This document shows, piece by piece, positions 1 through 64,000 of a stretch of 64,000 bases of DNA (position 1 is its first letter; each line of letters opens with the position of its first letter). The DNA lies in assembly GCF_006716085.1 (NCBI RefSeq), contig NZ_VFON01000001.1, positions 1,550,001-1,614,000 of the forward strand, in the 5' to 3' direction. A program made the position numbers and the translations under genes. The notes under the pieces were generated by a model. That model was not told the origin of the DNA. It made no database searches and worked only from the letters and a program-made list of their open reading frames with translations. Source of the stretch: Leucobacter komagatae (GTDB lineage Bacteria > Actinomycetota > Actinomycetes > Actinomycetales > Microbacteriaceae).

Positions 1-380
1 AGCACGCCGGCTACGCCGCCGCGGAGGCCGAGTTCTACAGGCGCCACTTTTGCAACATCGAGCCGTGGCCCACGCCGATCCAGGAGTCAGACGCCGGCCA
101 GAACGCGCTGGCCTACAACGCCATGTGGGGGCCGAACGAGTTCACCCAGACCGGCAACCTTCGCGACGAAGACCGCTCCGGCGTCGTGCGCGACCTCACC
201 ATCCCGAACCTGTGGCTGACGGGGGCCGACGACGAGGCCCGCCCCGAAACCATCCGTGCGTTCGCTGCGCTGAATAGCCACAGCTCAGTGCACGTGTTCC
301 CCGGGGGGACTCACTCGGTGCACCTTGAGCAGCCAGGCCCCTATCTCGCAGAGCTCAGAGCCTTTCTGCGCAACAACTAA
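1..380 (+). CDS. Alpha/beta hydrolase, proline iminopeptidase-like (C-terminal part)
   Basis: The frame is open from the left edge, so the 5' end lies outside the window; about 125 C-terminal residues are visible. They show the last part of an alpha/beta-hydrolase fold: a strand followed by the acid residue in LTGADDEARPE, then the catalytic histidine in PGGTHSVHLEQP. The stretch YNAMWGPNEF before it resembles the cap-to-core transition of S33 proline iminopeptidases. The nucleophilic serine is not visible, so esterase or other hydrolase activity cannot be excluded. A permease follows after 26 bp on the same strand, so release and uptake of small amino compounds may be coupled; that link is inferred. 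Confidence 0.75.
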   Translation, partial: HAGYAAAEAEFYRRHFCNIEPWPTPIQESDAGQNALAYNAMWGPNEFTQTGNLRDEDRSGVVRDLTIPNLWLTGADDEARPETIRAFAALNSHSSVHVFPGGTHSVHLEQPGPYLAELRAFLRNN

Positions 381-406
381 CCACCCCTCACAGAAAGCAC
401 ACTGCA

Positions 407-1783
407 ATGACGCACGCCTCCCCCGCTGACGCCCCCGAGGGCGCCACCTCGCTCGAGGACCTCGGCTACGCCCAAGAGCTCAGGCGGTCGATGTCGCTGC
501 TCGACGTCGTCGTCTACGGTCTCATCTACATGGTGCCGATGGCGCCGCTCGCCGTCTTCGGCATCATCTACAACTTCTCGGGCGGCATGCCCGCCCTCGT
601 CTACCTGGTCGCCGCCTTCGCGATGCTGTTCAGCGCGCTCAGCTACAAGGAGATGGCGAAGCGCTTCCCGGTCGCCGGGTCGGTGTACTCGTACGTTCGT
701 CTCGGTATCAACCGGTTCTTCGGGTTCATCGCTGGCTGGGCGATCCTGCTCGACTATCTGCTTCTGCCTGCGCTACTCTCGGTGTTCGCGGCGGCCGCGA
801 TGGTGACCGTCGTGCCGGGCGTACCCGAGTTCGTCTGGATTATCGTGTTCGTCGTGCTCGCTGCGGCAATCAACCTGCGCGGCATCACGCTCACGGCGGG
901 CATAAACAAGATCTTCCTGGCGATCCAGGTTGTCGTCCTCGCGATCTTCGTCGTCGGGGCGCTCGTCGCCGTCGCCGAGGGGCGCGCGGAGTTCTCACTG
1001 GCGCCGATCTTCCAGGCGCAGGAGTTCTCATGGGCGATCGTGTTCGGGGCCATCCCGATCGCAGCCTTGAGCTTCATCGGTTTTGACGCGATCTCAACGC
1101 TGAACGAGGAGGCGAAGGGCGGGGGCGCAACGGTCTCTCGCGCAACGATCATCGTGCTCATCGCGGTGACGTTCCTGTTCGTCGTGCAGGTCTACCTGGC
1201 CGCCCTGTTCGTCCCAACCGGCACGACGTTTGCGTCGGGTGGCGCGACGAACAACGCGTTCTACAACATCGCCGGCGAGATCATCGGGCCGTGGTTCAAG
1301 ATCCTTATCACCCTCACCTCGGCCCTCATCGCGATCTTCGCCAACTCGATCGCCTCGCAGGCGACCTCGAGCCGCCTGGTCTTCAGCATGGCCCGCGACG
1401 GCCAGTTGCCTCGCGTCTTCGCGCGCGTGAGTGATCGCCAGGTTCCACGCAACGCGATGCTGCTCATCGCTGGGCTCTCGCTCGTTGTCGGCATTCTTGG
1501 CACGACCGAACAAGAGCTCCTCACGACGCTCGTCACGTTCGGCGCGCTCACCGCGTACATCCTGCTCAACATCGCCGTCATCGTCCACTTCGGCCTCAGA
1601 GCCGCGGGCCGCAACGTCTTTCTCCACTGGGTCTCCCCGATCATCGGCACCGCCGTACTCGGGTACGCGCTCTGGAACGCGAATGTGAACGCGCAGCTCA
1701 TCGGTCTCGGCTGGCTCGGGCTTGGGGCGCTGCTCGCGGGCTACTGGGCGTTGCGCGCAAGACGCGAGCGCGCGGCAGCCTAG
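407..1783 (+). CDS. APC-family amino acid/polyamine permease
   Basis: This is a 458-residue integral membrane protein of the amino acid-polyamine-organocation superfamily. The N-terminal part (MSLLDVVVYGLIYMVPMAPL, then FGIIYNFSGGMPALVYLVA) matches the first helices of putrescine/amino-acid importers such as PuuP. A GFDAISTLNEEAKGG motif after the sixth helix is typical of APC proteins. About twelve hydrophobic segments are seen. The start has a purine-rich GAAAG just upstream. It probably imports an amino acid or polyamine by cation symport; the substrate cannot be read from the sequence. It is co-directional with the hydrolase 26 bp upstream and ends before a strong hairpin terminator. Confidence 0.85.
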   Translation: MTHASPADAPEGATSLEDLGYAQELRRSMSLLDVVVYGLIYMVPMAPLAVFGIIYNFSGGMPALVYLVAAFAMLFSALSYKEMAKRFPVAGSVYSYVRLGINRFFGFIAGWAILLDYLLLPALLSVFAAAAMVTVVPGVPEFVWIIVFVVLAAAINLRGITLTAGINKIFLAIQVVVLAIFVVGALVAVAEGRAEFSLAPIFQAQEFSWAIVFGAIPIAALSFIGFDAISTLNEEAKGGGATVSRATIIVLIAVTFLFVVQVYLAALFVPTGTTFASGGATNNAFYNIAGEIIGPWFKILITLTSALIAIFANSIASQATSSRLVFSMARDGQLPRVFARVSDRQVPRNAMLLIAGLSLVVGILGTTEQELLTTLVTFGALTAYILLNIAVIVHFGLRAAGRNVFLHWVSPIIGTAVLGYALWNANVNAQLIGLGWLGLGALLAGYWALRARRERAAA

Positions 1784-1822
1784 CCGCCTCACGCGGGGCC
1801 TCTCCGGCACCGTGTTGCAGTG

Positions 1823-1866
1823 CGAGAGGGGCGGTGGGGATCGCTTGATCCCCACCGCCCCTCTCG
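1823..1866. terminator. Bidirectional hairpin terminator
   Basis: A perfect 19-20 bp stem (left arm 1823-1842, right arm 1847-1866) closes on a 4-nt loop, GCTT. It lies between the convergent permease (ends 1783) and metallophosphoesterase (ends 1877). There is no T-tract on either side, which is common for actinobacterial terminators. Confidence 0.85.
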
Positions 1867-1876
1867 TGTGCGCGGC

Positions 1877-4800
1877 CTAGTGGCGGCGCAGGCGGGCTCG
1901 CAGCGCGAGCACGATGCCGGCCACGACCGTGAGCGCCGAGGCAAGGCCGGTCAGCGCCCAGACCGCCGCGGAAGTACCGCCGGTCGCGGCGATGTCCGCG
2001 CGGGTGCCTACACCCGTGCTGCCTGAGCTATCGTCGCCTGAGCCGGTTCCGGAGCCCGGGCCGCCATTGCCGCCATCACCGGGACCGCCGGGGCCACCAT
2101 CACCGGGCCCGCCGTCAACGACCTTCGCGAACTCGATGTCGACGCTCACGCGCCCCTGCACGTTTCGCAGCACGAGCTCCGTGCCCTCGACTGCGAAGCC
2201 CTCGGCTCCCTCCACGGCGACTACCGCGTCGACCGCTGTGTATCCGGGGGCGGGCTCGAGCGCGAGCCGCAGCTCACCCCCGAGATCCGCGACGCCCTCG
2301 GCCGGCGTCACCGCGCCGTTCGTCGCGCGGGCGGCATAGGTGAACCGCACCGGCTGATCCTCAACCGCGGCGACCGCCGCGCGCAGTGAGTCATAGCTCG
2401 CGCGCAGGTCGGCTTCGGTCGGCGCCGCCGCTCCGAGCGCCGCGCGCGCCCGCTCGACGGCTGCGGTGAGCGCTTCCGTGAGCGCCTCGTCGAACACGCG
2501 GCCGTTTGCGGCCGCGCTCTCGTTGGCGGTGAGTAGCTCGTCCGAGTACTCGACGGCCCGTGTGAGCGCATCAGTCTCAGCCCCCGTGTCGTCGGCGCCG
2601 TGCAAGGCCGCGATCTCGTCAGCGGTGAGCGCGGAGTCCCACATCTTCAGGTCGTCCATGTCGAGGCCGACGCCGTAGCTCTTGCCCCCGTCGACGCCGA
2701 TGAGCATATTCAGGCCGCTCGTGAGGCTTCCGACCGACTCGATGCTCGCCTCTTTCACGAGCTGGCCGTCCATGTAGGTGCTCGCCGTGTTGCGCTCACG
2801 GTCGACGGTAAACGCCATGTGGTGCCACGAGTTCTTGTAGTTCGTGACGTCACCCGTTGCGTAGACGCCGTTCTTGTCATCGCCGAGGGTGAACTCGAGC
2901 TTGCCGGTGTCTCCGCCCTGCGGTGCCACGTTGAGGCCCGAGCGGTAGTAGTTGCTCCAGTTCTTGTTGCTGATGATGGCGCCGTAGCCGCCGACGTTCG
3001 TGACCTTCGTCCAGAAAGTCATCGTGAGGTCTTTGTCGGTGCCGAGGTCGAACTCGGGTCTTGAGCCGAGGTCGACGTAGCTGCCTGCCCCGGCCCCGAT
3101 ACGCACTGCCTGCCCCGCGGCGCCGTTTCGGTCGGCCGGAACATAGCTCACTGACCCAACCGGTGCCGCCTTCGGTGCCACCTTTGCGGCAGTGCCCGCA
3201 TCGCTCAGGTCGCCCTCAAACGCGAGGTTCAAGAACTCGCCGCCGGGGGCCTCGGCCCCGGCTTCAGGGAAGTCAGGGAACACGAGCGTACCCGCCGTGC
3301 GGAACGTGCCCGCGAGCGCCTCAGACTTGTTCTGGAAGTCGTCGAACGCGAACACGTTTACCGTGTACGTCTTCGCGGCGTCGAGCCCGCCGATATCGAA
3401 GCCCATCGTGTTCGGGCTCATGTAGAAGCGTGAGTAGGCCTTGAAGCTCCCGGTGAACGCTTTCGACTTCTTCGCGCCGAAGTCGGGCACCTGGTTCGCA
3501 GTGAACGCGACGGGGTTGCCAGCCTGGTCGGCGATCTGCACCTCGTAGTAGTTGACGAGCTCGTCGTCCTTCGCCTGCTCGAACCCGATCGTCGCTGACG
3601 TCTCGGTCACGTCGCGCGCGGTCACAGCCGCGCTGTCCCACCACGGCGCAATCTTGCTGCGCTTGTCGCTCGTGTAGGTGAAGCCGGCCTTGCCCTTCGT
3701 AGTGTCGACGACCCACGGCATGCCGAGCCAGCGCTTGTGGGTGACATCGAAGCGGCGAATCACGGTGCTGCCGTCTTCGAGCACCGTCACGAAGTTGGCG
3801 CTCTTCTGTGGCACACCCTTTGCTGCGTCGCCCTGGTTGCCGTCGAAGTAGCCGCCGCCGATGAAGTCCCCCGGCACATCCTGGTAGATGTAGTTCATCG
3901 AGGCGTTCTCGTAGACCGTGAAGTCTTTCTGGTAGATGCTCGTCTCGGGGTTCGACGAGAAGTGGGTGTGGGCCGAGCCGAGCACGGCCTGCGGGTAGTC
4001 GGCGAGGATGCGCTGCAGCTCGGGGCCGGCCATGTCGTAGTCGCCGTGGAACGGGCCGCCGAGCGAGGTGCCAGCGTAGCCGCTGTGGATCGACACGAAG
4101 ATCGGCTTCTTCGGGTCGTAGTCGGGCTTCGCTGCGATGCCCGCGAGCGTCTGCTTCAGGTACTCCTGGTAGCCAGTGCGCTGGCCGGTGTACCCAAACG
4201 TGTGCTTACCGTTGTAGTCAAGCCCGATGAAGTCGATGCCCTCAACCGTCGTGTGGAAGTTGCTGACGTAGTCGCTCTCAGCCCGCGGGTAGAACCACTC
4301 CGGGGCGTTATCGCCGGCGCGCTCGGCGCGCGCGTCGTCAAACGTCTTCCCCATGAGGTCTGCAATGTCGTGGTTGCCCTGAGTGAGCAGCACGTTGGCG
4401 TCGGGGAAGCTCTCGCGCATCACCCGCTCGACGGCACGGTACCAGCCGGCGACCTTCTCGGAGTCGCCGCGCAGGTGCGCGGAGTACTCGGGGTCGTTTG
4501 CGCCCACTACGTCACCGTTGTCGACGACGACTTTGGGGGTGAACCCCTTCGCCGTCGCCCAGTCAGTGATGCTCTTGAAGTGGGGCTGGATGCCCTCGTA
4601 CGCGACCTGCTCAGAGGTCTTCTCGGCTGTGGCGGTGCCGCCGAGCTCGGTGTCAGACATCGTGATGAACTCGAGCGTTGCCGCCGCCCCGTTGTAGGCG
4701 TCGTTCGCAGCGTCGATTCGGGCCTGAGTCATCGCCTCGGCTGGCGCTCCCGCGGTCGCTGCGGTCGGCACCGCCTGCGGCACCGCCTGGGCGGGGAGTG

Positions 4801-4927
4801 TTGGGGCGAGGAGCGCCACTGCGGTCATCGCCGCGATGGCGCTTCCGAGCAGCGCCGTGCGCGGCGCCTTGCGCTGCGCACGTGTGAGGCACGCGGGCAC
4901 ACTCGGTGTGCGTTCGGAGTTGAACAT
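1877..4927 (-). CDS. Secreted wall-anchored metallophosphoesterase with LamG-like domain
   Basis: The 1016-residue protein starts at the ATG at 4927, which has GAAAGGAA upstream. It has a signal peptide (hydrophobic core about residues 25-48) and a calcineurin-like phosphoesterase domain (about 85-440). Metal-ligand motifs are SDTELGG (the usual DxH site has Glu), NGDVVG (about 138), GNHD (about 184), VSIHSGY and GSAHTHF (in place of GHxH). A fibronectin-like region and a concanavalin/LamG-type domain follow (DLTMTFWTKV, WHHMAFTVD), then a helical FIVAR-like segment. A Gly/Pro/Asp-rich spacer leads to IAATGG, a hydrophobic helix and an Arg-rich tail, which is a sortase-like anchor. It should hydrolyse phosphoesters at the cell surface. 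It lies 107 bp downstream of the PhnE-like permease on the same strand, suggesting a role in phosphorus acquisition. Confidence 0.85.
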   Translation of the reverse strand: MFNSERTPSVPACLTRAQRKAPRTALLGSAIAAMTAVALLAPTLPAQAVPQAVPTAATAGAPAEAMTQARIDAANDAYNGAAATLEFITMSDTELGGTATAEKTSEQVAYEGIQPHFKSITDWATAKGFTPKVVVDNGDVVGANDPEYSAHLRGDSEKVAGWYRAVERVMRESFPDANVLLTQGNHDIADLMGKTFDDARAERAGDNAPEWFYPRAESDYVSNFHTTVEGIDFIGLDYNGKHTFGYTGQRTGYQEYLKQTLAGIAAKPDYDPKKPIFVSIHSGYAGTSLGGPFHGDYDMAGPELQRILADYPQAVLGSAHTHFSSNPETSIYQKDFTVYENASMNYIYQDVPGDFIGGGYFDGNQGDAAKGVPQKSANFVTVLEDGSTVIRRFDVTHKRWLGMPWVVDTTKGKAGFTYTSDKRSKIAPWWDSAAVTARDVTETSATIGFEQAKDDELVNYYEVQIADQAGNPVAFTANQVPDFGAKKSKAFTGSFKAYSRFYMSPNTMGFDIGGLDAAKTYTVNVFAFDDFQNKSEALAGTFRTAGTLVFPDFPEAGAEAPGGEFLNLAFEGDLSDAGTAAKVAPKAAPVGSVSYVPADRNGAAGQAVRIGAGAGSYVDLGSRPEFDLGTDKDLTMTFWTKVTNVGGYGAIISNKNWSNYYRSGLNVAPQGGDTGKLEFTLGDDKNGVYATGDVTNYKNSWHHMAFTVDRERNTASTYMDGQLVKEASIESVGSLTSGLNMLIGVDGGKSYGVGLDMDDLKMWDSALTADEIAALHGADDTGAETDALTRAVEYSDELLTANESAAANGRVFDEALTEALTAAVERARAALGAAAPTEADLRASYDSLRAAVAAVEDQPVRFTYAARATNGAVTPAEGVADLGGELRLALEPAPGYTAVDAVVAVEGAEGFAVEGTELVLRNVQGRVSVDIEFAKVVDGGPGDGGPGGPGDGGNGGPGSGTGSGDDSSGSTGVGTRADIAATGGTSAAVWALTGLASALTVVAGIVLALRARLRRH

Positions 4928-5034
4928 GGGGGTTCCTTTCAGGGGTGTGGCGGGCAGGGGGCGGCCCACCACCGGGGAGGGTGATGCGGGAAAAGCAGAG
5001 AGTGGGTCTGAAGCGCCCTCGATGGGCGACTGGG

Positions 5035-6771
5035 CTAGGCGATGAGCCGCCTGATCCAGGAGGCGAGACCCTCAACCGCGAACACGATCACGAGCACGCA
5101 GAGCAGCAGGGCGAGGAGTTCGTGCTGGTTGATGCGCGCGGCACTCGACAGCATGTAGCCGATGCCGCCGCCGCCGACGATGCCGAGCACCGTCGCTGAG
5201 CGGATGTTGGTGTCGAGCAGGTAGAGCGTGTGCCCGACGAGCGCGGGTGTCGCCTGCGGAAACGTCGCCGCGGAAAAGACCTGCGTGCGCGTCGCGCCGA
5301 CTGCCTTGAGGGCACCCTCGGGGCCCCTGTCGACCTCCTCGATCGAGTCCGCGAACAGCTTGCCGAGCAGACCGACACCGCCGATGGCGAGCGCGAGTAC
5401 GGCGGCGCCGGGGCCGAGGCCGGTGAGAATGATGAAGAAGAGCGCGAGCAGCAGCTCCGGGAGCCCGCGGATCACGACGAGCACGAACCGTGAGGCGCCG
5501 CGCACCGCGGGATTCGGGGCGACGTTTCGCGCAGAAAACACGCCAAGGATCAGGGACCCGGCGAGCGCGAGGAGTGTCGCCGCGAAGGCGATCTGCACGG
5601 TCTCCGTGAGCGCGACCGCCGTCGCTTCCCACTTCTCGGGCGGCAGCGCCGGCGGCCAGAGCCGCGCCGCGGCGATGCCGAGATTCTTCCAGAAGTTCGC
5701 GAAGCTACTCTCCTGGGTCGCCGCAAGCGCGATCGAGACGCCGATGAGGGTCGCGGTGCCCCAGACGAGCGCCGAAGATTTCAGTCGGTCCGCTGTCCAC
5801 GGCACCCGACCGGCACCCGCCGCGCGGCCAAGCGAGCGACCTTTCGCCGCAGACTTCCCGGAGGGGCCAGCGTCTTGCCCTGCACCTGCCTCGGCGCCGG
5901 GCAGCGCGCGCACGAAACGGTGCGCGAGCGTGCGGCGCGCGACGGGCGCGCCAAGCAGGAAACGGCGGATGAGCGCCGAGACGATCTCGAAGGCGACGCA
6001 GAGCACGAAGATGATGATTGCGAACGGCAGCGCCTCGCGATAGTTCAGGGTCTGCATCGCGATGCTGAGTTGCTGGCCGAGCCCCGCGACGCCGACGAAC
6101 CCGAGGATCACGGACACCCGGAGGTTGATGTCTGCGCGGTGCAGCACGATCGCGATGAAGGCCGGGAGTACCTGCGGCCAAACCGCTCCCCAGAACTCCT
6201 GCGATTTCGTGGCCCCCGCCGCGCGCAGCGCAAGCCGGGGCCCGTCGGGTACCTGCTCGATCGCGTCGGCGGTGAGTTTGCTAATCATGCCGACCGAGTG
6301 GATCCCGAGCGCGAGGACGCCCGCGAGCGCGCCCTGGCCAATCACCATCGCAAAGATCATCGCCATGATTGCGTCGGGAGCCGCGCGGGTGGCAACCCCG
6401 AGGAACCTCCCGAGCGCGCCGCCCCAGCGGGTCGGCGTCGTATTGCGCGCCGCGAGGTACGCGACCGGGATCGAGATGATCGCTGCCATCGCTGTGCCGC
6501 AGAACACGATGGCGAGTGTGAGCGCCGAAAGCCAGAGGATCTCGGGGATGGAAGGCCACACGAACGGTACCGCCCGTGCGAGGAAGCTGCCCGCGTAGTC
6601 GACGCCTCGGGCGATCTGCTGCCACGACAGCCCAACGCCAGACAGCGACCACAGCCCGACCGCGAGGAGGGCGAGGAGCAGGGCCCCGGCGGTGAGCGCG
6701 TTCCGCGATGGGAGCGGGAGCTTCGCGCCCGTCCGAGCGGCCGGGCGGACGGGGGTGATGATCGCGGTCAC
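5035..6771 (-). CDS. phnE: PhnE-type ABC permease, two fused permease domains
   Basis: The 578-residue protein contains two complete PhnE-like permease units in one chain; ordinary PhnE proteins are about 260-280 residues. Unit 1 (about 30-275) has the cytoplasmic EAA-type loop EQVPDGPRLALRAAGATK. Unit 2 (about 330-578) has EEVDRGPEGALKAVGATR, followed by the matching DTNIRSATVLGIVGGGG, which parallels DINLRVSVILGFVGVAG in unit 1. A hydrophilic linker (about 285-325) separates them. The GTG start overlaps the phnC stop codon (GTGA), so translation is coupled. It forms the channel of a phosphonate or organophosphate importer with PhnC and PhnD. The substrate is inferred from family only. Confidence 0.9.
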   Translation of the reverse strand: MTAIITPVRPAARTGAKLPLPSRNALTAGALLLALLAVGLWSLSGVGLSWQQIARGVDYAGSFLARAVPFVWPSIPEILWLSALTLAIVFCGTAMAAIISIPVAYLAARNTTPTRWGGALGRFLGVATRAAPDAIMAMIFAMVIGQGALAGVLALGIHSVGMISKLTADAIEQVPDGPRLALRAAGATKSQEFWGAVWPQVLPAFIAIVLHRADINLRVSVILGFVGVAGLGQQLSIAMQTLNYREALPFAIIIFVLCVAFEIVSALIRRFLLGAPVARRTLAHRFVRALPGAEAGAGQDAGPSGKSAAKGRSLGRAAGAGRVPWTADRLKSSALVWGTATLIGVSIALAATQESSFANFWKNLGIAAARLWPPALPPEKWEATAVALTETVQIAFAATLLALAGSLILGVFSARNVAPNPAVRGASRFVLVVIRGLPELLLALFFIILTGLGPGAAVLALAIGGVGLLGKLFADSIEEVDRGPEGALKAVGATRTQVFSAATFPQATPALVGHTLYLLDTNIRSATVLGIVGGGGIGYMLSSAARINQHELLALLLCVLVIVFAVEGLASWIRRLIA

Positions 6772-7592
6772 GCCGCCGCCCCGCTGAGCTCGGGCTGGGG
6801 AGCGCGCTGGGTCTCCCCGGTGCTGTCGGCGCGCTTTCCGGCGGCACCGCGCTTGTAGATCGCCATGACCGACGCCTCGTCGAGGTCACGCGCTGGGGCG
6901 TCGAGCACGACCCTTCCAGCCTGAAGCCCGACGATACGGCTCCCCCACGCGAGCGCGAGGTCGACCTGGTGCAGACTGCACACGACCGTGAGGTGCCGCC
7001 GCTCGGCGAGCTCCTGAATGAGCGCCATGATCTGCTGTGACGATTCGGGGTCGAGCGAGGCGACCGGCTCGTCAGCGAGCAAGATCTCGGGCTCCTGCAT
7101 GAGGGCGCGGGCGATCGCGACGCGCTGCTGCTGCCCGCCCGAGAGCGTGTCGGCGCGCTGGAACGCACGCTCCTCGAGCCCGACCTCGGCGAGCAGTTCG
7201 GCGGCTCGGATGCGGAGCGCTTTGGGGTAGGCGAGCAGCCCGAGGCGCGGGCCGCGCAACTCCGAGAGCGCCCCCGTGAGCACGTTCTCGAGCACCGTTC
7301 TCGGCCCGACGAGCTCGAACTGCTGGAAGACGAAGCCGATCCTGCTGCGCAGCTGCCTGAGCGAGCGCCCGCGGGCGGCGTCGACGTGCACGCCGAGCAC
7401 TGAAACGCTCCCCGAGTCGGCCCGTTCGAGCCCGTTGAGGTGGCGGAGGAGCGTCGACTTCCCCGACCCCGAAAGGCCAAGAAGAACCGTCTGCTCCCCC
7501 GGAGCGATGTCGAGGGTGACGTCGTCGAGCGCGACGGTCGCGCCGTAGCGCTTCGTGAGGGTATCGAGCTGGATGGCGGCGGGATGATGCAT
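6768..7592 (-). CDS. phnC: PhnC-type ABC importer ATPase
   Basis: A 274-residue ABC ATPase with Walker [12 protein letters not shown], the signature [15 protein letters not shown] and Walker B ILLADEPVASLD, followed by the switch histidine in VCSLHQVDLAL. The Q-loop sits in FVFQQFELVGPRTVLENV, which resembles PhnC (NLVxRxxVLxNV). It powers the transporter made with PhnE and PhnD. The ATG start has GGAG about 10 nt upstream. The stop overlaps the phnE start. A hairpin sits in the 75-bp gap between phnD and phnC and may lower ATPase expression relative to the binding protein. Confidence 0.93.
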   Translation of the reverse strand: MHHPAAIQLDTLTKRYGATVALDDVTLDIAPGEQTVLLGLSGSGKSTLLRHLNGLERADSGSVSVLGVHVDAARGRSLRQLRSRIGFVFQQFELVGPRTVLENVLTGALSELRGPRLGLLAYPKALRIRAAELLAEVGLEERAFQRADTLSGGQQQRVAIARALMQEPEILLADEPVASLDPESSQQIMALIQELAERRHLTVVCSLHQVDLALAWGSRIVGLQAGRVVLDAPARDLDEASVMAIYKRGAAGKRADSTGETQRAPQPELSGAAA

Positions 7593-7630
7593 GAGGGTCA
7601 GACTCCAGGAGCTACGCGGCGGGGTGGGGC

Positions 7631-7658
7631 GGGGTTCGGCCGATGACGACCGAACCCC
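7631..7658 (-). terminator. Hairpin between phnD and phnC (attenuator candidate)
   Basis: GGGGTTCGG (7631-7639) and CCGAACCCC (7650-7658) form a 9-bp perfect stem with a 10-nt loop. In a polycistronic transcript it would protect or terminate RNA after the binding-protein gene. Confidence 0.5.
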
Positions 7659-7667
7659 GAGGGGGTG

Positions 7668-8609
7668 TTACGGCTGGCACTGCGCCGCGCCGGTCTGCTC
7701 ACAGACCTTGCGGACGCTGTCGTAGTACGAGTCCTCGACCGGGACGAGCTCGTAGAAGAACGCCTTGAACGCGTCGGTGACCGCGATGCCCTCGGCCTCG
7801 ATGTCTGCGAGCGTCAGGTTCTTCATGAGGTCCTGCAGCTCCGTCTGCGTGTCGGCGGGAAGCTTCTTCGACATCACGATTGGCGCGCCGGGCACGGTCA
7901 CGCGGTTGATGACCTCAAGGTCGCCCTCGGCGAACAGGCCATCGGCGATGCCCGTCGTCTCGACGACGGCGTCCTCGGCGAACCCGGCCTCGCACTCGAC
8001 GCCCTGCGCGGTCTTCTGCGCGGATGCGTCGTGCCCGCCCGCCATGACCGGCGTGATGTCCTTTTCAGGGTCGATGCCGGCCGCGAGCAGCTCGGCGCTC
8101 GGGTAGAGGTAACCCGAGGTCGAACCCGGGTCGACGAAGCACACTTTGTGGCCCTTCAGGTCGGCGATCGAGGCGATGTCTGAGCCCTTCGGCACGACGG
8201 TGAGCGACTCGTAGCCTGGCTCTTCGCCCTCCTTCGTGACGGTCACGCCGAGCGGCTCGAGCTCAGCACCGCCGTTCGTCGCCGCAACGTAGGTGAAGCC
8301 AGAGAAGCTACCGATATCGATGCGGCCCGCAATCGAGGCCTCGACGAGCGCTGCGTAGTCGGTCGACTGGATGAGCTCAACCTTCTTCCCGGTTTTTGCC
8401 GCGATGTAGTCGACGAGCGGCTGGAACGTGTTCTCGACTGACTGCTGGTCGGGGACCATGCCCATGACGAGCGTGTCAGCGTCTTTCGCGAACCCCTCGG
8501 ATGCGCTCGCGCCGTCGCCTGCGGGCCCTGCCGAGCAGGCGGCGAGGGTGCCCATGAGCGTGATGCCTGCGACGAGCGCGAGCCCGCGGGTGAGTGTGTT
8601 CTTCTTCAC
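7668..8609 (-). CDS. phnD: PhnD-type phosphonate/phosphate-ester binding lipoprotein
   Basis: The 313-residue protein has a lipoprotein signal peptide ending in TLAACSAG, so the mature form is lipid-anchored at Cys. It continues as a PhnD/SsuA-like periplasmic-binding fold: TLVMGMVPDQQSVENTFQPL near the N-terminus, then IGSFSGFTYV, and VCFVDPGSTSGYLYPSAEL, the anion-binding STSG segment typical of PhnD. The GTG start lies 10 bp after the HAD gene's stop, and its ribosome site GAAAGG overlaps that stop codon, so the two are probably translationally coupled. It delivers substrate to PhnE/PhnC. Whether it binds phosphonate, phosphite or another phosphate ester cannot be told. Confidence 0.92.
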   Translation of the reverse strand: MKKNTLTRGLALVAGITLMGTLAACSAGPAGDGASASEGFAKDADTLVMGMVPDQQSVENTFQPLVDYIAAKTGKKVELIQSTDYAALVEASIAGRIDIGSFSGFTYVAATNGGAELEPLGVTVTKEGEEPGYESLTVVPKGSDIASIADLKGHKVCFVDPGSTSGYLYPSAELLAAGIDPEKDITPVMAGGHDASAQKTAQGVECEAGFAEDAVVETTGIADGLFAEGDLEVINRVTVPGAPIVMSKKLPADTQTELQDLMKNLTLADIEAEGIAVTDAFKAFFYELVPVEDSYYDSVRKVCEQTGAAQCQP

Positions 8610-8619
8610 GGTGTGCCTT

Positions 8620-9354
8620 TCAAAGCGAGTGAGTGTGAATCGGTGTGAGTCGGATGGAAGCTGTGAGCGGCTGGCGCGGCGTGAGCGCGGCGATCCAGTC
8701 GGGAGTAACGCCCGCGAAGCTCGCGATCGTCACGTCGGCGAGGAGATCGATCTCGGGCCGCGGCTCCCCCACACGCACGACGGTGCAGCCGGCGGATCGT
8801 GCGGAGCGGATGCCGACCTCGGAATCCTCGAATGCGACGCAGTTCGCCGGCGCGACGCCGAGCGCTCGGGCAGCACGCGCGTACGGCTCGGGGTCGGGCT
8901 TTGTCTTCGGCACGTCGTCGGCGGTGACGACGGTGTCGAAGCTGCCGAGGCCAGCGAGGCTGTCAACCGCCGAGACCCAGGTTCGCGTCGAGCTCGTCAC
9001 GAGCCCGATCGGCGTCCCGGCGACCCGCAGCCGGTGCAGGGTCTCCTCAGCGCCGGCGAGCCAGCGCAGGCTTCCGGCGAAGGCAGCGATCGAACGCTCC
9101 TCAAGCAAGCGGGCCACCTCCGCGGGCGTGCCAGCGTGGCCGTACGTCTCGACCAGTCGGCGACCGGCGTCGTCAACGGCGACCCCTTCGAACGCCGCGA
9201 CGAGCTCTTCGGGGGCTTCCCCGGTGCTCGCGGTGAGCGCGGCCCGGATCGCCTCAAGCCAGCTCCGCTCGCTGTCAACGAGCGTGCCGTCAAGGTCGAA
9301 CAGCACGGCGCCGAGCGCGGTGCCCGAATGGGGTGAGGTTGGCTGCTGAATCAC
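8620..9354 (-). CDS. HAD-superfamily hydrolase, beta-phosphoglucomutase/phosphatase-like
   Basis: About 244 residues from a probable GTG start (begins VIQQPTSPHSG). The HAD motifs are complete: motif I VLFDLDGTLVDSE with the nucleophilic Asp, motif II LVTSSTR, motif III Lys in KTKPDPEPY, and motif IV AFEDSEVGIRSA. The helical cap between motifs I and II is of the C1 type, as in phosphoglycolate phosphatase, beta-phosphoglucomutase and phosphonatase. It is the first gene of the HAD-phnD-phnC-phnE run. It may release phosphate from the imported compound, but the lysine expected for phosphonatase Schiff-base chemistry is not evident. The start is the least certain part, because no clear ribosome site precedes it. 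Confidence 0.85.
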   Translation of the reverse strand: MIQQPTSPHSGTALGAVLFDLDGTLVDSERSWLEAIRAALTASTGEAPEELVAAFEGVAVDDAGRRLVETYGHAGTPAEVARLLEERSIAAFAGSLRWLAGAEETLHRLRVAGTPIGLVTSSTRTWVSAVDSLAGLGSFDTVVTADDVPKTKPDPEPYARAARALGVAPANCVAFEDSEVGIRSARSAGCTVVRVGEPRPEIDLLADVTIASFAGVTPDWIAALTPRQPLTASIRLTPIHTHSL

Positions 9355-9378
9355 CTGATCATTACCCCGTGACCAGGT
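9353..9378. promoter_or_regulatory. Inverted repeat, candidate GntR operator
   Basis: ACCTGATCA (9353-9361) and TGACCAGGT (9370-9378) are inverted copies with one mismatch and an 8-bp spacer. The site overlaps the proposed GTG start of the HAD gene and lies in the 142-bp divergent region shared with the GntR gene. It is a plausible binding site for the adjacent regulator. Confidence 0.4.
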
Positions 9379-9484
9379 ATGCAGTTCGCAACAAGACGGT
9401 GAACGACACCTGAACACTGGGTGCTTAGGCGCCGCAGGGCGGGACAGCTGTGAACGGCTGTCCACCGGCGCCGATTTCCGGGCG

Positions 9485-9490
9485 TACGCT
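9485..9490 (+). promoter_or_regulatory. -10 hexamer of leaderless GntR gene
   Basis: TACGCT ends 6 nt before the ATG at 9497 and there is no Shine-Dalgarno sequence, so transcription would begin at or beside the start codon. No convincing -35 is seen. Confidence 0.45.
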
Positions 9491-9496
9491 GGCAGC

Positions 9497-10252
9497 ATGA
9501 CGGCCGATTCCACACGCTCGCACACGGCGATTATGCGCGACCTTCTCGCGCGCATCGTTGACGGCGAGTTCGCCCCGGGAACGACGCTGCCGTCGGAATC
9601 GAAGCTGAGCCAGCACTACGGCGCCGCGCGCGGCACAGTGCGCAACGCGCTCGCCGCGCTCGAGGGCCGCGGCCTCGTCGCCCCCGTGCAGGGGTCGGGT
9701 TGGGTCGTCCGCTCCAGCAGACAGAACCAGTCGTTCGCCGAGCTGCGCTCGTTCGCGCAGTGGGCGCGCAGCAAGGGGATGACTCCCGGAGGCCTCGTGC
9801 GGCTCGCGGAGTTCGGCGAGGCGTCTCAGGGCGAGGCGCGCAGCCTGCGCGTGGCTCCGAGCTCCCGCGTCATCCGGGTGACGCGCACGCGCTCGCTCGA
9901 CGGCCGCACCGTCATGCTTGAACGCACCTGCTACCCCGAGTGGATCGCCGACAAGGTCGCGAGCATCCCCGACGATGAAGCGTCCGTCGTCGAGACACTG
10001 CGCACGCATTTTGGCGTCGACACCGCCCACGCCGAGCACTCGATCGACGCGATCCCCGCTTCGAGTGCCGACGCCGAGCTCCTCGGGATCCGCAGGTCAA
10101 GCCCGCTCCTCCGGGTTAGGCGCGTGAGCTTCACGCGCGGTGGCGCCCCCATCGAGTTCGGCGAAGACAGGTACCTGCCCGACACCGTAACGTTTCAGGT
10201 GGCGACCTCAAGCGACAGCAACGCGCTGAACCGCGCCGAGTTTCTCCGGTAG
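9497..10252 (+). CDS. GntR-family regulator with UTRA domain (PhnF/HutC subfamily)
   Basis: The 251-residue protein has an N-terminal winged helix-turn-helix (about 10-75) with the GntR signature FAPGTTLPSESKLSQHYGAA, then RGTVRNALAALEGRGLV and the wing QGSGWVV. A UTRA ligand-binding domain follows (about 95-240: VIRVTRTRSLDGRTVMLERT, then PLLRVRRVSF and PIEFGEDRYLPD). This architecture is that of PhnF, a regulator of phosphonate or phosphate-ester uptake. It is transcribed away from the HAD-phnDCE operon and is the obvious candidate to control it through the inverted repeat in the shared region. The effector is unknown. Confidence 0.88.
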   Translation: MTADSTRSHTAIMRDLLARIVDGEFAPGTTLPSESKLSQHYGAARGTVRNALAALEGRGLVAPVQGSGWVVRSSRQNQSFAELRSFAQWARSKGMTPGGLVRLAEFGEASQGEARSLRVAPSSRVIRVTRTRSLDGRTVMLERTCYPEWIADKVASIPDDEASVVETLRTHFGVDTAHAEHSIDAIPASSADAELLGIRRSSPLLRVRRVSFTRGGAPIEFGEDRYLPDTVTFQVATSSDSNALNRAEFLR

Positions 10253-10309
10253 CCGGCCGGGTTCGCCCGCCCATCGCGGCGTCACCGGTAGACTCCCGCC
10301 GAGAGAAAG

Positions 10310-11062
10310 GTGCCGCCCATCGAAGCCCCAGACGCGTTCTCGCTGTACGTCGATACCCACCTCGCCCGCGCGGGCGATGCGACCCGATCCACGGCGCTCG
10401 CCTGGTTCCGAACAGGCGCCCCGCATGAGGAACTCAACGGGGTGCTCTACGCGACCGCGGCAGCACTGGGGGATGCGGTCGCTGAATTTGGTAGGACGCC
10501 GGCGCTGTGGCATTCGTGGCCCGAGCGGCCCGAATTCGACGTCGAGGCGCAGCTCCGCGCGCGAGGCTTTGAGTTCGTCGAGGAGGAGCCCGTCATGACG
10601 CTCGCCCTGGGCAGCGGGTCCGGGTCCCCCTCCACGGCGCGACCGGGGCCGGCCACCGTTCGCCCCGTCGAAACTGAGCGCGACCTCGCCGCCTGGGAGG
10701 AAATCTGGACGGGCGAGGCCCCAAACCCGGTAACGCTTCGCGCCCTCGCGTCGGCGGGGCTCGGCACTGACCGCACAGTCCACCACCTCCTCGCGGAGGT
10801 CGATGGCGTCGCCGTCGGGTGCGGCGCGGCCGTCGTCGCCGGGAGGGCCCTCGCTGTCGAACACATCGTGACCGCTGCGTCGCACCGCAGGCGCGGTATC
10901 GGCAGCCAGCTGGCCGAAGCAGCGCTCGCAGTCGGGCGCAGCCATGGTGTGCGTCACGCGATCCTCACCGCGTCACCCGACGGCGCCGGGATCTACGAGC
11001 GCCTCGGATTCGAGGCACGCGAACCGGTTCGCAGGTTCATCGCCCCGGCCGCGACCGGCTAG
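10310..11062 (+). CDS. GNAT-family N-acetyltransferase
   Basis: A 250-residue protein whose C-terminal half (about 115-250) is a GNAT fold. The acetyl-CoA pyrophosphate-binding loop is HRRRGIGSQLAEAAL, preceded by ALAVEHIVTAASH and followed by GVRHAILTASPDGAGIYERLGF, the usual late strand and helix. The first 100 residues (HLARAGDATRSTALAWFRTG and onward) form a second, weaker domain of the kind seen in two-domain GNATs. The substrate is unknown. The start is uncertain: the GTG at 10310 directly abuts the purine run GAGAGAAAG, which leaves no normal spacing. A TAGACT hexamer about 18 nt upstream could be its -10 box. Confidence 0.75.
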   Translation: MPPIEAPDAFSLYVDTHLARAGDATRSTALAWFRTGAPHEELNGVLYATAAALGDAVAEFGRTPALWHSWPERPEFDVEAQLRARGFEFVEEEPVMTLALGSGSGSPSTARPGPATVRPVETERDLAAWEEIWTGEAPNPVTLRALASAGLGTDRTVHHLLAEVDGVAVGCGAAVVAGRALAVEHIVTAASHRRRGIGSQLAEAALAVGRSHGVRHAILTASPDGAGIYERLGFEAREPVRRFIAPAATG

Positions 11063-11096
11063 CTAGCCAGCGCCACTGCGTTCTCGCGTCTCCGTG

Positions 11097-11309
11097 TCAC
11101 TGCCTGAGCGTCTGGCCGTTCTCGGCGAGCGCCGCCTCGAGGATTCGCACTGCCTTCGGGCCCACCCCGTGCAACGACAGCAGTTCCGCTCGCGAAAGCC
11201 CGCTCACCTCGGCGAGCGTCGATATCCCTGCCAGCAGGAGCGCCGAGGTCGCCGGCCGACCGATCCGTGGCAGGTCCCCAATCTGCTCTGGCACATCACG
11301 TGTAGACAT
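11097..11309 (-). CDS. Small helix-hairpin-helix protein
   Basis: A 70-residue protein with two consecutive helix-hairpin-helix-like units: LPRIGRPATSALLLAGISTL, and SRAELLSLHGVGPKAVRIL with the GVG hairpin. Such small proteins bind DNA non-specifically or act as accessory domains. It starts 6 bp after the Lrp-type regulator's stop codon on the same strand, so the two are probably co-transcribed. The function is not known. Confidence 0.75.
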   Translation of the reverse strand: MSTRDVPEQIGDLPRIGRPATSALLLAGISTLAEVSGLSRAELLSLHGVGPKAVRILEAALAENGQTLRQ

Positions 11310-11315
11310 GCGTGC

Positions 11316-11876
11316 CTAGGCTTCGTCGCCCGCGCGCAGCTCCGCGAGAATCTGGTCGAGCCTGTGCTGCTCCACGCCCGCGGCGCTCTCGGAGAAGAAC
11401 GCGAGGCGGGTCTCGGTGAACTCGAGGTCATCCCGCGCCCAGACGTACTCGGCAATGATGCGCTTCAGGTGGTCGAAGCCCTTGGTACGGATGAGCAGAA
11501 TGAGGTCGGAGGACCCCGTCACGACCGACGTCTCTTCGACCTCGGGGATCGCCTGCAGCGCAGCCACAACGTCATCGCGGCTCGCGCCGGTACGAATGAC
11601 GACCGAGAGGTAGGTGGTGAGCGTGTAGCCGAGCGCGCGCCAATCGATGTCAACGCGGTAGCCGCGGATGACGCCCTCCTGCTTCATCTGGGCCATGCGC
11701 TCGGAGACCGCAGGGGCAGTGAGCCCGACGGCGTCTGCCAAGCTCTTGAGCGTGGCGCGCGCGTTGTCGTGCAGCATCGACAACAGCTTGATGTCTGTCT
11801 CGTCGAGCGCGACGATAGGCGGGTCGTTCGTCAGCCCGTCGGCGAGGCTGCCAAAGGTCGACCTCTTCGCGTTCAT
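11316..11876 (-). CDS. Lrp/AsnC-family transcriptional regulator
   Basis: The 186-residue protein starts at the ATG at 11876 with GGGGAG upstream. It has an N-terminal helix-turn-helix (LDETDIKLLSMLHDNARATL, then SLADAVGLTAPAVSERMAQM) and a C-terminal RAM/AsnC ligand domain (TYLSVVIRTGAS, then VEETSVVTGSSDLILLIRTK). A short tail (ESAAGVEQHRLDQILAELRA) extends beyond the usual end. The family senses amino acids. It sits next to a NhaC-type transporter and a PLP enzyme whose shared promoter region carries two palindromes, so regulation of those genes is likely but inferred. Confidence 0.88.
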   Translation of the reverse strand: MNAKRSTFGSLADGLTNDPPIVALDETDIKLLSMLHDNARATLKSLADAVGLTAPAVSERMAQMKQEGVIRGYRVDIDWRALGYTLTTYLSVVIRTGASRDDVVAALQAIPEVEETSVVTGSSDLILLIRTKGFDHLKRIIAEYVWARDDLEFTETRLAFFSESAAGVEQHRLDQILAELRAGDEA

Positions 11877-12009
11877 GTCGTGCCGACTCCCCTTCGCATT
11901 TCGGTGAGATGTGCGTCTTCGCCGCTCACTGCATTGTACAAAGCGCGAGGGGCACCCGCTGCGCGACGCGCGCCGGTGCCCCTCGCGGTGACCACGGATC
12001 CGGATCCGG

Positions 12010-13521
12010 CTAGCGCCGCTCCAGACCAACGACGGGAAGCGTACCCGTCATCTCCGCTTGCCACTCGGGGTCGGGCTCGACGAGTTCGACGCCATCCCTG
12101 CCCTCGTAGCGACGGCCCCAGCCCGTGACGATGGAGAACACCGTCATCGCGGTGAGCGCGAACGGATAGAACGCCGCACCGAGGATCGCGAACACGCTCA
12201 ACTCGGGGATGCCCTCGTAGCCCTGCGTGCCGAGGCTCGCAACGAGCAGGAAGGTGCTCGCGATCGGCACGATCACGCCGACACCCATTGCGGCGCAGTC
12301 CATGACGTTTGAGCGGCGGTACGGGTGCAGCCCCACTGCCGCTCCGATCTTGTCTGAGAGCGGGCCAGCGAACATGAGACCCGGCCCGTTGAGGCCAGCA
12401 AGCACGACCGTGCAGAGCGCGCCGGAAAGGCCGATCGCGGCCTCGGCGCCGCGGGCGCTCTGGAACCGCGGGGAACTGATGATCGCCTCGACGATCCGGT
12501 CAAACATTCCGGAGGACTCAACGACGCCGATCATCGCGAACACCGCGACGAGCAGGCAGACAAGCGGCAGCATGCTCGACAGACCATCGGTGATGTAGCC
12601 GGTCGGGGCGCCGTCGGCCGCGCCGAGCACCTGCCCGGGTGTTGCGAGGCCCGTCACGAGGGCGACGACGGTGCCGACAACGAGGCCGACGCCGACGGCA
12701 AGGAAGAGGTCGCGGGCAATGAACGCCACAAGGATGAGCGCGGCGATGGCGAGCAGCATCCAGAGGCCGGTCGGGCTCGCATCGGCGACAATGTTCGACT
12801 GCGCCGAACCGCTCGACGTGAGGAGACCGGCGACAAGAAACGCGACCGCCGCGATGCCTGCCGCGGGGAGTGCGTAGCGGAGGCGGCTACGCACGACTCC
12901 GCCGACGTCGGCAAGCCCGGCGCGACGCCGGTAGCGCTGCGTCGTCGCAGAGATCACGGTCGTGTCGGAGATCGGCGCGATGTTGTCGCCGAAGATCGCT
13001 CCCGAGAGGATCGCGCCGGCAAGCAACACCGGCGAGGCCCCGATCGCGGCGCCCGCCGTGTACAGGATCGGGAACATCGCGAGCATGGTGCCGAGCGACG
13101 ACCCCGTCGCGAGCGCAATCGCGCAGGTGATGAGGAACGTGATCATCACGAACACGCCGCCGGAGATGTGCGCCTCCTGCGCGAGCCACACAAAGCCCGA
13201 GCTCACGCCCGTGGCCTTAAACATCTGGGCGAGCACGCCGACCAGCAACATGAGCAGGAACAGCGTGGCCGACGTGCGCGACGCGATGCCGTCGATAGCG
13301 GCGTTCCAGAACTTCTCCTGACCCTTCGCCAACCATGACGCAACGAACAGGCCAAGGAAACCGACGGCGGCGATCGCGGTCAGGTCGAGCACGACGAAGC
13401 CGACGAAGTAGACGAAGGTTCCGATGGCGAAGATGAGCGGGGCGATGAACGCGCCGAGCGCGCCGACGCGAAATTCGAGGCGCTTCGAGGGCTGCGCCTC
13501 AGTGCGGCTTTGAGTTGACAA
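12010..13521 (-). CDS. NhaC-family Na+/H+ antiporter-like transporter
   Basis: A 503-residue polytopic membrane protein. The hallmark NhaC-type segment is present: GAILSGAIFGDNIAPISDTTVISAT, with related GSSLGTMLAMFPILY before it. A second half-site is NGPGLMFAGPLSDKIG with PYRRSNVMDCAAMG. About twelve hydrophobic segments are seen. The start is taken as TTG at 13521, because GGAGG lies 5 nt upstream; ATG at 13536 is an alternative. Members exchange sodium or an organic substrate (malate/lactate, amino acids) for protons. The Lrp/AsnC regulator downstream suggests an amino-acid-related substrate, which is inference only. Confidence 0.85.
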   Translation of the reverse strand: MSTQSRTEAQPSKRLEFRVGALGAFIAPLIFAIGTFVYFVGFVVLDLTAIAAVGFLGLFVASWLAKGQEKFWNAAIDGIASRTSATLFLLMLLVGVLAQMFKATGVSSGFVWLAQEAHISGGVFVMITFLITCAIALATGSSLGTMLAMFPILYTAGAAIGASPVLLAGAILSGAIFGDNIAPISDTTVISATTQRYRRRAGLADVGGVVRSRLRYALPAAGIAAVAFLVAGLLTSSGSAQSNIVADASPTGLWMLLAIAALILVAFIARDLFLAVGVGLVVGTVVALVTGLATPGQVLGAADGAPTGYITDGLSSMLPLVCLLVAVFAMIGVVESSGMFDRIVEAIISSPRFQSARGAEAAIGLSGALCTVVLAGLNGPGLMFAGPLSDKIGAAVGLHPYRRSNVMDCAAMGVGVIVPIASTFLLVASLGTQGYEGIPELSVFAILGAAFYPFALTAMTVFSIVTGWGRRYEGRDGVELVEPDPEWQAEMTGTLPVVGLERR

Positions 13522-13603
13522 CGTGTCCTCCAGCATTCGTTGGTGAAGTTCGGGCCGCGACGTTCCCGCGACGTGATGCATCGGACTCTAGCAGCATTTG
13601 GTT

Positions 13604-13638
13604 TTGAATCAATAGTTTTGTCGCGCATCAACTTTGAT
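13604..13638. promoter_or_regulatory. Two palindromes in divergent promoter region
   Basis: TTGAATCAA (13604-13612) and ATCAACTTTGAT (13627-13638) are short palindromes with related TTGAT/ATCAA half-sites, centres about 24-25 bp apart. They sit in an unusually AT-rich stretch between the transporter and the PLP enzyme. The spacing and sequence suit an Lrp/AsnC-type operator. Confidence 0.45.
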
Positions 13639-13687
13639 CTATCGTGGTTTCAAGCCTACTTCTTTAACGATCACCGGAGGTACAACG

Positions 13688-14905
13688 ATGTCCAAGTTCG
13701 GCGCAGCGATCCGCGCAGACTTCCCCGCGGTAGCACACGAGCTCGTCTTCCTCGACGCGCCGGGCGGCACACAGATGCCAAGCGTGGTCGCGGAGGCCAT
13801 CGCGAAAGCGGGCACGTCACCGATTTCAAATCGCAGCCGGGGCTCGCTCCCCGGGCGGAACGCCGACGACGCGGTGCTCGAGTTCCGCGCCGCGGCTGCA
13901 GACCTGCTCGGCGCCGACCCGCGCGGCATCGTGCAGGGCCGAAGCGCCACCCAGCTCACCTTCGACTTCTCGCGCACCCTCGGCCGGACGTGGGCCGAGG
14001 GTGACAACATCGTGCTGTCGCAAGCCGACCACGACTGCAACGTTGCCCCGTGGCTCATCGCCGCCGAGCGGGCGGGCGTCGAGGTACGCTGGGCGCGGCT
14101 CGACCCCGAAACGAGCGAGCTCCCCGCCGCGCAATACGAAGCGCTCGTTGACGACCGCACCAAACTCGTCGCCGTGACGGCCGCATCGAACCTCGTCGGC
14201 ACTCGACCGGACGTCGCCGCGATCTCCGCGATCGCCCACTCCCGTGGCGCGCTCACCTACGTCGACGGCGTGCACTACACCGCACACGCGGGTGTCGACG
14301 TCGCAGCAATGGGAGCAGATTTCTTCGTCGCCTCGCCCTACAAGTTCTTCGGCCCGCACTTCGGCATGCTCGCAGCGTCGCCCGAGCTGCTCGACTCGCT
14401 CCACCCCGACAAGCTGCGCCCGTCGCCAGAGACGGTGCCCGAGCGCTTTGAGCTCGGCACGCTCCCCTACGAGATGCTCGCGGGCGCGACTGCCGCGATC
14501 GACTACATCGCGAGCCTCGGCGGGGCCGAAGGTACGCGCCGTGAGCGGATCCTGTCAGCCATGCGCGAGATGGATGACTACGAACTCGAACTTCGCGACG
14601 CCATCGAGGCAGGCCTCGCCGAGCTTCCGGGAGTCACCTGCTTCTCGCGCGCAAGCGAGCGCACCTCAACGCTGCTCATCACCATCGACGGGATCGCGCC
14701 GCTCGTGGTTGAGGCACGGCTGCGCGAGCGCGGATTCATCGCTCAGGCCGGCCACTTCTACGCGATCGAGGTCTGTGGCGCGCTCGGCCTCGGCGAGATC
14801 GGCGGCGTGCGCTTCGGCCTCGCGCCGTACAACACCCGAGAGGAGGTCGATGGCCTCCTCGTCGCTCTGAGCGAAGCTATCGCGGAGGGGCCGACGGCCG
14901 CCTAG
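13688..14905 (+). CDS. Class V aminotransferase, cysteine desulfurase-like
   Basis: The 405-residue PLP enzyme starts at the ATG at 13688 with GGAGGT 5 nt upstream. PLP-site elements are seen in order: GRSATQLTFDFSRTLG (phosphate loop), ADHDCNVAPW (stacking His), VDGVHYTAHAGVDV (Asp/His) and VASPYKFFGPHFGM (Schiff-base Lys). It matches the cysteine-desulfurase-like family of the VC1184 type rather than true SufS or IscS, because no cysteine-bearing catalytic loop is obvious in the C-terminal half. A C-S lyase or aminotransferase role is possible. It diverges from the NhaC-type transporter and shares its promoter region. Confidence 0.85.
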   Translation: MSKFGAAIRADFPAVAHELVFLDAPGGTQMPSVVAEAIAKAGTSPISNRSRGSLPGRNADDAVLEFRAAAADLLGADPRGIVQGRSATQLTFDFSRTLGRTWAEGDNIVLSQADHDCNVAPWLIAAERAGVEVRWARLDPETSELPAAQYEALVDDRTKLVAVTAASNLVGTRPDVAAISAIAHSRGALTYVDGVHYTAHAGVDVAAMGADFFVASPYKFFGPHFGMLAASPELLDSLHPDKLRPSPETVPERFELGTLPYEMLAGATAAIDYIASLGGAEGTRRERILSAMREMDDYELELRDAIEAGLAELPGVTCFSRASERTSTLLITIDGIAPLVVEARLRERGFIAQAGHFYAIEVCGALGLGEIGGVRFGLAPYNTREEVDGLLVALSEAIAEGPTAA

Positions 14906-15213
14906 GACTTGACGAGGCGGGCGATCGCGTCGCTCGCCTCCTTGAGCTTCTCCTGCGCCTCCGGCCCGTCCTTCCGGGCAGCGTCGACGACACAGTGCGC
15001 CAGGTGGTCGTCGAGCAGGCCAAGACCGACCGCCTGCAGCGCGCTCGTGAGCGCGCTGATCTGGGTGAGGATGTCGATGCAGTACTTCTCTTCGTCAACC
15101 ATGCGAGAGATGCCCCGCGCCTGGCCCTCGATACGCTTCAGACGCTGCAGGTACTTCTCTTTATCGCTGATGTACCCGTGCGCGCTCCCCTGCGTGTGTT
15201 GCACTGCTTCCAT
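14902..15213 (-). CDS. csoR: CsoR-family copper-sensing repressor
   Basis: The 103-residue all-helical regulator starts at the ATG at 15213, where GGAGG lies 8 nt upstream (ATG at 15219 is only 2 nt away). The copper-binding triad is complete: Cys in EEKYCIDILTQ (about residue 45), and His and Cys in DDHLAHCVV (about 70 and 74). The basic first helix (KEKYLQRLKRIEGQARGI) binds DNA. CsoR represses copper export genes until Cu(I) binds. A matching operator lies 44 bp upstream of its own start, indicating autoregulation, and two more precede copZ. Its stop overlaps the end of the convergent PLP gene by 4 bp. Confidence 0.93.
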   Translation of the reverse strand: MEAVQHTQGSAHGYISDKEKYLQRLKRIEGQARGISRMVDEEKYCIDILTQISALTSALQAVGLGLLDDHLAHCVVDAARKDGPEAQEKLKEASDAIARLVKS

Positions 15214-15256
15214 GGCCATGCCCTCCCTCATCGCGGCGAAGCGCCACATTCATCAG

Positions 15257-15275
15257 GATACCCCCTCAGGGTATC
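15257..15275. promoter_or_regulatory. CsoR operator upstream of csoR
   Basis: GATACCCCCTCAGGGTATC is a palindrome of the known CsoR type (G-tract half-sites with a central spacer). It lies between csoR and the oxidoreductase gene. Confidence 0.8.
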
Positions 15276-15323
15276 TCATGGGCGGTGTTTCGCTCAGGGC
15301 TGCATGCCGCCGCGGGGCACCAG

Positions 15324-16742
15324 CTACCCTGCCTCACTTCGGTACGTTTCGAGGAGCCTCAGCCACACCTCGCTGATCGTCGGGTATGCCGGCACCGCGT
15401 GCCACAGCCGTTCCATCGGAACCTCCCCCACGATAGCGATCGTCGCCGCGTGCACCAGATCCGCGACGTCCTGCCCGACGAACGTCGCCCCAACGATCAC
15501 GCCGCGCGCCTCGTCGACCACGAGCTTGGCCCTGCCAACGTACCCGTCCGCGTGAAGCTTCGCCCCCGCCACCTGGCCGATGTCGTACTCGACCGTTCTG
15601 AGGTCGAGGTCGGCCTCGCGCGCCTGCGCCTCGGTGAGCCCGACCGCAGCGACCTCCGGGTCGGAGAACACCACCCGCGGCACGGCGACGTGATCTGCCG
15701 TCGCAGCATGGGCTCCCCACGCCCCATCACGCACGCCATCGCCGGCAAACCGCGCGGCGATCGCCTCGCCGGCCGCGCGCGCCTGGTACTTGCCCTGGTG
15801 CGTGAGCAGCGCGCGGCCGTTCACGTCGCCGACGGCGTACAGCCAGTCGGTGCCCGCGACGAGCATGGTGTCGTCAACCGTCAGCTGCGCGTCGACGCCG
15901 ACCCTCTCGAGCCCGAGGCCGGTGGTCGCAGGGCGGCGACCGGTCGCGACGAGGAGCTCGGCGGCGCGCACCGTCGTGCCACCAGCGAGCTCAACCGAGA
16001 CGTTGCCGTCGGCCCCGCGGTCAACACGCACGGGCGCGACACCGATCCGAACGTCAACGCCCTCGGCGGCGAGCGCGGCCGCAAGCATGGCTCCGACGAA
16101 CGGCTCCTCACGCCCGAGGAGCGCCCCACGCGAGAGCAGCGTCACGCTGGTTCCGAGCGCGGCGAACGCGAACGCCATCTCGGTACCGGCGACACCGCCG
16201 CCGAGCACGATGAGACTCTGCGGCACCTCCTCGGTCGACGTCACCTCACGTGTGCCCCAGGCGCGCGATTCCGCAAGGCCCGGGACATCCGGCAGCGTTG
16301 GCACTGACCCCGTCGCGAGCGCAACGGCCCGGGCGGTCAGGGTGCGCTCCCCCACCCGCACGCGCCCCCTCCCGACGAGTTCGCCAAAGCCCCGGATGAG
16401 GTCGATCCCCTCTGCGCCGACCCATTCGGCCTGGCCAGAGTCATCCCAGTTGTTCGTGAAGGCGTCGCGCCGCGCGAGCACCGCGGCGGCGTTGAGCTCA
16501 CCAGTAACCGCCTCGCGAGCGCCCGGGAGCCGCCCCGCGGCCCGGATGGCGTGGCCACTCCGCAGCAGTGCCTTCGATGGCATGCAGGCCCAGTACGAGC
16601 ACTCTCCGCCGACGAGTTCGGCCTCGACGATCGCGACGCGCACATTGGGGCCGACGGCGTAATCGGCGACGTTTTCACCGACCGGCCCGGCACCGATGAC
16701 GATGAGGTCGTAGTCGGTCGAGGTGTGTTCTGCGGTATCCAT
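15324..16742 (-). CDS. FAD-dependent pyridine nucleotide-disulfide oxidoreductase
   Basis: The 472-residue protein starts at the ATG at 16742 with AAGGGGA upstream. It has an N-terminal FAD fold (DLIVIGAGPVGENVADYA), a redox-active disulfide of the CxxxxC type (GGECSYWACMPSKALLRSG), an NAD(P) fold (LIVLGGGVAGTEMAFAFAALG), the FAD motif LYAVGDVNGRALLTHQGKYQ and a dimerisation domain near VFSDPEVAAVGLTEAQ. The C-terminal HxxxxE is present as HAVPAYPTISE. It resembles dihydrolipoamide dehydrogenase and mercuric reductase but has no N-terminal metal-binding domain and no C-terminal Cys pair. It lies between csoR and the copper export genes, so a thiol or metal stress role is plausible but unproven. 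Confidence 0.88.
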   Translation of the reverse strand: MDTAEHTSTDYDLIVIGAGPVGENVADYAVGPNVRVAIVEAELVGGECSYWACMPSKALLRSGHAIRAAGRLPGAREAVTGELNAAAVLARRDAFTNNWDDSGQAEWVGAEGIDLIRGFGELVGRGRVRVGERTLTARAVALATGSVPTLPDVPGLAESRAWGTREVTSTEEVPQSLIVLGGGVAGTEMAFAFAALGTSVTLLSRGALLGREEPFVGAMLAAALAAEGVDVRIGVAPVRVDRGADGNVSVELAGGTTVRAAELLVATGRRPATTGLGLERVGVDAQLTVDDTMLVAGTDWLYAVGDVNGRALLTHQGKYQARAAGEAIAARFAGDGVRDGAWGAHAATADHVAVPRVVFSDPEVAAVGLTEAQAREADLDLRTVEYDIGQVAGAKLHADGYVGRAKLVVDEARGVIVGATFVGQDVADLVHAATIAIVGEVPMERLWHAVPAYPTISEVWLRLLETYRSEAG

Positions 16743-16813
16743 GCGGGTCCCCTTCCCCATTGTCGCGGACCGGCTACCAGCCGGGAATTGGGTGCCATTC
16801 TGTCGCACGACGT

Positions 16814-16847
16814 GCAAAGGGGCCTGTGTTTCCACAGACCCCTTTGC
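16814..16847 (-). terminator. Terminator after the YHS gene
   Basis: GCAAAGGGGCCTGTG and CACAGACCCCTTTGC form a 15-bp stem with one mismatch and a 4-nt loop. It closes the copZ-to-YHS run before the oxidoreductase gene. Confidence 0.8.
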
Positions 16848-16865
16848 GTGACTTTCGGCTTCGCG

Positions 16866-17144
16866 CTATGCCATGTTCGCCGCGTACTTCGCGGGGTCTG
16901 CGTCGAAGGCGGGGCCGCAGCCGGCGCAGCAGAAGAAGTAGCGCTCGCCCTCGAAGTCGCGGTAGAGCCCCGCTTCGACTGCCTTCGCTTTGTTCACCGG
17001 ACTGCCGACCATAACGGGGCAGGTGGTCATCTCTGCGTCAGGGGTGCCCCCGCTCAGCAGGTCGGTGCGGCCATCGGCCGCCACCGTGGTTGCCTTCGCG
17101 CCGCCACCGCAGCAGCTCGCCGTTGGGGTTGTCTGTTCGGTCAT
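16866..17144 (-). CDS. YHS-domain metal-binding protein
   Basis: A 92-residue protein with an N-terminal CCGGG cluster (about 11-15) and a C-terminal YHS/TRASH-like domain: TTCPVMVGSPVNKAKAVEAG, then YRDFEGERYFFCCAGCGPAF, with the metal-ligand cysteines in CPVM and CCAGC. Such domains accompany copper P-type ATPases and may pass or sense metal. It begins 50 bp after copA on the same strand and ends at a terminator, so it is likely the last gene of the copper operon. Tandem GTTCAGT copies lie in the 50-bp gap. Confidence 0.85.
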   Translation of the reverse strand: MTEQTTPTASCCGGGAKATTVAADGRTDLLSGGTPDAEMTTCPVMVGSPVNKAKAVEAGLYRDFEGERYFFCCAGCGPAFDADPAKYAANMA

Positions 17145-17194
17145 GAGGTGTCCTCTCGAAACGTAGTTCAGTTCAGTGCAGTTCAGTGTTGCCG

Positions 17195-19462
17195 CTAGAC
17201 GGCGGTGCTCTTGAAGCCGCGCAAGCGCAGGCTGTTGCCGACGACGAAGACGCTCGAGAGCGCCATCGCCGCACCGGCGAGCATCGGGTTCAGCATGCCG
17301 AGCGCCGCGACGGGAATCGCAGCGACGTTGTAGGCGAACGCCCAGAAGAGGTTCGTCTTGATGGTGCCAAGCGTCTTCCGCGACAGACGGATCGCATCGA
17401 CCGCGCTGCGCAGGTCGCCCCGCACCAGGGTGATGTCGGACGCTTCGATCGCGACGTCCGCACCGGTGCCCATCGCGAGGCCGAGGTCGGCCTGCGCGAG
17501 AGCGGGAGCGTCGTTCACGCCGTCGCCGATCATCGCGACGACCTTGCCCTCCGCCTGTAGCCGCTGAACGACGTCCACCTTGTCCTGGGGCAGCACCTCA
17601 GCGATCACCTCGTCGATCCCGACCTCCGCGGCGATGTGGCGAGCGACAGCCTCGTTGTCGCCGGTGAGGAGCACGGGCGACAGGCCCAGGGCCTTGAGCT
17701 GGCGAATCGCCTCGACGCTCGTGTCCTTCACGGTGTCGGCGACGACCAGGATCCCACGCGCCTTGCCATCCCAGCCCACGGCGACGACGGTCTTGCCCTC
17801 GCCCTCGGCGCGCGCTTTCGTGGCGGCGAGCTCGCCGCTCAGCTGTAGCGACCACTCGGCGAGGAGCGAGTCGCGCCCGACAAGCACGGCGTGCCCATCG
17901 ACGACGCCCTGCACGCCCTTGCCCTCGATGTTCGCGAAGCCCTCAACGACGGGCAGCGTTCCGACCTCCTGCGTCGCTCCCTTCGCGATCGCCTGCGCGA
18001 TCGGGTGCTCCGAGGCGTCCTCGAGAGCCCCCGCGAGTCGCAAGAGCTCCGCCCGGTCAGAGCCGGGCTCGGTCACCACATCAACGAGCGTCATCTTGCC
18101 GGTCGTGACGGTGCCGGTCTTGTCGAGCACGACAGTGTCGACCTTGCGGGTGGACTCGAGCACCTCTGGCCCCTTGATGAGCACGCCCATCTGGGCGCCG
18201 CGGCCCGTGCCGACGAGCAGCGCGGTGGGGGTTGCGAGCCCAAGCGCGCAGGGGCAGGCGATGACGAGCACGGCGACGGCCGCGGTGAACGCTGCTGAGA
18301 CCGGGAAGCCCGCGCCGAGCCAGCCACCAAGCGTGACGGCGGCGACGACGATCACGATCGGCACGAAGACGCCCGAGATCCTGTCAGCGAGCCGCTGCAC
18401 CTCGGCCTTGCCCGTCTGCGCGTCTTCGACGAGCTGCGCCATCTGCGCGAGCTGCGTGTCAGACCCGATCCGCGTGGTGCGCACGACAAGTCGCCCGCCA
18501 ACGTTGGTGGTGGCGCCGGTGACGGTGTCGCCCTCGGCAACCTCGACGGGGATCGCCTCGCCCGTCAGCATGGAGGCGTCAACGGCGGAGGTACCCGAGA
18601 CGACAGTGCCGTCCGTCGCGATCTTCTCGCCGGGGCGCACAACGAATTCGTCACCGACGCGCAGGTCTTCGACGGGGATCTTGGTTTCGACCCCGCCGCG
18701 CAGCACCGCGACCTCCTTCGCGCCAAGCTCGAGCAGGGCACGCAGGGCTGCGCCGGCCTGCTTCTTCGAGCGCTTCTCGAAGTAGCGGCCCGCCAGGATG
18801 AACATGGTGACGCCCGCGCCAACCTCGAGGTAGATGTTCGCCGCGCCGTCAGAGGGGGCGAGCGTGAACTCGAACGGGTGCGTCATGCCGGGGACGCCGG
18901 CGGTGCCGAAGAAGAGCGCGTAGAGCGACCACAGGAACGCTGCGGAGGTGCCCATCGAGATGAGCGTGTCCATCGTCGCGGCGCCGTGTTTGAGGTTTAC
19001 CCACGCTGCCTTGTGGAACGGCCAGGCCGCCCACACGATCACGGGGGCCGCGAGCGCGAGTGACGCCCACTGCCAGTACGTGAACTGCAGCGCCGGAATC
19101 ATTGCCATCGCGATCACCGGAACGGTGAGCACGATCGAGCCGATCAGGCGATGCCGCAGCGACGTCAGCTCGGCGTCTTCCGCATCGTTCCCGTCGCCAC
19201 TCTTGGTGTCTTTCTTTGCCCCCTTCGGCTCCGGCATCACCGCGGTGTAGCCGGTCTTCTCGACCTCTGCGATGAGCAGCGCCGGGTCGTACCCCTCGGG
19301 GACGGTGACCTTCGCCTTCTCGGTCGCATAGTTCACGGTCGCGACGACACCGTCGAGCTTGTTGAGTTTCTTTTCGATGCGGTTCGCACACGATGCGCAC
19401 GTCATGCCGCCGATCTCGAGTTCGACACCGGAGTGTGTACTGGGGAGCGCGGATGTACTCAT
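17195..19462 (-). CDS. copA: Copper-exporting P1B-type ATPase
   Basis: The 755-residue protein starts at the ATG at 19462 with AAGGAA upstream. It carries one N-terminal heavy-metal domain ([16 protein letters not shown], Cys 22 and 25), transmembrane helices, the actuator motif [10 protein letters not shown], the membrane metal site [19 protein letters not shown] (CPC), the phosphorylation site DKTGTVTTG, the ATP-binding SEHPIAQAI (HP) and [16 protein letters not shown]. These define a Cu(I) exporter. It lies directly downstream of copZ and a tiny membrane protein, with CsoR-type operators before copZ, so copper induction through CsoR is expected. Confidence 0.96.
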
Positions 19463-19518
19463 TTCGAATTCCTTCATTCTCACCGGCACCCGCTGAGCGT
19501 GTCAGCGGGTGGCATTGG

Positions 19519-19680
19519 CTAGTTCTCGTGCGCGGTCTGCTCGGGATCGTGCGCTTCGCCGCTTGCGACCCAGTCGGCCACGAAACTTGCCGGGACAATC
19601 ACGCTGGCGAGGCCGTACGCGGCGCCGAAGGCCACGACGAGGCCGGCGCCGTAGAGGGCGAGGCGCGCTGGGGGCTTCAT
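19519..19680 (-). CDS. 53-residue single-pass membrane protein between copZ and copA
   Basis: The reading frame from the ATG at 19680 encodes MKPPARLALYGAGLVVAFG and onward, one hydrophobic helix (about 7-30), then a short acidic, His-containing tail ending in HEN. Its start overlaps the copZ stop codon (ATGA), which indicates translational coupling. copA begins 56 bp further on. Similar tiny helices occur in actinobacterial copper operons, but the function is unknown; partnering CopA or CopZ in the membrane is a guess. Because of its size it is easily missed by gene finders. Confidence 0.75.
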   Translation of the reverse strand: MKPPARLALYGAGLVVAFGAAYGLASVIVPASFVADWVASGEAHDPEQTAHEN

Positions 19681-19889
19681 GAGGCGCGCACCGCCGAGTA
19701 GCCCGCCTCTTCAACCGCCGCGAGCACCGCCGCGTCGTCGAGCGCGCCGTCGGTGGTGACCTCGAGCTTGCCGCTCGCTGCGCTCACGTCGATGCCGGTG
19801 ACCCCGTCGATCTGCTCGACCTCCTCGCGAATCGACATCTCGCAGTGGGAGCACGTCATTCCAGTGACCTGATACTCGGTTGTAGCCAT
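19677..19889 (-). CDS. copZ: Copper chaperone CopZ (heavy-metal-associated domain)
   Basis: The 70-residue protein starts at the ATG at 19889 with GGAGG upstream. It is a single HMA domain: EYQVTGMTCSHCEMSIREEV with the CxxC metal site, then GVTGIDVSAASGKLEV and a terminal helix (VEEAGYSAV). It carries Cu(I) to CopA. It is first in the copZ-small protein-copA-YHS run, and two CsoR-type operators lie just upstream. The stop overlaps the start of the 53-residue membrane protein. Confidence 0.93.
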   Translation of the reverse strand: MATTEYQVTGMTCSHCEMSIREEVEQIDGVTGIDVSAASGKLEVTTDGALDDAAVLAAVEEAGYSAVRAS

Positions 19890-19910
19890 AGCTTGTTCCT
19901 CCTTCATCAG

Positions 19911-19929
19911 GATACCCCATGCGGGTATC
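19911..19929. promoter_or_regulatory. CsoR operator 1 upstream of copZ
   Basis: GATACCCCATGCGGGTATC is a near-perfect palindrome sharing its outer GATACCC and GGGTATC with the site upstream of csoR. It lies 22 bp before the copZ start. Confidence 0.8.
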
Positions 19930-19946
19930 TCCACACCCAGAACAAT

Positions 19947-19963
19947 ATACCCCCCTAGGGTAT
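19947..19963. promoter_or_regulatory. CsoR operator 2 upstream of copZ
   Basis: ATACCCCCCTAGGGTAT is a second copy of the palindrome. Its centre is 35 bp from that of operator 1, between copZ and the divergent phosphodiesterase gene. Confidence 0.75.
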
Positions 19964-20156
19964 CTGCGCAAGTGGAATTTCCGCGTTCCCTGGACGCGAA
20001 AGTTACGGCCTGTCGACGTGGGGGCGAACGCGACCTTGCCGAGACTTGAAGGTTGTCAATACAACTGGCGATCCGCTTGTATGGACAACTTTCACCCGGA
20101 AAACTCAGTCTCCGGGCCGCTACCCAGCGCGCCTATCCGACTTCCAGGAGACTGAC

Positions 20157-22208
20157 TTGAAGCACACCCACATCACCGCAGCAGCGGCCGCGCTCCTTCT
20201 CGGGGCGACAGGCATCGCGACGGCGGCGACCCCGGCACTCGCCGAGGGCATCGCCCAGGAGACGACAAAAACTCCCAAAACGCTCGTCATTGGCGTCGAC
20301 GGCGCATCGTTCGACATCATGGCCGACAGCACCACCCCGACAGTGAGCGCTCTGCGAGCCGGTGGCCTCAGCGCGACCAGCAACCTCGCCGGCGCCCCCA
20401 TGTCGCCGACAGTGTCTGGCCCGGGCTGGTCGACGATCGCCACCGGCGTCTGGGCCCCCAAGCACGGTGTCGTTGACAACAATTTCACGAGCCCGAACTA
20501 CGGCGCGTTCCCTGACTACCTCACGCGCATCGAGCAGAACCTCCCGGACCGAAACACCACGGTTGTCGGCACCTGGGGGCCCATCTCGACGACGATCTTC
20601 GGGGCTGCAGTCGACAGCCGCAGCAGGTTTGGCAACGACACGCTCACCACGCAGGCGGTCGTCTCGGCGCTCTCGGCGCAGGCCACAGACGACGTCTTCG
20701 TGCACCTCGACGAGGTGGACGGCGCAGGTCACAGCTCCGGCTCAAGCTCCGAGGCATACCGCAAGGCGCTCCAAAAGGCCGACGGTCAGATCGGCGAGAT
20801 GGTGAACGCGATCAAGCAGCGCCCGACGTACAACGCTGAGGACTGGCTCGTCGTTGTCACGTCCGACCACGGCCACACCCCGACGGGCGGCCACGGCGGC
20901 TCAACGAAGCTCGAGCGCAAGACGTTTGTCGCCGCAAACGGCTCGCCATTTGCCCCCGGCACTGTGCGACACGATGTCAAGGTGACCGATATTGCCCCGA
21001 CCGTGCTCTCGCACGTCGGGATCGCGAACGACCCGGCCTGGGACCTCGACGGATCCGTGGTGAACGACCTCGTTCCCGACGACTTCGACACGCTGCGCCC
21101 CCAGCTGCAGCCCGCTGTGCAGGAGAAGGGCCCGGCCGATCTCCTCGGCTGGACCGCAGCGACCCCCGAGGGGTGGAGCATCGACAACTCGAAAATGCCC
21201 TCCGGCGGCGCGCCCGAGTTCAGTGGCTGGACGTTCATGACCGACGACTTCTTCTCGAACGTCGAGCTCGGCCAGTTCCGCGAGAACAACGTTTACTCTC
21301 GTGACGTGTTCGCCGTCGCCGACTCCGACGAGTGGGCCGACGTGAGCCCCCGAGGCGGCAACATGTTCGACTCGACCCTGAAGAGTCCCGCCTACGAGCT
21401 CAACGGCGCTGAGCAGCTCGACATCTCGTTCGTGTCTGACTATGCCGTCGACGGCCCGCAGAAGGCGATCGTGAGCGTCGTGTTCGACGAGGCCTCGGGC
21501 ATCGCCCCGCACACCCTCGTAACCTACCCTGGCGACGGCACCCGCCTCAACCCGGTCAACAAAGTTGAGCGCTTCGCATTCGACCTGCCACGCACCGAGG
21601 GCGGCGACCTCCCGAAAACCGCCAGCCTGCACTTCGAGTATGGCGGCAACAACTCCGCGTTCTGGGTCATCGACCAGGTGCGCGTCAGCCAGGGCGAGGC
21701 GCCCGCGGTGCCCGCGGAGCTGAGCCTCTCGGCAGCGACCGTCGAGGCGGGCAAGACTGTCACGGCGTCGGGCACCGGGTTCGCGCCAGAGGAGGTCGTC
21801 GCGTTCGAGCTGCGCTCCGAGCCACAGGATCTCGGCACCGCGACGGCTGACGCCGCCGGTGCGCTCTCGCACGAGCTCACCGTTCCGGCCGCCACCCCGG
21901 CGGGCGAACACACCATCATCGCGATTCGCGCGGATGGCACCGAGCTGAGCCAGCCAATCACGGTGACCGCAGCACCGACGGAGGAGAAGCCCGAGCCCGA
22001 GGTCCCCGGGACGAAGCCCGACACAGAGACGGGCACAGGTACCGGCACCGGCTCGAAGCCCGGCACGGGCACCGCGTCAGGCACGGGCGACGGGGCGGGG
22101 CTCGCCTCGACCGGTGGCGCTGTTACGGGCCTCGCTCTCGGCGCAACGGCCATCCTGGGCGCCGGCGCATACCTGTTCATCCGCAGCCGGAGGCGCCTCG
22201 ACGCGTAG
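20157..22208 (+). CDS. Secreted type I phosphodiesterase/nucleotide pyrophosphatase-like enzyme, wall-anchored
   Basis: The 683-residue protein starts at a TTG (20157) with AGGAG 6 nt upstream, followed by a signal peptide (hydrophobic core about 7-22). The alkaline-phosphatase-fold catalytic domain (about 40-340) shows the metal-site Asp in LVIGVDGASFDIM, the nucleophile region SPTVSGPGWSTIATGV, HLDEVDGAGHSSG and VVTSDHGHTPTGGHGG. A beta-rich domain and an Ig-like region (about 535-615) follow, then a Thr/Gly/Pro-rich spacer, LASTGG, a helix and the basic tail RSRRRLDA, a sortase LAxTG-type anchor. It should cleave phosphodiesters or pyrophosphates at the cell surface. It diverges from copZ across the CsoR operators. 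Confidence 0.88.
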   Translation: MKHTHITAAAAALLLGATGIATAATPALAEGIAQETTKTPKTLVIGVDGASFDIMADSTTPTVSALRAGGLSATSNLAGAPMSPTVSGPGWSTIATGVWAPKHGVVDNNFTSPNYGAFPDYLTRIEQNLPDRNTTVVGTWGPISTTIFGAAVDSRSRFGNDTLTTQAVVSALSAQATDDVFVHLDEVDGAGHSSGSSSEAYRKALQKADGQIGEMVNAIKQRPTYNAEDWLVVVTSDHGHTPTGGHGGSTKLERKTFVAANGSPFAPGTVRHDVKVTDIAPTVLSHVGIANDPAWDLDGSVVNDLVPDDFDTLRPQLQPAVQEKGPADLLGWTAATPEGWSIDNSKMPSGGAPEFSGWTFMTDDFFSNVELGQFRENNVYSRDVFAVADSDEWADVSPRGGNMFDSTLKSPAYELNGAEQLDISFVSDYAVDGPQKAIVSVVFDEASGIAPHTLVTYPGDGTRLNPVNKVERFAFDLPRTEGGDLPKTASLHFEYGGNNSAFWVIDQVRVSQGEAPAVPAELSLSAATVEAGKTVTASGTGFAPEEVVAFELRSEPQDLGTATADAAGALSHELTVPAATPAGEHTIIAIRADGTELSQPITVTAAPTEEKPEPEVPGTKPDTETGTGTGTGSKPGTGTASGTGDGAGLASTGGAVTGLALGATAILGAGAYLFIRSRRRLDA

Positions 22209-22236
22209 CGCGTACTGAGCACGTCTCGCGGGGCAC

Positions 22237-22281
22237 CTCGGGCCGGTCTGCGCCTCCTCTCGGGGCGGAGATCGGCCCGAG
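22237..22281 (+). terminator. Terminator after the phosphodiesterase gene
   Basis: The arms 22237-22254 and 22264-22281 pair over 18 bp with one mismatch and one G-T pair, leaving a 9-nt loop. Confidence 0.75.
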
Positions 22282-22360
22282 CCATTGCAGCCACGCTAGA
22301 CACTCTCCGGGGTGCTGCGTAGCATCGATGCCATCGAGGGAGAACGCATGAGAGGTGGAC

Positions 22361-22684
22361 ATGACCGACGCGACCGATGACCACGATACGCAGCCGCGCA
22401 TGTCGAAGCAGGGAGTCGCAGGGCACGCGGTCGCGACGGCGGCGCTCGCGGGCATCGGGGTCATCGCGTTCGCCGTCCCGCTGGCCTCCGTCGTCTGCGC
22501 GATTGCGGCCATTATCGCGGCCTTCGCTGGCCGAGCTGATTTTCGCGCTCACCCCGAGCTGCGCGGCGCGGGCCTCGCGGTCTTCGGGCTGACCGTCGGC
22601 GTGGTCGTCGTGGTGCTGCAGGCACTCCCCTGGTTCGCAGGGATTCAGCCACTACTTGCACTCCCGATGACGCCCTCGGGGTAG
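22361..22684 (+). CDS. Small hydrophobic membrane protein
   Basis: A protein of about 107 residues with a short polar N-terminus (MTDATDDHDTQPRMSKQ) and three hydrophobic segments: VATAALAGIGVIAFAVPLAS, VCAIAAIIAAFAGRA and GLAVFGLTVGVVVVVLQALP. It looks like the DUF4190 group of small actinobacterial membrane proteins. The start could also be the GTG at 22355. No function can be assigned. Confidence 0.6.
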   Translation: MTDATDDHDTQPRMSKQGVAGHAVATAALAGIGVIAFAVPLASVVCAIAAIIAAFAGRADFRAHPELRGAGLAVFGLTVGVVVVVLQALPWFAGIQPLLALPMTPSG

Positions 22685-22816
22685 CGCCCGAACGGGCTGC
22701 GCCTCAGGCCGGTGCCGGCACGCCCATCAAGTGCTCAGCCACGGCGCCCTCCGGAGCAGTAGCATGGTGGCGAACGCCGGCTCGACCCAATGGCGGGTCC
22801 GACAGAGGAGAGATAG

Positions 22817-23455
22817 TTGGAGATTCGTACCCTTGAGCCAAGAAGAGTGCGCGAAGCAGCGAAGGTCCTCGCAGAGGCGTTCACGGACGAGCCACTCGTC
22901 ACTCAGCTCCTCCCCCTTGGTACGCTCCACCGTCAGCGCAAGATAGCCGACTACTTCGTTTGGAACATGCGTCGCACGGGGCTCCGCACGGTCGACGTCG
23001 CAATTGAGGGCGACCGCATCGTCGGCGTCGCACTCTGGCGCGCGCCCGGGCACGTATCGCGCTGGCTCCCAGAGCTGCCCGCAAAGACTGGCGTGCTGCT
23101 GCGCGGTGTCGGGCGCCGCGGGCTGCGGGTACTCGGCGCCCACGACGCCGCCTGCGCAGACAAGCACCCGAACGAACCCTACTGGCACCTCGTCGGAGTT
23201 GGCACCGCCCAGCACCATGCGCGCGGTACCCGCCCGGCGACGGCACCCGATATCGAGGCCGCCCTCGTCTCGCACAGGCTCCGCGAGATCGACGAAGCGG
23301 GCTCCCTCGCTTCCCTCGAGGCTCGTACCCCGCAGCACGTGAGCCAGTACGAGGCGCTCGGTTTCTCGCATCAGTGCGAGCTTTCGAGTCCCGCGGTCAG
23401 CACGGTTGTGATGTGGCGGTCGCCTCGCGCGGGCCGATCCAGAATCGCCGCGTAG
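22817..23455 (+). CDS. GNAT-family N-acetyltransferase
   Basis: A 212-residue protein starting at a TTG with GAGGAG about 6 nt upstream. It opens IRTLEPRRVREAAKVLAEAF with the usual GNAT first strand and helix, and WHLVGVGTAQHHARGTRPAT takes the place of the acetyl-CoA loop, followed by LASLEARTPQHVSQYEALGF. The loop lacks the full Q/RxxGxG/A pattern seen in strong family members, so activity on acetyl-CoA is likely rather than certain. The substrate is unknown. It stands alone between a membrane-protein gene and an amidohydrolase gene. Confidence 0.75.
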   Translation: MEIRTLEPRRVREAAKVLAEAFTDEPLVTQLLPLGTLHRQRKIADYFVWNMRRTGLRTVDVAIEGDRIVGVALWRAPGHVSRWLPELPAKTGVLLRGVGRRGLRVLGAHDAACADKHPNEPYWHLVGVGTAQHHARGTRPATAPDIEAALVSHRLREIDEAGSLASLEARTPQHVSQYEALGFSHQCELSSPAVSTVVMWRSPRAGRSRIAA

Positions 23456-23561
23456 CGGCCGCGACAAGCCACTCCCACCCCGCTCCGCCGGAACTATCGC
23501 GCGCCGGTCGGCATCGGCGCGCCCGCACACTCTTACCCCGCCAATTTGAAGGAAGGCGCTC

Positions 23562-25178
23562 ATGACGCTCCCCACCCCGACAGGTTTCGCGCTCATAGGC
23601 GCACAGCTCATCACGAACACGCCCCTGCACGCTGGCGCCAGCGCGCTGCTCGTCGAGCGCGGCCGCATCACCTCGGTCGGCGACGACACCGAGATCGAGG
23701 CGCTCGCGACCGCGGCTGGGTACCCGGTGCGGGACGCGGCCGGCGCGACGGTCACCCCCGGGCTGTTTGATTCACACACGCACCCGCACTGGGCCGCCGA
23801 TGTGACGCGCGGCGTCGACCTTGGCGGGCTGGGCTCGGTCGCAGAGCTCCAGGCAGCCGTCGAGTCGTACGCCGCCACGCTGCCCGCCGATGCCTGGGTT
23901 CTGGGCTGGAACCTTGAGTTCGAGCCATTTGAGGCGACCGGCGTGCGGGGCGACCTGTTCGATGCCGCCGTCGGCGGCAGGCCCTTCGCGGCAATGTTCT
24001 ACGACCTGCACTCGGGGCTCGCCAACGCCGCAGCGCTCGCGGCCGCTGGCGTGACCGAGGCGCCTTCATTTGCCGACATGTCTGAGGTCGTCGTCGATGA
24101 GGCGGGGGCGCTCACGGGCGAGCTGCGCGAGCCGAGCGCCTACAAGCTGGTCTTCGACGCCGTGCCCGCGCTCTCGCACGACGCAGAGCGTGACGCGCTG
24201 CGCGACATGTTCCGCACGCTCGCCGCGTCCGGCCTCACGGGTGGCGCGATCATGGACGGCAAGCCGCGCACTGTCGACCTCGTCGAGGAGCTTGAAGAGC
24301 GCGGCGAACTCGATCACCGGCTTGTGGTGCACCACTGGCACGCGGTCACCGACGACGACGCGGCAGTCGAGCGCGTCATCGCAGCGAAGGATCGGCGTGG
24401 CCGCCTCTGGGAGTCCGACGGTATCAAGCTGTTCAGCGACGGCGTCATCGACACCGGCACGGCCTGGCTGCATCAACCCGACAGCTGCGGCGACGGCGTG
24501 CACGCCTTCTGGCCCGACTGGAACCGCTACCGCGAGGTAGTGCGGGCCTACCACGATGCCGGCATGATCATCGCGACGCACGCCGTCGGAGACTTCGCGG
24601 TGAACCGCGTGCTCGACGCGTACGCCGAGCTCCCCGACCACGGGGCGGCACGCCCGCACTCGATCGAGCATCTTGAGGTGCTCGCGGATGAGGATCTCGA
24701 GAAGCTCACCGGCTCCGGCATCACCGCGTCGATGCAGCCCCTGCACATGCAGTGGCGCGAGGGCGACGACAGCGACAACTGGGCGGTGCGGCTCGGCGAC
24801 CGCGCGGCTACCGGCTACCGGGTGCGCGACGTGCTCGAGACTGGCACGCGCGTGACGCTCGGCTCGGACTGGCCGGTCGCGCACTACGACCCCCGCATCG
24901 GAATGGCGTGGGCGCGCGGTCGCAGCACACCCGGTGTCGCAGGGGCACCCGTGTTCGAGCCCGAACAGCGACTGACGGGTGAGGAGGCGCTGCTCGCCTA
25001 CACGCTGTGGCCGGCCCAGGCTCGCGGGCACGAAGACCGCGGGGTCATCGCGCCCGGCGCCCTCGCCGACCTCACGGTCTGGGCAGGCGACCCGGTCTCA
25101 GCGACGCCCGATGAGCTCGCGACGCTCGCGATCGCGGCAACCGTCGTCGACGGCCGGTTCGTCCACGACGCGCTGTAG
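23562..25178 (+). CDS. YtcJ-like metal-dependent amidohydrolase
   Basis: The 538-residue protein starts at an ATG with GAAGGAAGG upstream. The N-terminal composite domain leads into the metal site TPGLFDSHTHPHWAAD (HxH). Later ligands are IATHAVGDFAVNRVLDAY and RPHSIEHLEVLADED, and the catalytic Asp lies in TLGSDWPVAHYDP. The C-terminus rebuilds the small beta domain (IAPGALADLTVWAGDP). This is the YtcJ/amidohydrolase-3 family, which hydrolyses amide or formamide bonds of unknown natural substrates. It ends about 29 bp before a long inverted repeat and is convergent with the response regulator gene. Confidence 0.88.
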   Translation: MTLPTPTGFALIGAQLITNTPLHAGASALLVERGRITSVGDDTEIEALATAAGYPVRDAAGATVTPGLFDSHTHPHWAADVTRGVDLGGLGSVAELQAAVESYAATLPADAWVLGWNLEFEPFEATGVRGDLFDAAVGGRPFAAMFYDLHSGLANAAALAAAGVTEAPSFADMSEVVVDEAGALTGELREPSAYKLVFDAVPALSHDAERDALRDMFRTLAASGLTGGAIMDGKPRTVDLVEELEERGELDHRLVVHHWHAVTDDDAAVERVIAAKDRRGRLWESDGIKLFSDGVIDTGTAWLHQPDSCGDGVHAFWPDWNRYREVVRAYHDAGMIIATHAVGDFAVNRVLDAYAELPDHGAARPHSIEHLEVLADEDLEKLTGSGITASMQPLHMQWREGDDSDNWAVRLGDRAATGYRVRDVLETGTRVTLGSDWPVAHYDPRIGMAWARGRSTPGVAGAPVFEPEQRLTGEEALLAYTLWPAQARGHEDRGVIAPGALADLTVWAGDPVSATPDELATLAIAATVVDGRFVHDAL

Positions 25179-25206
25179 GTCGGGGAGCCCACGTTTCAAC
25201 GGGCCA

Positions 25207-25264
25207 CTTTCCCTCACGATTGACGTACTCCACCCGGCCGAACGACGTCAATCCTGAGAGAAAG
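25207..25264. terminator. Long inverted repeat between convergent genes
   Basis: Arms 25207-25226 and 25245-25264 pair over 20 bp with two mismatches, leave an 18-nt loop, and on the plus strand run into TTT. It serves as a bidirectional terminator for the amidohydrolase and response-regulator genes. Confidence 0.75.
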
Positions 25265-25347
25265 TTTCGGTGGGCGCGAGAAAGCGGAGAGAGTGAGGAG
25301 GACTCAGAAGGAGGGCGCCCAGGCTCACAACCCCGGCCCGCCCGCTG

Positions 25348-25995
25348 CTACCGCGCCTGCAGATACGTGAGGATCGCGCGCACCCGCCGGTTCTCGTCGC
25401 TCGGCTGCAGCCCCAGCCGCGTGAAGATGCTGCCGATGTGTTTGCGCACCGCGGCGTCGCTCACGTAGAGTTGCGCCGCGATCTCGGCGTTCGACGCGCC
25501 CTCGGCCATGAGCTCCAGCACCTCGCGCTCGCGAGCGGTGAGCTCAGCGAGCGGCCCTGGCTGACCCTGCCGCAACAGGTGCCGCGTCACCTCGGGGTCG
25601 ATGATGGTTCCACCAGCCGTGACGGCGGCGAGCGCCTGGTCGAAGTCGGCGACGCGGTTTACCCGCTCTTTCAGCAGGTATCCCACCCCTCCCTCGGGCA
25701 GCGTGAGCAGGTCTCGGGCGTAGCGGTCTGCGACGTACTGCGACAGGGCGAGCACGGGCTGCTCGGGCGACAGCTCACGGATCTCGAGCGCAGCGCGCAG
25801 CCCGTCGTCTGTGCGAGACGGCGGCATCCGTACGTCGGTCACGACGAGGTCTGGCGCGGTCTCGAGCGCCCGGTAGACGGCGACGAGTTCCGTGGCGTCG
25901 CCGGCCGTGGCGACGACCTCGTGCCCGAGCCGCTCAAGCAGCGCTTGGAGCGCTTCCCGCAGCAGGGCGGCGTCATCGGCGAGCAGGATCCGCAT
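25348..25995 (-). CDS. NarL/LuxR-type response regulator
   Basis: A 215-residue protein starting at the ATG at 25995. The receiver domain (1-125) has the acidic pair in ILLADDAALL, the phosphoacceptor Asp in LVVTDVRMP, and the conserved Lys in YLLKERV. A LuxR helix-turn-helix follows (ELTAREREVLELMAEGASNA, then AAQLYVSDAAVRKHIGSIF). It overlaps the 3' end of the histidine kinase gene by 23 bp, so the two are co-expressed as a two-component pair. The divergent ABC transporter is its most likely target, by position only. Confidence 0.92.
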   Translation of the reverse strand: MRILLADDAALLREALQALLERLGHEVVATAGDATELVAVYRALETAPDLVVTDVRMPPSRTDDGLRAALEIRELSPEQPVLALSQYVADRYARDLLTLPEGGVGYLLKERVNRVADFDQALAAVTAGGTIIDPEVTRHLLRQGQPGPLAELTAREREVLELMAEGASNAEIAAQLYVSDAAVRKHIGSIFTRLGLQPSDENRRVRAILTYLQAR

Positions 25996-27286
25996 GCGCT
26001 TCTGCCCCCTTCCTGTTCTCCGGCCCGGTGAACGAGAGCTCAGCGGCAAGCGGCAGCGACAGTGTCAACCGCGTGGGCCCACCGACCGGGCTCCGGACGG
26101 TCAGCGAGCCGCCAAGCGCGTCCGCGCGCTCGGCGAGCCCGCGCAACCCACTGCCGCTGCCGCCGCCCCGCTCTATGTCAATGCCGCCGTGTCCCGCGTC
26201 ACTCGCATCGATAAAAGCCCGCCCACTGCGAGCAGAGAGCTCGACCCGAACGAACGGCGCCGACGTGTGCTTTGCGGCGTTCGTCACGGCCTCCGCCACG
26301 AAGAAGTAGGCGGCCGCCTCGCACTCCGCACTCAGTCGCGGGAACCCCCGGTCGTCGACCCGCAGCGGTATTGCGCTGCGGGCACCGAGCTCGGTGAGAG
26401 CCGCAGCGAGCCCATGGTCGGAGAGCACCGCCGGGTGGATCCCTCTGACAGTGTCGCGGAGCGCCGCGAGCGCGCGCTCGGTCTGCTTCTGGGCCGCCTC
26501 CAGTGCCGCGACGCGCGCCGCGTCGTCACCGTGGGCGAGCTCGAGTTCAAGGATTCCGAGGCGGGCCGCGATCGCCACGAGCTCCTGCTGCACGCCGTCG
26601 TGGAGGTCGCGCTCGAGCCTGCGACGCTCGGCCTCGTTTGCTGCCACGATGGCCGCGCGCGAACGGGTGAGCCGGATGACCCGCTCGTCGATCTCTGCGA
26701 TGCGCGGCGCGATGAGCCACCGCACGCACCCGCCGTGCAGGGCCGCGAGCAACCCGTTCACGTAGGCGAATACCGGAAGCGCGAGCAGTACGACAGGAAT
26801 CGGCTGCCACCAGTTCTCAGGGCCCAGGGTCACCACGATGTCGCTGAAGAGGTTCGCGCTCAGCTCGCCACGCTTCGCCATTCCTACCATCGTCACGCCT
26901 GCCGCGATCACGAGGCCCTGCATACCCACGGTGGCCAGCGACACCGCACCAAACACGATGCCAAGCAGCAGGGAGAGCGTTTCGCGCCAGGTCGCCGGCT
27001 CGGTGAGGCGCACGCCGAGCCAGTTTTGCCGCTCCCCCGGCGGCACCCGCACGTGACCGCTCGCCGGGCGCGGGAAGCCGAGCAGCGTGAGCCTGCGCCT
27101 GTCGAGCCAGGCGAGCGCGATCCCCCAGAGCGGCAGGAGCAGGAGCGTCGGTACAAGGATCGCGATCAGTACGGGAGCGAGGATCGCGCTCGACACGACG
27201 AACCCGAGCGAGCGCCACGGCCAGAGCGACCCGAGGTAGCGCCACGGCGGCAGCATCAGCGCCTGCAACACCGTCTGAGCTCTCAT
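25973..27286 (-). CDS. Sensor histidine kinase, HisKA_3/NarX family
   Basis: A 437-residue membrane kinase. About four to six hydrophobic segments occupy the first 200 residues. The dimerisation domain carries the phosphoacceptor His in ERDLHDGVQQELVAI, and the ATPase domain has AVTNAAKHTSAP (N box) and GGSGSGLRGLAERADALGG (G box). A short segment, VRWLIAPRIAEIDERVIRL, links membrane and kinase parts. It signals to the overlapping response regulator. The stimulus is unknown; the paired ABC transporter suggests envelope stress or an antimicrobial compound. A TAGCCT hexamer 6 nt before the ATG suggests a leaderless transcript. Confidence 0.9.
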   Translation of the reverse strand: MRAQTVLQALMLPPWRYLGSLWPWRSLGFVVSSAILAPVLIAILVPTLLLLPLWGIALAWLDRRRLTLLGFPRPASGHVRVPPGERQNWLGVRLTEPATWRETLSLLLGIVFGAVSLATVGMQGLVIAAGVTMVGMAKRGELSANLFSDIVVTLGPENWWQPIPVVLLALPVFAYVNGLLAALHGGCVRWLIAPRIAEIDERVIRLTRSRAAIVAANEAERRRLERDLHDGVQQELVAIAARLGILELELAHGDDAARVAALEAAQKQTERALAALRDTVRGIHPAVLSDHGLAAALTELGARSAIPLRVDDRGFPRLSAECEAAAYFFVAEAVTNAAKHTSAPFVRVELSARSGRAFIDASDAGHGGIDIERGGGSGSGLRGLAERADALGGSLTVRSPVGGPTRLTLSLPLAAELSFTGPENRKGAEAHADPARR

Positions 27287-27292
27287 GCCCCT

Positions 27293-27298
27293 AGGCTA
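27293..27298 (-). promoter_or_regulatory. -10 hexamer of leaderless histidine kinase gene
   Basis: On the minus strand TAGCCT is followed by 6 nt and then the ATG at 27286. Confidence 0.4.
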
Positions 27299-27410
27299 CG
27301 GTGCGGGAGGGGGCGACGAGGCATCCTGCGCTGAAAAGTAGCGCCAGGTCTACCCTCGCCATGGCCCCCGGGGCACTGCGCAATCCGGTGCCAAACGGTG
27401 GACTGGTCGC

Positions 27411-28184
27411 ATGAACACTTCCACGCCCTCCCGTGCCCCGCTGCTCTGGGCAGCGGGCATCTCCAAGAGCTATCCGACAGGCCGAACCGAGCGCGTATCC
27501 GTGCTGCGTGACGTGAGCGTTGCGGTCGAGCCCGGCGAGATGGTGAGCATCGTCGGCCCTTCGGGCTCGGGCAAGTCGACGCTGCTCTACTGCCTCGCAG
27601 GGCTTGAGCGCGTCAACACCGGTCAAATTGTGCTCGCCGGAGAGCTGGTCGAGCGCGCAAGCGAGGCCCGCCTCGCGCGCCTCCGGCGAGACACGGTTGG
27701 CTTCGTCTTCCAGAACTACAACCTCATCTCGTCGTTGAGGGTGCGAGAGAACGTGGCCCTCCCGGCGCGCCTCGCGCGGCGCCGGGCGCCGAACGTCAGC
27801 GCCGCCCTCGACCAGGTGGGGCTCCTACAGCACGCACGCAAGCGGCCGGGCGCGCTCTCGGGCGGACAGCAGCAGCGAGTCGCGCTCGCGCGAGTCCTCG
27901 CGGCCCAGCCTCGCCTCGTCTTTGCTGACGAGCCGACGGGGGCGCTCGACTCGGTGACAGGTGCGAGAGTGCTCGGCCTGCTGCGCGACTACGCTGTGGG
28001 CGAGCGCAGCGTGGTACTCGTCACGCACGACCTCGAGGCCGCCGCACGGGCAGACCGCGCGATCGTGCTGCGCGACGGCGCGGTCGTCGCGCAGCTGCGC
28101 GGGTGCTCAGCCGCCGAGCTCCTCGAGGCGCAACGCTCAGCCCCGACGGGGGCACCAGCTGTTAGGGATGGAGCACTCGCATGA
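27411..28184 (+). CDS. ABC transporter ATP-binding protein, MacB/LolD type
   Basis: A 257-residue ATPase with Walker [14 protein letters not shown]-loop [15 protein letters not shown], signature [15 protein letters not shown], Walker [13 protein letters not shown] and switch His in [10 protein letters not shown]. The NYNLI and TGALD segments place it with MacB/LolD/BceA ATPases, which drive FtsX-like permeases rather than import. Its stop overlaps the permease start, so the two are coupled. It is divergent from the two-component system, the usual arrangement for sensor-regulated efflux or resistance transporters. Confidence 0.93.
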
Positions 28185-29530
28185 TCGGCCTCGCGGTGTC
28201 GGAGCTCCGCGCGGGCTGGGAGGCCTGGGTCGGGCTCGTCCTCGTCTCGACGGTGGCCGCTCTCGCCTGCGGCGTCGGGGTCAGCATGATCGAAACCGGG
28301 CTCATCGCGGGCGGCCAGTACCTTGAGGGCTTCTCCGGAGCCGCGGGCGCGGTGCTCACGTTTACCGCACCCGCCGGGGTCGTCGTCACGGCCGCAGTTG
28401 CGCGACTCGCGGTCAACCTCGGTCAGCCCACCTATGCACGATGGCGCCTCGCCGGGGTGAGCCCCGGCCAGACCGCGGCCGTGGTGCTCACCCAGGTCTT
28501 CGGTTCCGGGGCTGCCGGCGGGGTGCTGGGATACGGGCTCGCGAGCGTCCTCGCCGGGCCGACGATTCACTCGGCGTTCGAGGAGGGGTCGGGCGGCTAC
28601 ACCGAGATCCCGATCGTGACGGGCCCGCTCACACTCGCCGTGTGCGTTGGCGGCTCAATCGTCGTCGCGCTGCTCGGCGGAGCCCGCGCCGCCCGCTCCG
28701 CCGCACGCACCCCGGCACTCGCGGCGCTCCGGGAGCCGGAGATCGAGGGAAAGCGGATGCGATGGTGGCGGTGGCTCGCGCTCGGCGTGGCGGTCGCGGC
28801 TGCCGCCTGGTGCGGCACCGCACTCGCGGGTGTTGGAAGCGTGTCGCAGTTCTTCTCGCTCGCGCCGATATTGCCCGTGACACTGACACTCGTCCTCGTC
28901 GCAGCCGGGCCCGCGCTCTACCCCCTCGTGCTGCGCGGCTGGTCAGCGCTCATCCCTGCCCGCGCGGGCGCGGCCTGGTACCTCGCCAGGCACGAGGCCA
29001 ACTACCATCTGAGTCGCTCAACCGCGGCGATCACGCCGCTGTTCACCGGGGCTGCCCTCTTCGGGGGCCTCTACACGGTGGCGGCGACCTCGAACCCCGC
29101 GGTGCAGGCGCTCGGCAGTAGCGGCATCACGCTCGCCGCATCGCAGGTGGTGCTCATGTTCGGCGGGCCCATCCTGCTCGCGGTGTACGGGGCGGCCGTC
29201 GTGCTCTTCATGAGCAACCGGACCCAGGGCGCAGAGCAGGCACTGCTCCGCGCCACCGGTGCCGAGGCGCGCACGGTCATCGCCGCAGCCGCGCTGCAGG
29301 CCGTCATCCACGTGGGCACGGCGATGCTGCTCGCCTGCCTGGTTCTCGTCACGACCGCGGCCGTGTCGGCGCTCGCCCTCTCGAATTTCACGCCCTCGAC
29401 CCCGATCGTCGATTTCGCGCACGCTGGGTCCATCGGGGCAATTGGTTGCGCGCTCACGGTCACCGCGACCCTGCTCCCCGTCGCCGCCCGCGGGCGTCGG
29501 TCGGTGCGAACGCAGCTCGCTGCAGTGTAG
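28181..29530 (+). CDS. FtsX-like ABC transporter permease
   Basis: A 449-residue membrane protein with about eight to ten hydrophobic segments in two similar halves: GWEAWVGLVLVSTVAALAC and AVVLTQVFGSGAAGGVLGYG in the first, and VLMFGGPILLAVYGAAVVLF and RATGAEARTVIAAAALQAV in the second. The phrases ARWRLAGVSPGQTAAVVLT and LLRATGAEARTVI are the FtsX coupling segments. With the upstream ATPase it makes an exporter or mechanotransmission complex. It carries no large extracellular domain, unlike MacB. The substrate is unknown. Confidence 0.85.
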   Translation: MIGLAVSELRAGWEAWVGLVLVSTVAALACGVGVSMIETGLIAGGQYLEGFSGAAGAVLTFTAPAGVVVTAAVARLAVNLGQPTYARWRLAGVSPGQTAAVVLTQVFGSGAAGGVLGYGLASVLAGPTIHSAFEEGSGGYTEIPIVTGPLTLAVCVGGSIVVALLGGARAARSAARTPALAALREPEIEGKRMRWWRWLALGVAVAAAAWCGTALAGVGSVSQFFSLAPILPVTLTLVLVAAGPALYPLVLRGWSALIPARAGAAWYLARHEANYHLSRSTAAITPLFTGAALFGGLYTVAATSNPAVQALGSSGITLAASQVVLMFGGPILLAVYGAAVVLFMSNRTQGAEQALLRATGAEARTVIAAAALQAVIHVGTAMLLACLVLVTTAAVSALALSNFTPSTPIVDFAHAGSIGAIGCALTVTATLLPVAARGRRSVRTQLAAV

Positions 29531-29538
29531 GGAGAGAA

Positions 29539-29567
29539 GCGGGCCGGGCCGCAATGGCCCGGCCCGC
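29539..29567. terminator. Bidirectional hairpin terminator
   Basis: GCGGGCCGGGCC (29539-29550) and GGCCCGGCCCGC (29556-29567) pair perfectly over 12 bp with a 5-nt loop, between the convergent permease and LuxR-type genes. Confidence 0.85.
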
Positions 29568-29573
29568 CCGCCA

Positions 29574-32222
29574 CTACCTGTGTGTCGAGTACTCGCCGAT
29601 CTCTTCGCGCTCGAGCGCACCAGACTTGCGGCGAATGTTTCGCAGGTGCGTCTCGACGGTGCGCACTGACAGGCTGAGCGCGCTCGCGATCGCGGGGTTG
29701 TTCATGCCCTCGGCGACGAGGTCGATGATCTCCCGCTCGCGCTGGGTGAACCCGAGGCTCGACTCGACCTGCGTGAGCGCGACCTCTGTCGCGGGATCCT
29801 CCGAGGCCATGAGCGCCGCGACCTCCTCGCGCACCTCGGTCGCCCGATCCTCATCGCCCGCCTCACGGTGCAGCCTCGCCGCGGCGAGGAAGTACTTCAG
29901 CGCAGAGTCGTTCGCGTGCTCACGTCGCAGCCACCTCGCGGCCTCGACGAGCCCATCCGCGTCCCTGTTGTGGTGTGCGATCCTGGCGTCGAGGTAGGCA
30001 AGAAACACCGTGCCCCCGAGGTATTCAAGCCGCGACCGCTCGGCGACTGCCGCGTCGATGTCGAAATCGAGCAGCATCGCGAGCATCGATGACCCGGCTG
30101 CCGAGAATTCGTAGCCGCGCCCGCTCAGCTCAGCGGCGAGCGCGCGGTAGGCCGCGCTCGTCTCTTCAGCCGTGCTGTCGATCTCGGTGACCATCGCGGC
30201 AGGGAAGCCGAGCGCGCCCATGGGCACCGCGTCGCTCCTCCCCTTGTACGACTCGCCGCGCTCGATGAGGGTACCGACGGAGCTGATTCGGCCGCTGCGG
30301 CGGGCCGCGATCGCGAGCGCGTTCATGAGCGCGCGGTCGGGGCCGAACAGCATGTTCGCCGCCTGGAACTGGCCGCTTGCGGCGATGCTGCCCGCGGCCG
30401 TCGCGTCGGCGTAGCGGCTCATCGTGAGCAGCGCCATCACCGCGACATACGCCTGCGCGACGACCGCCGAGCGGTCGAACCGTTCGCGGGCGACAGAGAG
30501 CTGCGACGACGCCCACTCGAGCGCCTCCTGCGGGCGCCCGGCAGTGACGAGCGCGAGCCCGCGCAGCGGAGCTGCGAAGCGCGGCACCCAGCCGGTGTCA
30601 GGGAGCTTCGCGAACTGCTCGAGGGCGGTCGCCGGGCGCCCGCCAAGCGCGTGCATCGCGATGAGGATCAGCCCACCGACGTCGCCCTCCATTCCAGGCA
30701 GCTCGGAGATCTCCTCGATGCGGGTGAGCATCTCGTCGGTGATTTCGATCTGTTCGGCGCGGAACCCGATCGTGAGCGCCTCGACCGCACCGGGGTGGCC
30801 GAGGTCTGAGCTTCCCTGCAGCGTCTCCTCGATAGTTTCGAGCGGCCGCTGCTGGGTCACGAGCCAGCGCGCGTGCAGGTAACGGAAGTACAGCGCCTCG
30901 ATGGGCTCGGCGGCGTCGAGTGGGGTCCCGTCGACGATTGCCTCGATCTGGCCCTCCGGCGAGTCGCCGGTGAGGCGAAGCTCGAGCGCCGCGATGCCGG
31001 TGCCGGGCGTGGGCCGCTCAGACCAGTTCGCCCAGGTACGGGCAAGGTCTGCCTCGAAGCGGTCGCGGAATGCGCGAGCGACGAGCGGAACCTCGGGGTT
31101 CGGGATGACGTCGGCAAACTGGCGCGGAACCTGCGGCTGCTCGGCGATCTCCATGCCGAACTCTGGGCCCAGCACCTCTTCGATCTGGTGACGAAGTCGC
31201 ACACCCCGCACAGACGGCGCCCGGTGCCTGAAGTAGTCACTGATGCCGGGTGGGTTGACGGTCACGCGAGGCCCGGTGCCCGCGGAGAAGAGCCGCACGA
31301 GCCCGCGGCCCTCGAGCCGCTCGATCTCCTCCTGGCCGACGAGCGTCGTCGCCTGGTCGACAGACAACGGACCGGTCGCGACGAGCATCTCAAGCGCCTC
31401 GCGCGTCTCTTCGGAATACCGGTAGAGGAGCGACTCGAACGCGCCCTCAAGCTCGTCCGACCACAGATCGGCGCCGTCGTGCCAGACGTTGCCCTGCTTG
31501 CGAATCTTCGCACGCCGCTTGGCGCTGTCAGCGAAGGCGATCGCGTAGCCGGGGAGCCCGCCAGACTTCATGTGGATCCGGCCGCTCAGCGAGGGCGCGA
31601 CCTGGTCTCCGAGCCGTTCCTCAAGCAGGTCGTGGATCGCGTCGAGGCGAAGCTCCTCGAGCGTGAGCTTCACGACGGGGTGAGCCATCCGAATGAGCAG
31701 GCGCTCGTCGGGCTCGATGTCGCTGCGCGACTCGGAAGTCCCGACGATCGGCACGCCCGTCGCCTTGTGGATCTGCTCGAGCAGTACCCACGACGCCTCG
31801 TCAAGGAGGTCGATGTCGTCGACGAGCACGACGGCCGGGCCCTCGCTCAAGAGCTCTGTGATGGCACGGGGAAGCTCGATGGCGAGCTCGGCGTCGGGGC
31901 GTCGGTTCGCCGGGAGGTTTGGGAGGGCGACTTTGAAGGCCTCAAGCGGGCGCGCGTGCTCAATGCCGCGGAGCTGCACGATCGCGAGCCCGATCGCGCG
32001 GAGCGCGTCGGCCGACCGCTTCAATAGCTCGGTGCGGCCAGACCAGTGCTGGCCGATGACAGACACGGACGTGCCGTCGATCACATATCGGACTATACGC
32101 TGGACCTCGGTGTTTCGAGCGTACACAGGCTCCCCCTCTTGCTGCCAGGGCGGTAGCCCCCGCTGGATGAGGGACATCGGGCGCCCGTCCCGTTCGTTCA
32201 GTACAGGCAGGATATCGCGCAT
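29574..32222 (-). CDS. Large LuxR-family regulator with AAA/STAND-like ATPase region
   Basis: The 882-residue protein resembles MalT/LAL regulators. The N-terminal nucleotide-binding region (about 35-240) has a P-loop variant, VIGQHWSGRTELLKRS, with Arg where Lys is expected, and a normal Walker B, VVLVDDIDLLD. A long helical middle (about 400-800) of repeat-like segments follows, then a C-terminal LuxR helix-turn-helix (TQREREIIDLVAEGMNNPAI, then LSVRTVETHLRNIRRK). Its ATG overlaps the stop of the upstream surface-protein gene (TGATG), so it is translated as the last gene of the TasA-like/signal peptidase/anchored-protein locus and probably controls it. Confidence 0.85.
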   Translation of the reverse strand: MRDILPVLNERDGRPMSLIQRGLPPWQQEGEPVYARNTEVQRIVRYVIDGTSVSVIGQHWSGRTELLKRSADALRAIGLAIVQLRGIEHARPLEAFKVALPNLPANRRPDAELAIELPRAITELLSEGPAVVLVDDIDLLDEASWVLLEQIHKATGVPIVGTSESRSDIEPDERLLIRMAHPVVKLTLEELRLDAIHDLLEERLGDQVAPSLSGRIHMKSGGLPGYAIAFADSAKRRAKIRKQGNVWHDGADLWSDELEGAFESLLYRYSEETREALEMLVATGPLSVDQATTLVGQEEIERLEGRGLVRLFSAGTGPRVTVNPPGISDYFRHRAPSVRGVRLRHQIEEVLGPEFGMEIAEQPQVPRQFADVIPNPEVPLVARAFRDRFEADLARTWANWSERPTPGTGIAALELRLTGDSPEGQIEAIVDGTPLDAAEPIEALYFRYLHARWLVTQQRPLETIEETLQGSSDLGHPGAVEALTIGFRAEQIEITDEMLTRIEEISELPGMEGDVGGLILIAMHALGGRPATALEQFAKLPDTGWVPRFAAPLRGLALVTAGRPQEALEWASSQLSVARERFDRSAVVAQAYVAVMALLTMSRYADATAAGSIAASGQFQAANMLFGPDRALMNALAIAARRSGRISSVGTLIERGESYKGRSDAVPMGALGFPAAMVTEIDSTAEETSAAYRALAAELSGRGYEFSAAGSSMLAMLLDFDIDAAVAERSRLEYLGGTVFLAYLDARIAHHNRDADGLVEAARWLRREHANDSALKYFLAAARLHREAGDEDRATEVREEVAALMASEDPATEVALTQVESSLGFTQREREIIDLVAEGMNNPAIASALSLSVRTVETHLRNIRRKSGALEREEIGEYSTHR

Positions 32223-32896
32223 CAGCTCTCCTTCGCAGTAGGTGATCGCCGGGGGTGGCGAAGCAGTGAGGCGGCGCCCGCGGTGATGAGCCCCGCCGCG
32301 CCGAGCAGCAGCGCGACCTGCGGGGCGCCGGTGGCGCCGGTACCTGCCAGGTCGGGGCCGACAGGGGTGACCGGGCGCACTGGGGTGCCGCGCTCAATCC
32401 CCGTGAACGCGAGGTCGACGACCGACACCGCTGTGCCCTCGTCGGCAACAGCCTCGGGGTAGCTCACCCGCACGCACAGGTCAATAGTCGAACCGGCGGT
32501 GATCGTGCCCTGCGGCAGCGGCATCGCCGCAGCAAGCGTTATTGCGCCTGCCTCCGCCATGCGCGCAACCGTGCAATCCGTCGTGCGGAGGGATGAGAGG
32601 AGCAGCGCGTCAGCCCCGTCGCCAGGGCCGTCTTCGCCTACGACGACGGGCGTGAGCGCTAGCTCAAGATCTGCGCCAGAGCCGTTGTGCACCTGGGCCG
32701 TGGCGAGCGCCTCCTCGCCGGGGTGCAGCGTCACGTTGAAGAGCTGCCTCGCCGGTGTGACCGTGAGGGCCCCAGTGCTCTCACCGCCGGCGGGCTGCGT
32801 CGCGAGCGCGGGACTGGGGGCCGACACCGAGACCGCAGCCGCGGTAACGGCGAAGCCCCCCGCGATGAGTGTCGCGAGGAGTCGCCGCGCCGTCAT
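32222..32896 (-). CDS. Secreted LAxTG-anchored surface protein
   Basis: A 224-residue protein with an N-terminal signal peptide (LLATLIAGGFAVTAAAVSVS) ending near ALA. A beta-rich domain of about 130 residues follows (GALTVTPARQLFNVTLHPGE, then TAQVHNGSGADLELALTP), in the style of domains that dock on fibres. The C-terminus has PDLAGTGA, a hydrophobic helix and RHPRRSP, a class E-like sortase signal. The start overlaps the signal peptidase stop (ATGA), and its stop overlaps the LuxR start. It may anchor or cap the TasA-like protein made upstream; that role is inferred. Confidence 0.75.
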   Translation of the reverse strand: MTARRLLATLIAGGFAVTAAAVSVSAPSPALATQPAGGESTGALTVTPARQLFNVTLHPGEEALATAQVHNGSGADLELALTPVVVGEDGPGDGADALLLSSLRTTDCTVARMAEAGAITLAAAMPLPQGTITAGSTIDLCVRVSYPEAVADEGTAVSVVDLAFTGIERGTPVRPVTPVGPDLAGTGATGAPQVALLLGAAGLITAGAASLLRHPRRSPTAKES

Positions 32897-33471
32897 CGTG
32901 ACTGCCCTCCGGAGACGAGCCCCGCGAGTACTCGCTCGGCCTCCGTCGCGTCATCAGCGCGCTCCGCCGAGGCCTCGGCGGGGCCAGCCGTCGCCGAACG
33001 GTCCTTGCGCTTGCTCGGTACGAAGAGTGCGATGAGGAACACGGCGCCGACAATGAGGCGCACGGCCCAGAGCTCGGACATGCGGAAGAGGGTCGCCCAG
33101 GTTCCCTGCAGCGCGAAGCGCGGGGTGCCGAGCACCTGCTCCTGTGTCACGGGGAGCGGGTCGCTGACCTCGTTGCCGTCGCCCTTGAGGATGGCGCCGT
33201 CTTCGGTGACGGTCTCGACGCGGTGGACGTACTGGTCAGACGTGTCGCCTGCCGAGAACGAGACGACAACGGGCTTGCCGGGCGTCTGCAGCTCGTCGCC
33301 CTTGGGGGCCTGCACGACGAGCACGTCACCGACCTCGTAGGTGGGCTGCATGGAGACGCCCGTCACGGTCATGTAGTAGTCGCCGCTGACTGTCGCCCAG
33401 AGAAACGGGACGGCGAGCGCCACCAGGGCAATGCTCGAGAGCGTTCGCAGGGTCAGAATGATGCTTCGCAT
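32893..33471 (-). CDS. ER-type signal peptidase I, SipW-like
   Basis: A 192-residue membrane peptidase starting at an ATG with GGAGG 5 nt upstream. An N-terminal helix (LRTLSSIALVALAVPFLWA) precedes the catalytic Ser in MTVTGVSMQPTYEVGDVLVV. The second catalytic residue is His in DQYVHRVETV, where classical bacterial enzymes have Lys, so it belongs to the ER/archaeal/SipW type. The motif ILKGDGNEVSDPLPV follows, and a second helix ends the protein. In Bacillus, SipW cleaves TasA and its relatives. Here the TasA-like gene lies just upstream and an anchored surface protein overlaps downstream. Confidence 0.88.
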   Translation of the reverse strand: MRSIILTLRTLSSIALVALAVPFLWATVSGDYYMTVTGVSMQPTYEVGDVLVVQAPKGDELQTPGKPVVVSFSAGDTSDQYVHRVETVTEDGAILKGDGNEVSDPLPVTQEQVLGTPRFALQGTWATLFRMSELWAVRLIVGAVFLIALFVPSKRKDRSATAGPAEASAERADDATEAERVLAGLVSGGQSR

Positions 33472-33536
33472 GTCGTCCTCCGGGGTAGGCGGCCCGCGTG
33501 GGGCCGAAAAGTTTGGGGTGTGCGCGGAATGCGCGC

Positions 33537-33583
33537 GCGGCGCCGAGCAGTAGAGATCCGGGGTTGGGACTGCTCGGCGCCGC
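33537..33583 (-). terminator. Hairpin between TasA-like gene and signal peptidase gene
   Basis: GCGGCGCCGAGCAG (33537-33550) and CTGCTCGGCGCCGC (33570-33583) form a perfect 14-bp stem with a 19-nt loop. In minus-strand transcripts it would partly terminate transcription after the fibre-protein gene. Confidence 0.65.
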
Positions 33584-33604
33584 TAGTTTTGATTCAGCGC
33601 AGTG

Positions 33605-34162
33605 TTAGTTGCTCTTGGCGATGCTGTTGAACAGGTAGTCGGCCGTGACCTTCGAGTCGTCGAGGTCAGCCGCGTTGAACGCTGCGGCGTCGTCTACGAA
33701 GACGTCGACGCGTACCTTGGCGCTCTGGCCCGGTGCGAGCTCGAACGAGTCGCTACCGTCGAGGCGCATGTCGGCGAGCTTGCCGGTGCCGACGAGCGTG
33801 CCGCCGTCAACCGCGACTCGGGTGTCGAGTGCGCCTGCGAGCTTCGCGCCGTTCGCGCCGCCCGGCTGAACCTGCGAGGCGAGCGTCACGGTGAGCGTCG
33901 CGTTCGTCGAGGTGTTGGTCGCCGTGTAGTACCCGGTCACCGCTTCGCCGTCCATCTGGCCGGTGAAGGTGTTGGTCATCGGAGCGCCGGTGACGAGGAG
34001 CTCGCCGTCTGCTGAGGTGTCCGAGATGTCGGTGCTGAACACGTTGTCGAAGATCGTGCTGTTCTGGGTAACGAGTGCGCCACCGACGGTGATGCCTGCG
34101 ATGAGGAGGAGCGAACCGCCAGCGATCGCGATCTTCTTCTTGGTGGATGTCTGCGTAGCCAT
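33605..34162 (-). CDS. SipW-dependent TasA/CalY-like surface protein
   Basis: A 185-residue secreted protein starting at an ATG with GAAAGG upstream. The N-terminus (STKKKIAIAGGSLLLIAGIT, then VGGALVTQNSTIFDNVFS) is the alternate-type signal peptide recognised by SipW-like peptidases. The mature part is a beta-rich fold rich in Thr, Asp, Gly and Ala (TNTFTGQMDGEAVTGYYTAT, TNATLTVTLASQV, FELAPGQSAKVRVDVFVDD), like TasA or camelysin. Such proteins form biofilm fibres or act as surface proteases. Only the signal peptide and overall pattern support this; sequence similarity is modest. It heads the four-gene locus. Confidence 0.78.
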   Translation of the reverse strand: MATQTSTKKKIAIAGGSLLLIAGITVGGALVTQNSTIFDNVFSTDISDTSADGELLVTGAPMTNTFTGQMDGEAVTGYYTATNTSTNATLTVTLASQVQPGGANGAKLAGALDTRVAVDGGTLVGTGKLADMRLDGSDSFELAPGQSAKVRVDVFVDDAAAFNAADLDDSKVTADYLFNSIAKSN

Positions 34163-34353
34163 GGTGACTTACCTTTCTCAGGGGGTATGTGGGTGAGAAC
34201 CTGTGCGAGTCTGTGTGTTGATCTTGCTTGCTTGCCTCGAATACGAGTCAACCGGCTCAGGGCGGTGCCCCCAGGAGTTCGAGCAAGATCTGCGGGGTCG
34301 CGCACCGAGATCTACGCGTGACGAAAAAGCGCGTACGCAGGCAAACCCTGGGT

Positions 34354-34359
34354 CATACT
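34354..34359 (+). promoter_or_regulatory. -10 hexamer of leaderless YdeI-like gene
   Basis: CATACT is followed by 7 nt and the ATG at 34367; no ribosome site is present. Confidence 0.4.
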
Positions 34360-34366
34360 TGACCCC

Positions 34367-34816
34367 ATGGCTGTATGCGTCGTAACCACTCTTGAACCCT
34401 TCGGCCCGGCAACGGCAATCACGCTCTCCGAGGAGCAGATGCTCGAACTCGGCGGCGGGAAGCGCGCGCCCGTAGTGGTGGAGATCGCGGGCAGGCGTGC
34501 GAGACTGCGCCTCGCGAGCATGGGCGGCGACTACGTCATCGGCATTTCCAAGGCGAACCGCGCGCTCCTCGGCGTCGAGGTCGGCGACACGGTCACCGCG
34601 AGCATCACGGTCGATAGTGCGGAGCGCACGGTGGAGGTGCCCGACGCGCTCGCGAGCGCACTAGCGCGCCATCCTGGCGCGCGCGAGGCGTTCGATGCGC
34701 TCTCGTTCACGGCGCGGAAAGAGCACGCCGCCGCCGTGTCGGGTGCGGTGCGCGATGAGACGAAGGATCGCCGGATCGCCGCTATCGTCGAAGCGGTCCG
34801 GGCACAGCTCGGCTAA
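34367..34816 (+). CDS. DUF1905/YdeI-family protein
   Basis: A 149-residue soluble protein. The first half is a DUF1905-like beta barrel (APVVVEIAGRRARLRLASMG, YVIGISKANRALLGVEVGDT). The second half is the OmdA/YdeI helical domain (VPDALASALARHPGAREAFD, then LSFTARKEHAAAVSGAVRDE, ending KDRRIAAIVEAV). Members are often called bacteriocin-protection proteins, but the biochemical role is unclear. Its TAA stop overlaps the TAG stop of the convergent MFS gene by 4 bp. It appears leaderless. Confidence 0.85.
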   Translation: MAVCVVTTLEPFGPATAITLSEEQMLELGGGKRAPVVVEIAGRRARLRLASMGGDYVIGISKANRALLGVEVGDTVTASITVDSAERTVEVPDALASALARHPGAREAFDALSFTARKEHAAAVSGAVRDETKDRRIAAIVEAVRAQLG

Positions 34817-36189
34817 TCCTCTTCGAGGGCCTTCCCGCGGTACTCGACGAGCGCCCACGCCGCGGCTGCCGCGACGACAAAGAACACGGCGAACACCGCG
34901 AACGTCAGGCCCGCTCCGCCAGCCGAGAGCATGACGGGGACGAGGAGCGGGGCGATGATCGACGCGATGCGCCCGAAGCCCGCGGCCCAGCCGGCCCCCG
35001 TGCCGCGCAGCGACGTCGGGTAGATCTCGGGCGTGACCGCGTAGAGCGCGCCCCAGGCCCCGAGGTTAAAGAACGAGAGGGCCATGCCCGCGGCGATGAT
35101 TGCGCCCTCGGTCTCAGCCGTGCCGAACGCGAGTGCCGACGCCGCGGAGCCGATGAGAAACACCGACAGGGTGAGCCTGCGGCCCCACTTCTCAATGAGC
35201 CATGCGGCGACCGCGTAGCCGGGCAGCTGCGCGAGCGTAATGAGCAGGGTGAATCCGAAGGAGCGGACGAGGCCGAAGCCCGCGTCGACCAGGATCGAGG
35301 GGATCCAGATGAACGCGCCGTAGTAGGCGAAGTTCACACAGAACCAGACCGCCCAGATCGCTGCGGTGCGGGTGCGGTACTCGGGCGCCCAGATCGCGGC
35401 CAGCCGGTTGTGCACGGCGGCCGCTTGAGCCTCAGGAGCGGGCGGGGGTGCCACCTCGGGGGTCGGCGAGCTCGGTGCTGCCCCGGACCCCGCGCCCATG
35501 CCCGCGGACGCCTCGAACTCCGCGACGATCTTTTCGGCCTCGGCCGTGCGCCCGCGCGAGGCGAGCCAGCGGGGTGACTCGGGCAGGCCGAGCCGCACGA
35601 CGAGCGCGTAGACCGCCGGCACCGCCCCGATGACGAAAGCCCAGCGCCAGCCGTTCTCAGATGCCGGGACGACGAAGTAGCCAATGATCGCAGACGCGGT
35701 CCAGCCGACCGCCCAGAACGCCTCAAGGATGACGATGATCCTGCCGCGGATTCGCGCTGGCGCGAACTCGGACACATACGTCGACGCGACCGGCAGCTCA
35801 GCGCCGAGGCCGAGGCCGACGAGGAACCTGAAGATGAGGAGCAGCGCGAGACCACCGACGAGCGCGCTCGCGCCCGTCGCAAGGCCGTAGATGAGCAGGG
35901 TGAGTGCAAAGACCTGCCGGCGGCCAATACGGTCGGCCAGGAGGCCTCCGAGGCTCGCTCCGATGGCCATGCCCAGGAAGCCGACCGACGCGATGAGCCC
36001 GCCCTCACCCTTCGTGAGGCCCCAGTGCTGGGTGAGCGCGGCGATGATGAACGAGATGAGCCCGACATCCATGGCGTCGAGCGCCCAGCCAAGCCCCGAC
36101 CCCGAGAGCACGCGAAGGTGCCCCCGGGTAAACGGCAGCGCGTCGAGGCGCTCTGAAACTGTGCGGTTGGTCTCACTCACAGGGAACAT
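34813..36189 (-). CDS. MFS transporter, NiaP/aromatic-acid symporter type
   Basis: A 458-residue, 12-helix transporter. The MFS signature between helices 2 and 3 is GGLLADRIGRRQVFALTLL, with a second in the middle loop, RLGLPESPRWLASRGR, typical of the sugar-porter/NiaP-like branch. The start DAMDVGLISFIIAALTQHWG matches putative metabolite:proton symporters. A Pro/Ala-rich insert (about 245-275) lies in the central loop. The ATG at 36189 or a GTG three codons later could start translation. It follows the glycosyltransferase gene by 17 bp, so it may be transcribed with the envelope-glycan genes, though no shared role is evident. Confidence 0.8.
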   Translation of the reverse strand: MFPVSETNRTVSERLDALPFTRGHLRVLSGSGLGWALDAMDVGLISFIIAALTQHWGLTKGEGGLIASVGFLGMAIGASLGGLLADRIGRRQVFALTLLIYGLATGASALVGGLALLLIFRFLVGLGLGAELPVASTYVSEFAPARIRGRIIVILEAFWAVGWTASAIIGYFVVPASENGWRWAFVIGAVPAVYALVVRLGLPESPRWLASRGRTAEAEKIVAEFEASAGMGAGSGAAPSSPTPEVAPPPAPEAQAAAVHNRLAAIWAPEYRTRTAAIWAVWFCVNFAYYGAFIWIPSILVDAGFGLVRSFGFTLLITLAQLPGYAVAAWLIEKWGRRLTLSVFLIGSAASALAFGTAETEGAIIAAGMALSFFNLGAWGALYAVTPEIYPTSLRGTGAGWAAGFGRIASIIAPLLVPVMLSAGGAGLTFAVFAVFFVVAAAAAWALVEYRGKALEED

Positions 36190-36206
36190 CCTATGAGCCA
36201 GCTGGG

Positions 36207-37304
36207 CTACGCGGCGAACTTCTTCGCGAGGAGCCTCGGGGTGAGCTGGTAGAGCACAACGAGCGCGAGGCCGAGCACGAGCAGCACGAGCCACCAGATC
36301 GGGGCGACGAAGATCGACGCGAGCCCGAGGAGCGACGCGGCGAGTGTGAACGCCGCATTGATGCTCGAGGCCGCGAGGTGTGACATGCCGAGCTGCTGGA
36401 GCCGCTGGTAGGCGTGCTCCTTGTGCGGCTCGTCCCACTTGTGGCCCGCGCGCACGCGCTTCACGAGCGTCGTGCCGACGTCGCCGAAGTAGATGATCGT
36501 CGGGCCGATAGCGGCGAGCACCGGCACGCCAGCGACGAACGCCGCGAAGCTTGTGACCGCGACGGCGCCGCCGAGTAGATAGCTCCCGACGTCTCCGAGA
36601 AACGCTCCGGGCTTCGTGAGGTTCCAGGGCAGGAAGCCGGCGAACCCTGCGGCAAGCACGAGGCCTGCAATCGTGAGCCACCCCCCGCCCATCCAGAAGT
36701 AGCCGGCCGCGGCAAACGCGAGGCCCGCGATGACGCCGTGCAGTCCGCTGATGCCGTTGAGCCCGTCCATGAAGTTCGCGACGTTGATGTAGCTCGAGAT
36801 GAACAGCACGCCATACACCGCGAGCGGCACGAGCACCCACGCCGGTATCAGGCTCACCCACGGCATGCTTTCGGGCATCCCCGGCGACACAATCCAGCCG
36901 AAGTAGGGCCCCGTCCCGAACGAGCCGCGCACAATCCAGATCAGCGCGACCGTGGTTGACGCCGCGATGACGAGCAGCAGCGCGCTCCGCACTGGCACGC
37001 TGACGCCTCTGAGGTCTTCGCCGAGGCCCAAGAGCCCCGAAGCGAGCGTACCCAGCGCAATGACGAGCAGCATCTGCCACGGGAAGCTCCCGCCGTACGT
37101 CGCGAAGACGTCGACGACAGCCACGGCCTCCACGACCACGATCGCGATCAGCACCGAGAGGCCGAGCCCACGAAGCACGGGCTTTTCGTGCGAGGAGCGT
37201 TCGTTCGGCACGTCCATCACGCCAAGCTTCACGAGCAGAGGCTTCACCGCGAACGGCAGTACGAGCGAGAGCACGAGCGCGAACATACCAGCGAACGCGG
37301 TCAT
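36207..37304 (-). CDS. WecA/MraY-family undecaprenyl-phosphate sugar-1-phosphate transferase
   Basis: A 365-residue polytopic membrane enzyme. Family motifs are seen in order: MDVPNERSSHEKPVLRGLG (DxPNxRxxH), FMDGLNGISGLHGVI (NFxDGLNG), FLGDVGSYLLGGAVAV (GDxGS), and the terminal KWDEPHKEHAYQRLQQLG (H-K-H). It should transfer a sugar-1-phosphate to the lipid carrier at the start of a cell-wall or capsule glycan pathway. It overlaps the CapD-like gene upstream by 4 bp (ATGA), so both are made together. Which sugar is used cannot be seen. Confidence 0.9.
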   Translation of the reverse strand: MTAFAGMFALVLSLVLPFAVKPLLVKLGVMDVPNERSSHEKPVLRGLGLSVLIAIVVVEAVAVVDVFATYGGSFPWQMLLVIALGTLASGLLGLGEDLRGVSVPVRSALLLVIAASTTVALIWIVRGSFGTGPYFGWIVSPGMPESMPWVSLIPAWVLVPLAVYGVLFISSYINVANFMDGLNGISGLHGVIAGLAFAAAGYFWMGGGWLTIAGLVLAAGFAGFLPWNLTKPGAFLGDVGSYLLGGAVAVTSFAAFVAGVPVLAAIGPTIIYFGDVGTTLVKRVRAGHKWDEPHKEHAYQRLQQLGMSHLAASSINAAFTLAASLLGLASIFVAPIWWLVLLVLGLALVVLYQLTPRLLAKKFAA

Positions 37305-39097
37305 TGCACGCGCCCCTCTGCAGCGTCGGTGAGGTTGAGCCTCGCGACCCAGCCGTCGTGGTCAAGAATGTCGGGGCTGATGACCCCGATGTGGGCGTGT
37401 GAGATCTTCGGGTGGAAGGGCCGTTCGTTGCCCTCACCGTCTCCCGTCAGCACCTCGTGTAGCTTCTCGCCGTGGCGGAGCCCCGTGTAGACGATCTCGA
37501 TGTCCTTGCCCGATTGCGCGATCATCCGCTTCGCGACGTCAAGAATGCGCACCGGCTCCCCCATGTCGAGGATCAGCACCTCCCCCGGGCGGCCGATTCC
37601 GCCCGCCTGGATCACGAGCTGCGAGGCCTCCGGGATCGTCATGAAGAAGCGCGTGGCCTCCGGGTGCGTCACCGTGATCGGCCCGCCCTTCTCGATGAGG
37701 TTACGGAAGGTCGGGAGCATGGATCCCCTGCTGCCGATGACATTGCCGAATCGCACCGAGAGATACCGGTTGCCCGTCTGCTCAGCCATCCACCCCGTGA
37801 GTTTCTCGGCGACGCGCTTCGAGTGACCGAGCACGCTCGTCGGGTTCGCGGCTTTGTCGGTCGAGATGTTCACGAACGTGCCGACGTTTACGGCACGCGC
37901 CGCGTTGAGCACGTTCAAGGTGCCGACGACGTTCGTCTTCCAAGCCTCATCGGGGTACTGCTCAAGCATCGGGAGGTGCTTCAGCGCCGCCGCGTGGAAC
38001 ACCACCTCGGGCTGGCGCTCGACGAAGATCTCGCGGAGCGAGTCGGAGTCGCGGATGTCGGCGAGCACGACATCATTCGTGTCGAGCAGGCCGTGCCCCG
38101 CGATGGAAATCTGCACCTCCTGCAGCGCCGTCTCATCGCGGTCGAGCATGATGAGCTCTTTCGGCGCGAAGTTCACGAGCTGCCTGCAGAGCTCAGACCC
38201 AATCGATCCACCCGCTCCGGTGACGAGCACGCGCTTGCCCTGTAGGTACTCGGCGATCGACTCGGTGCTCAGCCGCACGGGGTGGCGCCCAATGATGTCC
38301 TCAATGGAGAGCTCACGGACGCTCGAGATGGAGGCGGAGTTGTCGAGAATCTGGTTCAGCGGCGGCAGCACCATCACGTTGACGCCGAGCTTGTCGGCCT
38401 CGGTGTCAAGGCGACGCAGCATGCCCGCGTCAGCGTCGCCGATGCACACGAGCAGCGAGGTCGCACCCGTGGACCGCACCAAACGCCCGAGATCCTGAAT
38501 CCCACCGAGCACCTTGACGCCGCGCACCTCCTGATTGCTTTTCGCCGGGTCGTCATCGAGGAAGCCGACGGGGAGGTATTCGGACTTCGCGTCCGTCAGC
38601 AGGCGCTTCGCGGTCTGAATGCCGAGGTAGCCCGCTCCGTAGAGCAGCACTCGCTCGGCCTTCGCTGGCTTCAGGCTGCGTTCCGTGAGGATACGGATCA
38701 TGTAGCGAGCGACCCCCATCACGGAGAACGTAATGGGCGCAGCGATCACGAGCGTGCTGCGGGGGATGCCGTTGCCGTACCCGACGAGAAAGGCGAAGAC
38801 CCAGGTCACTGCCGTCACCGCGGTGACGTTGAAGACGACCGCGCGCACCTCGTCGAAGCTGCCGATTTGGTAGCGGCTGCGGTACACCCAGAAGACCCAG
38901 CCGAAGAGCAGCTGCAGCGCGGCGGCGACACCGATGACCGCGAGCGTCCACCCCCAGTGGATGCGCGTGAAGGCGAAATCGAATCGCAGCACGAGCGCGA
39001 TGATGATGCCGATGGCCCAAGCCATCACGTCCAGCAGGTACAGGCCACCGTAGGTCTCAACGAAGTGTGCAAACCGACCACTCGCAGGCTTCCGCAC
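37301..39097 (-). CDS. CapD/FlaA1-type nucleotide-sugar epimerase/dehydratase
   Basis: The 598-residue protein starts at GTG (39097) with AGGAGG upstream. About four membrane helices open the protein (residues 1-130). A regulatory Rossmann domain follows (ERVLLYGAGYLGIQTAKRLL), then a catalytic short-chain fold: GKRVLVTGAGGSIGSELCRQ, HAAALKHLPMLEQYP (the HAAA-KH signature), ISTDKAANPTSVLGHSKRVAE, and RFGNVIGSRGSMLP. This family converts UDP-GlcNAc-type sugars by 4,6-dehydration or epimerisation for surface glycans. In the active site the SDKAV Tyr/Met position is replaced by Asp-Lys-Ala, as is usual for CapD relatives. Confidence 0.9.
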   Translation of the reverse strand: MRKPASGRFAHFVETYGGLYLLDVMAWAIGIIIALVLRFDFAFTRIHWGWTLAVIGVAAALQLLFGWVFWVYRSRYQIGSFDEVRAVVFNVTAVTAVTWVFAFLVGYGNGIPRSTLVIAAPITFSVMGVARYMIRILTERSLKPAKAERVLLYGAGYLGIQTAKRLLTDAKSEYLPVGFLDDDPAKSNQEVRGVKVLGGIQDLGRLVRSTGATSLLVCIGDADAGMLRRLDTEADKLGVNVMVLPPLNQILDNSASISSVRELSIEDIIGRHPVRLSTESIAEYLQGKRVLVTGAGGSIGSELCRQLVNFAPKELIMLDRDETALQEVQISIAGHGLLDTNDVVLADIRDSDSLREIFVERQPEVVFHAAALKHLPMLEQYPDEAWKTNVVGTLNVLNAARAVNVGTFVNISTDKAANPTSVLGHSKRVAEKLTGWMAEQTGNRYLSVRFGNVIGSRGSMLPTFRNLIEKGGPITVTHPEATRFFMTIPEASQLVIQAGGIGRPGEVLILDMGEPVRILDVAKRMIAQSGKDIEIVYTGLRHGEKLHEVLTGDGEGNERPFHPKISHAHIGVISPDILDHDGWVARLNLTDAAEGRVQ

Positions 39098-39219
39098 GCG
39101 CCCTCCTCGTCTGTCTGGGCTTGTGCCCCCAACTGCCCGGCGTAACCCGAACGTTATGAATAGAGTCAAGGATAGCGCGGTCTGGCTTCTTCCCTGCCCC
39201 GCACGCCCCGGGAGACGCA

Positions 39220-39251
39220 AAGAACCCCGGAGGTTTCCCTCCGGGGTTCTT
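39220..39251 (-). terminator. tuf terminator
   Basis: AAGAACCCCGGAGG and CCTCCGGGGTTCTT pair over 14 bp with a 4-nt loop, 28 bp after the tuf stop. It separates the elongation factors from the capD-like gene. Confidence 0.9.
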
Positions 39252-39279
39252 CTACAGTTCAGAGACTGTCGGCTGTAAC

Positions 39280-40473
39280 TTAGGCAATAACCTTGGTCAC
39301 GGTGCCGGCGCCAACGGTGCGGCCACCCTCACGGATAGCGAAGCCGAGGCCCTCTTCCATAGCGATCGGCTGGATGAGCTCGACCGTCATGTCGGTGGTG
39401 TCGCCGGGCATAACCATCGGCTTGTCCTCGGGCAGCGTGATAACACCGGTCACGTCAGTCGTACGGAAGTAGAACTGCGGACGGTAGTTCGTCTCGAACG
39501 GGTTGTGGCGGCCGCCCTCTTCCTTCTTGAGGATGTAGGCAGTGCCCTCGAAGTTGGTGTGCGGGGTGATCGAGCCGGGCTCGACGATAACCTGACCGCG
39601 CTCAACGTCCTCGCGCTTGGTGCCGCGAAGCAGGAGGCCACAGTTCTCGCCTGCCCATGCCTCGTCGAGCTGCTTGTGGAACATCTCGATACCGGTCACG
39701 GTGGTCTTCTGCGTCGGGCGCAGACCAACGATCTCGATTTCCGAGTTGATCTTCAGCGTGCCACGCTCGGCGCGACCCGTAACAACGGTGCCACGGCCGG
39801 TGATCGTGAAGACGTCCTCAACAGGCATGAGGAACGGCTTGTCACGGTCACGTACGGGGTCGGGAACGTTCTCGTCGACTGCTTCCATGAGCTCGAGAAC
39901 GGAGTTAACCCACTTCTCTTCGCCCTGGAGTGCCTGGTAGCCCGAAACGCGGACGACGGGGACGTCGTCTCCCGGGTAACCCTGCTTCGAGAGCTCCTCG
40001 CGGACCTCCATCTCGACGAGCTCGAGGATTTCCTCGTCGTCGACCTGGTCGCACTTGTTGAGCGCGACGAGGAGGTAAGGAACGCCGACCTGCTTCGCAA
40101 GGAGGATGTGCTCCTTGGTCTGGGCCATCATGCCGTCAGTAGCAGCAACCACGAGGATCGCGCCGTCCATCTGAGCAGCACCGGTGATCATGTTCTTGAT
40201 GTAGTCGGCGTGGCCGGGTGCATCAACGTGAGCGTAGTGACGCTTCGGGGTCTCGTACTCAACGTGCGAGATGTTGATGGTAATGCCGCGCTGGCGCTCC
40301 TCGGGAGCGGAGTCAATCGTTGCGAAGTCACGCTGGACGTTCGTGTCCGACGGGTACTTGTCGGCGAGCGTCTTCGAGATTGCTGCGGTAAGGGTGGTCT
40401 TACCGTGGTCAACGTGACCGATCGTTCCGATGTTTACGTGCGGCTTGGTCCGCTCGAACTTGGCCTTCGCCAC
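39280..40473 (-). CDS. tuf: Elongation factor Tu
   Basis: The 397-residue GTPase that delivers aminoacyl-tRNA to the ribosome. Nucleotide motifs are [14 protein letters not shown] (G1), [20 protein letters not shown] (G3), and NKCD with the following KQ-type loop. Domains 2 and 3 are complete ([26 protein letters not shown]). The start is GTG with GAGGAGG upstream. It has its own terminator and is separated from fusA by 163 bp containing another hairpin, so it is probably transcribed partly from its own promoter. Confidence 0.98.
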
Positions 40474-40593
40474 TATGGTCCTCCTCAGGACAGTCTTGTG
40501 TCGATTCCCTCTTGACGGTTTCGAGAGGGCACGAACACAGGGTGTGTACTTATGTTACAAGCTCTGGTCTGTCTGCGCGACCTGAGCCGGGGT

Positions 40594-40624
40594 GATCGGG
40601 GGCGAGACGAGCCCGCCCCCGATC
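40594..40624 (-). terminator. Hairpin between fusA and tuf
   Basis: GATCGGGGGCG (40594-40604) and CGCCCCCGATC (40614-40624) pair over 11 bp with a 9-nt loop. It can end or attenuate the rpsL-rpsG-fusA transcript before tuf. Confidence 0.7.
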
Positions 40625-40636
40625 GATGGGGCAATG

Positions 40637-42751
40637 TTACTCGCCCTTAGCCTTCTGAACGATCTCATCGGCCACAGCCTTCGGCACCTCAGCATAGGAG
40701 TCGAAGGTCATCGAGAACACTGCACGACCGCTGGTCTTCGACCGGAGGTCACCAATGTACCCGAACATCTCGGAAAGCGGAACCAGCGCACGAACGACCT
40801 TCACGCCGCTCGCGTCTTCCATCGACTGGATCTGGCCACGACGGGAGTTGAGGTCGCCGATCACGTCGCCCATGTACTCCTCGGGAGTACGAACCTCAAC
40901 GGCCATCATCGGCTCGAGCAGCACAGGCTGAGCCTGGCGTGCGGCCTCCTTGAAGGCCATCGAGCCGGCGATCTTGAACGCCATCTCAGACGAGTCAACA
41001 TCGTGGTACTGGCCATCGAGGAGCTGAGCCTTGACGCCAACAACGGGGAAGCCAGCGAGGATGCCGTACTGCATTGCATCCTGGATACCAGCGTCGACCG
41101 ACGGGATGTACTCGCGAGGAACGCGGCCACCGGTGACCTTGTCCTCGAACTCGTAGATCTTGTCCGACTCGACCTCGAGCGGCGCGAGCGAGATCTGCAC
41201 CTTTGCGAACTGACCGGAACCACCGGTCTGCTTCTTGTGGGTGTAGTCGTACTTCGCGACGGTCTTGCGGATCGTCTCGCGGTACGCAACCTGCGGCTTG
41301 CCGACGTTCGCCTCGACCTTGAACTCGCGCTTCATGCGGTCGACAAGGATGTCGAGGTGGAGCTCGCCCATGCCCGCGATAACGGTCTGGCCGGTCTCGG
41401 CGTTGAGGCTCACGCGGAACGTGGGATCCTCTTCAGCGAGCTTCTGGATCGCGGTGCCGAGCTTCTCCTGGTCGCCCTTGGTCTTCGGCTCGATCGCAAC
41501 CTCGATAACGGGCTCGGGGAAGGTCATCGACTCGAGAACAACCTGGTTGTTCGGATCCGAGAGGGTGTCGCCCGTGGTGGTGTCCTTGAGACCGATGACC
41601 GCGTAGATGTTGCCCGCGGTAAGGTCGTCGACCGGGTTCTCCTTGTTGGCGTGCATCTGGAAGATCTTTCCGATGCGCTCCTTCTTGCCCTTGGTCGAGT
41701 TCACGACCTGGGCGCCCGACTCGACCTTGCCCGAGTAGACGCGGACGTAGGTGAGGCGGCCGAAGAACGGGTGCACTGCAACCTTGAAGGCGAGAGCCGA
41801 GAACGGCTGATCGGCCTGCGGGAGACGCTCGATAACGATCGACTCGTCGCGCGGGTCGTGCGCCTCGATAGCGCCAACGTCGAGCGGGTTCGGGAGGAAG
41901 TCAACAACCGCGTCGAGCATCGGCTGGATGCCGCGGTTCTTGAATGCCGAGCCGCAGTAGACCGGGTAGATCTCGTTGTTGACGACGAGCTTGCGGATGC
42001 CAGCCTTGATCTCGTCAACGCTGATCTCTTCGCCACCGAAGAACTTCTCGAGGAGCGCGTCGTCGGTCTCGGCGACGGTCTCGACGAGCTTCTCGCGGTA
42101 TTCCTTCGCCTTCTCGACGAGGTCAGCGGGGATCTCCTGGGTCTCGTAGTTCGCCCCGAGGGTAACGTCACCCTTCGAGTCGCCCTCCCAGACGAATGCC
42201 TTCATCGAGAGCAGGTCGACGACGCCGATGAAGTCAGACTCGGCACCGATCGGAAGCTGCATGACGAGCGGCTTTGCGCCCAGGCGGTTGACGATGGTGT
42301 CTACGGTGAAGTAGAAGTCGGCGCCCATCTTGTCCATCTTGTTGACGAAGCAGATGCGCGGAACGCCGTACTTGTCAGCCTGACGCCAGACGGTCTCCGA
42401 CTGGGGCTCAACGCCCTCCTTGCCGTCGAACACTGCGACAGCGCCGTCGAGAACGCGGAGCGAACGCTCCACCTCGACGGTGAAGTCAACGTGGCCGGGG
42501 GTGTCGATGATGTTGATCTGGTTCTTGTTCCAGAAGCAGGTCACGGCGGCCGACGTGATCGTGATGCCGCGCTCCTTCTCCTGCTCCATCCAGTCAGTCG
42601 TCGCGCCACCGTCGTGGGTCTCGCCCAGCTTGTGGTTCACACCCGTGTAAAACAGGATGCGCTCGGTGGTGGTGGTCTTGCCGGCATCGATGTGGGCCAT
42701 GATGCCGATGTTACGGACCTTGCTCAGGTCGGTGAGCACGTCTTGTGCCAC
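40637..42751 (-). CDS. fusA: Elongation factor G
   Basis: The 704-residue translocase. GTPase motifs are [19 protein letters not shown] (G1), [17 protein letters not shown] (G3) and [13 protein letters not shown] (G4). Domain IV shows the conserved [20 protein letters not shown], and domain V ends with [19 protein letters not shown]. It starts at GTG with GGAGG upstream, after a 96-bp gap from rpsG. Confidence 0.98.
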
Positions 42752-42847
42752 GGGGTTCTCCTCCAGGGTGGGGATGTAAGTGTGGGTCGCGGGCGCACCC
42801 GCAAATGAAGGGCGGACCGGGTAACGACCCGCCCCTCACTCAGATGA

Positions 42848-43318
42848 CTACCAGCGGTAGTGAGCGAACGCGCGGTTCGACTCTGCCATCTTGTGCGTGT
42901 CCTCGCGGCGCTTCACAGCGGCGCCAAGGCCGTTCGAAGCGTCGAGGATCTCGTTGGTCAGGCGATCCGTCATCGAGTTCTCGCGACGGGCCTTTGCGTA
43001 GCTGGTCAGCCAACGCAGTGCGAGGGTGTTCGCACGGTGCGGCTTAACCTCTACGGGCACCTGGTAGGTCGAGCCGCCAACACGACGCGAACGTACCTCA
43101 AGGGTGGGGCGCACGTTGTCGAGCGCCTTCTTGAGTACGACCACGGCATCCTGGCCGCTCTTCTCAGCGACGACCTCGAGCGCGTTGTACACAATGCGCT
43201 CTGCGAGGCCCTTCTTGCCGTCAACAAGAATCTTGTTGACGAGCTGGCTGACGATGGGTGCACCGTAAACCGGATCGGCGACTACGGGACGCTTGGGAGC
43301 AGGTCCTTTACGGGGCAT
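42848..43318 (-). CDS. rpsG: 30S ribosomal protein S7
   Basis: A 156-residue S7 opening [18 protein letters not shown], with conserved [19 protein letters not shown] and ending FAHYRW. It starts at ATG overlapping the rpsL stop codon by one base (TAATG), so translation is coupled. Confidence 0.98.
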
Positions 43319-43689
43319 TACTTCACCTTCTTTGCACCGTAGCGGCTACGAGCTTGCTTGCGGTCCTTGACCGCCTGCGTGTCGAGTGCGCCGCGCACGA
43401 TCTTGTAACGAACACCGGGGAGGTCCTTCACACGACCACCGCGCACGAGCACCATCGAGTGCTCCTGCAGGTTGTGGCCCTCACCGGGGATGTAGGCCGT
43501 AACCTCGGTACCGTTCGAAAGCTTCACACGAGCGACCTTACGCATCGCCGAGTTCGGCTTCTTGGGGGTGGTGGTGTACACACGGGTGCACACACCGCGC
43601 TGCTGTGGGTTCGCCTTCAGTGCGGGAGCCTTGGTCTTAGTGACCTTCGGCGTCCGCCCCTTGCGAACCAGCTGCTGAATAGTAGGCAC
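43318..43689 (-). CDS. rpsL: 30S ribosomal protein S12
   Basis: A 123-residue S12 from GTG (43689) with AGGAGAAT upstream, opening [18 protein letters not shown]. The streptomycin-relevant lysines are wild type: Lys43 in [11 protein letters not shown] and Lys88 in [13 protein letters not shown]. It is the first gene of rpsL-rpsG-fusA. Confidence 0.98.
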
Positions 43690-43907
43690 TGATTCTCCTA
43701 GTAGGTCCTGCACGGTGACAGGAATGCTTCAAATGGGCGAGCATTTGCACGAGCTTGCGCACGCGCTGAGCTGCTGTTTCTCCGACCGAAATCGAAAATC
43801 CGAGTGCAGCTATGCCGTGGGGGTTTCAGCTCTGGGAGCGAGTGACCCTTGGCGCGCTCCGCCCACATCCGCGCACGCGCGAAGCAGGTGGAGTGCACCA
43901 AGGAACA

Positions 43908-43936
43908 ACTTTACGCGCTGCGCGCCCGCTGCGCAA
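43908..43936 (-). promoter_or_regulatory. Candidate sigma-70-type promoter of rpsL operon
   Basis: On the minus strand TTGCGC (43931-43936), a 17-bp spacer and TAAAGT (43908-43913) make a good -35/-10 pair. It lies about 220 nt before rpsL and just after the stop of the upstream operon. Confidence 0.5.
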
Positions 43937-43951
43937 GGGTCGAAACCCACG

Positions 43952-44593
43952 CTACATGGGCGGTTCAAGGTGGCGCGACAGCTCGTCGAGCACAGCTCGC
44001 ACCTGGGGCTCAACGAACCTGTCGATCGCAGCCTCGATCCGGGGGCGGTGCGCCATCAACGAAAAGCACACCTCGTTGCCGACGTCGGCTGCGCGGAGGT
44101 CGGCAAGGTTGATCTCGCGACGCAGCTGCTCTTTCTCCTCCGCGCTCAGCGGGGGCCGCGGAAGAGGGGGTTCAGGCTGCACCTCGGCAGCGAGGCCCGC
44201 CATGGTGAACAGGAAAGGCTGACTCGCCTCGGTGGGCTCGGGGTCTGGGTCGAGGCCGTCATACTCAGGGTCGAGCCCGGCCGCCGGGTCGTAGCCGCCC
44301 ACCCGCCACAGGTCAGCGCCCCCGAGCTCGGCGTGCAGCATCGGCAGGTGCTCCGCCGTGTACTCGTCAACGAGCCTGTCGACGATTCGCTGGATCCGCG
44401 AGACGAGCGCGTGCGTCACCTGGTGCGGCGTCCCCTCAGGGATGCCCGACGCGATCAACACGGGCGAACCGGTGCACCGGCGGCAGATCCTGCTCCGCGC
44501 CCGGTAGCCCGCGGGCTCCCACTTTGGCACCCACGCGAGCCACGCGTCAACCGCGCCGCCCACCCGCTCGTCGATCACGCCCACCAGGTTCAC
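43952..44593 (-). CDS. Conserved hypothetical protein with CxxC motif
   Basis: A 213-residue soluble protein starting at GTG (44593), which overlaps the stop of the membrane protein before it (GTGA). It begins NLVGVIDERVGGAVDAWLAW, has a CRRC motif near residue 35, an acidic Pro/Asp-rich stretch (YDGLDPDPEPTEAS), then a helical C-terminus (LSAEEKEQLRREINLADLRA; GNEVCFSLMAHRPRIEAAID). I do not recognise a family. It is the last gene of a three-gene operon between rpoC and rpsL. A cytoplasmic partner of the two membrane proteins is possible, inferred from coupling only. Confidence 0.7.
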   Translation of the reverse strand: MNLVGVIDERVGGAVDAWLAWVPKWEPAGYRARSRICRRCTGSPVLIASGIPEGTPHQVTHALVSRIQRIVDRLVDEYTAEHLPMLHAELGGADLWRVGGYDPAAGLDPEYDGLDPDPEPTEASQPFLFTMAGLAAEVQPEPPLPRPPLSAEEKEQLRREINLADLRAADVGNEVCFSLMAHRPRIEAAIDRFVEPQVRAVLDELSRHLEPPM

Positions 44594-45072
44594 CCCTGTT
44601 CCTCGCGGCGCTCCCACGGCCACTTCGGGGTTGGGCGGTCGGTGTAGATGCGCCTGGCGAGTACGAGCCAGAAGAGCGCGACGGCGATGATCCAAATCGG
44701 GATCAGGACGAGGGCGAACGGACTAAACCACGTTTCCTCGGTTCCCAGCCCGACGGCGATGCCGCACAGGCCCCACAGCAGGTAGGCGCCAAACCCCGCG
44801 ACGACCATGATTCCGGCGACCGGGCTCTTGCGGCCGCGGAGGAGGGACAGGGCCTGCTGCCAGAGCAGAACCCCGAGGAGCGCGAGGCCGAGGCCGATGC
44901 TCAGCACGCCGAACCACAGCGGAACGCCGTCGCTCTCAACGGGCTCACGGCCGAGCGCCATACCAATCAGGCCCCACGAGGCGACGACGAGTGCCGCGGT
45001 CACAACGAGGGCGGCGCCGAGCAACCCGAGGACGTACCCCCGGGTCACCCCACGCTTCGCGCCCTCGACCAT
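44590..45072 (-). CDS. Four-helix membrane protein of unknown function
   Basis: A 160-residue protein with four hydrophobic segments: GYVLGLLGAALVVTAALVVA, LWFGVLSIGLGLALLGVLLW, IMVVAGFGAYLLWGLCGIAV and FALVLIPIWIIAVALFWLVL. The C-terminus is cytoplasmic-looking, TDRPTPKWPWERREEQG. The start overlaps the upstream gene's stop by one base (TAATG) and the stop overlaps the next GTG start, so all three genes of the operon are translationally coupled. The function is unknown. Confidence 0.75.
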   Translation of the reverse strand: MVEGAKRGVTRGYVLGLLGAALVVTAALVVASWGLIGMALGREPVESDGVPLWFGVLSIGLGLALLGVLLWQQALSLLRGRKSPVAGIMVVAGFGAYLLWGLCGIAVGLGTEETWFSPFALVLIPIWIIAVALFWLVLARRIYTDRPTPKWPWERREEQG

Positions 45073-46052
45073 TACTGCTTCGCCCGCACCTCTGTGAGGG
45101 CCGCCTCGTACTCCTCGAGCAGCGCGGCGTTCTTCGCGGTCATGCGGCGGCCGCGCGAACCGATCCAGGCCCCGAACCAGACCGCGACCTCGCGGGCGAG
45201 GATCGCGGCGCCAAGCGTCGGCACGGTGAACGCGAGGACACGCGCGGTCTCGATGAACCCACCGGCACCAACGAGCGGCCCGTCAGGCGTACCTGTCAGC
45301 GCGAACGTTGCGGAGGTTGCGACCCACACGACGATGCCAACGAACAGGCTGAAAATAACGTAGGCCCACCACCCTGCGCGGCCGAAGATCAGCACGAGAA
45401 TCGAGAGGCCGACGAAGAACCCAACGACGCCCGCAATGAAGCCCCACGAGGTTACCCACGGAAGCAGCCCCTCGGTGAGGAACGTCGACGGCGGGAAGTC
45501 ACGTGCGATCATCGCCGAGATGATGCCGGCGTACAGCACCGCGAAGGCGAGGGTGCCGAGCAGCGCGATCAGCACGCCGCCCGCGCGGTTCCCCTTGAGA
45601 TCAGGCGGCATCGGCGACTGCATGTAGAGCGCGGCCATCGGGTGGTCTGCGCTGATCCTGATTTCGCCGTCACGAGCTGGCTCGGCAAACTGCACGCCGG
45701 TCGGTACCGCCGGCGCGGCCGCGACTGCTGGGGCTGCTGCCGCTGACGGGAGCTCTTCGACCTCGGGGATGAGCGGGGCACGCTCTCCCGGGGTTTCCAG
45801 GTCGAGCTGGGTGTCGACGCTCGCCGCCTGCTCGCGGTGGGCCTGCTCGGAGAGCGCTTCGGCGCCTGCGACGACGGCGGCCTGGGCGCCTGAGTCCACG
45901 ACCGTGCCCTGCGCGTCAACGACAATGTCGGCGGCGAGGTCTTCTGACCCGTTTGTCGCACGCTCGACGGCGTCCTGCACCGCCGTCTCGGTGGCCGCCT
46001 GCTCTTCTACCGGCGCACCGGGGTCGACGGGTGTCTCGCGCTCATCGCTCAT
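45072..46052 (-). CDS. Membrane protein with long acidic N-terminal region
   Basis: A 326-residue protein. The first 140 residues are acidic, Ala/Glu-rich and probably disordered (MSDERETPVDPGAPVEEQAA and onward). Four or more hydrophobic segments follow (GVLIALLGTLAFAVLYAGI, GFIAGVVGFFVGLSILVLIF, WWAYVIFSLFVGIVVWVATS, then VLAFTVPTLGAAILAREVAV) and a basic tail (SRGRRMTAKNAALLEEYEAA). GAGAGGT precedes the ATG. It is the first gene of the three-gene run. No characterised family is recognised. Confidence 0.75.
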   Translation of the reverse strand: MSDERETPVDPGAPVEEQAATETAVQDAVERATNGSEDLAADIVVDAQGTVVDSGAQAAVVAGAEALSEQAHREQAASVDTQLDLETPGERAPLIPEVEELPSAAAAPAVAAAPAVPTGVQFAEPARDGEIRISADHPMAALYMQSPMPPDLKGNRAGGVLIALLGTLAFAVLYAGIISAMIARDFPPSTFLTEGLLPWVTSWGFIAGVVGFFVGLSILVLIFGRAGWWAYVIFSLFVGIVVWVATSATFALTGTPDGPLVGAGGFIETARVLAFTVPTLGAAILAREVAVWFGAWIGSRGRRMTAKNAALLEEYEAALTEVRAKQ

Positions 46053-46262
46053 GGCTCTACCTCTCGCGTGCCTTGGTTTCTGCCGCCACGATACAAGCTC
46101 TGTGCGAGAAATGGGCGTTCCCGCGCGGAAGTCAGGGGTGAAACTGTGAATCCGGGGCTGTGGCGCTGGTTCTCCCGGCTTCAGCCCAGCCCCAGGCGCC
46201 CTGCTCTCCCAACTTCACTGGGTCTGGGATCCGCACTGGTTCTGTCCAAGTCCGCCCGGGCC

Positions 46263-46285
46263 GGCATTGGATGTGCAGATCCCAG
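46263..46285. repeat. Direct repeat copy 1
   Basis: A 23-bp unit starting GGCATTGGATGTGC and ending ATCCCAG. Copy 2 at 46428-46450 differs at two adjacent bases. Confidence 0.75.
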
Positions 46286-46325
46286 ACCGAACGTCTGAGC
46301 GAGCCGCGGTCCAGGGCGGGGCGGC

Positions 46326-46385
46326 CGCTGCCCCACCCGCACTGCCGCTCCCCCACCCGCACCGGCGCTCCCCCACCCGTCCCTG
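46326..46385. repeat. Three tandem 20-bp units
   Basis: Units at 46326-46345, 46346-46365 and 46366-46385 share the core CGCTCCCCCACCCG with small changes. The array lies between the two copies of the 23-bp repeat. Confidence 0.75.
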
Positions 46386-46427
46386 CGTATGGCTTCTGCA
46401 CTTCGTAAGCCGAAGCCCGCGCGGAGG

Positions 46428-46450
46428 GGCATTGGATGTGCGTATCCCAG
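46428..46450. repeat. Direct repeat copy 2
   Basis: Second copy of the 23-bp unit, matching 21 of 23 bases and in the same orientation as copy 1. Confidence 0.75.
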
Positions 46451-46515
46451 GCAGTGTGTGCGTCCCCGGGCCGTGAAGGTGAGAAGCGGTGCAGGCAGAG
46501 CGGCCCATACACACG

Positions 46516-46551
46516 AAAGCGGGCCCCCACCCGAAGGTGAAGGCCCGCTTT
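46516..46551 (-). terminator. rpoC terminator
   Basis: AAAGCGGGCC and GGCCCGCTTT pair over 10 bp with a 16-nt loop, 20 bp after the rpoC stop; the minus-strand stem ends in TTT. Confidence 0.8.
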
Positions 46552-46570
46552 ACGTCTAACTGGCTACCCG

Positions 46571-50461
<3,891 letters not shown>

Positions 50462-50539
50462 ATTGTTCTCCTTGGTATGAAAACTTTAAAAAAATCAGAT
50501 CGGCTGCGCGCCCCGCCTCACAGCGGGGCGCCGATCAAT

Positions 50540-54055
<3,516 letters not shown>

Positions 54056-54205
54056 GGAAGTACCTCCGTGGGCCCCGTCGGGCCGATTGACTTGGTCTTG
54101 CGAAGAAATGCTCTGCGGTCACACGGGGTTCATCTGCGCCTGCGCGCCAACTCCCGGGGCCTTCCGCTATATGAAGGCAGACTCGTGTCCATAGTGCAGC
54201 TTTCT

Positions 54206-54234
54206 ACTGTAACACCATCGTTATCACCTGACAA
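54206..54234 (-). promoter_or_regulatory. Candidate promoter of rpoBC
   Basis: On the minus strand TTGTCA (54229-54234), a 17-bp spacer and TACAGT (54206-54211) form a near-consensus -35/-10 pair, about 150 nt before rpoB. Confidence 0.6.
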
Positions 54235-54341
54235 GGGCTTCGCCGGGCCTGATTCTCAGGTTTCGCAAAAGCGTGCAAGACTGGGCGATGTGTTGGGGGT
54301 ACACGGACCATAGATCCCGATTCCCAGGAGCAGTGAAGCGA

Positions 54342-55409
54342 GTGACACCTCAGCCTTCGGCACAGCACCCCCGCCCATCCGGCACCCCCGTGCCTCCCCT
54401 CTTCCCGGGGCCGCTCACATTCGGAGCGATTTTCTCGCGCGGGTTCTCTGCGGTCGCTCGCAATCCAAAGCCACTCGTGCTCTGGGCGATGCTCCTGCCC
54501 CTCGCGGTTCACCTGCTGTTTGCGATCCCTACGGCGCTCTCTGATGCCGCGGGCCTCAACGACGAGCCGAGCCCGAGGTACGACTCAGCCACAGTCGGCA
54601 TCCTCCTTCTGACGCTACTATCCTCGGTTGTCTACTACGTCGTCTCAGTGTTGGGCGGCGCGGTGCTACAGGGCTACGTCGCGAATAGCGTGAGATTTGA
54701 GGCGCTCGGGCACCGCGGCACCCCGGCCGAGCTCTGGGCGGCGACCCGCCCCGTGTTTGGCAGACTTGTTGGCTACGGCGGCCTCGTCATCGCGTTCGCA
54801 ATCGCATTGGGCATTGCCGCTGGCATCGCGGGTGTGATTGCCGGCATCATATTCGGTCTGGTCGCTGGCCTAAGTCAGGCAATGGCGCCCGCCGTAGTGC
54901 TTCTCGTACTACTCCTCCTGGGCATTTTTGTCCCGATCTTGTGGTTCTCGGCGCGCATTTCAATCGCGCCCGCAATCATCGTCTGCGAGCGCACCTCAGC
55001 TTGGAACGCGGTTCGCCGGGCCTGGAGCCTGACCCGCGGCCGAGGCTGGCGCGTCGTCGGGCTATATCTCTTGCTGGGGCTCGTTGCAGCCGCTGCCGCA
55101 GGCATCCTGGTTTTGCTGTTCTGGGGCCTCACTCAGGCACTCATGCCCAGCCCGGCCGGGGAGACCGGCATCACCGGCCCACGCTTCCTCGCGTCGTACC
55201 TTGCAGGGCTACCGGTGGTGATTTCAGGGGCCGCGATCCTGCCGGTGACGGCAGCCGCGACGGCCAATGTGTACCTCGACGCGCGCACACGACAGGATCC
55301 TCTCGCTGCGTCCCTGTACCAGTACCACGCGGCCCGCGCCGCGGGCTACGCACCCGCGCAGCTCGCAGATCCGTTCGTCACCGTGCCGCCGGGCTCCCAC
55401 CTCGGCTAG
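54342..55409 (+). CDS. Multi-pass membrane protein (glycerophosphodiester-phosphodiesterase-like membrane domain)
   Basis: A membrane protein of about 355 residues with roughly six hydrophobic segments (WAMLLPLAVHLLFAIPTALS; LLLTLLSSVVYYVVSVLGGA; AFAIALGIAAGIAGVIAGII; VLLVLLLLGIFVPILWFSAR; LYLLLGLVAAAAAGILVLLF). Between them sit FGAIFSRGFSAVARNPKPLV and VCERTSAWNAVRRAWSLTRG, the amphipathic repeats typical of the GDPD membrane domain family. No catalytic part is present. The start is uncertain: GTG at 54342 is 11 nt from AGGAG, and GTG at 54333 is only 2 nt away. The function is unknown. Confidence 0.7.
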   Translation: MTPQPSAQHPRPSGTPVPPLFPGPLTFGAIFSRGFSAVARNPKPLVLWAMLLPLAVHLLFAIPTALSDAAGLNDEPSPRYDSATVGILLLTLLSSVVYYVVSVLGGAVLQGYVANSVRFEALGHRGTPAELWAATRPVFGRLVGYGGLVIAFAIALGIAAGIAGVIAGIIFGLVAGLSQAMAPAVVLLVLLLLGIFVPILWFSARISIAPAIIVCERTSAWNAVRRAWSLTRGRGWRVVGLYLLLGLVAAAAAGILVLLFWGLTQALMPSPAGETGITGPRFLASYLAGLPVVISGAAILPVTAAATANVYLDARTRQDPLAASLYQYHAARAAGYAPAQLADPFVTVPPGSHLG

Positions 55410-55479
55410 CGGCGCCACCGTGTCGAACCGTCTCAGCAAATCCGAGGTTTGCTGCCAGGGACTGGGCAGGCTCGCCGGA

Positions 55480-55485
55480 TACTGT
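55480..55485 (+). promoter_or_regulatory. -10 hexamer of leaderless PAP2 gene
   Basis: TACTGT is followed by 7 nt and the ATG at 55493; no ribosome site is seen. Confidence 0.4.
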
Positions 55486-55492
55486 GGCTCCT

Positions 55493-56143
55493 ATGACTTC
55501 GAAGCCCGCGGCCCCAGGAATCATCTGGGCGACCGTCGCGATCCTCGCGGTAGCCGGGCTCGGCGCATACCTGCACTTCGGCCACACGGGACCGCTCCCG
55601 CTCGACGAGTCTTGGCGAGACGCGGTGCGACTGAATCCACGATCCGCGGCGTTCACCGTCGCCGCGTTCCTCGCTGAGATCGGTTCCAGTGTCGGCGTTG
55701 CCGCCTGCGGCGCGGTGGCATGCGCGCTCCTACTGACGCGCCGCTTCGGCAGGGAGGCCGCCGCGATCGCGACGGCCCTGATCCTCGGCGTCGTTCTCTC
55801 CGAGACGATAAAGCTGCTCGTCGCGCGCCCCCGACCGATGGAGGCGCTCTACCCGTGGGATGGGTATTCGTACCCATCCGGCCACTCAATGGGCGCGGCG
55901 GCGCTCGCGGTCTCGCTCGCGTACGCCGTCGCCTCCGTTCAGCGGAGTGGCGCTACGTTCGTGAGCTGCTCAACGATCACATGGATGTGGATCGCGGCCG
56001 TCTCCTGGACCGCAGCAATGATGTGGAGCAGAACTGCGCTCGGTGTGCACTGGCTGAGCGACACCGTAGCGGGGGCAATTATCGGGATCGCCGCGGCCGT
56101 CATCGCCCAGCGACTCTGGCGGCGACGCGTGTTGCCGCAGTAA
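55493..56143 (+). CDS. PAP2-family membrane phosphatase
   Basis: A 216-residue membrane protein with the three-part phosphatase signature: KLLVARPRP (KxxxxxxRP), SYPSGHSMGAAA (PSGH, catalytic His) and SRTALGVHWLSDTVAG (SRxxxxxHxxxD). Five to six helices carry it. Members dephosphorylate lipid phosphates such as phosphatidic acid or undecaprenyl pyrophosphate on the outer face. The start codon at 55493 is supported by a leaderless-type -10 hexamer. Confidence 0.88.
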   Translation: MTSKPAAPGIIWATVAILAVAGLGAYLHFGHTGPLPLDESWRDAVRLNPRSAAFTVAAFLAEIGSSVGVAACGAVACALLLTRRFGREAAAIATALILGVVLSETIKLLVARPRPMEALYPWDGYSYPSGHSMGAAALAVSLAYAVASVQRSGATFVSCSTITWMWIAAVSWTAAMMWSRTALGVHWLSDTVAGAIIGIAAAVIAQRLWRRRVLPQ

Positions 56144-56187
56144 TCCACAGGCTGCTGCCCCGCCGCCCACTCGCAGCTGGAAGAACG

Positions 56188-56193
56188 TAAGAT
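56188..56193 (+). promoter_or_regulatory. -10 hexamer of leaderless glutaredoxin gene
   Basis: TAAGAT is followed by 7 nt and the ATG at 56201, without a ribosome site. Confidence 0.5.
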
Positions 56194-56200
56194 TGGCGGC

Positions 56201-56473
56201 ATGAGTGAGACCCAGCAGACCGAGACCCCAAGCATCCGCATCTTCGGCGCTGATTGGTGCGGCGACTGCCGCCGCGCAAAGCGCGTGTTCGGCGAAGCAC
56301 AGGTTGCCTACGAGTGGATCGACCTCGTCGAGACGCCCGAGGCGGCAGACGTCGCTGCCGACATCAGCGGCCGTAAGAACATTCCCGTCATCACCTACCC
56401 CGACGGCACCCACCAGGTCGAGCCGAGCGACGCAGACATGCGCGCGAAGCTCACCGAGCTCGGGCTGGTGTGA
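56201..56473 (+). CDS. Glutaredoxin/mycoredoxin-like protein
   Basis: A 90-residue thioredoxin-fold protein with the redox site GADWCGDCRRAKRVF (CxxC), the cis-proline in KNIPVITYPDG, and a C-terminal helix (DADMRAKLTELGLV). The CGDC active site and short length resemble actinobacterial mycoredoxin/NrdH-like proteins, which use mycothiol or thioredoxin reductase. The stop overlaps the next gene's GTG start (GTGTGA), so both are co-translated. Confidence 0.88.
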   Translation: MSETQQTETPSIRIFGADWCGDCRRAKRVFGEAQVAYEWIDLVETPEAADVAADISGRKNIPVITYPDGTHQVEPSDADMRAKLTELGLV

Positions 56474-57333
56474 TCCTCCCCCCGCCCGTCACGCTTGCCT
56501 CCGGGCGCACCGCTTCGATCGAGGCCGACAAGTGGGTTGATGGCGCCATTGAACTCGTCATCGACGGCACGCCGCAGTCGCACGTCAACCTGCGCGACCC
56601 ATCAGACCTGTTCTTCGAATACATGCGGCGCATCGGTCACGTCATTGACTTGTTCCGACCCGCCGGCGCCCCGATCTCTGCGCTGCACCTTGGGGGCGGA
56701 GCATTCTCGCTCCCCCGCTACATTGAGGCGACGCGCCCCGGGAGCAGGCAGCAGGTCGTTGAGCTTGAGAGCGCCCTCGTCGATCTGGTCCGCGAAGCCG
56801 CGCCCCTGCCGAAGCGCGCAAGTATCCGAGTCAGGCACGGCGACGCGCGCGCCGTGCTCGGCAAGCTGCCCGCCGGCATGCACGGCGCGATGGATCTCAT
56901 CGTCGTTGACATCTTTTCGGGCTCCCAGACTCCCGCGCACGTCTCCAGCGTGGAGTTCTATGAGCTCGTGCGCCCGCTCCTCGCGCCGCACGGTGTCGTC
57001 GTTGTGAATGCTGCAGACGGCACGGGGTTGCCCTTCGTGCGGGGCCAGCTTGCGACCCTCAAGTCGCTGTTCAGCGAGGTCGTCGCTGTCGCAGAACCGC
57101 AGGTCTTGAAGGGCCGCCGCTTCGGCAACGTTGTCATCATTGCGTCGAACTCCCCCGCAGACTCGCCTGTTGGCGAGCTCGACTGGCTGCCCCGGCTGCT
57201 CGCGGGCGGCCCGCACCCCGCGCGGTTACTTGAGGGCCAGGAGCTCAGTGGGCTTATCGGTTCGACCAAGCCCGTCACTGACGCGACGGCCGTCGACTCG
57301 CCCGCGCCCTCGCCCGGCATTTTCGGTGCGTAG
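56470..57333 (+). CDS. Spermidine-synthase-like methyltransferase-fold protein
   Basis: A 287-residue protein from GTG, overlapping the glutaredoxin stop by 4 bp. It has the spermidine-synthase core: ISALHLGGGAFSLPRYIEAT (SAM loop), QQVVELESALVDLVREAAPL (acidic strand end), IRVRHGDARAVL and MDLIVVDIFSGSQTPAHVSS. In place of the aminopropyltransferase DSxDP element it reads DIFSG, common in spermidine-synthase-like proteins that lack proven polyamine activity. The substrate is unknown. A C-terminal extension of about 40 residues is rich in Pro, Ser and Ala. Confidence 0.8.
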   Translation: MILPPPVTLASGRTASIEADKWVDGAIELVIDGTPQSHVNLRDPSDLFFEYMRRIGHVIDLFRPAGAPISALHLGGGAFSLPRYIEATRPGSRQQVVELESALVDLVREAAPLPKRASIRVRHGDARAVLGKLPAGMHGAMDLIVVDIFSGSQTPAHVSSVEFYELVRPLLAPHGVVVVNAADGTGLPFVRGQLATLKSLFSEVVAVAEPQVLKGRRFGNVVIIASNSPADSPVGELDWLPRLLAGGPHPARLLEGQELSGLIGSTKPVTDATAVDSPAPSPGIFGA

Positions 57334-57335
57334 CC

Positions 57336-57803
57336 GTGAGCGAGCTGCATCGGGTGAGGCACTGGGCTGAGGCGCTGATCCGTCACCACCTCGACCCGTT
57401 GTTCGGCGCAGGCTCGTGGACGTTTGCGTTCGACAACGCGAAGCGCCGTGCCGGGCTCTGCAACTACACGGACCGCCGCATCAGCGTCTCAAAGTACCTC
57501 GCAGAAAAGTTCGACGATGACGAGGTCCACCAGATCTTGCTCCACGAGGTCGCGCACGCGATCGCCGGGCCCGCCGCCGCGCACGGCCCGAAGTGGGCGC
57601 GCATCGCTCGCGACCTCGGGTACGTCGGCGGGCGCACCCACCAGGGTGAAATCGCGCACGAGCGCGCGCCGTGGGTGGGGCACTGCCCTGGCGGGCACGA
57701 GCACTACCGCTTCCGAAAGCCGGTGCGGGAGGCTTCATGCGCGAAGTGCGCCCGGGGCTTCTCGCGTGCGCACCTCATCGTCTGGGAGCGCCGCGCCGCG
57801 TAG
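57336..57803 (+). CDS. SprT-like zinc metalloprotease-fold protein
   Basis: A 155-residue protein from GTG two bases after the preceding stop. The zinc site is ILLHEVAHAIAGPAAAHGPK (HExxH plus a third His), as in SprT/Spartan-type proteins. A C-terminal treble-clef-like metal motif follows, with Cys and His ligands in HCPGGHEHYRF and SCAKCARGF. It probably binds DNA or RNA or acts as a protease. It ends the run glutaredoxin, spermidine-synthase-like protein, SprT-like protein. Confidence 0.85.
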   Translation: MSELHRVRHWAEALIRHHLDPLFGAGSWTFAFDNAKRRAGLCNYTDRRISVSKYLAEKFDDDEVHQILLHEVAHAIAGPAAAHGPKWARIARDLGYVGGRTHQGEIAHERAPWVGHCPGGHEHYRFRKPVREASCAKCARGFSRAHLIVWERRAA

Positions 57804-57957
57804 GGTGGGGCTTTCCCGCCGCTCCGCTTCACCTCGCCCCGCTCTGCCGCCTCGCTCCGACCGCCGCCCCATTCCACCCCAAATAATCGCCTGGGCATCA
57901 AATAAGCCCGGAGTTTGAGGTGCTTCAGAATAATTGGGGCGAATGGACGGGGCCGAG

Positions 57958-57981
57958 CACCAGCACCAGCACCAGCACCAG
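57958..57981. repeat. Hexanucleotide tandem repeat (CACCAG)4
   Basis: Four perfect CACCAG copies in the 219-bp gap between the SprT-like and NUDIX genes. Confidence 0.9.
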
Positions 57982-58009
57982 CCGTCGGCCGTCAGCCGTC
58001 AGCCGTCAG
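57982..58009. repeat. Heptanucleotide tandem repeat (CCGTCAG)4
   Basis: Four copies of CCGTCAG (the first has CGG instead of CAG) directly follow the CACCAG array and end 13 bp before the NUDIX stop codon. No terminator of note is seen in this gap. Confidence 0.9.
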
Positions 58010-58022
58010 CCACCAGCAGGGC

Positions 58023-58607
58023 TCAGCAGCCGACCGTGCTCAGCACCTGGCGCAGCAGCTCGCCCCGCCCGCCCGGCAACTCATTGAGCGTGTCGGCGGC
58101 GAGCGCGTCCTCCGGCGTCATCCACGTCACCTCGAGGGCATCCTGCCTCGGGTCGCAGCTGCCCGTCACCGGCACCACATACACCAACGAAACCGCGTGC
58201 TGCCGCTCGTCGACGTACTGGGAGATGCCGGGCATCGGGAAGTACTCGGCAACCTGCGCGGGCATGAGCGTGGTCGGCATCTGCGGAAACGCCATCGGCC
58301 CGAGGTCGTTCTCGAGGTGCCGGAAGAGCGCCTCGCGCAGCGGCTCGCCGAACCTCACGCGGCCAGAGACGAACGCCCGCGTGAGGTGCCCTTCGGCAGT
58401 GCTGCGCAGCAGCAGCCCTACCTCGATGACCTTGCCGAGGCCGTCGAGCCTGACGGGCACGGCTTCAACGTAGAGCACCGGCGTCCGGCCGCGCACGAAC
58501 TGCAGTTCTTCCTCGTTCAGCCAGCCCGGGTTGCCCGCGGGCGCGGGGCGATCCTCCGGGCCGTCGGGGTCTGGGAGGTCAGGGAGGTCTGCGGTTCCTA
58601 TCGCCAT
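58023..58607 (-). CDS. NUDIX-fold protein, DUF4916 type
   Basis: A 194-residue protein. The Nudix-like region reads EVGLLLRSTAEGHLTRAFVS, then RVRFGEPLREALFRHLENDL, a relaxed version of the Nudix box in which the usual GGxxExxE pattern is lost. It continues YVVPVTGSCDPRQDALEVTW. The weak Nudix box makes catalytic activity uncertain. The ATG at 58607 has a CAGAAT hexamer 6 nt upstream and no ribosome site, so the transcript is probably leaderless. Confidence 0.75.
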   Translation of the reverse strand: MAIGTADLPDLPDPDGPEDRPAPAGNPGWLNEEELQFVRGRTPVLYVEAVPVRLDGLGKVIEVGLLLRSTAEGHLTRAFVSGRVRFGEPLREALFRHLENDLGPMAFPQMPTTLMPAQVAEYFPMPGISQYVDERQHAVSLVYVVPVTGSCDPRQDALEVTWMTPEDALAADTLNELPGGRGELLRQVLSTVGC

Positions 58608-58613
58608 GCTCTC

Positions 58614-58619
58614 ATTCTG
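58614..58619 (-). promoter_or_regulatory. -10 hexamer of leaderless NUDIX gene
   Basis: On the minus strand CAGAAT is followed by 6 nt and the ATG at 58607. Confidence 0.4.
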
Positions 58620-58653
58620 CCAGGCTGACCCGAGTTTCAGGCCTTTGCGCCGG

Positions 58654-59910
58654 TTATCGTTCGAGCACGGTCACGTCGGGCCCAAGAATACTCGCCGTTG
58701 CGGCGTACTGATCCTCGGCCGTAACTCCAAAGCGCGCCTGCCCGAGCAGGTCTGCCGAATCCGCGAGCGGTGTGAGCGACAGCTTGTGGCGGGCCGCAAG
58801 GTCACCGGCGGCCTCCTGCTCCGCGGTCCATTCGTAGTGCATGTACGTCGGAATCGCCGTCGGGTTCTCGATCTGCACGCGCCCGTCTGCGTCAGTGGTG
58901 ACGTCGAACCCGGCGATGATGCCGGTGCGCTGGTCGAGCTCGAGCTGAGTGCTCAGCATGTTGCCGATTGAATACCAGACGAGCGTCTTCCCGCCATCAA
59001 CCCGGTCGAGCCAGGTCACGGGCTGCAGCACGTGGGGACCAGTGCCGACGACAACGTCAGCGCCCAGGCCGGCAAGCTTCGCTGCGAAGGCGCGCTGCGC
59101 ATCGTTCACCTCGTGCGAATCCTCGGTGCCCCAGTGCGCCGAGACGATCACGACGTCGGCCTTCTCGCGGGCCTGCGTCATGAGCTTCTGCACGAGCGCG
59201 TCGTCGTCCATGAAGTTCATCGAGACCCTGTCGACCGGCGCGTTCGAGAACTCGGCGAACGAGACGAGCGCGAACGTCTTACCGTCCTGTTCAAGCACCG
59301 AAACGGCTCCCTGCTCGTCAGCGCTACGGTTCGCACCACTCACGATCGCCGGGCTCAGCGCATCCCACGCAGCCCGGGTCGCGGCGATCCCTTCGGTGCC
59401 CTTGTCTGCGTTGTGATTCGTCGCGAGATTCACGAGGTCACAGCCGGCGGCCCCGCGCAGGTCGCGCGCAAACTCGGTCGGCGCGTTGAACGTCGGGTAG
59501 CCGCTCACACCGAACTCGACGCCCGCGCTCGGCACCTCCTGGTTGCAGAACGTCACGTCCGCGGCATCGAGCTGCGTGCGGATCCCTGCGAAGAACGGCG
59601 CGTAGTCGTACCCGCCACCCGGCTGCTGCGCGTTCTCGTTCACCGAATCGTGGGGCAGCATGTCGCCCATCGCGATGACGTGGGTCGCCTTCGGCGCCGC
59701 GGGCGGTTCCGGCGTCTCGGCGCTCGGCGACGGGCTGGGTTTCTGGGTGGGATCAGGATCCGGATCCGTCGTTCCACCCAACAGCAGCGCCGCCGCAACC
59801 GCTGCCCCGCCGAGCAGGAGCACCGCCGCGAGAATGATCGCGATGAGCCCCGCGCGCTTAGGGCGCCGCGAGGCCCGCTGGGAGGGGTCCGGTTGCATCA
59901 TGTCAGCCAC
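58654..59910 (-). CDS. CapA-family (PGA_cap) surface protein
   Basis: A 418-residue protein with a cytoplasmic basic start, one membrane helix (GLIAIILAAVLLLGGAAVAA), a Pro/Ser spacer and a metallophosphatase-like CapA domain: THVIAMGDMLPHDSV, VTFCNQEVPSAGVEF, NLATNHNADKGTEGI, VIVSAHWGTEDS, VVVGTGPHVLQPV and WYSIGNML. CapA proteins attach or trim poly-gamma-glutamate or act on other wall polymers; no other pga genes are nearby, so the substrate is open. The GTG start at 59910 is favoured because TAAGCT ends 6 nt before it. Confidence 0.85.
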   Translation of the reverse strand: MADMMQPDPSQRASRRPKRAGLIAIILAAVLLLGGAAVAAALLLGGTTDPDPDPTQKPSPSPSAETPEPPAAPKATHVIAMGDMLPHDSVNENAQQPGGGYDYAPFFAGIRTQLDAADVTFCNQEVPSAGVEFGVSGYPTFNAPTEFARDLRGAAGCDLVNLATNHNADKGTEGIAATRAAWDALSPAIVSGANRSADEQGAVSVLEQDGKTFALVSFAEFSNAPVDRVSMNFMDDDALVQKLMTQAREKADVVIVSAHWGTEDSHEVNDAQRAFAAKLAGLGADVVVGTGPHVLQPVTWLDRVDGGKTLVWYSIGNMLSTQLELDQRTGIIAGFDVTTDADGRVQIENPTAIPTYMHYEWTAEQEAAGDLAARHKLSLTPLADSADLLGQARFGVTAEDQYAATASILGPDVTVLER

Positions 59911-59916
59911 AGTTTT

Positions 59917-59922
59917 AGCTTA
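59917..59922 (-). promoter_or_regulatory. -10 hexamer of leaderless capA-like gene
   Basis: On the minus strand TAAGCT is followed by 6 nt and the GTG at 59910. Confidence 0.5.
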
Positions 59923-59932
59923 AGGCCTTCGT

Positions 59933-59938
59933 TAGGCT
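59933..59938 (+). promoter_or_regulatory. -10 hexamer of leaderless vanY-like gene
   Basis: TAGGCT is followed by 6 nt and the ATG at 59945. It is only 10 bp from the opposing -10 box of the capA-like gene. Confidence 0.5.
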
Positions 59939-59944
59939 GATCCC

Positions 59945-60826
59945 ATGAAGCTTCACGGTCTCGGCACGCGCCCGGATACAGCCGCCTCCGCGTCCCCTGT
60001 GAGCGGAGCAATGATTCCGAGCGAAGCTGGGAACGCAGCGCCGAGCTCGGCGCGACGCGCGCGCCGAGCTGCTGCCCTGGGCGCCGCGACACTCGTGGCA
60101 TTGGGCGCCCTCACGGCCTGCGCGCCCGCAGACCCTGCTCCGCCCACAGCCTCGCCCGGCACGGAGGCCCCGAAGGCAGACAAGCCAGCGACCCCAACCC
60201 CGACCGCGGAGCCGCACGCATTCGACCGCGGCGCACAGTCGATCGACGACCCCGCTTCGCTCTGGGTGGTGAGCAACAAGGCTCGTCCGCTCAACCCGAT
60301 CGACTGGGCGCCTGGCGACCTCGTCGCGACGAACGGCGTCGAGAACGAGTTCGCCCAGCCACTTCGGGAACCCGCGGCGCGCGCGGTCGAAGCGCTCATC
60401 GGCGGCGCGAAGGAGGCAGGCCACTCCGTCTGGATCATCAGCGCGTACCGCGACTACGCCACGCAGGTTGCGCTGTACGACGGGTACGTGAACCGCGACG
60501 GCGCTGCGGCGGCCGACAGGTACTCGGCGAGGCCGGGGCACTCGGAGCACCAGACGGGGCTCGTCGTTGACCTCGACGACCACGGCTCCTGCTACCTCGA
60601 CGGCTGCTTCGGCGACACCCCCGCGGGTTCCTGGCTCGCGGAGAACGCCGCCGACTACGGCTTCATCGTGCGGTACCCCGAGGGCAAGGAGCAGGTCACC
60701 GGGTTCATGCCCGAACCATGGCACTTCAGGTACGTCGGCCCAGACCTCGCGCTCGAGATGCGCGACCAGGGCGTCACGACGCTTGAGGAGTTCTTCGGCC
60801 TACCCGCCGCCCCCGACTATAGCTAG
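59945..60826 (+). CDS. VanY-type D-alanyl-D-alanine carboxypeptidase lipoprotein
   Basis: A 293-residue protein with a lipobox (LVALGALTACAP) about 60 residues from the start, then a Pro/Thr-rich spacer and a VanY/M15 peptidase domain. Zinc and catalytic motifs are YSARPGHSEHQTGLVVDLDD (SxHxxGxxxD) and MPEPWHFRYVG (ExWH). It trims the terminal D-Ala of peptidoglycan stems. The long pre-lipobox part is unusual; a later start is possible (ATG at 60011), but the leaderless-type hexamer supports 59945. Confidence 0.88.
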   Translation: MKLHGLGTRPDTAASASPVSGAMIPSEAGNAAPSSARRARRAAALGAATLVALGALTACAPADPAPPTASPGTEAPKADKPATPTPTAEPHAFDRGAQSIDDPASLWVVSNKARPLNPIDWAPGDLVATNGVENEFAQPLREPAARAVEALIGGAKEAGHSVWIISAYRDYATQVALYDGYVNRDGAAAADRYSARPGHSEHQTGLVVDLDDHGSCYLDGCFGDTPAGSWLAENAADYGFIVRYPEGKEQVTGFMPEPWHFRYVGPDLALEMRDQGVTTLEEFFGLPAAPDYS

Positions 60827-60881
60827 CCGGCACGGCCCGCGAGTCGCGGCCCTGGGCCCCGCCCCGGTATGCGCTGGGCGC

Positions 60882-60887
60882 TACACT
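60882..60887 (+). promoter_or_regulatory. -10 hexamer of leaderless plsC-like gene
   Basis: TACACT is followed by 6 nt and the GTG at 60894, without a ribosome site. Confidence 0.5.
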
Positions 60888-60893
60888 CGTGCG

Positions 60894-61574
60894 GTGACCA
60901 TCCCAGCGAAACCGGCTCGCCCAGGCCCCATCTTCACCGTTGGCCGAGCGATCCTGCGGCCAGCGCTGTGGCTCCGCTACCGCCCGCGCGTGACGGGCCG
61001 GGAGCTCGTGCCGAGCACCGGGCCGCTGCTCCTCGTGAGCAATCACGAGTCGATGCTCGACACGATCCTTATCCCGTCGTTCACGCCGCGCCGGGTGCAG
61101 TTCCTTGCGAAAGCATCGCTGTTCCGTGGCGCGCTCGGCCGGTGGTTCTTCGAGGGGATCGGCGCCGTCCCCGTGGTTCGCGGCAGCTCCTCGACGGCGC
61201 AGGCGGCGCTCGATGCCGGCCGCGAGGTGCTCGAGTCAGGCAGCGCGTTCGTGGTGTTCCCGGAGGGCAGTCGGTCGCAGGATGGCAGGCTCTACCGGGG
61301 GCGCAGCGGTGCGGCGTGGCTCGCGCTCGAGACGGGCGCGACGGTCGTACCTGTGGGGCTCTGGGGCACCAATCGAGCCCTCCGCAATCCGCAGACGGGC
61401 CGCCGCGAACGCGTCGCGATCCTGTTTGGCGCCCCGCTCGACCTCAGCGACCTCGGCGCCCTCCCCGGAGGCCGGGCCCGGCGTGAAGCAACGGAGCGGA
61501 TCATGGGCGCGATCCAGGCCCTCTCGGGGCAGGAGTGCGCAGAAAAGTTCGCCGAGGGCAGCACCGGCGCGTAG
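60894..61574 (+). CDS. PlsC-like 1-acyl-glycerol-3-phosphate acyltransferase
   Basis: A 226-residue membrane-associated acyltransferase. The motifs are LLLVSNHESMLDTILIPSF (NHxxxxD), FEGIGAVPVVRGSSSTAQAA, VVFPEGSRSQDGRLYRGRSG (FPEGTRS block) and VVPVGLWGTNRAL (block IV). It adds the second acyl chain in phospholipid synthesis, or acylates a related lipid. Its TAG stop at 61572-61574 lies inside the putative -10 box of the next gene. Confidence 0.9.
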   Translation: MTIPAKPARPGPIFTVGRAILRPALWLRYRPRVTGRELVPSTGPLLLVSNHESMLDTILIPSFTPRRVQFLAKASLFRGALGRWFFEGIGAVPVVRGSSSTAQAALDAGREVLESGSAFVVFPEGSRSQDGRLYRGRSGAAWLALETGATVVPVGLWGTNRALRNPQTGRRERVAILFGAPLDLSDLGALPGGRARREATERIMGAIQALSGQECAEKFAEGSTGA

Positions 61575-61577
61575 CAT
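61572..61577 (+). promoter_or_regulatory. -10 hexamer of leaderless FAD dehydrogenase gene
   Basis: TAGCAT is followed by 6 nt and the ATG at 61584. Its first three bases are the stop codon of the plsC-like gene. Confidence 0.4.
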
Positions 61578-61583
61578 GGCGGC

Positions 61584-63332
61584 ATGGACGCTGATGTCAT
61601 TGTCGTTGGGGCCGGGCTCTCTGGCCTCGTCGCCGCACGAGAGGCCTACGCAGCGGGGCTGCGCACGATCATCGTTGACCAAGAGGGGCCGCAGAACGTC
61701 GGCGGCCAGGCCTGGTGGTCGTTCGGCGGGCTGTTTCTCGTAGACTCTCCCGAGCAACGCCGCCTCGGCGTAAAAGATTCGTTCGACCTCGCTTGGCAAG
61801 ACTGGCAGGGCAGCGCCCAGTGGGATCGGCTCGCGCACCCCAGCGACGGAGCCGACAAAGCTGCCGGAGCCGACGAGGCTGCCGACGGAGCCAGCGGTGG
61901 CAGCCGCTCAGCCGCCCCAGACTCCGACACCTGGGGTCAGCGCTGGGGTCGAGCCTACGTCGAGTGGGCTGCGGGTGAGAAACGCGCCTGGCTTCGTGAG
62001 GTCGGCATCGACCTCACCCCGATGGTCGGCTGGGCCGAGCGCGGCGACCTCACCGCCACGGGCCACGGAAACTCCGTACCGAGGTTTCACGTTTCGTGGG
62101 GCACCGGCACGGGAGTCGTGCGCCCGTTCGTTGAGTCCGCTTACGAGGCAGTCGAGGCGGGGCGAACCGAGTTCAGGCACCGGCACAGGGTCGACGAGCT
62201 CGTCACGGAGGGCGGAGCGGTTGTCGGCGTGCGCGGCACGGTGCTCGCGCACGACGACGGCGACCGCGGCGCCGCGTCCAACCGCGTCGAACTCGGCGAG
62301 TTTGGGCTCCGCGCGCCGAGCATCATCGTCGCGAGCGGCGGCATCGGCGGCAACCACGACCTCGTGCGCGCGCACTGGCCCGAGCGACTCGGCGCTCCCC
62401 CGCGCGAAATGGTGACCGGCGTCCCCGCGTATGTCGACGGGCGCATGCTCGCGATCGCGGGGGCGGCGGGAGCGCGCCTGGTGAATCAGGATCGTATGTG
62501 GCACTACACCGAGGGCATCAAGAACTGGTATCCGGTCTGGCCGAGCCACGCGATCAGGATCCTGCCCGGCCCGTCGCCCCTCTGGCTCGACGCCCTCGGG
62601 CGGCGGCTCCCCGCCCCGGGCCTGCCGGGGCACGACACGCTCGGCACGCTGCGACTCCTGCGGACCACCCCCGACCTCGCCGAACACGACCACTCGTGGT
62701 TCATCGTGACGAGCAGGATCGCGGCGAAGGAGTTCGCCCTGTCGGGGTCGGAGCAGAACCCCGATCTCACGAACCGAGACAAGAAGCTCCTCATGAAGAC
62801 ACGCCTCGGCAAGGGCGCGCCGGGCCCAGTGCAAGCCTTCATCGATCGCGGCGCCGACTTCGTGACCGCGGCTTCGGTCGCGGAACTCGTCGAGAAGATG
62901 AACGCACTGACCGACCAGCCGCTCCTCGACGCCGCCGAGGTCGAGCGGGTGGTACGCGCCCGCGATGCCGAGTTCGACAACCCGTTTTCAAAGGATGCGC
63001 AGGCGATGAGCGTGCACAATTCGCGCCGCTATCTGGGCGATCGCCTGACGCGCACAACGAAACCGCACAAGCTGCTCGACGAGTCGGCGGGCCCGCTTGT
63101 CGGCATTAAGCTACACGTGCTCACGCGGAAGTCGCTCGGCGGGGTACAGACTGACCTGTCATCGCGGGCGCTCGGGGCTGATGGCGCACCGATTCCCGGC
63201 CTCTACGCCGTGGGCGAGGCCGCGGGGTTCGGCGGCGGCGGGGTGCACGGCTACAACGCGCTGGAGGGAACGTTCCTCGGAGGCTGCCTGTTCTCCGGGC
63301 GCGCTGCCGGCCGCGCGGTCGCCGCGGGTTAG
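61584..63332 (+). CDS. FAD-dependent dehydrogenase, fumarate reductase/KsdD-like
   Basis: A 582-residue flavoprotein. The N-terminal dinucleotide fold is DADVIVVGAGLSGLVAAREA, followed by VGGQAWWSFGGLFLVDSP. The C-terminal FAD segment is GADGAPIPGLYAVGEAAGFG, then GGGVHGYNALEGTFLGGCLF. It belongs to the FAD-binding dehydrogenase group with 3-ketosteroid dehydrogenases and fumarate reductases; no electron-transfer partner lies nearby. An Ala/Asp/Gly-rich insert at about 85-112 (DGADKAAGADEAADGASGG) comes from a recent tandem duplication of 18 bp. The stop overlaps that of the convergent membrane-protein gene by 4 bp. Confidence 0.85.
   Translation: MDADVIVVGAGLSGLVAAREAYAAGLRTIIVDQEGPQNVGGQAWWSFGGLFLVDSPEQRRLGVKDSFDLAWQDWQGSAQWDRLAHPSDGADKAAGADEAADGASGGSRSAAPDSDTWGQRWGRAYVEWAAGEKRAWLREVGIDLTPMVGWAERGDLTATGHGNSVPRFHVSWGTGTGVVRPFVESAYEAVEAGRTEFRHRHRVDELVTEGGAVVGVRGTVLAHDDGDRGAASNRVELGEFGLRAPSIIVASGGIGGNHDLVRAHWPERLGAPPREMVTGVPAYVDGRMLAIAGAAGARLVNQDRMWHYTEGIKNWYPVWPSHAIRILPGPSPLWLDALGRRLPAPGLPGHDTLGTLRLLRTTPDLAEHDHSWFIVTSRIAAKEFALSGSEQNPDLTNRDKKLLMKTRLGKGAPGPVQAFIDRGADFVTAASVAELVEKMNALTDQPLLDAAEVERVVRARDAEFDNPFSKDAQAMSVHNSRRYLGDRLTRTTKPHKLLDESAGPLVGIKLHVLTRKSLGGVQTDLSSRALGADGAPIPGLYAVGEAAGFGGGGVHGYNALEGTFLGGCLFSGRAAGRAVAAG
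61848..61883. repeat. 18-bp tandem duplication inside the FAD dehydrogenase gene
   Basis: Two copies of an 18-bp unit beginning GGAGCCGAC and ending GCTGCC (61848-61865, 61866-61883), with two mismatches. It is in frame and adds a low-complexity GADKAA/GADEAA loop. Confidence 0.85.
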
Positions 63333-64000
63333 CGCTCGCCCATGCAGACGCTTGCCATCTCGGAGCTCACCTCAGACCACTTGAGCTCGGCCTGCAAGCG
63401 CTTGTCCATCGCCTCGTCCGAAGAGACATCGCCCCCATCGGCGTATCCGATGAGCTCTTCGAGCAGCGTGTTGAGTTCTGCGTCGCCAGAGGCCCGCAGC
63501 AGGTCGCGGTAGTAGGTGCTGGCGTCGTCGAAGATCGACACCTCGGGCGCGAGCAGCGCAGTGCAGACGGCCTCGTTCTCGGTGCCGAGCCACGGCATAT
63601 CACCAAACTCGGGGTCCCACTCGCCGTCGAAGCCCTCGGTCTCGGAGGAGTCGCCGTTGTAGTACTCGCTGCCGTGGTCGCTCGACCAACCGCTGGTCTG
63701 GGCCGCCGCGCCGAAGACGCCCATGAAGACGAAGAAGAGGATCGTGCCGAGCACGCTCAGACCGATGCGCACGTAGCCGATGATCGTCGCGGCGAGCGCG
63801 AACCCACGGCCGCCCTCGCCCGAGCGCTTGATCTTGTTCAGTGCGATGTGGCCGAGGATCACGCCGGCGATACCTGAGAAGAACACGGCGACGAACCCGA
63901 CAATCGCGAACACGTTCGTGGGTGGCGGGCCCTGCGGCATCGGGGTTCCGACGGGGTAGCCCTGCTGCGGGTAGCCCGGCTGACCGTACGCCGGCTGTCC
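63329..64000 (-). CDS. DUF4190-type membrane protein, N-terminus outside the window
   Basis: The frame is open to the right edge, where it encodes a Gly/Pro/Gln/Tyr-rich run (GQPAYGQPGYPQQGYPVGTP), so the true start lies beyond 64000. Two membrane helices follow: NVFAIVGFVAVFFSGIAGVI, then ALAATIIGYVRIGLSVLGTI. The sequence between them, GHIALNKIKRSGEGGRGFAL, is the DUF4190 signature. A 125-residue acidic C-terminal part probably lies outside the membrane. The function is unknown. Confidence 0.8.
   Translation of the reverse strand, partial: GQPAYGQPGYPQQGYPVGTPMPQGPPPTNVFAIVGFVAVFFSGIAGVILGHIALNKIKRSGEGGRGFALAATIIGYVRIGLSVLGTILFFVFMGVFGAAAQTSGWSSDHGSEYYNGDSSETEGFDGEWDPEFGDMPWLGTENEAVCTALLAPEVSIFDDASTYYRDLLRASGDAELNTLLEELIGYADGGDVSSDEAMDKRLQAELKWSEVSSEMASVCMGER

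Follow-up and report, generated by a model that had tools for sequence, protein, structure and literature searches.

A Leucobacter operon for a TasA-like protein, a SipW-type peptidase and a LuxR-type regulator shares a promoter element with RCC1-type genes

Donor-strand fibres of the TasA type are understood from work on Bacillus and on one archaeon. The Bacillus loci, tapA-sipW-tasA in Bacillus subtilis and sipW-tasA/calY/capP in B. cereus, combine a protein of TasA-like fold with an adjacent SipW-type peptidase and an extra surface protein. According to the parts of the literature drawn on here, TapA and TasA have a near-identical mature N-terminus, AFHDI/AFNDI (PMC10151520, PMC9674648, PMC13082335), and the archaeal pilus 7ueg is described as TasA-related (PMC9674648). 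The C. perfringens operon sipW-bsaABCRSD, as far as the portions of its description used here go, joins SipW to a filament-forming secreted protein, includes its own regulators, BsaR/BsaS, and has a terminator with read-through after bsaA (PMC7395162).

In the window, the whole 64-kb stretch of Leucobacter komagatae DNA analysed here, a comparable locus consists of four open reading frames on the minus strand, running from a TasA-like protein through a SipW-type peptidase and a surface protein to a LuxR-type regulator:

33605..34162, minus strand: gene 1, TasA-like secreted protein of 185 aa with an alternate-type signal peptide, putative fibre subunit
32893..33471, minus strand: gene 2, SipW/ER-type signal peptidase I, 192 aa
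32222..32896, minus strand: gene 3, surface protein of 224 aa with an ordinary signal peptide, a beta-sandwich (weakly modelled) and a C-terminal LAGTG, hydrophobic segment and basic tail
29574..32222, minus strand: gene 4, LuxR-type regulator of 882 aa with a P-loop-like N-terminal domain (Arg for Lys) and a C-terminal LuxR HTH

The coordinates bear out the four genes, their order and both overlapping junctions (ATGA for genes 2/3, TGATG for genes 3/4) of the sequence-only reading; genes 1 and 2 are separated by 133 nt that contain a strong hairpin. The gene order is also kept beyond the source strain: the full set is present in 7 of the 37 Leucobacter genomes searched (source genome counted) and in none of the 23 genomes of other genera searched, its recurrence in six further Leucobacter genomes indicating more than chance. 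With the Bacillus loci it has in common the TasA-like fold (here by model), the adjacent peptidase and the extra surface protein; with C. perfringens, as partly described, a filament-forming secreted protein (filaments here being conjectural) and regulators within the operon, which gives regulation from inside such an operon a precedent. The regulators themselves differ, being SinR in Bacillus, a two-component system in C. perfringens and a single large LuxR-type protein here, and BsaA, on the same partial description, differs in polymer stability (PMC7395162).

TasA was the best Foldseek match of the protein 1 structure model, followed by the TasA-like pilus 7ueg from its archaeal host, which supports, at modest confidence, the TasA-like jelly-roll fold proposed earlier. 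Of the two outcomes named beforehand as refuting, a different fold for protein 1 and an order confined to this strain, neither was observed. In contrast to Bacillus, the sequence itself gave no family match to TasA: the Pfam scan of protein 1 contained no camelysin match, and a profile search with camelysin PF12389 yielded none in the whole source genome, while a B. subtilis control did match. Its N-terminus, with the motif NSTIFDNVF, is unstructured in the model, yet highly conserved across relatives. Other SipW clusters in Leucobacter and its family, some near a large LuxR gene, carry the SipW-dependent proteins of NCBIfam TIGR04089/TIGR04088; they differ from the present locus in that protein 1 does not match those models. 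In UniRef, two relatives of protein 1 are named camelysin-like metallo-endopeptidase. A SipW-type gene adjoins gene 1 in 7/7 loci, and its product has the catalytic motif Ser/His/GDGN in all of them, supporting the assignment as an ER/SipW-type peptidase; the His in place of Lys is also found in the other SipW-like ORFs scored. The protein nevertheless falls under the curated cut-offs of TIGR02228 (48.2 bits vs 51.85) and of NF046067 for Bacillus SipW (23.8 vs 190).

Protein 3 had been read as an LAxTG-anchored surface protein. At its C-terminus, an LxxTG-like motif, a hydrophobic segment and a basic tail are indeed present, and the source genome has six sortase matches; the motif, LAGTG here, is variable, with LAGTG, LAGSG, LVGTG, LVSTG, LPGTG, LSGTG and LPLTG all occurring across nine aligned relatives. 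A likeness of protein 3 to TapA was not borne out. Whereas Bacillus TapA is SipW-type, protein 3 has an ordinary-looking signal peptide, it lacks the motif NSTI-N-F, and no profile similarity to protein 1 was detectable.

The product of gene 4 matches the LuxR HTH (GerE, 47 bits, cut-off 23.5) and resembles MalT/LAL-type LuxR proteins and IniR in its P-loop-like N-terminus, its C-terminal LuxR HTH and a length of about 850-900 aa, although it scored only 27.4 bits against NF038181 IniR (vs 750) and 25.4 against MalT (vs 537), both matching at the HTH end. It differs from the MalT/LAL type in its Walker A, GQHWSGRT, where Arg takes the Lys position; the earlier label 'ATPase' is thus unproven, and AAA_16 stayed below cut-off (19.5 bits vs 32.6). 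Nor is the earlier description 'dedicated' supported, since close relatives occur apart from fibre genes: no SipW-like gene was found within the approximately 8 kb examined around a paralogue of 59% identity in the source genome or around 67-68% identical copies in another genus (g72). Where gene 4 starts is uncertain, as homologues in three genomes (G033, G012, G013) align only from residue 27-29; if translation began instead at the GTG at 32126, which follows AGGGGGAG, the product would have 850 aa.

Upstream of the TasA-like gene, the element CGYAG-N17-CGYAG-N38-TTGACT is present in 7/7 loci. In the window, it and its surroundings comprise:

34333..34337, minus strand: promoter box 1, read as CGTAC in this strain; some relatives have CGTAG
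34312..34316, minus strand: promoter box 2, CGTAG
34290..34294, minus strand: promoter box 3, CGCAG
34246..34251, minus strand: TTGACT, probable core promoter, always 38 nt from box 3
34236..34247, minus strand: palindrome CTCG-N4-CGAG, found only at gene 1 promoters, which overlaps TTGACT and has one varied arm in G033

The same element precedes eight RCC1-type genes, with both boxes exact in 7/8. These encode proteins of 796-930 aa, were found in exactly the seven genomes with the four-gene operon, and matched PF00415 and PF25390 above cut-off in all three proteins scanned; the one examined against TIGR04088/TIGR04089 gave no match. Promoter element and RCC1-type genes are both new relative to the sequence-only reading, the latter lying outside the window. 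The RCC1-type proteins and protein 1 have in common an N-terminus that looks SipW-type, much as TapA and TasA do in the Bacillus accounts consulted, and the passages of the cited literature used here describe no RCC1-type partner for the Bacillus system. Gene order, peptidase motif, common promoter element and co-occurrence with RCC1-type genes are all legible in the DNA. We read the operon and the RCC1-type genes as a regulon, with the LuxR protein encoded in the operon as the simplest candidate for its control; a single regulator probably governs joint production of the operon's products and the large propeller surface proteins.

We consider it likely that this is an actinobacterial surface-fibre regulon working like Bacillus TasA/SipW, with gene 1 supplying the subunit and the LuxR protein driving co-expression with the RCC1 genes. 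Protein 1 would be exported and cut by the gene 2 peptidase, its freed N-terminus probably serving as the donor strand that joins subunits, and protein 3, attached to wall or membrane, would probably hold the fibre. The gene 4 protein probably binds the tandem CGYAG boxes at their 21-22 bp spacing and switches on the operon as well as the RCC1-propeller genes. Fibre formation, donor-strand linkage, the LuxR protein as box-binding activator, RCC1 proteins as caps or cargo and wall anchoring are what we infer.

Protein 1 could also be TasA-like but remain a monomer, or serve as an enzyme, an inhibitor or a matrix adhesin; in that case the operon would be a module for surface display that builds no fibres. 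Monomeric TasA is itself stable as long as no trigger acts, according to the portion of the source used (PMC10151520), a common fold does not establish polymerisation, and the UniRef names would suit an enzyme; no metalloprotease family was matched in profile searches, however, and a conserved, unstructured N-terminus with a motif common to the RCC1-type proteins is what donor-strand assembly requires, which makes this reading quite improbable. It is unlikely, if slightly less so, that a different regulator, for instance another large LuxR-type protein or a sigma factor, binds the boxes while gene 4 controls something else. The source genome does hold the 59% paralogue, with no box in its neighbourhood, and at least two more distant ones, and the box before the g72 copies has two mismatches, with shuffles yielding 0.45 matches of this kind in that set. 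Yet boxes and gene 4 orthologues share one and the same set of seven genomes, and none of the other Leucobacter SipW loci examined has the module at up to one mismatch. Across 360 kb of sequence around 19 other loci, box-like matches numbered just two, both some 330 nt upstream of the closest LuxR relatives of another genus.

A stronger case, though short of an even chance, can be made that operon and RCC1-type genes merely have a promoter type and descent in common, their products not interacting. On the GlnE tree their occurrence forms clusters (12/500 shuffles were as low), and in the source genome, G003 and G006 tens of kb separate the RCC1-type genes from the operon. The tree nevertheless forces four changes, so that the pattern is not one clade; in G015, G033, G012 and G013 the RCC1-type genes adjoin gene 4 in differing surroundings, and the resemblance to the protein 1 N-terminus also speaks for interaction.

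The surface-fibre regulon favoured here admits a fuller and rather doubtful version, in which donor-strand TasA-like fibres extend beyond Bacillota and archaea to Leucobacter and perhaps other Microbacteriaceae. The RCC1-propeller protein, with its donor N-terminus, would start or cap the fibre as binding tip, gene 1 would form the shaft, the wall-attached gene 3 beta-sandwich would be the acceptor base, and the one Arg-P-loop LuxR protein would fire subunit, base, peptidase and tip genes through the tandem 21-22 bp boxes. If true, this conserved actinobacterial form, which comes with its own regulator, a propeller-type partner and a defined promoter element, would add a large group of wall-bearing organisms to those with TasA-type fibres. 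It would also offer a concrete regulon in which the fibre subunit, its peptidase, the surface protein and the presumed tip are separable parts; the box sequence renders the regulator's role directly testable.

Between genes 1 and 2 lies one further element:

33537..33583, minus strand: hairpin just 3' of gene 1 and 5' of the peptidase gene, z -5.2

Equivalents are present in 7 loci, with z < -3 in 6/7. The hairpin is possibly an attenuator or mRNA stabiliser and would probably allow an excess of subunit over the other operon products; its position recalls the C. perfringens terminator after bsaA in the part of that work used here (PMC7395162).

The sequence-only reading had proposed a four-gene surface-fibre locus, and ORF calling in the window recovered the four reading frames in the claimed order, all on the minus strand, with gene 2/3 and gene 3/4 junctions that match their earlier description when read from the window sequence:

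33605-34162, minus strand, gene 1, TasA-like secreted protein
32893-33471, minus strand, gene 2, SipW-type signal peptidase
32222-32896, minus strand, gene 3, surface protein with LAGTG
29574-32222, minus strand, gene 4, large LuxR-type regulator

Membership of protein 1 in the camelysin family failed in a sequence test, and we therefore call it TasA-like only. In profile searches, gene 2 matched TIGR02228 at 1e-12, with a score slightly below the model cut-off, and its Ser, His and GDGN motifs are conserved in 7/7 loci. SipW-type genes in general are common across the family, TIGR02228 being matched in 143 of 199 genomes.

Genes 1 and 3 were present in seven of the 60 genomes searched, and strong orthologues of genes 2 and 4 in the identical set of seven. 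All are Leucobacter (7/37, own genome counted); the operon was found in 0/23 genomes of other genera. The own genome (G000) has its flanks in common with G003 and G006, different flanks are common to G012 and G013, and in G015 and G033 the operon lies in distinct surroundings each time. On a GlnE tree covering 27 genomes, operon presence or absence must have changed four times or more; the seven genomes therefore do not form one clade, although they are clustered.

The N-terminal part of the RCC1-type proteins, large propeller-type surface proteins encoded by eight genes, was found in precisely these seven genomes, and RCC1 repeats were detected in all three of the eight proteins that were Pfam-scanned. 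The own genome has two copies, one at contig position 1540554, ~41 kb from the gene-1 promoter, and the other at about 1506312-1508591, ~76 kb away. Alignment of the seven gene-1 upstream regions revealed CGYAG boxes upstream of TTGACTCG, and a matching arrangement precedes RCC1-type genes in four relatives, where they adjoin gene 4, and in the own genome, where they are unlinked. Scanning 857 kb of overlapping loci with the rule CGYAG-N17-CGYAG-N38-TTGACT (at most one mismatch) gave 16 rows representing 12 distinct sites, seven before gene 1, five before RCC1-type genes and none elsewhere in these loci, while block shuffles gave a mean of 0.1 matches. Since the rule was derived partly from sites it then counted, the later-fetched RCC1-type genes of G006 and G003 provide a better test: boxes are exact and the offset is 38 in both, with 0 and 2 hexamer mismatches. 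Across all eight RCC1-type promoters, the offset is 38 in 8/8, both boxes are exact in 7/8, and hexamer mismatches number 0, 0, 1, 3, 0, 2, 0 and 0. Here, the hexamer starts 28-32 nt upstream of the start codon, too near for a -35 element, and more likely represents the -10 region. Several promoters have an extra box 21 nt further upstream, degenerate in the window (CGTAC). LuxR copies in another genus, g72, are preceded by box-like sites with two mismatches at ~330 nt, which are only suggestive of real regulatory boxes, as shuffles yield 0.45 hits in that set. A CTCG-N4-CGAG palindrome (window 34236-34247), perhaps a second operator, occurs in gene-1 promoters and not in RCC1-type promoters. 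Promoter box 1 lies 30 nt from the start of a divergent 149-aa gene (34367-34816, plus strand), which may use a common control region with gene 1.

The 133-nt gap between genes 1 and 2 contains a strong stem-loop (-58.9 kcal/mol, z -5.2; 0/200 shuffles that low). Corresponding hairpins are present downstream of gene 1 in the other loci; computed on the first 100 nt, z is below -3 in six of the seven loci and -1.0 in G012. No T-run was found 3' of the window hairpin, which is therefore no standard terminator. Its possible roles are attenuation or protection of the message, leaving the subunit in excess. For C. perfringens sipW-bsaA, a predicted terminator 3' of the subunit gene, with read-through, is described (PMC7395162).

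Sequence features, co-occurrence and the common promoter element are observed directly; the working that follows is a proposal. A signal would be sensed via the central region of the regulator, which would bind the boxes, and the operon and RCC1-type genes would be transcribed. The SipW-type peptidase is predicted to cleave protein 1 and the RCC1-type proteins, the released N-termini would join subunits, and protein 3 is the putative holder of the fibre at the wall. RCC1-type N-termini, such as GAISTSNSTIRSNEF and GAVTTDNSTVHGNRF, are similar to that of protein 1, GALVTANSTIFDNVF, a likeness that parallels B. subtilis, where the initiator TapA and TasA have a near-identical N-terminus serving as donor strand (PMC10151520). 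By analogy, RCC1-type proteins may initiate fibres or serve as their caps.

Gene 4 had been described as a dedicated LuxR ATPase. A Pfam scan bears out the C-terminal LuxR HTH (47 bits); the ATPase label is not secured, because Walker A carries Arg at the position expected to be Lys, and the P-loop domain is weak. Among 44 distinct full-length relatives compared, 34 have Arg here (28 by script pattern, the remainder by eye), 5 have Lys, 3 have Gly and 2 are ambiguous. Arg in place of Lys (SGRT/SGRS) is thus an unusual departure shared by most members of this group of large LuxR proteins, possibly with functional meaning. Gene-4-like proteins are more widespread than the operon, which counts against a strictly dedicated regulator: the own genome encodes a 59% identical paralogue (L068, G000:C1:3180000-3199900, at 9327-11981), and g72 has copies at 67-68% identity with no SipW-like gene found within ~8 kb. 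The paralogue lies between or beside two secreted Ig-repeat (Big_6) proteins of 877-891 aa; similar large secreted proteins are encoded near each RCC1-type gene of the own genome (L097:5579-8275 and L096:11043-13730). LuxR-type genes split into two ORFs occur in two other genomes (L138 of G178, 8970-11722; L084 of G009, 5604-8191).

Functional comparison partners are tapA-sipW-tasA, B. cereus TasA/CalY/CapP and C. perfringens sipW-bsaABCRSD (PMC9674648, PMC13082335, PMC7395162). Actinobacteria have other SipW clusters accompanied by large LuxR genes, so that the present locus is not a new kind. In one of them (L148, genus g79, 3688-12250), genes for a LuxR-type regulator, four secreted proteins of SipW-type appearance, an anchored protein and SipW itself stand in a row; its building plan is like that of the four-gene locus, whereas the sequences are unrelated. 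Two other Leucobacter SipW clusters (L072 and L046) lie near a large LuxR gene and encode members of the alternate-type signal peptide family of NCBIfam, the TIGR04089 assignment being based on one scored protein.
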